Source of the DNA: a virus
Strand: one strand, 5' to 3'
Virus record (IMG/VR): IMGVR_UViG_3300028840_000445
Coordinates: 1-37,365 of that record
Length of the DNA stretch: 37,365 bases
The translations under genes were made by a program, and so were the position numbers. The notes below the pieces were generated by a model that saw nothing but the letters and a program-made list of their open reading frames with translations, made no database searches and was not told the DNA's origin. Shown in pieces: positions 1 to 37,365 of this stretch (its first letter is position 1; each line of letters opens with the position of its first letter).

Positions 1-7
1 GGGATGT

Positions 8-340
8 TTGTTTATTCCTTCGATAACTGCCCAGGGTTTGAAGAAGACGTTTGAGATCAAGACCATTACCGAGGGGATGATGATTCCCTGGGGGTTGAGT
101 TGGTTTCGTCCTGCGTCATACGCCAATCTTTTTTATAATGGAGAGCGGTATCTGGTGATTTGTTTCCGGCTGCCGTTTTATTGGCGGGAGCGGGACTTTT
201 GTTCGATGAGGATTGTTTGGGGAGGGGCTGTGTTCCGGTGGGCGGTCGGGTATGATTGGCCGAAGATTGTTTGGATTCCGGACTATGAGATGGAGAGGAA
301 CAGCGACAGGGAGCCAGAGGGGGAGATAGATTATGTTTGA
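8..340 (+). CDS. Hypothetical phage protein, left end uncertain
   Basis: The frame is open to the left edge of the window. The first usable start is a TTG at position 8, so the gene may begin there or outside the window. The visible product is about 110 residues, rich in aromatic residues (many Trp, Phe and Tyr), with an acidic tail ending in EGEIDYV. No family was recognised. Its stop overlaps the ATG of the next gene by 8 bases, which suggests translational coupling. It lies just upstream of the large terminase, where phages often keep small packaging or lysis genes, but nothing in it looks like a helix-turn-helix small terminase. Confidence 0.6.
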   Translation: MFIPSITAQGLKKTFEIKTITEGMMIPWGLSWFRPASYANLFYNGERYLVICFRLPFYWRERDFCSMRIVWGGAVFRWAVGYDWPKIVWIPDYEMERNSDREPEGEIDYV

Positions 341-623
341 TCATGTCTATTTGAGAAAGATCGCGATTATGCCGGAGAAGGGAACCCTGTATTTCTGCGG
401 GGTGGCCGAGAAGGGGAACGAGATGATGAATCTCAAGGCTTCCCTGCAGCCGTTCTTCAAATCCGACGGATCGTTTTTGGCCGGTGAGTTTTTGGAGTTG
501 TTGAAGGAAACCCTTGCGAAAGACTTCGATGTGCATACCTGGAAGGTGAATATTCAGGATGAGGTCGTGGTCGGAAAGATAATGTCATGGCAGGAAAAGT
601 TTGTGGAGCTTGGCTTGGTATAA
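333..623 (+). CDS. Hypothetical phage protein (96 aa)
   Basis: This 96-residue protein of unknown function has a good ribosome binding site (GGGAG at 321-325, 7 bases before the ATG). The first half looks beta-rich, and the second half has an amphipathic helix around residues 50-65 (EFLELLKETLAK). There is no signal peptide or membrane segment. It overlaps the end of the upstream gene and the start of a small membrane-protein frame at 587. Its place before the large terminase would suit a small terminase subunit, but the sequence does not show the usual DNA-binding helices, so the function is left open. Confidence 0.7.
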   Translation: MFDHVYLRKIAIMPEKGTLYFCGVAEKGNEMMNLKASLQPFFKSDGSFLAGEFLELLKETLAKDFDVHTWKVNIQDEVVVGKIMSWQEKFVELGLV

Positions 624-724
624 ATTGGGACGTTGTGTTCTGGTGGACCCTGGCATTGTTTGTCTCCGTCTGTGCGTGGATTGGTTTCTGGGAAGTCTGC
701 AAGTGGGTATGGAATTTACTATGA
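587..724 (+). CDS. Putative 45-residue tryptophan-rich membrane protein
   Basis: A small frame of 45 codons starts at the second of two nearby ATGs (587), 8 bases after a GGAAAG purine run at 573-578. It overlaps the upstream gene by 37 bases in another frame. Residues 14-36 form one strongly hydrophobic, tryptophan-rich stretch (WDVVFWWTLALFVSVCAWIGF), consistent with a single membrane helix, followed by a short charged end. Its TGA stop overlaps an ATG (ATGA at 721) that opens a six-codon frame ending in TAATG at the terminase start. A continuous hydrophobic segment in so short a frame, filling the gap exactly, argues that it is real, but there is no family match I recognise. Confidence 0.5.
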   Translation: MAGKVCGAWLGINWDVVFWWTLALFVSVCAWIGFWEVCKWVWNLL

Positions 725-731
725 CAGGATT

Positions 732-735
732 GGAG
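732..735 (+). promoter_or_regulatory. Ribosome binding site fixing the terminase start
   Basis: GGAG lies 5 bases before the ATG at 741. The longer in-frame start at 633 has no comparable site and would add an unrelated 36-residue leader that reads through the small membrane-protein gene, so 741 is preferred. Confidence 0.7.
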
Positions 736-740
736 CAGTA

Positions 741-2231
741 ATGAGCCGTCTTGACGAGCTAACAAAATCTCTGGTCGACGTTTACTCCAAGCATCTCACT
801 CCCTCTCAGCAAACGGAGTTGATCGAGGCTTTGGAGATCGTCGCCCATGAGAAGAAGTACAACCGCTTCGGATCCTTCTTTCCTGAGACAGGCCAATATC
901 GGCGTGCTTTATATCAGAAGCATGTCGATTTTTTTAATGCGGGAGCAGACTACCGGCAGAGAGCGTTTATCGCCGGAAACCGCGTCGGGAAGTCGGAAGC
1001 CGGTTGCTTTGAAACCGTCTGCCACGCAACGGGGCAATATCCGGATTGGTGGGAAGGCCATCGGTTTAACAGGCCGGTCACGATCTGGGTCGGTGGTGAC
1101 ACGGTTACGACCTGTCGTGACATCATTCAGAAGAAACTGTTGGGAGAGCCCGGGGAACACGGATCCGGAATGCTCCCGAAAGAGTCGATCATAGAGGTTA
1201 AGACAAAACGGAACGTACCAGACGCGATAGAAATCATTCGCGTGCGTCATGCGTCTGGTGGCGTTTCGACGATCACGCTCAAGACTTACGAGCAGGGACG
1301 GGTTGCTTGGCAGGGGGCTGAAGTCGATTTCATCTGGGTCGACGAAGAGTGTCCGATGGAAGTTTACTCTGAAGCCCTGATTCGACTCATGACAACCCAC
1401 GGCCTGATGATTCTCACATTTACACCATTGAGGGGTCTGACAGATCTGGTTTTGGCGTTCCTCGAAAACTCGCAGGAAACAGACGTAGAACATCCGAAAT
1501 TCGTCCAGGTCGTTGCCTGGGAAGACGTTCCCCATATTACCAAAGAGATGCGCGAAGAGATGTTGGCGGCCACGCCTCCTCAGTTGCGCGAGGCACGCTC
1601 GAAGGGTGTTCCGACGGTCGGTGAAGGGCTTGTCTACCCGATGGACCCGAAGCAATTGGTCGTAGACGATTTCAAGCTCCCTGCCCACTTCAAGAAGCTC
1701 TACGCTCTTGACGTTGGTTGGAATATGACCGCTGCCCTCTGGGGAGCATGGGACATCGACAATGACATTATTTATATCTACTCAGAGCACGGAATGGGAG
1801 GGATCGAGGGAGAAAATATGGTCCTTATCCATTCGGAGGCCATTAAGTCGCGAGGAGATTGGATCAAGGGACAGATCGATCCCGCAGCCCGAGGAAGATC
1901 CCAGGATGATGGACAGACACTTTACGCTAAATATCGAAGGGCGGGTCTATTCGTCTATCCTGCAAATAACGCAGTTGAAGCCGGAATTTTCGCGGTCTGG
2001 GAGAGAATGCAGACCGGAAGACTTAAGATTTTCGCGTCCTGCACGAAGACTTTGAGAGAATTATCCTTGTATCACAGGGACGAAAAAGGGAAGATAGTTA
2101 AGAAGAACGACCATTTCATGGACGATTTGCGTTATCTGATAAACGCGGAGCCGGTCATGTGGTCGTATCCGAAGGATCCGAGAAAAGCCAAAGTCCTGAA
2201 CATGAGGAATCACATGGATGCTTGTGTCTAA
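741..2231 (+). CDS. terL: Terminase large subunit (packaging ATPase and nuclease)
   Basis: This is the motor that cuts concatemeric DNA and drives it through the portal into the prohead. With the start at 741 it has 496 residues, normal for the family. The ATPase half shows a Walker A motif GNRVGKS at residues 79-85, a Walker B FIWVDEE at 197-203 and a coupling motif LTFTPL at 225-230. The nuclease half shows the RNase H-type acidic residues: D324 in YALDVGW, D380 in GQIDPAARG, and D461/D462 in HFMDDLRYL. All key residues are present, so it should be active. No small subunit was recognised in the window; it may lie upstream or be too divergent to see. Confidence 0.97.
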   Translation: MSRLDELTKSLVDVYSKHLTPSQQTELIEALEIVAHEKKYNRFGSFFPETGQYRRALYQKHVDFFNAGADYRQRAFIAGNRVGKSEAGCFETVCHATGQYPDWWEGHRFNRPVTIWVGGDTVTTCRDIIQKKLLGEPGEHGSGMLPKESIIEVKTKRNVPDAIEIIRVRHASGGVSTITLKTYEQGRVAWQGAEVDFIWVDEECPMEVYSEALIRLMTTHGLMILTFTPLRGLTDLVLAFLENSQETDVEHPKFVQVVAWEDVPHITKEMREEMLAATPPQLREARSKGVPTVGEGLVYPMDPKQLVVDDFKLPAHFKKLYALDVGWNMTAALWGAWDIDNDIIYIYSEHGMGGIEGENMVLIHSEAIKSRGDWIKGQIDPAARGRSQDDGQTLYAKYRRAGLFVYPANNAVEAGIFAVWERMQTGRLKIFASCTKTLRELSLYHRDEKGKIVKKNDHFMDDLRYLINAEPVMWSYPKDPRKAKVLNMRNHMDACV

Positions 2232-2252
2232 CCAAAAATAAGGAGAACGATT

Positions 2253-2579
2253 ATGGCAGGAACAACGACGCTTATCGCGGCAGGAACCGATGGTGCTACC
2301 GCTGTGATCCGGCTGCAGCCTGGAGTCAAGGCTTTGCTGACCGGATTTGGTTTTGCCGGTAACGGCGACATTCTCAGCGTGCTCGTGTCTTACGATGATG
2401 GCACGACATTCGTTCAATGTTACGACGATCTGGGCGTGGCCGTAGAGATCGGTGGATCCGGAGCAACGCAGCCGCGCAATCCGGTCATGATTGAGGGGCC
2501 AGGTGTCTACCAGGTCAAGCGAACCGCGACAACGACAGACAGTATCGGCGTTGCCATGACTCAGCAAGTCAACACATAA
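2253..2579 (+). CDS. Small beta-rich virion protein
   Basis: This 108-residue protein is rich in Gly, Thr, Val and Ala with alternating hydrophobic residues, typical of a small beta-sandwich. It has a strong ribosome binding site (AAGGAG just before the ATG) and lies 21 bases after the terminase stop. There is no signal peptide, catalytic motif or membrane helix. A role as a head decoration, head fibre or other minor virion protein is inferred from composition and from its place between terminase and portal. I do not recognise the family. Confidence 0.75.
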   Translation: MAGTTTLIAAGTDGATAVIRLQPGVKALLTGFGFAGNGDILSVLVSYDDGTTFVQCYDDLGVAVEIGGSGATQPRNPVMIEGPGVYQVKRTATTTDSIGVAMTQQVNT

Positions 2580-2589
2580 GGGGGCTGCC

Positions 2590-3015
2590 ATGTCGAGTTT
2601 GAAAGAAAACCTGAAAAAAGCCAACGTCGCTGCCGACATGGAGCTTTCTCCCGAGAGCAACATGAAGGCTCTCATCTCCCGCGTCTTCGCAACCCGAAAC
2701 GCTCTGCACTTCTTTCACTGGAAAACGAAATCCTTCGCCGCTCACATGGCTGTCGGGGATCTGTACGATGCCATCGTCGACAAGGTGGATGATATCGTCG
2801 AGATCTTTCAGGGGAAGTACGGTCTTCTCGAAGGCGTGAGTTGTCCGGCAGCGACAGCGATGGACGATCCGATCGCTCATGTGAGGTCCGAAGCCGAATG
2901 GTTTTGCGACAACAAGCAACGGATCTCCGGTGGGAACGCTGCCGTCAATAACCTGCTTGATGATCTCGAAGGGTGCTACCTGAAAACGATCTACAAGCTT
3001 GAAAACCTCCACTAG
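2590..3015 (+). CDS. Dps/ferritin-like four-helix protein
   Basis: This 141-residue helical protein carries the iron-site pattern of Dps, the DNA-protecting mini-ferritin of starved bacteria. The motif HFFHW has its HW histidine at residue 43, then H52, D67 and E71. The spacing H52 to D67 to E71 (15 and 4 residues) equals that of E. coli Dps H63, D78 and E82. The loop between the first two histidines is three residues shorter than in Dps. Dps proteins oxidise ferrous iron with peroxide and store it in a 12-subunit cage. Here the gene sits between terminase and portal, so the product may be made late, be packaged, or protect DNA in the infected cell. The fold is inferred from the motif and helical periodicity. 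Phage proteins of unknown function with a similar core are known, but I cannot confirm membership. Confidence 0.72.
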   Translation: MSSLKENLKKANVAADMELSPESNMKALISRVFATRNALHFFHWKTKSFAAHMAVGDLYDAIVDKVDDIVEIFQGKYGLLEGVSCPAATAMDDPIAHVRSEAEWFCDNKQRISGGNAAVNNLLDDLEGCYLKTIYKLENLH

Positions 3016-3023
3016 AGGGGCTT

Positions 3024-5117
3024 ATGAAGAAGAATACTCCAGGCACGGTTGAAGACCAGGCGGGAGATCTGGAATTTCTCGACGAGAATATCCGGAAACC
3101 CGCACAAGAGCCTATCGTCAAAGGCGTTGCGAAATACATCCGCAAGCGGTGGACAACCATCGAAGAGGAGTTCAAGCCTGTTCGTCGTGAGATGGTTCGT
3201 TCCATGCGTAGAGTGCGTGGTGAATACGAGCCTACCAAGCTGACGAAGATCAAGGCGTTTAAGGGCTCTACGATCTACAATCCGGTGCTTGAGGCGAAAG
3301 CCAGATCCGCTCAGTCGTGGGTTGAAGATATCTATCGTGGCGAGAACGATTTACCCTGGGTCATTGAACCGACGGCGGTGCCTGATCTTCCGGACGAGAA
3401 GATTCAGGAGATCGAGGAGCAGACGAAGATGAAGGCGATTCAAATGGAGCAGCAGATTACTGCTTCAGGGGCCGTTGTCGACCGCTCTGAAATCGCCAAG
3501 ATGATGCAAGCCTACTACGACGAACAGATCGAGAAGGAAGTCAAGCGGATCGAGCGCAAGGCGAAGACTCGCTGTAACGTCGCAGCAAAGGAGATCAGGG
3601 ACCAGGGACAGGAAGGCGGGTTCAATCCGGCCTTCAAAGACTTTCTCTGGTTCTTTGTCCGTCTGAAGTACGGCGTGCTCAAAGGCCCGAACCTCTCGAA
3701 GCGTGCCAAGCAGGAATGGATTTACAACGAAGAAGCGCAGGACTACGAAATCCAGACCGTCGAGACATTGGTGAACGATGTCTACTCACCGTCGCCTTTC
3801 AACATCTGGTTCGAGCGCGGCATGACGGATATCAACGACGGCGATGTAATCGAAGTCCACGAGATGTCGCCTCAGTCATTGATGGACCTGATTGGCGTGG
3901 CCGGTTACTCGGAAGAGGAAATCCGCTACATCCTGAAGAAGCACGCTGCCGGAGATCTGAAGCGCGATTGGTTCAAGATCGACGATAAGACTCAGGTCGA
4001 ACAAGTCACCAAGCAGGTCAAGAACGATCAGATCTCCCGCGAGGACGCGGTGCTCAAGAGCAAAAAGGACATGACGATCCTCGCGATGGAGTTCTGGGGA
4101 ACGCTGTCCGGCAAGATGCTCAAGGAGTGGGGAGCCGAAGGGGAGCTTGATGACGAGAAGCAGTACCAGGCCAATTGTTGGATGATCGACGGGCATGTGT
4201 TCAAGGCCGTGATCAATCCGGATCCGCTTGGCCGCAAGCCCTACCATGTGTCCTCCTGGGCGAAGAATCCGTCATGGATCGTCGGCTCCGGCCTGGTTGA
4301 GTTCGGTGCTCCGATTGAAGATTCAATGAACGCCGTTCTCCGCGCACTCCAGAACAACGTGGCAATCGCCTCGGGTCCGATGTGCGAGATCGACAAGGAT
4401 CGCGTCGAGACTTCGATCCCGATCTATCCGTGGCGGCAGATCGAATCAACCTCTCTTCAGATGCGGGGAGAAGGCGATGCGGTGAAATACTATCAGCCGC
4501 AGATGCACGCCCAGGAGTTGACGATTGTTTATCAGTTCCTCGGCAAGCTGCTCGATGAGATGACCGTTCCTGCTTACGCACAAGGGATGAGCCAGGCCGG
4601 TGTCACGACCGGAACGGCGACCGTGTTTACCTCGCTGCTTGCCGCTGCGTCCCGATCCATCAAAGCCGTCGTAGCCAACATTGACGATGACATCATCACC
4701 CCGTACATCCAGATGTGCTACGATTTCAACATGAAGTATTCCCGCAACAACCAGAGCAAGGGCGATGCACGAGTTATTGCCAAGGGCGTTGCCGGACTGC
4801 TTGCCCGGGAGCAAGCCGCACAGCGCAAGGTCGAGTACCTCCAGGTGATCTCCAACCCGACGTACCAACAGATCCTCGGCCAACAGAATATCGGCGCGAT
4901 CCTTCAGCAGCTTGCCAAGGCCAACGACATCAAGCTGCCGGACGAGAAGCGACTCACCGGAGAGGTCGACATTTCCGCGATGCTCGATCAGATGCTCATG
5001 GCACAGGCCGGTGTGGACCCGATGCAAGCTTTAGGTCAAGTCCCTAACGGTGGTGGAGCCCCGCAGACTCCAAGGGCCACCCTGCCTGACGGAGGAAAAC
5101 CAGGAGTTGTTCAATGA
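3024..5117 (+). CDS. Portal protein (head-to-tail connector)
   Basis: This 697-residue protein is the likely dodecameric ring at the head vertex through which DNA enters and leaves. The evidence is its size, its position after the terminase and before scaffold and capsid, and its layout. There is a charged helical N-terminal region, a long coiled-coil-like stretch around residues 120-195, a core with alternating strands, and a C-terminal helical segment. That segment contains GVTTGTATVFTSLLAAASRS (about 525-545), which resembles the helix near the crown of large portals. The C-terminal 60 residues are Gln-, Ala- and Pro-rich. It belongs with the large podovirus portals rather than the 400-500-residue siphovirus type. 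Its stop overlaps the next start (ATGA). Confidence 0.9.
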   Translation: MKKNTPGTVEDQAGDLEFLDENIRKPAQEPIVKGVAKYIRKRWTTIEEEFKPVRREMVRSMRRVRGEYEPTKLTKIKAFKGSTIYNPVLEAKARSAQSWVEDIYRGENDLPWVIEPTAVPDLPDEKIQEIEEQTKMKAIQMEQQITASGAVVDRSEIAKMMQAYYDEQIEKEVKRIERKAKTRCNVAAKEIRDQGQEGGFNPAFKDFLWFFVRLKYGVLKGPNLSKRAKQEWIYNEEAQDYEIQTVETLVNDVYSPSPFNIWFERGMTDINDGDVIEVHEMSPQSLMDLIGVAGYSEEEIRYILKKHAAGDLKRDWFKIDDKTQVEQVTKQVKNDQISREDAVLKSKKDMTILAMEFWGTLSGKMLKEWGAEGELDDEKQYQANCWMIDGHVFKAVINPDPLGRKPYHVSSWAKNPSWIVGSGLVEFGAPIEDSMNAVLRALQNNVAIASGPMCEIDKDRVETSIPIYPWRQIESTSLQMRGEGDAVKYYQPQMHAQELTIVYQFLGKLLDEMTVPAYAQGMSQAGVTTGTATVFTSLLAAASRSIKAVVANIDDDIITPYIQMCYDFNMKYSRNNQSKGDARVIAKGVAGLLAREQAAQRKVEYLQVISNPTYQQILGQQNIGAILQQLAKANDIKLPDEKRLTGEVDISAMLDQMLMAQAGVDPMQALGQVPNGGGAPQTPRATLPDGGKPGVVQ

Positions 5118-5380
5118 ATGAAATCAACGAAAAAGTTGCGTTGATGTTCAAGCGTCTGAAGGCAGGACCGGACGGCGAAGATTGGGTCGCCTACCTCGAA
5201 ACTCTGGCCTCAGACAACCACAAAGCGTTCCTGAATAGCGCATCCCATATGAATGATATTCATAAAGGATATGGGATATGTGTTGACAACCTGCTCAAGA
5301 TTTTTGCAAACTGCGACAAAGAACGAGTAAAAACCGACGCTGAACAAGCGATGGAAGAAGATGACGGGAGTTTCGTATGA
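5114..5380 (+). CDS. Hypothetical protein (88 aa) containing a DNA inverted repeat
   Basis: This acidic, helical 88-residue protein is coupled to the portal gene by an ATGA overlap, and its own end overlaps the following ATG. It has no membrane segment or signal peptide, and no family was recognised. The coding DNA at 5242-5277 contains a nested inverted repeat, so part of the sequence may be constrained at the RNA or DNA level as well as the protein level. Its position suggests a minor head or assembly protein, but this is only context. Confidence 0.7.
   Translation: MNEINEKVALMFKRLKAGPDGEDWVAYLETLASDNHKAFLNSASHMNDIHKGYGICVDNLLKIFANCDKERVKTDAEQAMEEDDGSFV
5242..5277 (+). repeat. Nested inverted repeat inside a coding region
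   Basis: The arm ATCCCATAT at 5242-5250 is perfectly complementary to ATATGGGAT at 5269-5277. Between them ATGAAT (5249-5254) pairs with ATTCAT (5258-5263) around a GAT loop. The two stems share two bases, so they can form a stacked or alternative structure. No T-run follows, so it is not a simple terminator. Confidence 0.6.
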
Positions 5381-5637
5381 TGACACTTAGCTCAACACCA
5401 CTGACACAGCTTGGTCGGGTTATGCCTGGTCAGGTTGCTAAGTTGGTTCGGCCTTCTCATGCTGCGCGAGTTGCTCAAGGGCAAGCTCCGAAGCCTGGGA
5501 TGAAAGGTCCGAATCTCCGAGCACCGCAGACAAAAGCAGAGTTTCTGAAGCGTGGAGGAGTAATGGGGATCCCAGGGACCGTATCCGGTCGTGGCCCCGC
5601 GTTGCCCTCTATCGCTCCAGGGTTTGATTTACTTTAA
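5377..5637 (+). CDS. Hypothetical basic Gly/Pro-rich protein (86 aa)
   Basis: This 86-residue protein is basic and rich in Pro, Gly, Arg and Ala, with little predicted secondary structure after the first 25 residues. It overlaps the previous gene (ATG at 5377, stop at 5378-5380), so it is probably translated by coupling. Low complexity and positive charge suit a small head-associated or DNA-binding protein, but no family is recognised. An 84-base gap follows before the scaffold gene. That gap holds only a ribosome binding site (GAGGAAAGG) and no clear promoter. Confidence 0.6.
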   Translation: MMTLSSTPLTQLGRVMPGQVAKLVRPSHAARVAQGQAPKPGMKGPNLRAPQTKAEFLKRGGVMGIPGTVSGRGPALPSIAPGFDLL

Positions 5638-5721
5638 CCGATAACGTGCTCACCTGAAATAGGCGCACACAACCCTAGTCCAGGGCTACCGCGAAGACGG
5701 CCCCGAGGAAAGGAACAGACC

Positions 5722-6759
5722 ATGGCTGACGAGTTTAAGCTTCCGAAACAGGTTCAAGACAACGCCGACGCTGCCGAAGAATTCATGGGTAAACTTGGTG
5801 CATCCGAGCACTCAGAGGATCCGGAGGAAGTCGAGGAGGTTGCTGAAGAAGTCGAGGAAGAACCGGAAGAAGAGGATCCCGCTGCCGACGAGCCTGAAGA
5901 GGTTCTCGAAACAGAAGATCCGGAGCCTGACCCAGATGAAGAGTCCTATCGCAAAAGGTACGAAACCCTCCAGGGTAAGTACAACGCGGAAGTCCCGAGG
6001 CTCCATCAGGAGATTCGGGAGTTCAAGGAAAAGGTATTCAAGCAGTTTGGCGATCTGCAAGCCGAGAAAGAAACGCCGAAGGAAGAGCCGACACCTGACG
6101 AGTACGAGACTGTTTATGCCGAGCTTTCTGAAGAGTTCGACGAAGACATCCTGCGTGCGATGGACCGGCTCACTGAGGCGAAATTCAAACGGTTCCAGGG
6201 CCAACAGCTTGCTCCGATTCAGGAAAGGCTCGAAACTTCCGAGACTGAGAAGTTTGAAGTTGCTCAGTCGAATTTCATGGATGAGATCGATCAGGGAATG
6301 GCCGAAGGTTGGGAAGGTGATTGGAGGGATCTCTGGTCCGGTAAGGATCCCGAGTTCCTCAAGTTCCTTGACACGAAGCATCCGAGTGGCATGTTTACCT
6401 ATCGCGAAGTCGCAAATCTCGCCAATCAACGGTGGGATTCCGAGCGGATCGTGATGGTGTTTAACGAATATCTGAATCAGTCCGGCCAGGTTCAGGCCGC
6501 CGCTGATCCGGATCCCGAGCCGAATGAAGAGCAGAAGACGGAGAAGAAGAAAGATCCGAGCGAAGAAGCGCGGATTCAACCCCGTCGAAAGCAACCGGCC
6601 ACACCGGAACCGGAAGGCGACGAGCCGATTATCTGGACAAAAGAATCGATGGCCGAGTTTCAAAGGAAAGATCAACAGGGGAAGATTCCTCAAGAAGAAT
6701 CGCAAAAACTCTGGGATGATCTCCTTCGGGCTCCGGCTGAGAACCGAATGCGAAATTAA
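5722..6759 (+). CDS. Capsid scaffolding protein
   Basis: This is a 345-residue, very acidic, helix- and coil-rich protein directly before the major capsid gene, the standard place for a scaffold. Residues 30-80 are almost entirely Glu, Asp, Pro and Val. Residues 80-120 form a charged coiled coil (RKRYETLQGKY onward). The C-terminal part is a mix of acidic and Lys/Arg-rich segments, such as the KTEKKKDP run near 270, that could contact the coat protein. Scaffolds guide coat assembly and are removed or degraded before maturation. No protease motif is visible in this or adjacent genes, so exit of intact scaffold is more likely (inference). Identification rests on composition and position rather than motifs. 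Confidence 0.82.
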   Translation: MADEFKLPKQVQDNADAAEEFMGKLGASEHSEDPEEVEEVAEEVEEEPEEEDPAADEPEEVLETEDPEPDPDEESYRKRYETLQGKYNAEVPRLHQEIREFKEKVFKQFGDLQAEKETPKEEPTPDEYETVYAELSEEFDEDILRAMDRLTEAKFKRFQGQQLAPIQERLETSETEKFEVAQSNFMDEIDQGMAEGWEGDWRDLWSGKDPEFLKFLDTKHPSGMFTYREVANLANQRWDSERIVMVFNEYLNQSGQVQAAADPDPEPNEEQKTEKKKDPSEEARIQPRRKQPATPEPEGDEPIIWTKESMAEFQRKDQQGKIPQEESQKLWDDLLRAPAENRMRN

Positions 6760-6786
6760 CCGAGCTTAGACTCAAGGAGAAAAACC

Positions 6787-7818
6787 ATGGCTGTTTATCC
6801 TGTTTCCCCAGGCGCACCTGACTATTCAACAGGGAGTTCTTCGCAATACATCCCTGCGGTATATTCCGCGCTGCTTATCAAGAAGTTCTATCCGAAAACC
6901 GTCTTCTCGAAGATCAGTAATACCGATTACGAGGGAGACATAAAGGAGCAAGGTGATACCGTCTACATTCGTACTCGCCCGACCATTGACACCTTCCGTT
7001 ACAAGAAGGGCATGGTCCTGCCGGTGCAGAATCCGGAAAGCCCCTACGTCACCCTGAAGATCGACCAGGGCGAGGGTTTCAGCTTCGCAATCGACCGCGT
7101 TGATGAATTCCAGACCGACATCGATCTGATGAACGAGTGGGGCAACGACGCTGCCGAGCAGATGCGTCAAGTCGTTGACTTGAACGGCCTGATCACCCTG
7201 GCAGCTGCCGGAGCAGTAGCCGAAGGCAACGCCGCTACCACCGTCACCGGATACACCACGACTTCCGGCCCGACGATGGACGAGTACACCACGGCCAAAG
7301 GCGCGGTTGTCAACGGTGGCACGACCACCAAGGGCAGCACGATTGCCCTGGGTCAGTCGGACAGTTCAACGTCGGCCAACACCGGCGACGAGTTGACCGC
7401 GCTGATCCTGAAGTACGGTCGCTACCTGGACGAGAATAACTGTCCGGAAGATGGCCGGTTCGTGATCCTGCCCACCTGGGCCGGTAGCATCCTGAAGTCG
7501 ATGGCAAGCAACAACTTCGGTCTTGCCTACGCAACCGGTCAGAACAGCGCGAACCTGCTGTCCGGCAGCATCCCGAAGATTGACCGGTTCGATGTCATGT
7601 TCTCGAACAATCTGCCTTCCTCAACGGAAGCTGTGACTGACCCAAGTGCAGTCATTTTCGGCCATAAGTACGCATGTACTTTCGCCACGCAGATCACAGA
7701 GAGCCGGATCATCGACAATCCGTTCTCCTTCGGCAAAATGATGCAGGGGCTCCAGGTCTACGGCTTCAACATCATCAAGCCCGCGCTGATCGGCGTTGAC
7801 TGGATCAAGAACGCTTAA
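6787..7818 (+). CDS. Major capsid (coat) protein
   Basis: This 343-residue protein is the probable shell subunit, expected to have the HK97 fold. Near residues 15-60 it reads YIPAVYSALLIKKFYPKTVF, followed by a GDTVYIRTRP segment. It then has a conserved-looking FAIDRVDEFQTDIDL stretch. These features are typical of coat proteins from P22-like and other podoviruses. The middle (about 140-200) is Thr-, Ser- and Gly-rich and probably an inserted loop or surface domain. It has a strong ribosome binding site (CAAGGAG) and sits immediately after the scaffold, the normal order. No N-terminal prohead-protease delta domain is evident, in keeping with a separate scaffold. Confidence 0.92.
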   Translation: MAVYPVSPGAPDYSTGSSSQYIPAVYSALLIKKFYPKTVFSKISNTDYEGDIKEQGDTVYIRTRPTIDTFRYKKGMVLPVQNPESPYVTLKIDQGEGFSFAIDRVDEFQTDIDLMNEWGNDAAEQMRQVVDLNGLITLAAAGAVAEGNAATTVTGYTTTSGPTMDEYTTAKGAVVNGGTTTKGSTIALGQSDSSTSANTGDELTALILKYGRYLDENNCPEDGRFVILPTWAGSILKSMASNNFGLAYATGQNSANLLSGSIPKIDRFDVMFSNNLPSSTEAVTDPSAVIFGHKYACTFATQITESRIIDNPFSFGKMMQGLQVYGFNIIKPALIGVDWIKNA

Positions 7819-7854
7819 TTGACGTTCTCAACCTACTTATAAGGAGAAAAGAAA

Positions 7855-8298
7855 ATGGCTGCTGTTTCCGCTCAATCAATCACAAACGTCAAGACCGCTG
7901 CTGCGGATCTGACTCGCGACATGAACGGTGTTTATGTTCGCACTGTTACTTTCCCCGTCGAAGATGGAGCAACTGCGGGTACTGCCAATCTGACCAACTT
8001 CACGATTCCGAAGAACACCATGATCCTTTCCGGTGCCTTCAATCCTGGAGCTGCTCAAGGGACTTGTACCTTTAAGTTCTCCCTGGCGACTGATGGCGAC
8101 ATTTGCGCCGCAACCACCGCGAATACGGCTGACACCTTCGTTAAGTTGGCTACGCCGACTCAAGTGGTTGCAACTGCAGACCGCCAAGTGACCTTCACTA
8201 CCGCAACTGCCGCTACCGTGGCAGGGACGGCTACGCTGAGTCTGATCTGCGTGCCGATTGGTACTGAAGATTCCCCGTACACGACCCAGAATACCTGA
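7855..8298 (+). CDS. Probable capsid decoration or head-fibre protein
   Basis: This 147-residue protein is extremely rich in Ala and Thr, with regular alternating hydrophobics, as in small beta-sandwich decoration proteins. It follows the coat gene by 36 bases with a strong ribosome binding site (AAGGAGAAAAG). There is no signal, membrane or catalytic motif. Its position right after the coat gene and before the terminator hairpin at 8438-8461 suggests that it is made in large amounts with the coat and binds the shell surface. The family is not recognised, so the function is inferred from context and composition. Confidence 0.75.
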   Translation: MAAVSAQSITNVKTAAADLTRDMNGVYVRTVTFPVEDGATAGTANLTNFTIPKNTMILSGAFNPGAAQGTCTFKFSLATDGDICAATTANTADTFVKLATPTQVVATADRQVTFTTATAATVAGTATLSLICVPIGTEDSPYTTQNT

Positions 8299-8310
8299 TA
8301 GGCTCTGGGT

Positions 8311-8415
8311 ATGAGTGCCGGGATAAGAAATGTTAGCGGCGACCTCTGTGCCGCGAAGTGGATCTGGATCCGGAATGGACGGCTGCTTGTCACTCGTCCA
8401 GACGGTGATGGGTAA
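8311..8415 (+). CDS. Possible 34-residue small protein
   Basis: An ATG frame of 34 codons fills the gap between the decoration gene and the terminator hairpin. The peptide is of mixed composition (contains AAKWIWIRNGR and ends VTRPDGDG). Its ribosome binding site is weak (AGG 8 bases upstream). It ends 22 bases before the hairpin. It may be a real small gene or chance. Confidence 0.25.
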   Translation: MSAGIRNVSGDLCAAKWIWIRNGRLLVTRPDGDG

Positions 8416-8437
8416 TCCTGGCACTCAGGTCAATACA

Positions 8438-8461
8438 GGTGGGGCTCTTCGGAGCCCCGCC
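8438..8461 (+). terminator. UUCG-tetraloop hairpin, probable terminator
   Basis: GGGGCTC (8441-8447), loop TTCG, GAGCCCC (8452-8458) is a perfect 7-bp stem closed by a C(UUCG)G tetraloop. The stem extends by a T-G wobble and two G-C pairs to 8438-8461. The downstream sequence has only short T stretches, so termination may be partial. It could instead stabilise the 3' end of the coat mRNA. It separates the capsid block from the adaptor and tail block. Confidence 0.65.
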
Positions 8462-8487
8462 ATTACCTCTTTCGGAAGGATACCGTA

Positions 8488-8847
8488 ATGGCCCAACCGC
8501 AATCGAAAGCAAAGAAGAATGTTGAAAACGTCGCCTCTCTCTCGAAGAAACTGAAGTCCTTGTCGAAGAGAGTCGATCAGCTCGAAGCGAAACGCACTTA
8601 CGCGCCGCACTCTGATGATAGCAAGAAGGTGAATAACCGCGATAAGGGGGCAGAACAGAACGGTGGCTTGAGAATGACCGATTACGATAAGGTCGTGAAC
8701 ATCGCCAACGTTCTTGCCATCCTGAACCCGAAGCTTGAAGTCGATGGGCGGCACACAATCGAAAACGTCCAGGCTATTGCAGGATACCCTGTTGATGTCG
8801 ACATGATGGACGCTGCCTACGAGATCTTCGAGAAAAGAAAGAGGTAA
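8488..8847 (+). CDS. Hypothetical coiled-coil protein (119 aa)
   Basis: This 119-residue protein is Lys-rich at the N-terminus and has a short coiled coil around residues 12-35 (NVASLSKKLKSLSKRVDQLE). A mixed helical C-terminal half follows. It has a good ribosome binding site (GGAAGG). It begins just after the terminator hairpin and ends 3 bases before the adaptor gene, so it probably opens a new translational unit. No family is recognised. It could be a head-tail joining or assembly factor from its position only. Confidence 0.65.
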   Translation: MAQPQSKAKKNVENVASLSKKLKSLSKRVDQLEAKRTYAPHSDDSKKVNNRDKGAEQNGGLRMTDYDKVVNIANVLAILNPKLEVDGRHTIENVQAIAGYPVDVDMMDAAYEIFEKRKR

Positions 8848-8850
8848 GGC

Positions 8851-9600
8851 ATGAACCTCCGGCAGATACGCGAAGAATGTTGGGCTCAAGCGAGAGATGC
8901 GGCTGAAGCGGATGTGGATAAGCTTTGGCCGACGAAAGAGATGGATCGCTATATCAACCGCGTCTATCGCTTTATCGCTCGTGAAACCCAATGTATCAAG
9001 GACAGTACGACCGCCGCTGTCTGCCTGATCGATGTGGATCCTGTTGACTATACGACCTACGCTGCCGGAACGCTCGACTATATCTGGGCGAATGACTCCG
9101 ACGATTGGTTGTATCAGAAGGATGTCACGCCGTACCTCTTGACGCTTCATACCTCGATCCTTCAGATTGACATCTGCAAATGGATGTCACAGCCTTGGGC
9201 GTTGAGGAAAGTCTCTTATCGCAAATGGGAAGTCAATCCCTGGTGGTTCAAAGTTATCGGGCAGCCGACTGAGTATGCCCAGGATCTTGAAACCGGAAAG
9301 ATTGCCTTGAACTACCGCACGGAATCTGCCGACAAACTGCACTTGCATGTGCGTCGGATGCCGCTGACAGATCTTGCAGCGGATTCAGATGTCCCAGAAT
9401 TTCATATCCAGTATCATGATTTCATGATCAACGGGATCATGATGTGGATGTACCGAAAGCGCGATGCTGAGACTCTCGACGAAGCCAAGGCAACCGAATT
9501 TGAAACCGCCTTCCTTCGTGATGTTGATGAAATCAAACAGCAAGTGAGTCAAAAAGAAGAGCATCTGCGCCCTAACCAAGCGTTGAGTGCCTTCTTATGA
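8851..9600 (+). CDS. Head-to-tail adaptor protein
   Basis: This 249-residue protein starts with an amphipathic helical segment (MNLRQIREECWAQARDAAEA) and then has DKLWPTKEMDRYINRVYRFIARE. That is the pattern of phage adaptor proteins that form a ring below the portal: an N-terminal helix, a W-x-x-x-E-hydrophobic motif and an Asn-Arg pair. The rest is mixed strand and helix, with a helical C-terminus. Position after the capsid genes and before a nozzle-like protein fits an adaptor. It overlaps the next gene by ATGA. The fold assignment is from general resemblance, not from a full family match. Confidence 0.68.
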   Translation: MNLRQIREECWAQARDAAEADVDKLWPTKEMDRYINRVYRFIARETQCIKDSTTAAVCLIDVDPVDYTTYAAGTLDYIWANDSDDWLYQKDVTPYLLTLHTSILQIDICKWMSQPWALRKVSYRKWEVNPWWFKVIGQPTEYAQDLETGKIALNYRTESADKLHLHVRRMPLTDLAADSDVPEFHIQYHDFMINGIMMWMYRKRDAETLDEAKATEFETAFLRDVDEIKQQVSQKEEHLRPNQALSAFL

Positions 9601-10337
9601 GCAAACTTTGGAGACTCACAGGTTTCAGTGGAATCAATAACGTACAGGATCCGACAGCTATCGAGCAGCCCTCTGTCGACGCTCAAGGATCCGCGTCCGG
9701 TGCTGTTCAACTCACCGACTGCATAAACTTCGACATTGATGATTCCGGTGGCCTGATTCAGCGTGACGAGAGTCAGGCCATCTTTGATGCCGAATACGAT
9801 GCAAAGCTTACCCAGACTTTGGGTGGGCGCACCTTTACCGCCTCTGGTAGACAACTCCGCTACACAAAGCCGTGGTCCGATGAAGAGGATTCTCGCCGCT
9901 CCGTAATCGAATACGTCGAGCAGATCGTCCTGATCCAGGAAGTCGAAGTTGGCATGTGGATCAGCACGACAGAGAAGATCTTCTACCACAGTGGCCGGAA
10001 CCCTACCGTCAAAGGAGGCTTCGCCCAGACGCAGAGCTACGACTTCAGGGCGATTGCAGGAACCGGAGAAAAGGTTCATCGCTCGAAGCTCGGGCTCGAT
10101 GGAGATGGCTTTGTCGCGATCTTTGCAACCGTGAAAGGAATTTGTTACGGCGAGGACAATGGCAACCTGGTCAATATCAGCGAAGGTATTTACAGCTACG
10201 AACCGGCCTATCGTGGAATAAGCTATGTTAAAGAGGAAAACGGTTTGGTACAGTACCAGGTAAGGCTGCTGACTCAATTTGGTGGATCATTCAATCCATT
10301 TGAACGGAAGAACGAAATAACGGTCGACACTGTATAG
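9597..10337 (+). CDS. Tail nozzle/hub-like virion protein
   Basis: This 246-residue beta-rich protein begins KLWRLTGFSGINNVQDP. The GINN motif near the N-terminus is common in podovirus nozzle or stabilisation proteins, which extend the portal-adaptor channel. The rest contains short strand-turn repeats with DGDGFVAIF and GICYGEDNGNL, consistent with propeller blades. At 246 residues it is much shorter than typical nozzle proteins (400-700), so it may be only part of one. The beta-propeller-like genes downstream may supply the rest. It is coupled to the adaptor gene by a 4-base overlap. Confidence 0.55.
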   Translation: MSKLWRLTGFSGINNVQDPTAIEQPSVDAQGSASGAVQLTDCINFDIDDSGGLIQRDESQAIFDAEYDAKLTQTLGGRTFTASGRQLRYTKPWSDEEDSRRSVIEYVEQIVLIQEVEVGMWISTTEKIFYHSGRNPTVKGGFAQTQSYDFRAIAGTGEKVHRSKLGLDGDGFVAIFATVKGICYGEDNGNLVNISEGIYSYEPAYRGISYVKEENGLVQYQVRLLTQFGGSFNPFERKNEITVDTV

Positions 10338-10347
10338 GAGAAAGATC

Positions 10348-10842
10348 ATGGGAATCGAAAACTTTGACAACCTGCCAACAACGACTCATGCCGATGACGA
10401 TCTGTTTGTTGTCCAGAAGAACAACCCTCCGGTCGGATCCAAAGAAAAGTCTTTGCTTCCGGCTGTCGCCGCCGCCCTTCTTGCGAAGAACGATCTTGCT
10501 GTTACGACAGCATGGACAGACAACGCGGATGGAACGGGTGATGTCGAGCTGACATTTACCCTGGGTGGATCCGCTTTGACGGAGCCGCTGTCCGGCTTCT
10601 TCTATGTGAGCGAAGTAGCGACCGGCCTCTCAGCATCCTCTCTCGATACCGGAGCCTCCGCAGGGAAGGGTGTCATCGCGCCGATCTTGAGTGCGGCAAC
10701 GTCGCACTATCACTTCATTACCAACGCAACAGGTGAGCTTGACCTCACACTGACAAGCAACGCAGATTCGTACTGGATCGTGTTCCAACAGAACGACGGA
10801 ACGCTGCTGATCAGTGACGAACTTGCTATCACCGGACCATAA
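10348..10842 (+). CDS. Beta-rich structural protein, fibre-like N-terminus
   Basis: This 164-residue protein opens with a short motif (FDNLPTTTHADDDLFVVQ) resembling the N-termini of fibre-like proteins, where a shared anchor precedes an interchangeable domain. From about residue 50 it is an Ig-like beta domain rich in Thr, Ser and Leu. It has a strong ribosome binding site (TAGGAGAAAG). No catalytic residues are visible. It is probably a minor tail or head-surface protein. Confidence 0.65.
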   Translation: MGIENFDNLPTTTHADDDLFVVQKNNPPVGSKEKSLLPAVAAALLAKNDLAVTTAWTDNADGTGDVELTFTLGGSALTEPLSGFFYVSEVATGLSASSLDTGASAGKGVIAPILSAATSHYHFITNATGELDLTLTSNADSYWIVFQQNDGTLLISDELAITGP

Positions 10843-10858
10843 ATAAGGAGAAATAATC

Positions 10859-11776
10859 ATGGCAATTCGTCTTTCTGATGCTGCTGCTGCTTTGATGGCC
10901 GGTGATTGTGGCCTTCGTCGTGCTCTCTCTGGAGCGCACATGGTTTTCTACACCGGTACACAACCCACAACTGCCAACGATACGCCTGGATCTTCCCAGG
11001 CGATTATCGCGTTTACTCAAGATGATGGTGTCTACGTCGCTGAAACTCGCCCTGTCTGGTCGGGCGTGTTGAGTGGCCTGGCCGGTACTGCCGGGCTATC
11101 CTCGATTGTCATGGACAATTGGGAGATTCTCGGCGCAACTGTGACCGGCACGGTGCTCGATACAATCGGTGCCGACATCGCAACCCAGATCAACGATAAC
11201 ATCGCAGCCCTCGACTTCTACGCAACCTACGACACAGGAACAGATACCCTGTCGATCTACGGTCCTCATGGAGTCGGGACTTCGATGAACTCGATGGTCT
11301 TGTCCGTCACAACGACCGGTACGCTCACCTTCACGCATACGGGCGGGACGGGTGCTGTCGATACTTCTGGCGTTGCTGTAGCCAACGGGCTGACCTTCGA
11401 TGCTCCTGCCGATGGTGCAGGGCTCTCGACTCCTGAAGATGTCTTCTACATCACAAAGCCTTCCGGAGAAACCTGGAAGGGCAAGAACGGATTTGGTCCG
11501 GCGACAGCTGCCGCGACTGCCGTCTTCTCGGGGATCGTCAACGGGAACGCCTATACAGCCGGTTGGGGAAGGATCTGCGCCTCTTCGGGCGATGACGGCT
11601 CCAGTGCAACGTCCGGCGAGAGCGGCTACATCAGGCTCGACTTCTCGGTAGGAACCGGAAGTGCAGACTTCCTGATGACTCCAACCGCTTCGTTCACCGT
11701 TAACACGACGAGCGGCTCTGAGATCGAGTCGGTGATCAATACCTTCCGGCTGAAGATCGCAACTGAACTCGGCTAA
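10859..11776 (+). CDS. Virion protein, tandem paralogue 1
   Basis: This 305-residue protein is rich in Gly, Thr, Ser and Ala. Residues 20-55 (RRALSGAHMVFYTGTQPT then ANDTP) and the part after about residue 180 (NGLTFDAP, ITKPSGETWKG) are matched in order by the next gene. The two are therefore tandem paralogues. Between these flanks lies a separate module of about 90 residues with the pattern of a small alpha-beta domain (strand, helix with DIATQIN, strands). It appears to be inserted into the outer domain. Function is unknown. It is probably a surface or tail-associated structural protein. Confidence 0.7.
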   Translation: MAIRLSDAAAALMAGDCGLRRALSGAHMVFYTGTQPTTANDTPGSSQAIIAFTQDDGVYVAETRPVWSGVLSGLAGTAGLSSIVMDNWEILGATVTGTVLDTIGADIATQINDNIAALDFYATYDTGTDTLSIYGPHGVGTSMNSMVLSVTTTGTLTFTHTGGTGAVDTSGVAVANGLTFDAPADGAGLSTPEDVFYITKPSGETWKGKNGFGPATAAATAVFSGIVNGNAYTAGWGRICASSGDDGSSATSGESGYIRLDFSVGTGSADFLMTPTASFTVNTTSGSEIESVINTFRLKIATELG

Positions 11777-11787
11777 AGGAGAGGCTC

Positions 11788-12564
11788 ATGGCAACATTTT
11801 CAACAGGACTTAGAGATGCCGTAGCAAGTGGCTTGTCCTGGCTTGAGGCATTGTCCGGTGGACGGATCTACATTTATAGCGGGACAAAGCCAACGAGCGC
11901 GGATGACACTCCAGTTGGAACGTTGCTTGGTATCTTCACTCTGAACGGGGGTGCTTATACGGCCCCCGTAAGGAGTACAGCCGACATCCAGATCACAGGT
12001 GGCGGGGGTGGCTCAGTCGATACCGTTAAGGTTGGCGGGATGGATCTCAATCTTATCGGATCTGCGGTGGCATGGGATACGAATGCCGACACCACGGCTG
12101 CCGCCGTTGCTGCCGCTATCAACACCACTTCCAATCCTCTTGGCATCGTGGCTACCGTAAGCACTGACACCGTAACCCTGTACCTTCCCTATTGGCTCGG
12201 GGCGAATGGCGACAGTCTTACGCTTGCTACGACAACAACGACAGTTACGCACAGCACGGACGCGACCTTCTCCGGTGGCACGACTTGTGTCAACGGCCTT
12301 GACCTCGATCATCCGGCAAGTGCCGGTGTGATCTCGAAACCGTCCGGAACAGTCTGGGAGGCAACCGCCCTGGCAGACGGGACCGCTGCCTGGTTCCGAT
12401 GGGTTGCCGGTGGATCCAGTTACACCGGATCGTCAACTTCGGACATTCGCTTCGACGGAGAGATTGGAACATCCGGAGCTGAATTGAACGTTCCTTCAAC
12501 GAGCCTCGTGAACACAACCACGCAATCCTGCGCAACATTCAGCGTGAATATTACCGGAGTGTAA
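11788..12564 (+). CDS. Virion protein, tandem paralogue 2
   Basis: This 258-residue protein shares the outer framework of the preceding gene (LEALSGGRIYIYSGTKPT, ADDTP, NGLDLDHP, ISKPSGTVWEA). It also carries an inserted module at about residues 78-165 (VKVGGMDLNL, then a helix TTAAAVAAAIN, then GIVATV and VTLYLP strands). Modules of the form G-strand, Ala-rich helix ending AIN, then AT-x-x-strand recur in phage tail proteins. A strong ribosome binding site (AAAGGAGAGG) precedes the ATG. The pair probably arose by duplication and diverged. A role in the tail or adhesion apparatus is inferred from location. Confidence 0.7.
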   Translation: MATFSTGLRDAVASGLSWLEALSGGRIYIYSGTKPTSADDTPVGTLLGIFTLNGGAYTAPVRSTADIQITGGGGGSVDTVKVGGMDLNLIGSAVAWDTNADTTAAAVAAAINTTSNPLGIVATVSTDTVTLYLPYWLGANGDSLTLATTTTTVTHSTDATFSGGTTCVNGLDLDHPASAGVISKPSGTVWEATALADGTAAWFRWVAGGSSYTGSSTSDIRFDGEIGTSGAELNVPSTSLVNTTTQSCATFSVNITGV

Positions 12565-12565
12565 T

Positions 12566-14128
12566 ATGGCAGAACTGACCACTCAATATGATGTCACGGT
12601 GGGGATGATCTCCTACGACGGCTACCTTTATATCTTCTCCAACGATGGGGCAGGATTGGGCGGCATGGACATCTATAACGAGTCGACATTGGAGCTTCAT
12701 GCCTTTGTCACGCTGCCGCTTCTTGTCACTTGCGGGACTGCCGGAGAAAACGGCATTTTCATCGGAACAGATGCAGGGATTTATACCATGTCGTTTCCTC
12801 CCGAAGGGGAAGGCTCTGCAACTCTCACGATTGATGACGGGACAACTCCTGCGATCAGCGATGTCAACGTCAGCGGGATTGCGACGGACGGGACGAATCT
12901 CATGGTCACGCATGATGCGGGGGTGGATTATATCACCGGATCAACCGTCTATTCCTATACGGACGCATCTGGAGCAACGAAGCCCTTTATCGACACCGTG
13001 AATGGGATGATTCTTTTTGCGCCAGGGACTCCGACGGACGGAGGCATCGCGATCAAGCCGACTCCGACGGCCAATTGGGACATCTACGATTGCAACGAGA
13101 TCAACGCTTCCGGATTCATCTGCCGCTTTCCTGGGACAAACGGAGCGGCTCCTGACAAATGGTTCTTTCCGACGGTCTACTTCTCAACCGGTGGAACCGA
13201 TGCCTTCGAGATCCAGAACAACAGCCTTTACATCAAAGGGGTAGACGATGGCACGACAACAACCCAGGGATTTAACGCTATCGGCGGCCCGAATGGTGCG
13301 CTGCCGCTTTCCGGCAACCTGACCATTCATGTGAAATACAGCGGATGGACTGAGATCGAAACCTCCGGTGCTGTTACCACACGGATATTCGCCTCGCTGC
13401 TCAAAACAGGTTGGGGGAAGATTGCCGAGTTCTGTATTGCATCAGGAAACAGTAACCGCAAACTCGATATGGTGCTTTGGCCTTCAACCGGAGCTTCAAC
13501 GACGGCTGTCAATCCTCACAACGTTGATGCCGGTTGGCTGAGAATCACCAGATCAACAAGCGTTGAAGAGGCTGATACGGTGACGCTCGATTACAACAAC
13601 GGAACAACCGACGCGATCCCTTCCGCTTCATGGTTGACTGCCGTTACTGATACAGAAGCGAATCCGTCTTACTACCAGGCCGACTGCATACTTGCCCTGG
13701 GAACGTATTTCAACGGTGGCGGTTCTCTGACCGAGATCGATGCGTACTTCGAACAGGTTCATGTGTCCTGCGACAACGCAAGCGCGACTCATCTCCGGCT
13801 GCTGCATAATACCTGCAACGACATGGCTTTTAACGCGAACTGCTTCTTCTTCGCAACCGATAGCGGAATCAGCATTGTCAATCACGTTGACGGGATCACA
13901 GACATGGTGACGCTCACGGCCACGGAGCTTCCGGAAGCCACGGTCGAAGCGATATCCGTCGATGCCGATACGGACGAGACAAGTGGCCGTGTTTATTTTG
14001 CAACAACCAACTATGTCGGGTACTACGACATTGGGACAGGAGAAAAGGTTTGGGGCTCCTCTGCCGGAGTCACAAGCATTGAAAAGTACATCCAGGGTGA
14101 TGATACCTTCATAACGCACGGCGGGTAA
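12566..14128 (+). CDS. Beta-propeller-like virion protein with inserted lectin-like domain
   Basis: This 520-residue protein has short strand repeats of the type GIFIGTDAGIYTMSF (residues 63-77), GIATDGTNLMVTHDAG (104-119) and, after a long interruption, FFFATDSGISIVNH (427-440) and VYFATTNYVGYYDIGTG (477-493). These look like propeller blades. The interruption at about 195-403 has the strand pattern of a laminin-G or concanavalin-like domain (FEIQNNSLYIKG, LTIHVKYSG, WLRITRS, DAYFEQVHVSC), a fold that often binds glycans. The N- and C-terminal blades may close one ring around the inserted domain. GGAG 8 bases upstream of the ATG supports the start. It may complete the nozzle with the 9597 gene or be a tail-side adhesin. 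Confidence 0.65.
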   Translation: MAELTTQYDVTVGMISYDGYLYIFSNDGAGLGGMDIYNESTLELHAFVTLPLLVTCGTAGENGIFIGTDAGIYTMSFPPEGEGSATLTIDDGTTPAISDVNVSGIATDGTNLMVTHDAGVDYITGSTVYSYTDASGATKPFIDTVNGMILFAPGTPTDGGIAIKPTPTANWDIYDCNEINASGFICRFPGTNGAAPDKWFFPTVYFSTGGTDAFEIQNNSLYIKGVDDGTTTTQGFNAIGGPNGALPLSGNLTIHVKYSGWTEIETSGAVTTRIFASLLKTGWGKIAEFCIASGNSNRKLDMVLWPSTGASTTAVNPHNVDAGWLRITRSTSVEEADTVTLDYNNGTTDAIPSASWLTAVTDTEANPSYYQADCILALGTYFNGGGSLTEIDAYFEQVHVSCDNASATHLRLLHNTCNDMAFNANCFFFATDSGISIVNHVDGITDMVTLTATELPEATVEAISVDADTDETSGRVYFATTNYVGYYDIGTGEKVWGSSAGVTSIEKYIQGDDTFITHGG

Positions 14129-14132
14129 GCTC

Positions 14133-14963
14133 ATGGCAGTTATTGTATGGCAGACAACGGGAAGCGGAATTCAGACGGTTGCACCGGCGGTTGACGGGCA
14201 GCTCGATCTGACTTTTGCGCTGACAAGCAGCCTGAATGTTTCCTCGATCACGATGGAAGCAGGGCTTGCCACCGTTGGCGGTGGAGTTTTGTCAAAGCGT
14301 GCTGTCGAGATCTCGCTTGAAGGCGACCTGGCTACGATCAGCACGATCACCGGTGGGGCTGAAGTTCTACTCCTGACCGGCGAAGGAACGATGTACTCCT
14401 CGAAGTCTTATGTGGGGAATGCTGAAGTTATCAAGATTTCGATGGACGGTTCCGGCTATGTCGGGCAGGGAACACTGAGCCTCGATAAAGAACTTGTCCT
14501 CTTCTCGATGGAAGGCGAGATTGTCCAGGCCGGTGATCAAGCTCTGGATCCTGGCGATGACCTGACTTACCCAGGGATCCTCCTGAGTGGCGACGAGTAC
14601 ATCGTTGTTAATTTGAGAACCAAGAGCCATTCCACATACAGGGATGGAACAAGAGCAGCCGTCGCTGCTTCGCCGGAGATGACCTTCGATTCTTACACCG
14701 AAAAGTCTGTCTCTGACTTCTATCTCCACGCACGAGCAGAGAAGAACACCAACCTTGTTGTTCTGTCCGGAGAGTCGAAAGAGCGGATCTACCCGCTGAC
14801 CTACGGAGAGAACACCCAGGCGAATCTGAAAAATAGACGGAAGCCGCTTGCCAAGGGTGTCCGTGCTACGAATTGGAAATTCACGATTGTCGTTCCCGAA
14901 GACTCTCACATGGAGATCCGAGGGATCGATCTCAGGGTCCACGACCTGAAGAGGCATAGCTGA
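14133..14963 (+). CDS. Beta-rich tail/virion protein
   Basis: This 276-residue protein has a first half of repeated strands with a recurrent I-S-hydrophobic-E/D-G pattern (SITMEAGLAT, EISLEGDLAT, KISMDGSGYV, LFSMEGEIV) about every 22-35 residues, suggesting a beta-solenoid or repeat sheet. The second half contains NLRTKSHSTYRDGTRAAVA and a basic C-terminus. No enzymatic motif is seen. Its stop overlaps the next start (TGATG). It is probably a structural protein of the tail hub. Confidence 0.65.
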   Translation: MAVIVWQTTGSGIQTVAPAVDGQLDLTFALTSSLNVSSITMEAGLATVGGGVLSKRAVEISLEGDLATISTITGGAEVLLLTGEGTMYSSKSYVGNAEVIKISMDGSGYVGQGTLSLDKELVLFSMEGEIVQAGDQALDPGDDLTYPGILLSGDEYIVVNLRTKSHSTYRDGTRAAVAASPEMTFDSYTEKSVSDFYLHARAEKNTNLVVLSGESKERIYPLTYGENTQANLKNRRKPLAKGVRATNWKFTIVVPEDSHMEIRGIDLRVHDLKRHS

Positions 14964-15958
14964 TGGCAGATACAGTCGATCTCCAAGCATTAGCGAATCG
15001 CACAGCTTCCCTGCTGCTCGACGCTCGAACTGATTTCGAGGATCGCATAGAGAGGATCCAAGAGATCGTGACCGAGATTGATTGGGAAGAGCTGACAGAT
15101 CTGATCCTGATGCCTGACATTACGAACATCACTTTCGACAACTACGAGAACGCCAAGGATCTCCTCGACGGCCTGGTATTCAATCCGATTAGGGAGAAGG
15201 AACTGTTTGACGGCGACATCGAGAAGTACAAGGTGCATATGTTCATCTCCCCGTCGCTCGATGATGCTGAGAACAAGATCGTGGAGATTCTCTCCGGGGC
15301 CGGAGATGACGAATTCAAGAAGCTCTCCGGAGCGATGCTTTCGACGGCCATAAGGGACAGCCTCGACAACAAGATCGATCAGGTCGATGATCTCGTTCAC
15401 ACGCGGCTGCGCGGGTTGGTTGGGGGATACCAGACGGGCAACACGAACCAGAACCAATCGTGGATGGACACGCAGAGAAATTACAAGCGGCAGGATCGTG
15501 ATCGCACCATCTTTAAGACCTTGTTCGACCTGGCGCAGGAGAACATCGCCTGGGCTTACAAGAACGGGATCAAGATCGAAAGGCTGCATGAGAACTTTAC
15601 GGCACGCTATAACCGGCTGTTTCTGGATCTGACGGCAGCGAACATCGCGGCTTACAGGGCAGAGGTCGACGCTAATATTGCCAACTTTGAGGCAGAGCTG
15701 AGAGCTATTGTCGAAGAGATCAAGAACGATGAGCTTCGATTCAAGCGGGACTCGGCAGAGTGGGATCTCAGAGTACGGCAGTACAACAGCCGGTTGCGTG
15801 CCTACGTCGCTGACTATCGTGCTCGGCTTGCAACGAACCTGAAGCTTCTGGGTACGAGAATCAGCGGCGGGAAGAACGTCGCAGACGGATACAAAGCGAT
15901 TTACAGTGCCTACTCCGGCCAATACAGCGGTGTGGCTCTGTCGAACTCAGGGGAATAA
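14963..15958 (+). CDS. Helical internal virion/ejection-type protein, paralogue A
   Basis: This 331-residue, mostly alpha-helical protein has long heptad-like stretches (residues about 190-300). The end is Gly/Ser-rich (YSAYSGQYSGVAL). It is clearly related to the next gene. Both contain DGD followed by KYKVHMF or KYRVHVF, a DLAQENI/QKNI helix, a NGIKIERLH/NGISIEDLH segment, and a NVA-GY/NVAEGF plus YSAYSG/FASYGS terminus. Long helical proteins just upstream of a giant protein are typical of internal core or ejection proteins, which leave the virion with the DNA. The function is inferred. An antisense frame over this gene is a shadow. Confidence 0.62.
   Translation: MADTVDLQALANRTASLLLDARTDFEDRIERIQEIVTEIDWEELTDLILMPDITNITFDNYENAKDLLDGLVFNPIREKELFDGDIEKYKVHMFISPSLDDAENKIVEILSGAGDDEFKKLSGAMLSTAIRDSLDNKIDQVDDLVHTRLRGLVGGYQTGNTNQNQSWMDTQRNYKRQDRDRTIFKTLFDLAQENIAWAYKNGIKIERLHENFTARYNRLFLDLTAANIAAYRAEVDANIANFEAELRAIVEEIKNDELRFKRDSAEWDLRVRQYNSRLRAYVADYRARLATNLKLLGTRISGGKNVADGYKAIYSAYSGQYSGVALSNSGE
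15949..15953 (+). promoter_or_regulatory. Ribosome binding site fixing the start at 15960
   Basis: GGGGA lies 6 bases before the ATG at 15960, while a longer in-frame start at 15906 would overlap the upstream gene by over 50 bases and has no better site. Confidence 0.6.
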
Positions 15959-15959
15959 G

Positions 15960-17000
15960 ATGTCCACTGTCAACATGAAAGCCTGGTACGAGGCAAACGC
16001 TGACAAGCTGACCGAACTGAAAGAACAGTATCTTCAGTCTGTCACGGAAGACGAGGATCTGCTCGGCGGGACGGTCAACGAGAACGGGATTTCGACGATC
16101 ACGATTGGTCATGAATTGCCGTTCAAGCCCTGGGCGAATATCTTTCTCGATCCGGTCGATGAGCTGTCGAGTGCCTTCCGGAAGGCTTCTTTCGAGCTGC
16201 CTGAAAAACCTGGCATTCTCGATGGCGACTACAAGCTCGACAAGTATCGGGTGCATGTCTTTAGCGATATCAGACTCGACAGCTTTGAAGATCGCCTGAA
16301 CGGGATCTATTCCAACTTCACCCCAGGGACGGATTATTCGATTTCCACCGTCACAGGCACGTTGGCTGAACAGGTTGTCGAAGCAACGATGGAAAAAGGG
16401 TATGACAGAGACATTGAGGATCTTACGACGGCGATGGATGCTGAAGCGAATGATTGGGCGGCAGAGGGCTATACTCGTGCGCCTGGAGCATTGGCATACG
16501 AACTGTCAGAACTTGCCGATAGATTTGACCGCGATCACTTCAACCGCACGGAAGCGGTCTTCGGCAGCATGGCTCAGATTTGCCAGAAGAACATCCAGGA
16601 CGCTTTTGAAAACGGCATAAGCATCGAAGATCTGCACATGGACTTTGCCATCGCCTACTCGGAACTCTCGAAGGTGTTTATCGGCAGCCAGGTCGATGCT
16701 TACGTTGCTGAGATAGACAAGCGGGTGAAGGAACACAAAGCTCAGTTGGCCCTGCTCGGAGAATACTATCGAGCCATCGGCCTTGACACTGAAGCGGATA
16801 TAAAGAAACATGAACTTGAGTTGAGTCTGCGCACAGAAGGATTGAACGCCTTTATCGATGCAACAAACAGCTTTATTGATTCCAAGGCGAACCTGATTAT
16901 GGAGCAGATCAAACTCGCTCAAAATGTCGCTGAAGGGTTTGGCGGCATCTTCGCAAGTTACGGCAGCCTGTTTACAGGTGTCAGCTACGAAGAGGCATAG
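15960..17000 (+). CDS. Helical internal virion/ejection-type protein, paralogue B
   Basis: With the start at 15960 the product is 346 residues. It parallels the preceding gene along most of its length: a short N-terminal helix, a DGDYKLDKYRVHVF segment, a helical central part, and a long coiled helical region ending SLFTGVSY. The two genes are almost contiguous, so they look like an old tandem duplication whose products might form a hetero-oligomer. No signal peptide or membrane helix is visible. As with its partner, an internal or ejected virion role is inferred from helicity and from the neighbouring giant gene. Confidence 0.62.
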   Translation: MSTVNMKAWYEANADKLTELKEQYLQSVTEDEDLLGGTVNENGISTITIGHELPFKPWANIFLDPVDELSSAFRKASFELPEKPGILDGDYKLDKYRVHVFSDIRLDSFEDRLNGIYSNFTPGTDYSISTVTGTLAEQVVEATMEKGYDRDIEDLTTAMDAEANDWAAEGYTRAPGALAYELSELADRFDRDHFNRTEAVFGSMAQICQKNIQDAFENGISIEDLHMDFAIAYSELSKVFIGSQVDAYVAEIDKRVKEHKAQLALLGEYYRAIGLDTEADIKKHELELSLRTEGLNAFIDATNSFIDSKANLIMEQIKLAQNVAEGFGGIFASYGSLFTGVSYEEA

Positions 17001-17009
17001 GAGAGGATA

Positions 17010-18485
17010 ATGGCAAAGATCTACGTCAACGGTCAATGGATGGACGAACCGAAACCTACGACATCCGGCAAAAGCGGCCCGAAGAAGATTAACAAACCTG
17101 CGGGTCCGAAGGTCAAGGCCAGGGGAACGAAGCCGGTCAGCGCGAAACCTAGCGGCAACGTGACCTACGATGGGAAGAGATCTGCAAAACTTTCTCAGCG
17201 TGGCCCTGGGACTCCCCCGAAGAACGCTCCTCGCGGATTCTCTCGTGGTGGTTACGGCGGGGCTCCGAAGTATGCGCCTGGTGTCGGTGCTCTTGAAGCC
17301 CTGGGTGGTGGCCTTGGCGTTATGGCTGCAGGGGATATCGCTTATGCGATGACTCCTGAAGGGTATGGTCCGAAAGCAGGATACGGCAACGAGCAGTCGC
17401 CCAGGGACTTTAACACCTACCAGGGGGCTCTTCCGATGCTTGGCACGGCAGGAGCCGCTACTGAGAAGTTTGCCGGTGACGTAGGACAGGTTGTTGGCGA
17501 GTTGTCGACGTTCCTGCCTGAAGGAATGGGCGGCGTGAAAACTCAAGCCCCGCTGTATATCCAGAACCCAGACGGATCCTACTCTCCTAATCCGGCTGCA
17601 GGAACAGCGAGTACGGCTGAACTCTCCCCCGAACAATGGCAGGAAATGAAAGACGAGCAGTATATGGGAATGTTCGGGCAGGACCAGGAAGGGTACGGAT
17701 ACCTCGCCTCCGGATCCGAGCCGATGCCGCTTGGCCCTGGTCCTGCCCCTAGTCCAGCCGCTCCAGATGACAATCAAGTTCCTGACCCGCGTGGAGATGG
17801 ATCCTTCGGCATGACTCCGGACGATTCTCCGGTTGATGTCAAGAACGGAACGGTCATTCCTCGCTACGGTATGCCAGAGGCTCCGACGATGAGATCTTAC
17901 GGTGAAAGGCTGTACGATGTCATGGGAGAGACAATGCCCGACAGCATGGAAGCCTTTATGGTTGCCAACTTCATGCAGAACAAGTTGCTTGGCGACGATA
18001 AGCGGTCGATGGATCAGTACAAGTCCGAGTTGAATGCGATGCCTCAGTACATGCAGCAGGATTACATGAGACAAGCTCTCCCGTCCCTGATCGAGCAACG
18101 GCTCTCAGGTTCAGAGCTTTCCCGCACCCAGGCGAAACTCGCCCCGGGCGAAGCGGAGTCTCAACAGATCTCTCGTGCTTTGCAGGGCGGTCTTGCCAAT
18201 GCACAGACACAACAGATCATGCAGAACATGAATATGTACGATCAGTTCTTGAACGGGACACCCGAGCAAAAGGCGGCTGCCAAAACCGCCCTGGGCCTCG
18301 ACAAGAACAAAGGACAAGACTACAACCTCGAAGCCCTGAAGTTGGCTCAGAAAGAGATCGAGAAGAAGATGGAAGTCAACTTCGAGGATCTTGAGCCTGA
18401 AGAGCGTGAGCAGCTGCTTGCTCAATACTTCTGGAGAAACCGCGCTTACATGGGCGGCACAGCCCTTCCTCCGGCAGGAGAATAA
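17010..18485 (+). CDS. Gly/Pro-rich virion protein, possible ejection component
   Basis: This 491-residue protein has a basic, disordered N-terminus (residues 1-85, Lys/Pro/Gly-rich) and then a Gly/Ala-rich hydrophobic stretch near 90-115 (GVGALEALGGGLGVMAAGDI). A Pro/Gly/Asp linker spans about 220-290. The C-terminal region is helical and Gln/Met-rich with a coiled end (residues about 295-490). A strong ribosome binding site (AGGAGAGGATA) precedes it. The mix of disorder, a weakly hydrophobic Gly-rich segment and helices resembles internal virion proteins that pass through the portal and associate with the membrane. It lies directly before the giant gene, with which it may act. No family is recognised. 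Confidence 0.6.
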   Translation: MAKIYVNGQWMDEPKPTTSGKSGPKKINKPAGPKVKARGTKPVSAKPSGNVTYDGKRSAKLSQRGPGTPPKNAPRGFSRGGYGGAPKYAPGVGALEALGGGLGVMAAGDIAYAMTPEGYGPKAGYGNEQSPRDFNTYQGALPMLGTAGAATEKFAGDVGQVVGELSTFLPEGMGGVKTQAPLYIQNPDGSYSPNPAAGTASTAELSPEQWQEMKDEQYMGMFGQDQEGYGYLASGSEPMPLGPGPAPSPAAPDDNQVPDPRGDGSFGMTPDDSPVDVKNGTVIPRYGMPEAPTMRSYGERLYDVMGETMPDSMEAFMVANFMQNKLLGDDKRSMDQYKSELNAMPQYMQQDYMRQALPSLIEQRLSGSELSRTQAKLAPGEAESQQISRALQGGLANAQTQQIMQNMNMYDQFLNGTPEQKAAAKTALGLDKNKGQDYNLEALKLAQKEIEKKMEVNFEDLEPEEREQLLAQYFWRNRAYMGGTALPPAGE

Positions 18486-18497
18486 ATGGAGAAGTAG

Positions 18498-21400
18498 ATG
18501 GCGTATAAATACCCCGCGTTACCGCAACCGCCAGATGCAAGCGTCTGGGAGAGATTAGGGGATTACGGAGTTGATGTCGGTCAGACCGTAATCGGAATGG
18601 GCGAAGCCCTTGTCGGTCTTGCCGACATACCTTCCGGTGGACATGCCGGTAAAGGTCTTCAGGCCATCGGATGGGATCCAAAGAAAACCCGCGAGATCCT
18701 GTCCTCTCTCTACTCAGACGAAAGACAATTCGAGGAAGCCGAGCAGTCTCGTCGCTTTGAAGAAGAAGGTATTCTGAGCGGCCTGAAATATGCTACGGCT
18801 AATCCTGCTTCTGCGATTGGCACGATCACGCAATCTCTCCCCCTGATGTATGGTGGTCGAGGGATCGCGACAGGTGCCATGAAGATGTTCCCGAAGCTTG
18901 CCCCTGCTATTGCCGGTGGTATTGGCGAAGGAATGATCGCCGGAGGTATGTCTCTCGAACAGATCCGTCAGCAGACCGAAGACGGAACCCTTTCCCCCGA
19001 ACAATATGCTTATGGCATGGGAGCCGGTGCTTTGACCGGTGCTCTTGGCTATCTTGGCGGCAAGGTGGCAGGAAAGCTTGGTATTGCCGATGTCGACGTA
19101 CCGATTCCTCCTGGCACGCCGTTGCGTGATCAGATGCGTCAACAGCTTGCCGAAGGTGCGAATAAATCTCTCCTCCGTCGTATTGGTGAAGGCGCGATCT
19201 CCGAAGGTCTGTTTGAAGAACTCCCGCAGTCCATTCAGGAACAGGTCATGGTCAACCTGGCGACCGGCAAAGAGTGGAACGATGGCATAAATGAAGCTGC
19301 CGGTCTTGGCCTCCTGACAGGCGCGGCGATGGGCGGCGGTATGCAAGGCGTTCAGTCTGCCCAGGCGAAAACCTTCAATGCTATCCTCAACCGAGCTGAT
19401 ATCAGAGAAAAAGGGAAGGCCGCTGCTCTCGAAGAAGCAGAGAACCTGGATAAGAAGCAGAAGAAGAAAGCGTCTGATTTCAAAAAACGGGTTGCCAAAG
19501 GGCATGAAGCCGAGTCCCTGATGGACGATACCTTGTCGATGGACGAGGTAAAGGCCGCGCAGGATCTTGACGATATCGCTTCAGAGGCAGAGCAGAACGT
19601 CCAGAAGATCGAGAAGGAAGCCGAGCAGCTCAAAGAAGTCACTGAGGTTGCCGAGACAGGGTTTACCGCCAAAGAAGTCACCCAGGCTCGAAAGCTGTGG
19701 GCTTCCTATCAGCGCACCCTGACCGAGCAGCAGAGCAGGGAAGAAATACTATCCGACCAGAAGAAGCTCCTCGCCAAAGCTGAAGAGGTTGGCATGGATC
19801 CGGTCGAGCTTGAGATCCTGCTCAACGACAACTACCAGAAGAACAAAGACTACCTGGCCGAGATGGAGCAGGACGTTGCTGCCATCCGCGAAACAGGTTT
19901 GCTCGATGAAGTCCTGCATCCGAAGATGAAGGAAGGCATCATCTGGAAGAACATCGAGGAGAAGCTTCACACGAGCCCGGGCTCTTTTGCCGACAAACTC
20001 CTTCAGCGTGCGTCACAGGAATTGCGGAACCGGATGTACGATTTAGGGACCGCAAAGGAACTGCGACGGGCCGCTAAAGCCTCGAAGGACGATCTCGAAA
20101 AGGCGCAGCTGCTTGGCTTGGCCGACGTTTACTACGAGATGTACTATGCCGAGCACGGCGAAGGGAAGAAGGTCGATGTCAATCAACCTGTTCCCACCGG
20201 AGAGCCTCTTGTTGGTGAAGGTGCCGGATATGACGGTCAGATGGACAACACAATCAAAACCGTCGAAGGCAAAGAGACTCAACGGGAAGGACTTCAGAAG
20301 CGGCAGATCCTCGACACCAATGTAAAGCCGATTGAATCGGACGGAGAGCGCATAACTGCACCTGCAGCTCCCCCCTCGCGGTCTGAGTTTGATCTGAACA
20401 TGGACGAGAATCTCAATTGGGTCGACATCAACGGTGTCCAGATTCCACAAGAGAAAATCGTCAGTCACGAGATCAAGACCTACGAAAACGGCGTTGCCAC
20501 CGTGATCCTTGGCCTTGCAAACGAGAAGGGCGGTATTACCAAGTCATACCCGATGCAAGTGACCGAGGAAACTCTGGATCGATATTTCCGTGATCTCGAA
20601 GTACGGAAGGGGAAGCGACTGACTCCGCAGCGGAAGAAGAAATCGATCAAGAAGGGAATGAAGTACAAGAAGAAGCAGACGATGCTTGATGAGACTATCG
20701 GCACTGTCGACGAAAACGAAGATGTAAAGCTTGAACGCTACGAAGGATACGCTCTCGATATCCTGGCCGAAGCCTACGGATCTGATGAGATCGACACCCG
20801 TCGCAGGACTGTTCAAGTCGAGGAGCAGGATCCGCAGCTTGCCGAAGCCCAGGCAGAGGCAGAAATGTTCTTTAAGGACGAAGGCTCGAAACCTCAGAGA
20901 GCAAAGAAGTATAGCGGATTCTTCAGCGATATTCCGGCAGAAATCCGCGACTTCCTCATGCAACGGAAGCGGTTCAAGGATATCCGGACGCATAACCCTG
21001 GGAGCACGACGTTCCTTCCCGATCCGACGATGGATGGCCTTAACCAGGGCATGATCAATCGTGCTGTGGCTCAGATGAACATCAACCCGATGATGAAGGC
21101 CGGTTATTCTGACATCGTTGCCGATATGCTTCTGAAAGCAGGGCGCACTCACAACCTGGGCGATGTGATCAAGTTTGTCCTTCAGGAGGAAAATCTTCAG
21201 TCTCTCTCTCAGCTTCAGGAGCCTCCCGAGTCGCTTTACGACTTCCTGCATTTTGCGCAGAACGGGTACGAGCCATTTGTTCCGGAAGAGAAGGTCGACA
21301 ATGCTTTTGAAGGGAACCTTCGGGAGTCCGTGCTTGGCAAGGCGTTGCTTCGGATGTTCGCCAAGGCCGTCTTTACTGATGAGGCCTATCTGACCTTCAA

Positions 21401-24400
21401 CGAGCGTGCGATCAAGCTGTTCATAAACGAGACAGAGAACGTCGAGAAGTTCGTGCTCGATCACTTTGCGGGGAGAGAAGCACCCTTCAGAGCGTTGTCG
21501 AAAGAAGATATCGATGCTCTGGCTTACGACTTCCGCAGAGAGTTTGGAATGCCGGTATCTCCGGCTGTCCTTCAGGAGATGATTAACACCCTGAACGACT
21601 ATACGTTCCAAGAGGAAGCCTTTTACACGGAGCAAGCCTACGAGCGGTATAAGCGAAACCGGAAACGGCTGCGCGGTCCCCTGGATTCTTTCGAGTCCGA
21701 GGATCTCCAGGTCAAGAGAGTTCCTGCTCCGAACAAGAAGGCACGGAGAGCCTCGAAGGAATCTCTGGTCAAAGACGCTTATAACTTCTTTATCGAGAAC
21801 ACAATCAAGCGGAATAAGGCTGCCGATCAACAGACATACGTTGCCTTCTTCAAAGCAATCTTTGATCTCGCCAACAGAGGATACAGTGCAAAAGCAAACT
21901 TCTTCAACGCCGAGCATATCGCGGCGGCGATGTCTGCTAACCCGATGGCTTCCGAAGAATTCAAGCGGCCTACCACGCCGAAGATCAATCGCCTGAGAGA
22001 AGCCTGGAACGAGTCTGGGAGGAAAGCCCGTACCAAGGAATGGTATGCCTTGCGAGAAGCAGAGGTCGCGTTTCAGACCGATGTTGTTCGTAAGATGTTC
22101 CGAGAGTCCAGGTTCCAAGACGGGTTCTTCGAGAAGATGCTGCACAACAAGGATTACGAGCTTGAGCTGACTGCCGAGAACATGGAAGCTCTTTACTCCG
22201 AAGGGGCGATGCACGTTCAGGATCTTGAGAAAGAAATGAAGCTGACCGGAGAAGAGAGATCCTACCGGAACTTTGTCGAGACAATCAATAAGGCAGGGTG
22301 GCGTGCTCACACGATTGATTATGTGAAAAGCGTCACATACACAGATGCCAACGGCGAAGAGAAGACAGTCCAGAATCCAACCCAGAGTAATTTTGATGAC
22401 ATCATCAAAGAGGATCCGGCTGCCATCATTCGTCGCGGCACGAAGAAGTACCTGTCGAAATCAGAGCTTGATGCCCTCGACTTGGCCGACGTTCATTCGG
22501 AATCCGTTGCCTCGTCTGAAACAGACATCTACGAGGTTAAGATCTTCAACGAGAAGAAGGGAACGTGGGGCGATCCGGTTCCTATGACCGATGCTGACTT
22601 CGAGAAACTGAGCCGTCACAAGAAGGTCGAGAAGATCAAGAAGATTGCCCGTCCGGAGAGATATATCGTTTACCGGTGGGATCAGTCGACGATTTACATT
22701 CCCTTGTATGAGAAGGCTCTCAATCGTGGTGTTGTCACGATGGATCAGGTAGCGAACCAGGGAACGAGAAATTCGTTCATCCGCAGCCTGAATGCTGCCA
22801 TCGCGATCATCGATGCGAACATCCAGGCACGCTATGACAGTGGCGATGCGATGGATATCGACTATATCCCGTACCTTCTGAAGCGGCGCGGGAAGCTGAC
22901 ACAGCAGAAAAACGAGATCCAGGAGATCTCAAACAGCTTCAACATCTTTACGAAGGCCGCGCTCTTTTCGAAATCCGCACAAGAGAACGAGGTACAGGAT
23001 CCAGAGTTCTTCGAGAACATGGTCAACGATTATCCCATGACCCGCCTCCAGGTTGTCGACGGGAAGAAGACAAAGGTTCCCTGGGCGGCTGCCGACTACT
23101 ATGCCCTGTACGAGAATGTTGGCATGGATATGAGCCGGTTCGTGCATCAGATTAAGTATCTGCATGACCAGGCCGCTATCAGGAATATGCGGGACACCTA
23201 CGCCTTTGATGAGAACTACAAGCCTGTGGGTCAGAAGCTCAAGCCTGAACAGGTCGACGAGATCCTCAAGGCGCGGCTGCCGAAACATCTCCAGACCGAT
23301 GAAGCCTTTAATCATGCCATCGAGGGCAACGAACATCTCCTGTCTCTCTACGCACCGGAAGACCGTCGTGCTTTGCGTGCCATTGGAATGCTGCGCAGCG
23401 AATTGCTGAAACTGGACAAGCCAAGCATCGCAAGCGTGCAATTCATCTCCAAAGCATCGAAGACCGGAAAGTACAAGCAGAAGATCCCGACGAGAGAATT
23501 GACACCTGAAGAGACTGTCAAACTCAAACAATCGCTTGAAGAAGAGCTGAGAGAGGCCGAAAAGGTAGCACAGGAGGCCAAATCCTTGACGAGAGCCACG
23601 ATCTCGGCTCCTGTGACCGGAACTGCCCAGATCGAGGATATGGTCCGTCTGAAGGAGAATTTGACGGAATCAGAGCAGGAAATCGTCAACGGCAACCCCA
23701 ATGTTCAGATCGTCAAGATGCTTTCGCCCGGGGCGCAGCGTCTTTATGAAATGGTGTCAAAGGCTTTCGGGGCCGAACTGATCATCGTCAACGGTCCCTA
23801 CAAGTCCCGATACAGATCTCGTGGCAGGAACAAAGCACCGCAGATCATCCTGAACGTTTCTGCCCCCAACCTCCATAAGGTATACGGACATGAACTATTC
23901 CACCATATTGTTGCGAAGGCGGCTCCAGAACAATACAACGCCTTCAAATTCGGATTGCGTCAGATTATCGGAGAAGCGGCGCATTATGAAGGCATCGAAT
24001 GGTACAAAGGGGCTGTCGAAGATAACTACTCTGCCAATGGTATCCGGCTTAAAAGCGATGAGATTGTACGAATCGCTCAAGAAGAATTCTATGCCGAAAT
24101 GATGGGCGAGATGGTCGGTGAGCGGATCTTCTACGAGAAGCTTGCCGAAACCGCTGCCGGTCGCACCCTGGCCGGTAAGCTCCTCATCAGCCTGACCAAG
24201 CGTGTCCTGTCCATGAACAAGATGCTGCTTGAGAACGACGCTCCGACCTCCTTCGAGAAGAATGTTCTTCTGACTTCTGCCCAGAACGAAAAGCTGAACG
24301 CCCTGTTCGCAGACTTCCTCGGAGAGAACCTCAACCCGTTCAAGCCATTCCCGATCATGGAAAGGCTCATGACGAGCTACGGGAACGTGACCACTCCAAA

Positions 24401-27400
24401 CCAGAGAAGCCCTGGGTGGATGGAGAACCTGATTGATCAGGTCATGTCGGACCTTCAGCAGGATACCGCCTCGAAGCGCGGCCTTGAGATCTTCCAGAAG
24501 CACCTGGCTGAACTGAAGGATCAATTCCCGAACAGCACGGAAGAACTGCAAAAGCTGTATGAGCAGTACAAGGCTGCCGCAGAAGAACGCGACACAGGCT
24601 CGAAGGATGTCAAGTATCATCGCGTGACGGATCAGGGAGATCGCATCGTCGACGATATGGACAGCGTGCGTGAGAACATCATCAACGAGCTGCCGAATAT
24701 GTCGACCGCCCAGGTCAAGCAGACTCTCAAAAGCAAAGTCCGTAAAGCAGAAGGACTCAAGCGCACTATTGACAGCTGGAGGCCAGGGCAGAAGATTGGC
24801 GAGAAGGGTGTCGAATGGTTCAAGTCGCTCCATGCAAACATTCAGGAGGAGATCCATTGGATCCAGAAGGAACTGATCTCCCGTCGTAAAGCCGAAGTCA
24901 AAGGCATGACCGACGATCAGATCCTTGCGGCGATGGTCGAGATCGATAAGCAACTGTCGGCAGACGATACGAAGAACGTCCGGCAGCTGCACGCGGATTA
25001 TAAGCTGCTCAAGGACGAGTTTGCTTCGAGGGAGCAGGATGCTCCTGCCGCTGATGAAGTCAACACCGAAGAGAAGTATCAGACATCCTTTGGCGCACGC
25101 ACCCAGGAGAACCTGAAGAACCTGCTTGAGAATAAGCAGAATTGGGCAAAGGGGATCTGGGAGGCCATCTTCCCGAAGAAGAAAAGAACCCGCAAGGAAC
25201 TCATGAGCCATTGGGAAGAGGGCATTAAATGGACTGTCGATTGGATCCGCGACAACAAGCCGAAAGTCATGTGGGCCGACTTTATGGCCGACAAGGTGGA
25301 GATCGCTTTGATGAACCGGATCGTCCACGGATCTGCCAAGCATGTCTCTCGCGTGAACTATGAGATCATGCGAGAACACAAGAAGGCTTTCAAGGAGATG
25401 TCCAGGTCACAGAAGATCAAGCTTCACGATCTCCTCGTGCGTGGAGTCGTGGTTTACTATGAGCTGCCGATCAAGAACAAGGCCGACGGATCGAACATCT
25501 TCTGGTCGCTCGACGAGATCCCGAGACAATTCAGGAACAACAAGAAACTGATCAATCAGTCCAGGGTCACTCTCAAAGTTGGACAGCCGAACCTGGAGAC
25601 AAACGAGGGCCGCGAAGAAGCGATCAAGTACGGGATCACTCCGGAGCAGATCGCCGCTTTCCGTGCTTTCAAAAAAGAAGCTGACCGGATCTGGAGAATC
25701 ATGAAGGGGATCTACCCTGATCTACCGAAGAACCCGTATCACTACGGTCAGTCCATCCGTTGGTTCCGCAAGGACGGGACGGAGCTTGATAGCAATTACG
25801 ATTGGGAGAAGAAGTCCGACACTTCCGCGCTCGAAGGCAATAAGCGTTTTCTCGAAGCAAAGAACACTGAAATAGGGACCGAAGAGATTGCCGAGACTCA
25901 CCGGCTCGAAGAGTTGTCGCTCGATCCTGACCGCCTGTTCATGGATTATGTCAGGGACGTTTATAACCTGATGTATTTCAAGCAGACGCTCAAGCGTGCG
26001 ATGGAGTCCGGAAATGCGAAGATCTTCACCAATCCGACCGAAGCGCAGAAGAAGGGATACTATCCTGTCAACGATAACGCTCTGAGAGTCTTGCAGAACA
26101 TGGCGATCAATACCGCCTACGTCCTGAAGGTCGATGGTGTCTATCTCAATACGGAAGGAGAGCAGATCACCGGTCAGAATGAGCAGCGGATGATCTACGG
26201 ATCAAAACGGGAAGCTCAGACCAAAGCAAGGGAGTTGCGCTTCAAAGGATCTCCGGAAGTCCAGATCGAAGAAATCCCCCTGGATCGTCGGGTCGATATT
26301 GTTGGCTACCACATTATCCGGATCAACGACCAGACCGGAGATATCAAGTATCTCCCCTCCGACGGATTCCGCTTTCAGCAGGACGAAATAGAGAAGGCCG
26401 AGGCTGCCCTGGAGAAGGCCAGGAGCGAGTCAATGACCGATAAGTATCGCTACGAGATCGAGCCGATAGAGCGAGTCTCTGAAGGTGAGCCGGTCGCACA
26501 GATCTACTTCACGAAGGGCATGGCGAACATGATGAATAATGTTCTTGCCCGAGATCTTATCAGGACAAAATCTTTCTTCGGGATCCAGGGCCGCAAGGTC
26601 ATGAACCTCAAGAACAAGTATACCTCTATCGAGTTTGCGATCTCGCTCTTCCATGCGATGACTATCGGGCAGGAATTGATAGCCTCGACCGCAGCCTGGA
26701 GGTATGGACGAATGCGGAGGGAGGGCAAGATCTCGCCGCTCGAAATGATCAAGTCGTTCAATCCTGTCTCAGCCATCCAAGATAGCCGGAAGATCTCCGC
26801 TCTGATGGAAGCCGTTCTTGCAGATCGAGAACTCGCACAGCACCCCGCCGTCAAGAAGAAGGCGATGGAGTTGCTCAACACGGACAATCCGGACGTTGTG
26901 GATGCCGTGATTCAATTCTACGATGCCGGTGGCCTTCTGGGGATGGACAAGTCCCTCAGATCTGAAGTCCATTATATGGGCGAGATGCGATACAAGGACG
27001 GCGATGCGAGAGTCTATGTCGACGATTCCGGAGAACTGCAGATCGAGCTGCCCAGGGGCGACGAGTATCCTCCCTGGCTACCTGGAGTTTTCGGAACTCA
27101 CGCTCCGATATCGAAGACTGCCATCGTCAATTCTTTCAAGTCTGTGTTGAATCAACAGCTCAAGGAGAACCCGAACCATAAGTTGTCGGCGTATATCAAG
27201 ACCGGCCAATTCGCGATGCTCGAAGGCACAACGGCTTGGCTCATGGAACAAGGCATTCCTCGCGTGAAGATGGCCGTCTTCGCAAGAGAGTACACTCACG
27301 AGCTTGAGCGGCAGAAGGATAAACTCGCCTCCGGACAAACGACCAAAGAGATGATTGCCCGGGACACGATGAAGTTCCTTGAGGACCGCTTCGGTGAAGT

Positions 27401-28541
27401 GAATTGGCAGAACACCTGGATGAACCCGACTTACAAGACGGCTCTCCAGTTTGCCTTCAGATCCTTTACCTGGTTCACCGGATCTTGGAACGCTCTCGCG
27501 AAGGCCGGAATCGATGTCGGCAAGTTGGGGTGGTTCAAGATCAAGGGCGAAGAATACGAGCTGACCAATCGAGGGTTGTGGGCTTTCAACGCAGTTGTCG
27601 CGCACATGATGGCAGTCTCTCTGATGTATACGGCCTTCATGATCGGCGCAGGTTTGAGCGGCGGCTTCGAGGACGATGATGAGGACGTTCCGCTGCTCAG
27701 TCAATTGCTCTTCCCCAGGACGGACGTTAATGATCCGGAGAAGCGAATTGCCATCCCGTCGTATGTCACTGAATGGTACAAGTTGGCACGGCATCTCGGG
27801 GTTATCGGGCATGATATCGAACCAAGCAAGCTGATCTCTGGCCGATTCAACTCTCTCCTCGGCAAAGGTGTCGATGTATTTTGGAACAACGCTGACTTCC
27901 GTGGCGTAAAGATTCGCAACGAAGCCGACTCTGTATTCAAGCAGACGTTTGACGCAATCCTGCATCTACTCCCGCTGCCGATCTCCGTTGCTTCGGCAAA
28001 GAAGAATTTCGAGACAAAAGGCTTTGATCCGGTGGACCTCGGCCTCGCGTCCCTGGGCATGGTCGACGCTCCCGCCTCTGCGAAGAGATCCTCGGCTGCG
28101 AACAAGGCATATGAGATCCGTCGTAAGGAATACAAGGGCAAAGACATCTCCTCGGATGAGATGGCGATCAAGGACAAGACCAAACGTGCGGCCTACAAGT
28201 ATGCCAGGGGTGACAAAGAGATGCTTCAGGAGATGGTTGCCACAGGAGAAATCTCCGCACGCAAGGCACGGAACGCCCTGGAGCGGCAACCTCGACTCAG
28301 CGGGAAGCCAAACCCGAAATATAAAAACTCCCTCGCCGCTGCCTTGAAAGGTTTGACAATTCAGGGCGCACTCGAAGTATGGGAGTACATGAGCGACCAT
28401 GAAAAAGAACAGCACAGAAAAACCATCCTGAAGAAATACCGGAACGTGGTTACGAGAAAAGATAGATCCAGAGAAGAAAAACTGGACATCAAAGAGAGAA
28501 TGATTGACCTTGGAATAATTAAGAGCAAAAAAGGAGAATGA
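18498..28541 (+). CDS. Giant 3,347-residue internal/polyvalent phage protein with HExxH metallopeptidase-like domain
   Basis: This one gene occupies over a quarter of the window. Residues about 20-290 hold Gly/Ala-rich, weakly hydrophobic segments (such as PAIAGGIGEGMIAGG and MGAGALTGALGYLGG) and an EELPQSIQEQ motif, the kind of N-terminus seen in very large phage proteins thought to enter the cell with DNA. Residues 315-450 are charged coiled coil. At 1798-1803 the motif GHELFHH contains H1798, E1799 and H1802, a zinc-peptidase HExxH. It follows a strand (IILNVS) and precedes EEFYAE (1862-1867), whose glutamate could be the third zinc ligand. Residues 3026-3055 are a hydrophobic helix-like segment. 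The last 200 residues are strongly basic. The layout resembles phage polyvalent proteins, which are injected to counter host defences. The length recalls the N4 virion RNA polymerase, but no polymerase motifs were found. GGAGAAG precedes the ATG. Confidence 0.8.
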   Translation: MAYKYPALPQPPDASVWERLGDYGVDVGQTVIGMGEALVGLADIPSGGHAGKGLQAIGWDPKKTREILSSLYSDERQFEEAEQSRRFEEEGILSGLKYATANPASAIGTITQSLPLMYGGRGIATGAMKMFPKLAPAIAGGIGEGMIAGGMSLEQIRQQTEDGTLSPEQYAYGMGAGALTGALGYLGGKVAGKLGIADVDVPIPPGTPLRDQMRQQLAEGANKSLLRRIGEGAISEGLFEELPQSIQEQVMVNLATGKEWNDGINEAAGLGLLTGAAMGGGMQGVQSAQAKTFNAILNRADIREKGKAAALEEAENLDKKQKKKASDFKKRVAKGHEAESLMDDTLSMDEVKAAQDLDDIASEAEQNVQKIEKEAEQLKEVTEVAETGFTAKEVTQARKLWASYQRTLTEQQSREEILSDQKKLLAKAEEVGMDPVELEILLNDNYQKNKDYLAEMEQDVAAIRETGLLDEVLHPKMKEGIIWKNIEEKLHTSPGSFADKLLQRASQELRNRMYDLGTAKELRRAAKASKDDLEKAQLLGLADVYYEMYYAEHGEGKKVDVNQPVPTGEPLVGEGAGYDGQMDNTIKTVEGKETQREGLQKRQILDTNVKPIESDGERITAPAAPPSRSEFDLNMDENLNWVDINGVQIPQEKIVSHEIKTYENGVATVILGLANEKGGITKSYPMQVTEETLDRYFRDLEVRKGKRLTPQRKKKSIKKGMKYKKKQTMLDETIGTVDENEDVKLERYEGYALDILAEAYGSDEIDTRRRTVQVEEQDPQLAEAQAEAEMFFKDEGSKPQRAKKYSGFFSDIPAEIRDFLMQRKRFKDIRTHNPGSTTFLPDPTMDGLNQGMINRAVAQMNINPMMKAGYSDIVADMLLKAGRTHNLGDVIKFVLQEENLQSLSQLQEPPESLYDFLHFAQNGYEPFVPEEKVDNAFEGNLRESVLGKALLRMFAKAVFTDEAYLTFNERAIKLFINETENVEKFVLDHFAGREAPFRALSKEDIDALAYDFRREFGMPVSPAVLQEMINTLNDYTFQEEAFYTEQAYERYKRNRKRLRGPLDSFESEDLQVKRVPAPNKKARRASKESLVKDAYNFFIENTIKRNKAADQQTYVAFFKAIFDLANRGYSAKANFFNAEHIAAAMSANPMASEEFKRPTTPKINRLREAWNESGRKARTKEWYALREAEVAFQTDVVRKMFRESRFQDGFFEKMLHNKDYELELTAENMEALYSEGAMHVQDLEKEMKLTGEERSYRNFVETINKAGWRAHTIDYVKSVTYTDANGEEKTVQNPTQSNFDDIIKEDPAAIIRRGTKKYLSKSELDALDLADVHSESVASSETDIYEVKIFNEKKGTWGDPVPMTDADFEKLSRHKKVEKIKKIARPERYIVYRWDQSTIYIPLYEKALNRGVVTMDQVANQGTRNSFIRSLNAAIAIIDANIQARYDSGDAMDIDYIPYLLKRRGKLTQQKNEIQEISNSFNIFTKAALFSKSAQENEVQDPEFFENMVNDYPMTRLQVVDGKKTKVPWAAADYYALYENVGMDMSRFVHQIKYLHDQAAIRNMRDTYAFDENYKPVGQKLKPEQVDEILKARLPKHLQTDEAFNHAIEGNEHLLSLYAPEDRRALRAIGMLRSELLKLDKPSIASVQFISKASKTGKYKQKIPTRELTPEETVKLKQSLEEELREAEKVAQEAKSLTRATISAPVTGTAQIEDMVRLKENLTESEQEIVNGNPNVQIVKMLSPGAQRLYEMVSKAFGAELIIVNGPYKSRYRSRGRNKAPQIILNVSAPNLHKVYGHELFHHIVAKAAPEQYNAFKFGLRQIIGEAAHYEGIEWYKGAVEDNYSANGIRLKSDEIVRIAQEEFYAEMMGEMVGERIFYEKLAETAAGRTLAGKLLISLTKRVLSMNKMLLENDAPTSFEKNVLLTSAQNEKLNALFADFLGENLNPFKPFPIMERLMTSYGNVTTPNQRSPGWMENLIDQVMSDLQQDTASKRGLEIFQKHLAELKDQFPNSTEELQKLYEQYKAAAEERDTGSKDVKYHRVTDQGDRIVDDMDSVRENIINELPNMSTAQVKQTLKSKVRKAEGLKRTIDSWRPGQKIGEKGVEWFKSLHANIQEEIHWIQKELISRRKAEVKGMTDDQILAAMVEIDKQLSADDTKNVRQLHADYKLLKDEFASREQDAPAADEVNTEEKYQTSFGARTQENLKNLLENKQNWAKGIWEAIFPKKKRTRKELMSHWEEGIKWTVDWIRDNKPKVMWADFMADKVEIALMNRIVHGSAKHVSRVNYEIMREHKKAFKEMSRSQKIKLHDLLVRGVVVYYELPIKNKADGSNIFWSLDEIPRQFRNNKKLINQSRVTLKVGQPNLETNEGREEAIKYGITPEQIAAFRAFKKEADRIWRIMKGIYPDLPKNPYHYGQSIRWFRKDGTELDSNYDWEKKSDTSALEGNKRFLEAKNTEIGTEEIAETHRLEELSLDPDRLFMDYVRDVYNLMYFKQTLKRAMESGNAKIFTNPTEAQKKGYYPVNDNALRVLQNMAINTAYVLKVDGVYLNTEGEQITGQNEQRMIYGSKREAQTKARELRFKGSPEVQIEEIPLDRRVDIVGYHIIRINDQTGDIKYLPSDGFRFQQDEIEKAEAALEKARSESMTDKYRYEIEPIERVSEGEPVAQIYFTKGMANMMNNVLARDLIRTKSFFGIQGRKVMNLKNKYTSIEFAISLFHAMTIGQELIASTAAWRYGRMRREGKISPLEMIKSFNPVSAIQDSRKISALMEAVLADRELAQHPAVKKKAMELLNTDNPDVVDAVIQFYDAGGLLGMDKSLRSEVHYMGEMRYKDGDARVYVDDSGELQIELPRGDEYPPWLPGVFGTHAPISKTAIVNSFKSVLNQQLKENPNHKLSAYIKTGQFAMLEGTTAWLMEQGIPRVKMAVFAREYTHELERQKDKLASGQTTKEMIARDTMKFLEDRFGEVNWQNTWMNPTYKTALQFAFRSFTWFTGSWNALAKAGIDVGKLGWFKIKGEEYELTNRGLWAFNAVVAHMMAVSLMYTAFMIGAGLSGGFEDDDEDVPLLSQLLFPRTDVNDPEKRIAIPSYVTEWYKLARHLGVIGHDIEPSKLISGRFNSLLGKGVDVFWNNADFRGVKIRNEADSVFKQTFDAILHLLPLPISVASAKKNFETKGFDPVDLGLASLGMVDAPASAKRSSAANKAYEIRRKEYKGKDISSDEMAIKDKTKRAAYKYARGDKEMLQEMVATGEISARKARNALERQPRLSGKPNPKYKNSLAAALKGLTIQGALEVWEYMSDHEKEQHRKTILKKYRNVVTRKDRSREEKLDIKERMIDLGIIKSKKGE

Positions 28542-28542
28542 G

Positions 28543-28893
28543 ATGATAACTCCGGTCACTTACAACATCCATGTTTACAAGAGCCGTGATTTCGATGTGA
28601 CATTCACGCTGACAGATTCAAACGACGATCCGATCGATCTGTCATCCAGTACCATCGAAGCTCAGATCCGGAAGTCGAAAGACACCAATTCGGATCTCAT
28701 TACAGACCTTACAGTGACCGAAACCGACCTGGTTAACGGTGAATTCAAGCTGTCGCTAACGGACACGGAAACCGCAGACTTCGAAATTGGCGAAGGCTTC
28801 TACGATGTCTGCATAACGGATGCTTCAGGTATCTCCTACACATATATCGAGGGGTCTGTAAGCTTCCATGAAAGCGTGACGGTGAAAGCATGA
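28543..28893 (+). CDS. Baseplate-upper-protein-like Ig domain protein
   Basis: This 116-residue single-domain protein opens with a strand carrying RDFDVTFTLTDSNDDPIDL, followed by TIEAQIRKSK. That is the pattern of the N-terminal Ig-like domain of baseplate upper or fibre-attachment proteins: extended strand, D-x-x-G/D-x-P-I-D-L, then an A-x-I-R strand. Such domains often link fibres to the tail. It begins 1 base after the giant gene's stop with an AAGGAG site. It overlaps the fibre start by ATGA, so it is likely translated with the fibre and may serve as its adaptor. Confidence 0.68.
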   Translation: MITPVTYNIHVYKSRDFDVTFTLTDSNDDPIDLSSSTIEAQIRKSKDTNSDLITDLTVTETDLVNGEFKLSLTDTETADFEIGEGFYDVCITDASGISYTYIEGSVSFHESVTVKA

Positions 28894-31800
28894 GCGTAAA
28901 GATTCTCGTTACTCAAAATAGCGTCAAGGCGCAAGTCATTGAGCAGCGGGGGATCACGGTCACAATGAAGGCCGTCGGCCCCCAGGGTGCTACGGGCAAC
29001 GTAAACAGCCATATCCATGATGATCGCTACTACACCGAAGCGGAGTCTGATGCTCTGCTTGCTGCAAAAGCAGACGATCCTCATACTCATGGTCAGGACG
29101 ATATCATCAGCCTGGTTAGTGATCTAGCCGGAAAACTTGCTGTTGCTCTGAACCTCTCCGACGTTGCAGACGTTCCGACCTCTCAGACGAACCTTGGCCT
29201 TGGCACTGAAGACGATGTGACTCATCAGAGCGTTACGGTGGACAAGCTTGCTCTTGACCTCCTCGCCGCCGTTACTGTCTCTCAGGGCGAATTTGCGTGG
29301 AACGCAGACGAAGAGACTGTTGATCTCGGTCTGAATGGTGCTGTCCTTCAGCTTGGGCAGGAAGTCCACTACCATGTCAGGAATAACTCCGGAGCGGATA
29401 TCGCCAACGGGAAGCCAATCATGGCAACCGGAACTCTTGGTGCTTCAGGTCGTATCACTGTTGGGCTTATGGATGCGACGGATCATGGCAACGAGATGTA
29501 TTTCCTTGGAATCGCAACCGAAGATATTCAGAATGATACTGATGGTAAAGTCTCAAACTTCGGGAAAGTCAGGGGAATCGACACAACCGGAGCCTCGTCT
29601 TTCGGCGGGTTGGAAACCTGGAATGATGGCGACATTCTTTACCTGGATCCTGACAATGTTGGCTACTTGACGAAGGTTTCTCCGGAGGCTCCTGCCGTCA
29701 GTATGCCCTGTGCTATTGTTATCAAATCTCATTCCAATGGCACTCTTTTCGTCCGCGCTCATAACGTCGATGAAAACCATTACACTCCTCTTTCTGTCCA
29801 TACCCTTACCGGCGATCCTACGGGGTGGGTTGATAATACCGCTATTTCGCTTTCCTATGATTCGACTGCTCGGACGATCACCTTGACGGGCGATCTTCGG
29901 TATTACTGGAAGGGCATTCTGAAAGAGCTGACTTCTCCATGGACTTCGGACGCTCACGCCGCTACTGCCGACACAACCTTCTTCCTCTACTCTACGGACG
30001 GAGACACTTTCGCCTGGAATACGACCGTCTGGGATTTCGATCAACTGATGGTTGCTTTTGCCTGGTATGGGACTTTGAACAAGTATGGCGTGCGGGAAGT
30101 GCATGGCACGATGCCGTGGCAGTCTCACAGGGAATTTCACGCACGGCAGGGAACTTACAAAGTCTCGGGCGGGACGCTCTCCGGCTATGTCTTGAGCAGC
30201 ACAACCGCTGCTGATCGTCGACCGACAGTATCGGCCACTGTTTTGAACGACGAGGACATCTATTCGACGCTTTCAGAATGGAATGTTGATACTCTCGGGG
30301 CCACGCAATTCAGTCTCGCAGGGGCAGGGCCAACCTCGACGATTACGACCGGTGCTGCGGATATTGTTCCCCTCTCCGGCAGCCGACCCTACTGGAACGA
30401 GTTTACCGGTGGAGCATGGCAGCAAACTCTCATATCGAACAACCAATACATGGCCGCATGGTTGGTTGGTGTTCCAACGACTTCTGATGCAGGATCTCAA
30501 TCTTATCGCTATTGGTGGGTGCAGGGGCAAACTGAAGGGGATCTGGCAACGATCCAGGCCAGGTCGACGCTTGATCTTGAACTTGCCGGAATCCCAACGA
30601 TCACTCCGGAGTTTACTTTCCTCGCAAAAGCAATCATCCAATATCAAGGCGGTGATTGGCAGATAACCCAGGTCGACATCCTATCCGGATCCCGGTCGCA
30701 GATTACATCCGGTGCTTCTGGTAACTACCTTTCGATTATCAGCTCTGACTCTTCTCTCCTTGGCACAGGGACTTCAGGAGATCCTCTTTACGTCGCAAGA
30801 TCCGTCACTCTTCCTGTAATGGACGGTACGGCAGCGGTCGGAATTGCAGATGAGTCCTCTCGATCTGATCACGTTCATCCTACGGATACGTCAAGGGAAC
30901 CGGCCAACGTCAACATCCAGGCGCACATTTCCTCGACCTCAAACCCGCATAGCGTGACCTACACTCAGGTCGGTGCCGAACCTGCCAACGCGAATATTCA
31001 GGCTCACGTTACAGATGTCACCACGAATCCTCATAGCGTAACTTATTCTCAGGTAGGCGCAGAGCAAGCCGATGCCACAATCTTGAAGGAAGCTGATGTC
31101 TCAAGCGTTCCGGCTAACGCTGCGACAACGACCCCGATCTCAAGCGATTGGGCTTACGATCATGAGAACGATGCGGGTGTCCACGACGCGGATCAGGTCA
31201 CAGTTGACGCAACAGGCTTTAGCGGGAACTTGAGCGTGACAGACACAGACGTTCAGACGGCTCTTGCGACTCTCGATGCGATGGTCGCCGGTGGTGGCGG
31301 CCTGACCTGGGCGAAGATCACCGGCAACACAAATGCGACGGACGGAAACGGTTATGCGATGGTGGCCGCTGCCGCCCTGACTGTAACGCTTCCGGCCACT
31401 CCGACAGAAGGTGATACGATTGGCATCGTCGACGCAAACCAGACGGCAACAACCTACACTCTGACTGTCGCACGCAACGGATCGAACATCGAGTCGACCG
31501 CAGAAGATCTGATCGTTGACATCGACGGAGCGGGATTTATCCTGGTCTACGTTGACTCAACTATCGGATGGAAGATCGTCACAGAGATCGGGGCGAATGA
31601 TCCTCCTGCGTCTTTCCGTGGAGCATTGATCGGCAAGTCTGTTAGTGTTGGGAATACCTCTGTTCCGAATGCGTCCTGGACTGCATGTAATTTCGACGTA
31701 GAGATTTACGACACAGACGGCTTCTATGACTCAGGAACGGATAACACAAAGCTTGTTGTTCCTGACGGGGTTTCAAGGGTGCAGCTTGTTGCCTCCGCTA

Positions 31801-32060
31801 TCATAGGAAATAGCTCTTCTGCTGGACAGAGATATGTTTCTATCAGAAGAAATGGTGGCGATTACTACGGATACGCTATTGAAAAATTTGACCTCAGTGC
31901 GACAAACGTTGATGAAATAGTCTCAATTACCTCTGCCGTCCTTGAGGTTACACCTGGACAGTATTTCCAATTAATGCAGTATCAGACTTCAGGAATAACA
32001 GAATCAGCAGGATTCAAGTATTCTGCCAACACCTGGATGAGTATTGCAGTCATCGAATAG
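28890..32060 (+). CDS. Tail fibre protein, modular receptor-binding
   Basis: This is a 1,056-residue fibre. Near residue 30 there is a short GPQGATG stretch and then HIHDDRYYTEAESDALLAAKA, a repeat type frequent in phage fibres. Residues about 155-305 carry a common fibre module (HYHVRNNSGADIANGKP, ILYLDPDNVGYLTKV). Two tandem repeats at 675-729 each read NIQAH, then NPHSVTY and QVGAE, another classic fibre repeat. The last 150 residues (907-1056, from ASFRGALIG) form a compact module with NFDVEIYDTDGFYDSG and LVVPDGVSRVQLVA, shared with the next gene and probably the receptor-binding tip, possibly C1q-like. It should form a trimer. Start overlap with the previous gene suggests coupling. Confidence 0.9.
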   Translation: MSVKILVTQNSVKAQVIEQRGITVTMKAVGPQGATGNVNSHIHDDRYYTEAESDALLAAKADDPHTHGQDDIISLVSDLAGKLAVALNLSDVADVPTSQTNLGLGTEDDVTHQSVTVDKLALDLLAAVTVSQGEFAWNADEETVDLGLNGAVLQLGQEVHYHVRNNSGADIANGKPIMATGTLGASGRITVGLMDATDHGNEMYFLGIATEDIQNDTDGKVSNFGKVRGIDTTGASSFGGLETWNDGDILYLDPDNVGYLTKVSPEAPAVSMPCAIVIKSHSNGTLFVRAHNVDENHYTPLSVHTLTGDPTGWVDNTAISLSYDSTARTITLTGDLRYYWKGILKELTSPWTSDAHAATADTTFFLYSTDGDTFAWNTTVWDFDQLMVAFAWYGTLNKYGVREVHGTMPWQSHREFHARQGTYKVSGGTLSGYVLSSTTAADRRPTVSATVLNDEDIYSTLSEWNVDTLGATQFSLAGAGPTSTITTGAADIVPLSGSRPYWNEFTGGAWQQTLISNNQYMAAWLVGVPTTSDAGSQSYRYWWVQGQTEGDLATIQARSTLDLELAGIPTITPEFTFLAKAIIQYQGGDWQITQVDILSGSRSQITSGASGNYLSIISSDSSLLGTGTSGDPLYVARSVTLPVMDGTAAVGIADESSRSDHVHPTDTSREPANVNIQAHISSTSNPHSVTYTQVGAEPANANIQAHVTDVTTNPHSVTYSQVGAEQADATILKEADVSSVPANAATTTPISSDWAYDHENDAGVHDADQVTVDATGFSGNLSVTDTDVQTALATLDAMVAGGGGLTWAKITGNTNATDGNGYAMVAAAALTVTLPATPTEGDTIGIVDANQTATTYTLTVARNGSNIESTAEDLIVDIDGAGFILVYVDSTIGWKIVTEIGANDPPASFRGALIGKSVSVGNTSVPNASWTACNFDVEIYDTDGFYDSGTDNTKLVVPDGVSRVQLVASAIIGNSSSAGQRYVSIRRNGGDYYGYAIEKFDLSATNVDEIVSITSAVLEVTPGQYFQLMQYQTSGITESAGFKYSANTWMSIAVIE
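30912..31076 (+). repeat. Two tandem copies of a fibre repeat (27 and 28 codons)
   Basis: The first unit encodes NIQAHISSTSNPHSVTYTQV then GAEPANA, and the second encodes NIQAHVTDVTTNPHSVTYSQ then VGAEQADA. Similarity is at the protein level and the DNA of the two units has diverged. This repeat type is common in phage fibres and forms shaft segments. Confidence 0.75.
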
Positions 32061-32069
32061 GAGATAGAC

Positions 32070-33014
32070 ATGGGCAACCTCTCACAACTTTTTTACGGTG
32101 GCTTTGCTGAAGTTCCTTGGGCGGTTGATAAGGAGAGCTTTAGCCTTGCTGCGAGTTGGACAACAAACATTACCTGGACATCCCAAAAGAGTCGGCTTGG
32201 AAATCTACTTGTTCTTGAGTTTAGAGGGATTCTTTCAGGAACCTCTGACACAGGGAATCTTAGTTTTACTCTGCCAGATTCGTTATCGGTTGATACGAGT
32301 TATTGGCAGTATCAGCAGTCTATTTTGGGTTGGGGCTCTATCCGTGACAATAATACTGGAGCAAAGTATCCGATTGTTTGGACCTATGAAGGAACCGGAG
32401 GAACCCTTATTCAAGCCAAGATGCTCACGATGACTGGATCTTATGAGACTTACACAAACGTAACGAATACAGCTCCGATCACCTTTACAACAAGCGATGT
32501 CATCACAGGATGTATTCAAGTTCCTATTAGATATTGGGACGTATCGAGAAAGCTTTCTCCTCGTGGCTCGACCTTCCGTGGGGCTCTTGTTTATGAAAGT
32601 TCTGCTGACCAGACAATAACAACAGCGACAGATACTCAACTTACCTTTGATGCTGAAGTTTATGATACAAGCGGATTTCATAGCACCGTCACCAATACCG
32701 GAAGGCTAACAATACCAAATGGTGTGTCTAAAGTTAGGCTACAGGCAGCAGTATACTGTAGTAATGGCGTAGCTACAGGTAGACGTATCCTTAATATATA
32801 CAAAAACGGCTCCGCTACAGGATTTGTCGGAACATCTAGAAGCGAGATTGCCCCCAACGCAACTATCGCATTCCGGCTCCAGACTACTTCTCCTATACTA
32901 GAGGTACAGGAAGGTGATTATTTTGAGGCAAATTTCTATCAAGATAGTGGCTCAAGCATGAATGTCACCTACAGTACAAGCGAGACATGGTTCTCAATCG
33001 AGGTTATAGAATAG
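32070..33014 (+). CDS. Receptor-binding protein sharing the fibre's C-terminal module
   Basis: This 314-residue protein has a new N-terminal beta region of about 165 residues. Residues 167-314 (STFRGALVY, FDAEVYDTSGFHS, LTIPNGVSKVRLQA, ending WFSIEVIE) match the last 150 residues of the upstream fibre, including the terminal S/M-x-W-x-SI-V-IE. The two tips share a common origin. The gene is noticeably poorer in G and C than its neighbours, suggesting recent gain or exchange. It may be a second host-binding tip, a chaperone-like tip protein, or a spare module for switching specificity. A good ribosome binding site (TAGGAGATAG) precedes it. Confidence 0.72.
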   Translation: MGNLSQLFYGGFAEVPWAVDKESFSLAASWTTNITWTSQKSRLGNLLVLEFRGILSGTSDTGNLSFTLPDSLSVDTSYWQYQQSILGWGSIRDNNTGAKYPIVWTYEGTGGTLIQAKMLTMTGSYETYTNVTNTAPITFTTSDVITGCIQVPIRYWDVSRKLSPRGSTFRGALVYESSADQTITTATDTQLTFDAEVYDTSGFHSTVTNTGRLTIPNGVSKVRLQAAVYCSNGVATGRRILNIYKNGSATGFVGTSRSEIAPNATIAFRLQTTSPILEVQEGDYFEANFYQDSGSSMNVTYSTSETWFSIEVIE

Positions 33015-33018
33015 GGGA
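33014..33018 (+). promoter_or_regulatory. Ribosome binding site supporting a GTG start at 33026
   Basis: GGGGA ends 7 bases before GTG at 33026. The alternative ATG at 32987 overlaps the upstream gene by 28 bases and gives a leader with no parallel, so GTG is preferred. Confidence 0.5.
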
Positions 33019-33025
33019 TCCTTGG

Positions 33026-35779
33026 GTGAAGTCATTAAAGAAAAAATTCATCAATCCTAGAGCAGAAGAACTCCTTCCCGACTTCCTTGTGATGCTTCGG
33101 GATTTGGAGTTTGAGCGCAAAGAGCTTTACAACGCGCCTTTTCTTGAGAGATCCGGCAAACACCTTGGGTATAACTACCTGATCAAATGTGCTATCGACT
33201 TCGACAAATTGATTGTCTGGGGTGGTGATGTCAGTCCGGAGATTCTCTTCGGGGATGCAAATGGCAAATATACAAATTATCAATACTCTACTGACGTACT
33301 CGGTGGCGGGTTTGACGGTCTTGTTGGTACACTTCATCCTTTCGTCGGGTACGAAGTACATATCGAAAACAGAGAGCAAGCGACTTGGGCTAATACTTGG
33401 TCTTCTCGCCATACTGATCTTCCTGAAATATCTGGTGCGGTGAGTCCGGCATGGCAATCCGAACTTCGTTACTTCGACAGCGAACTCTCCCTTTATACCC
33501 AGGGATCAATCTTTCCCCTCGCTCTGCTGCCGCCATCTTCTTACGCTCCATTGATGGTTGACCTTTGGGATATAACCTCCGGCAAAGCACAGGACAACTT
33601 CCTTTACTTCGCCAAGATCTACAACAAATCTTTGCTCTGGAATCTTTACGGTAGTCGTGAATGGTGGGTCTATTCTCCGAACTCCGGTGCTGTCTTCAAC
33701 TCTGCCTGGTGGGTGCCGAACTTCCTTTACGCTGAAGCAGGGAACGGGCTGCTTGTCACCGGTTGGTATTATGGGCAGCTCGGTGGCTCCTGGGTTGGGA
33801 AAGAAGATCCTGAACCACTGACACCTGGAGAACCGGCCTCGACCGGAGAGGTTGTGTTCAATGCCCTTCTCGATTCCCGCAAGCAAGGTGGTGGGATCCT
33901 TCCCTACGGCTATGCGGAGCAATTAGTTTCCCTGGACGATGAGATCTTCAACCGCGTTTATTTATATCTCTCTGGCAGCCCTATGTGGGATTATGGGAAC
34001 CCGTCTTATCTCTACCAGGGATTGACGCAGAACAGGGATGCAGGGACGGAGATGCACGGCAAGGCGTGGACGGCAGAATTCAGGCCGGACTTCCCACCGC
34101 CGATTGGAACAGGAGGCCGCTATGAACCGTATAATGTTTCAATATGGAACTGTGCCGACAACCGGCCAGATCGTATCTTACCCTATGAGCAAGACTATGT
34201 TGGAGTTGTTATCTCGTCGGGACAAGACGCTATGGTGCGGCTATGGACAGGAGTTACCTATACTCTCCTTGATACAGACGAATACCACTCTCACTCCTAT
34301 TCCTCCAATGGAGAGATCCTCGCTGTGTTCCTCGGATCCGGATCTCTCATTACGCGATGTGTTGTATTTGACCTCCGAAACGTTGGAGTAATTCTTCGGG
34401 ACACGACTAACGCGGAGACAGGGGCCGACTCCATTGATCAGCTGCTTGCTGACACGGCCATCGTGATTCCGACCTATGGAGAAGGCTACACACCTGGGAG
34501 TCCATCCGTTCCTGTTGATGCTTCAGGCACTCCTGTTACATCCTATCCTGAACTGCTTTTCAACGAAGAAGAGATCGTCAAGGCTCTCGCTCCGTTTGGC
34601 AGCGTGCAGTACAACAACCAGGTCGTAAGGGGATACCACTGGAAGAAGGTTGTGATCGAAGACGGGATCTATGCGTCTGTGAAGGATACCGATGATTCTT
34701 GCATGAACGGATCCTTGACGATTATCCGGCCTGACAACTTCCCTCCAGTTGGGAACTATACGATCACGGTCGATGGTGTTGAGTATACCGGCACCTGGGG
34801 GCAGGTTTCCTCGTTGCTGCCTTACACCCTCTTCTCAGCAGGGGGATTCCCTTACGAGGTTGCTCTCTGTCATTGGGAGATTGGCCCATCTGGAGATCCG
34901 ATTGGTGTCGCTATTGACGCAACAATTGACAGGGGCAGCGTTTATAATCACAGCGTTCCGCAGCCGTTCATTGTCTACGATGTGTCCCTGGGGCGATATG
35001 TTATGGAAAGCGGCCTCGGTGGGGATGAGGAGGTTACTGAATATGACGATCCTATCAATGATCCCTGCGGAGGATACAGCTATACAGTTGCCTCCGGAGT
35101 TAACTCTTGTGGGCAGACAGCTGAGTATGTCCTCTCTGTTCCCCCTTTCGCAGGAGGGCCAGGTATCTCAGGAGACAGAACGGAGGTCGATGTTGGTTGG
35201 GTCTATACTGCAACAGGTGGGCTTCCACCTTATCAGAATTGGAGCTTCGGAGCAGGAACCCTGACAATCTCCGGAGTGAACAACCAGACGGCTACGATAG
35301 CGACGATCACAGGTTGTGCTGCTCCAGGCGATTCTGCTTATGGAGATATCTACGTTGAGGATTCTTGCGGCAACGCGGCTCAGATCTCTGTTTCTCTGGT
35401 TGGCGCGGATTGGTGTTGCACGGATGAGGACGGATATTGGTACGGATACTACTGCCCTTGTCCTCCTGGGACACCGAAATGCTGCAGCGGATTATATTGC
35501 TGCAATACCTGGTTTAGTTGGGGATACACAGGATGCAAGCCGAAACCTCCGTACAGTCCTTATACGACAAACTACACCGGAGATATCGGAGGGTTTTCTT
35601 ATTACGAGCATTGGCAGGGATGTATTGATGCGATAGGAGATCCAGATCCACCGGAATGCTGTGAAGGTGGAACAACGGGATATGTCTCAGGAACGGATAA
35701 GTCTGCATGGGCAGCCTCAGTTGGAGCCCAGGTCGCTTGTCACACGCAGGTCAAAAGGATTGAAGCAGTATGTCCATAG
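33026..35779 (+). CDS. Large adhesin-like tail protein with cysteine-rich C-terminus
   Basis: With the GTG start the product is 917 residues. Residues 1-280 are mixed and Trp/Tyr-rich (WVYSPNSGAVFN, NSAWWVPNFLY). The middle is beta-rich. About 720-790 reads as an Ig-like repeat with ATGGLPPYQNWSF, a motif of extracellular Ig/SprB-type repeats. The last 123 residues contain 14 cysteines, several as CC pairs (DWCCTD, CPCPPG, KCCSG, YCCN, ECCEGG), between Pro/Gly/Tyr-rich turns. That suggests a disulfide-rich or metal-binding tip. The location after the fibres points to a host-surface adhesin. The enzyme or receptor is unknown. The end overlaps the next gene by 10 bases. Confidence 0.75.
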   Translation: MKSLKKKFINPRAEELLPDFLVMLRDLEFERKELYNAPFLERSGKHLGYNYLIKCAIDFDKLIVWGGDVSPEILFGDANGKYTNYQYSTDVLGGGFDGLVGTLHPFVGYEVHIENREQATWANTWSSRHTDLPEISGAVSPAWQSELRYFDSELSLYTQGSIFPLALLPPSSYAPLMVDLWDITSGKAQDNFLYFAKIYNKSLLWNLYGSREWWVYSPNSGAVFNSAWWVPNFLYAEAGNGLLVTGWYYGQLGGSWVGKEDPEPLTPGEPASTGEVVFNALLDSRKQGGGILPYGYAEQLVSLDDEIFNRVYLYLSGSPMWDYGNPSYLYQGLTQNRDAGTEMHGKAWTAEFRPDFPPPIGTGGRYEPYNVSIWNCADNRPDRILPYEQDYVGVVISSGQDAMVRLWTGVTYTLLDTDEYHSHSYSSNGEILAVFLGSGSLITRCVVFDLRNVGVILRDTTNAETGADSIDQLLADTAIVIPTYGEGYTPGSPSVPVDASGTPVTSYPELLFNEEEIVKALAPFGSVQYNNQVVRGYHWKKVVIEDGIYASVKDTDDSCMNGSLTIIRPDNFPPVGNYTITVDGVEYTGTWGQVSSLLPYTLFSAGGFPYEVALCHWEIGPSGDPIGVAIDATIDRGSVYNHSVPQPFIVYDVSLGRYVMESGLGGDEEVTEYDDPINDPCGGYSYTVASGVNSCGQTAEYVLSVPPFAGGPGISGDRTEVDVGWVYTATGGLPPYQNWSFGAGTLTISGVNNQTATIATITGCAAPGDSAYGDIYVEDSCGNAAQISVSLVGADWCCTDEDGYWYGYYCPCPPGTPKCCSGLYCCNTWFSWGYTGCKPKPPYSPYTTNYTGDIGGFSYYEHWQGCIDAIGDPDPPECCEGGTTGYVSGTDKSAWAASVGAQVACHTQVKRIEAVCP
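35408..35776 (+). other. Cysteine-rich C-terminal domain
   Basis: This encodes residues 795-917 of the adhesin-like protein, with 14 cysteines in 123 residues and four CC pairs. Such density is rare in phage structural proteins, and phage proteins folding in the cytoplasm usually avoid disulfides, so metal binding or late oxidation is possible. Confidence 0.7.
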
Positions 35780-36273
35780 ATGACCGTCATTTCATAGATC
35801 CTTCGAGCGTTTACTCTCTTCTCATGAATACAGATGAAGAGTCTGCGGCTCGGCATGTTCAGGCGTTTTTAAGAAACAAGCCTCACCTGATGGGACAGGC
35901 TCAATTCACCTTTGATGTCTGTGTGGCTGTTTACAAAAACCATCGTGACGATATCCGGTTGGGAACTCCGTTCTTGAAACTGTTTAACCAATATGCAAAA
36001 CTTGTTCAAGACTCATATCAGGGAAAAAAGACCTTCGATCTCCCCTCGGCAAAGGAGCAAGCCCAGGGTCTTTTATCCTCAACAACGAAGATCATCAAGT
36101 CCGGTTGGAAAAAGGTTCCTCCGGATGAATATCAAGAGCGGCTTGGTATATGTAAAAAGTGCGAGTTTCTGTGGCCTGGTGCCGAAGGTATGCTTCGGTG
36201 CGGAAAGTGTGGTTGCATGATGAAGCTGAAAGCTAAATATGCTGCCATGCACTGTCCAATTGACAGGTGGTGA
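35770..36273 (+). CDS. Zinc-ribbon phage protein
   Basis: This 167-residue protein has a helical N-terminal two-thirds. Its C-terminal zinc-binding motif has C128-x2-C131, C144-x2-C147-x-C149 and C162, followed by P-x-x-x-W at the very end (GKCGCMMKLKAKYAAMHCP). This ribbon with KAK and a final CP-x-x-RW recurs at the C-terminus of many small phage proteins encoded near tail and lysis genes. Its exact role is unknown to me. It may fold the neighbouring fibre, bind nucleic acid, or be structural. It overlaps the upstream gene and ends 4 bases before the next ATG. Confidence 0.78.
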   Translation: MSIDDRHFIDPSSVYSLLMNTDEESAARHVQAFLRNKPHLMGQAQFTFDVCVAVYKNHRDDIRLGTPFLKLFNQYAKLVQDSYQGKKTFDLPSAKEQAQGLLSSTTKIIKSGWKKVPPDEYQERLGICKKCEFLWPGAEGMLRCGKCGCMMKLKAKYAAMHCPIDRW

Positions 36274-36277
36274 TGCC

Positions 36278-36793
36278 ATGTGTCCTACAAGGGAAACTGA
36301 AATGATTCCATGCGAACAAGCTGATAAAATCGAAAAGCAGGGAAAGCTTCTCGAAGATATTGCTCGTGCTCAGAAAGATCATCGCACTGAGTTTCAGCAA
36401 TCAATCCAAAAGCTCACAGATATTTTGATCGAGAATACGAAGCATGATGCTGCACTCAGTCAGGCTCGGAAAGAACTGGACCTCCTCTTTGACAAGACGC
36501 GGACCAACGAACATCGCATCGAAGCTATCGAGATGAGGAATGCCCGTTGCGACGGAGCAGGAATCTTTGAGTCCTGGCCGAAGATCAGGGATTTCTATTT
36601 ATCCTTTGTCCCGCTGAAGGAGAAAACTGAAAAGCTCTGGAACAAATATCAGCAGGACGAAGGCGTAAAGAAGTGGATCCCGCTTGCGATCTCCGTTATA
36701 GCGATCTTGATCACGCTGCTCTCATACATGGACAGGGTTAACAATCACTCTCATTCAGGAGGGTCCAATGCCTCGGTTCAGCAAAGCAAGTAG
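36278..36793 (+). CDS. Coiled-coil protein with C-terminal membrane helix, lysis-associated
   Basis: With the start at 36278 the protein is 171 residues. A GGTGG purine run lies 7 bases before that ATG, and a longer start at 36239 lies inside the previous gene. Residues 15-90 form a charged coiled coil. Residues 133-151 (WIPLAISVIAILITLLSYM) form one membrane helix. A short His/Ser-rich tail follows. This layout resembles small phage haemolysin/XhlA-like membrane proteins that assist a holin. A spanin role is less likely because the helix is at the wrong end. It overlaps the endolysin gene by 26 bases. Confidence 0.7.
   Translation: MCPTRETEMIPCEQADKIEKQGKLLEDIARAQKDHRTEFQQSIQKLTDILIENTKHDAALSQARKELDLLFDKTRTNEHRIEAIEMRNARCDGAGIFESWPKIRDFYLSFVPLKEKTEKLWNKYQQDEGVKKWIPLAISVIAILITLLSYMDRVNNHSHSGGSNASVQQSK
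36757..36763 (+). promoter_or_regulatory. Strong ribosome binding site of the endolysin gene
   Basis: AGGAGGG lies inside the upstream coding region, 4 bases before the ATG at 36768, so the endolysin is translated efficiently within the cassette. Confidence 0.75.
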
Positions 36794-37193
36794 GGAGAAG
36801 CTCGAAACCTGCGACATCAGGCTCCAGACCCTCTTCGAGAAGGTTGTCGAAGGCTTCGACTGCACCATTACCTGCGGCTTGCGAACCCTTCAGGAACAAC
36901 AGACCCTCTACGCCCAGGGGCGCACGATGCCCGGGGAGATCGTCACGAACTGCGACGGGATCCTGAAGAAGTCGAATCATCAATCTGAAGACGATATCTC
37001 CAAAGCGGTCGACGCTGTTCCCTATCCCATCGATTGGAAGAACAGGGACCGCTTCATTCATTTCGCCGGATACGTCAAAGGCGTTGCGGATACTCTCGGA
37101 ATCAAGATTGCCTGGGGAGGTGATTGGGACAACGATCACTACATGCAGGACGAGAATTTCCCAGACTTCCCACACTTTGAACTGGAGGTATGA
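36768..37193 (+). CDS. Endolysin, M15 L-alanyl-D-glutamate/VanY-type peptidase
   Basis: This 141-residue enzyme cuts the peptide bridge of peptidoglycan to lyse the cell. It shows the M15 signature: a conserved CGLRT-x-x-EQQ-x-LYAQGRT segment (residues 36-53), zinc ligands H71 (in SNHQ) and D82 (in AVDAVPYPIDW), the GGDW motif at 117-120, and D133 and H136 in the closing PDFPHFEL. The spacing between H71 and D82 is 11 residues, longer than in the members I recall. There is no cell-wall-binding domain or signal peptide, which suits a Gram-negative host and a holin-dependent exit. It is flanked by membrane-protein genes, as in a normal lysis cassette. Confidence 0.92.
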   Translation: MPRFSKASREKLETCDIRLQTLFEKVVEGFDCTITCGLRTLQEQQTLYAQGRTMPGEIVTNCDGILKKSNHQSEDDISKAVDAVPYPIDWKNRDRFIHFAGYVKGVADTLGIKIAWGGDWDNDHYMQDENFPDFPHFELEV

Positions 37194-37197
37194 AACG

Positions 37198-37365
37198 ATG
37201 CTGAGTTTTCTCGGAGGCTTGTTCGGCCTCTTCAACAACAACCCGACCGCTTCATCTGTGGCAAAGGACATCTCAAACGGTGTTGACATGCTGATCTACA
37301 CCGACGAGGAAAAGGCTATCGCTCAAAAGGAAGCCTTCTCTGCCTGGTTGAAAATGGTTGAGCTT
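37198..37365 (+). CDS. Holin, three-helix GTA type (partial, cut by window end)
   Basis: The frame opens at 37198 with GGAGG at 37184-37188, 9 bases before the ATG, and runs off the end of the window after 56 codons. The visible part begins MLSFLGGLFGLF. It then has AKDISNGVDMLIYTDEEKA and an amphipathic stretch ending AFSAWLKMVEL. This matches the N-terminal pattern of the three-transmembrane holins found in gene transfer agents and proteobacterial phages. The membrane helices lie beyond the window. Its role would be to permeabilise the inner membrane so that the endolysin reaches the wall. Confidence 0.72.
   Translation, partial: MLSFLGGLFGLFNNNPTASSVAKDISNGVDMLIYTDEEKAIAQKEAFSAWLKMVEL

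Follow-up and report, generated by a model that had tools for sequence, protein, structure and literature searches.

Giant phage protein with a zincin-like metallopeptidase domain

The complete IMG/VR record analysed here is 37,365 bases long (this whole stretch of DNA is referred to as the window). Residues ~1735-1913 of the giant protein it encodes very probably form an MPTase (zincin-like metallopeptidase) domain, as judged from sequence comparison and structure prediction. The segment lies at bp 23700–24236 on the plus strand and is supported by its homologues, by invariant H/E/H/E positions and by an AlphaFold2 model. Our best overall explanation, with a probability of about 0.5, is that this is the MPTase domain of a polyvalent giant protein and that it would cut the giant itself. 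Zincin domains in polyvalent giants and the idea of self-processing have been known since 2017; what is new is the member in the window and the small un-modelled group to which it belongs.

The giant ORF and its genomic setting

The giant ORF runs from bp 18498 to 28541 on the plus strand, is free of stops and encodes 3,347 amino acids. Its PHROG assignments (30335 and 11358) are of unknown function. The N-terminal domain (residues ~22-280, bp 18561–19337, plus strand) is common to the giants of F116-like phages and can be used as a marker of the family. In tblastn searches it showed 34-47% identity to the giants of F116-type (Hollowayvirus) phages and prophages, with E-values between 2e-27 and 1e-13 for 38 phage records; in an alignment with the family giants the identity was 38-43%. 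Along the genome, the terminase, head-tail adaptor, major head protein and connector genes are followed by several unknown proteins and the giant, after which come the tail proteins and then the endolysin. Because of the N-terminal homology and the position in the structural module, we assign the giant, from the sequence, to the polyvalent, ejection-type proteins of F116-like phages. This assignment would rest on homology and architecture and not on a named LPD, which is a usual feature of such proteins and not a required one; comparison of the whole protein to Pfam gave no matches above the cut-off, including LPD and other named polyvalent domains. Polyvalent Pfam domains found in the relatives are LPD1, LPD3, LPD5, LPD23 and ART-PolyVal, and the relatives have been annotated as structural protein, PLxRFG protein, DarB-like antirestriction protein or internal virion polymerase. 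The giant of the window would be carried in the virion and delivered together with the DNA.

Downstream of the N-terminal domain lies a variable middle region (residues ~281-1734, bp 19338–23699, plus strand), for which a segment-wise phmmer search of ~110 related loci did not reveal any relatives. With ~1,450 residues lacking a detectable relative and both ends conserved, it resembles a swapped cassette region. The large C-terminal region (residues ~2166-3342, bp 24993–28523, plus strand) is conserved, with 40% identity to the giant of a related locus, L032, across 1,202 columns (blastp E = 0). No Pfam or PHROG domains were found in these ~1,180 residues. A single strong hydrophobic stretch is present in this region at residues 3032-3051. 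Overall, both ends of the giant are conserved, and two stretches, residues 281-1734 and 1942-2166, are not.

The endolysin gene (bp 36768–37193) matches PHROG 465 with an E-value of 5e-38 and shows, by eye, an M15-like His/Asp/His pattern. The contig therefore probably encodes a further zinc peptidase, in this case one of the usual lysis type. Locus L032 has the same endolysin gene after its giant (31% identity).

The HExxH motif and the likely third ligand

The giant contains only one HExxH. It is part of GHELFHH at residues 1797-1803, as the earlier note had claimed, with the H1798 codon (CAT) at bp 23889–23891. The HELFHH portion (residues 1798-1803, bp 23889–23906, plus strand) holds the putative zinc ligands H1798 and H1802 and the putative base E1799, and lies on a predicted helix (model residues 58-73). 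Directly before this active-site helix is IILNVS (residues 1783-1788, bp 23844–23861, plus strand); the strand proposed at this position was indeed predicted by AlphaFold2 (model residues 48-52). The putative glutamate helix contains EEFYAE (residues 1862-1867, bp 24081–24098, plus strand) and corresponds to predicted helix 119-138. The suggestion that it supplies the third ligand, about 60 residues beyond the motif, held and could be refined to its second residue, E1863, 61 residues past H1802. This glutamate is invariant, is located on the predicted helix and has a counterpart in ArdC, and is most likely the third ligand. E1867 had been considered for this position, being conserved in an alignment of three sequences; it was dropped because, with seven and with eight sequences, E1863 alone is invariant.

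By analogy with known sites, the ligands of Zn2+ (or of a comparable metal) would be H1798, H1802 and E1863, with E1799 acting as the general base and E1862 as a probable second-shell residue. The conservation of the base along with the ligands favours catalysis over a structural metal site, and on the sequence evidence the domain is probably a catalytically active metalloenzyme.

In a protein of this length an HExxH could arise by chance, and it did so in 225 of 3,000 shuffles of the giant protein (7.5%). The motif in the window, however, also fits PROSITE pattern PS00142, which appeared in only four of the 3,000 shuffles (0.13%). In addition, homologues that were found without use of the motif conserve the HExxH and nearly all giants of the family carry such a motif (both described below). 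Conservation in the homologues therefore shows that the motif is more than chance, and we consider a fortuitous occurrence to be negligibly probable.

Homologues of the domain

Seven homologues of the domain were found (L032, L063, L021, L033, L093, L104 and L116), with 13-34% identity to the window sequence. L032 and L063 were found by their N-terminal homology followed by a whole-domain search, in which L032 matched with an E-value of 1.9e-23 (phmmer); L021, L033, L093 and L104 were found with profiles and L116 by a further scan. In the alignment of the eight sequences, no columns are invariant except H1798, E1799, H1802 and E1863, the last of which is found in the context E-x-x-A or E-x-x-G in all eight.

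As some of the members were first spotted by their HExxH, the columns of the motif were masked in the profiles. The masked profile of the window, L032 and L063 recovered L093/L121 (E = 0.0013), L116/L124 (E = 0.0015), L104 and the Massilia loci L006/L008. With the masked eight-sequence profile the Massilia loci were recovered at 3e-12, although they are outside the profile. All masked-profile matches up to E = 0.05 have HExxH at the site. Conservation of the motif, a check that the earlier note had put forward, is thus complete in all homologues found, with and without masking.

The domain itself did not match any Pfam, NCBIfam or PHROG model, and nothing was found in protein-level searches of phage records or in single-protein searches of IMG/VR. 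In hhalign comparisons, which give percentages for single pairs and not database E-values, two other MPTase groups of F116-type giants matched the domain at 89-90%, and the remaining groups mostly weakly (0.8-37%). The domain matched the C1 part of the N4 virion RNA polymerase (vRNAP) at 84.7%, versus 0.17% with the reversed profile; against the whole N4 C-terminal part the value was 13%. Reversed-profile controls for the two groups and N4 C1 gave 0.2-0.4%, and column-shuffled controls never scored above 17, versus 44-46 for the three real comparisons. These results indicate that the domain is likely to be homologous to N4 C1.

Predicted structure and fold neighbours

An AlphaFold2 model of residues 1735-1913, based on the eight-sequence alignment, had a pLDDT of 83 and a pTM of 0.78, and the motif blocks had a pLDDT of 80-92. 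A longer first construct had a pLDDT of 71 and poor fold matches; the value of 83 was obtained after trimming to 179 aa and with the eight sequences. The order of elements in the model is helix 10-22, strands 26-31, 37-39 and 48-52, the HExxH helix 58-73, two helices and the glutamate helix 119-138. This predicted order equals that of the MPTase core as described previously (PMC5512222).

Foldseek did not give a match below E = 0.001 in the PDB, nor was there a significant sequence match to solved structures. The best PDB neighbour, at a weak E = 0.046 and TM 0.26, was YfcM; the weak neighbours also include the zinc proteases Spartan (6mdw), IgA protease (9ekk) and MATCAP (7z5g). With the longer model, the best two neighbours in BFVD were 'large polyvalent protein associated domain' proteins (probability 0.80 and 0.99). 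The structural check proposed earlier was thus borne out in part: the motif and E1863 are on the two expected predicted helices, but a significant match to a solved gluzincin was not obtained. The model agrees with the zincin reading, without proving it.

YfcM is a metal-dependent hydroxylase, not a protease, and binds its metal through His59, His63 and Glu98, which sit on two helices that follow each other (PMC4231759). As this is the best solved fold neighbour, and as HExxH is also known from radical-SAM enzymes (PMC12633501), the domain could be a metal-dependent enzyme of other chemistry, for instance a 2-His-1-carboxylate hydroxylase. We regard this as improbable: the match to YfcM is weak, three zinc proteases are also among the weak neighbours, and the order of strand before helix, the ExxA glutamate helix and the conserved HExxH base are the signature of gluzincins.

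Comparison with known systems

Zincin-like metallopeptidases were described by Iyer et al. in 2017 as the domain found most often in polyvalent proteins, with one to five MPTase domains in ~36% of these proteins and 12 published clades (PMC5512222). As in those proteins, the giant of the window is multidomain and lies in a phage structural module, and its putative MPTase domain has an HExxH helix and a Glu helix after a three-stranded sheet, the two helices being separated by a variable insert. Relatives of the giant contain LPD and ART-PolyVal domains, and an MPTase is near-universal in the family. In contrast to the described MPTases, the sequence group of the window is not matched by any Pfam model. 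Iyer et al. proposed that the proteins process themselves, either before they are packaged, inside the head or once they have entered the cell, and named host-directed cleavage as the alternative (PMC5512222). The three options of the earlier note (processing of the giant itself, maturation of internal proteins and attack on the host) closely match this proposal and are therefore not new. Of its reading as a zinc peptidase, a gluzincin-like domain in a giant of the virion/ejection module stood; protease activity, target and injection are what we infer.

The vRNAP of phage N4 (gp50, Schitoviridae) has in its C1 part a strand, HELVHAS with its motif at 2228-2232, and an ExxA helix (NEFMA). A very large C-terminal region comes after this part, and the window domain is similar. 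Homology between the C-terminal region of the window giant and N4 C2 was not detectable (hhalign 0.1%) and, unlike in N4 vRNAP, an RNA polymerase domain was not found in the window giant with Pfam. According to Iyer et al., N4 vRNAP is packaged unprocessed (PMC5512222). The study of gp50 reported no evidence of degradation and found that the C-terminal part autoinhibits the polymerase (PMC12633501).

The metal ligands of ArdC from R388 are H201, H205 and E229, E228 lies in the second shell, and the glutamate helix of gluzincins is described by the pattern (E,H)xx(A,F,T,S,G) (PMC7213743). The candidate site H1798/H1802/E1863 with E1862 in the window is like this site, whereas the spacing between the second His and the Glu is 61 residues in the window and 24 in ArdC. 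ArdC was not found from the window domain by sequence or fold search, and the ArdC-N domain was not detected in the window giant. ArdC with a mutated zinc ligand is still functional (PMC7213743).

The findings on N4 vRNAP and ArdC would weaken self-processing. They could instead mean that the zincin fold and metal site are kept mainly as a structural or regulatory C-terminal module, as for N4 C1/C2, or in another non-proteolytic role. In favour of this, N4 C1 has HExxH without reported degradation and its profile matches the window domain, and the protease site of ArdC is dispensable. Base E1799, however, is invariant in eight very divergent sequences, while a purely structural metal site needs no base, and the counterpart of N4 C2 was not detected in the window. 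On balance we consider such a role rather unlikely.

Spread across F116-type giants

The giants of F116 (F116p59/p60), Epa33 (33_00062) and phiC725A (phiC725A_54) have N-terminal domains 39-41% identical to that of the window and occupy the same position in the structural module. Their MPTase groups differ from that of the window giant, as do their middle and C-terminal parts. The lysis genes of F116 come directly after the giant, whereas tail genes intervene in the window. The F116 giant (L001, bp 13815–25176) consists of two ORFs, F116p59 and F116p60, with the HExxH sites in the second, while Epa33 and phiC725A have it as one ORF; the Epa33 giant has two HExxH sites.

Among the complete giants that share this N-terminal domain, 49 of 51 contain HExxH or HExxxH; in shuffled sequences the mean was 3.6 and the maximum eight. 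One of the two exceptions is F116p59, the first half of the split gene, of which the second half, F116p60, contains two HExxH. Different giants have different MPTase groups, with one to four HExxH or HExxxH each. In L047, L092, L045, L060 and others, up to four of these motifs, of different groups, are found in one giant, which suggests several MPTase domains per giant. Almost every F116-type giant thus keeps an MPTase-type motif while other parts vary.

Such persistence of the MPTase while the middle of the giant varies is what would be expected of a conflict protein, and the domain could be an effector protease that is injected and, after entry, cleaves a protein of the host (e.g. a defence or regulatory protein). 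Iyer et al. list this as an alternative, and MPTases are effectors in other conflict systems (PMC5512222). However, neither sequence nor context points to a target, and the near-universal presence with one to four motif copies per giant better fits a generic maintenance role. We therefore hold a host-directed effector to be unlikely.

Self-processing remains the leading idea for the main role of the domain, although a tentative one. The domain would act on the giant itself, once in the head or inside the cell, and would cut at flexible linkers between domains, so that separate modules are released. Candidate cut zones are the two unconserved stretches between the conserved ends (residues 281-1734 and 1942-2166). 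Metal binding, catalysis, self-cleavage and its timing are all steps that we infer.

Implications

The domain described here would add a divergent, so far un-modelled MPTase group to the polyvalent giants. Its active site is conserved in extremely divergent copies, yet in the experimentally studied relatives proteolysis is unseen (N4 vRNAP) or unneeded (ArdC), which is a puzzle. It is doubtful, though conceivable, that in N4-like and F116-like giants alike the very common HExxH domain serves not for processing but as a host-directed effector peptidase or a metal enzyme of other chemistry. If true, this would explain the invariant active site despite N4 vRNAP being reported undegraded, and an enzyme of other chemistry would condition the ejected giant or a host factor.
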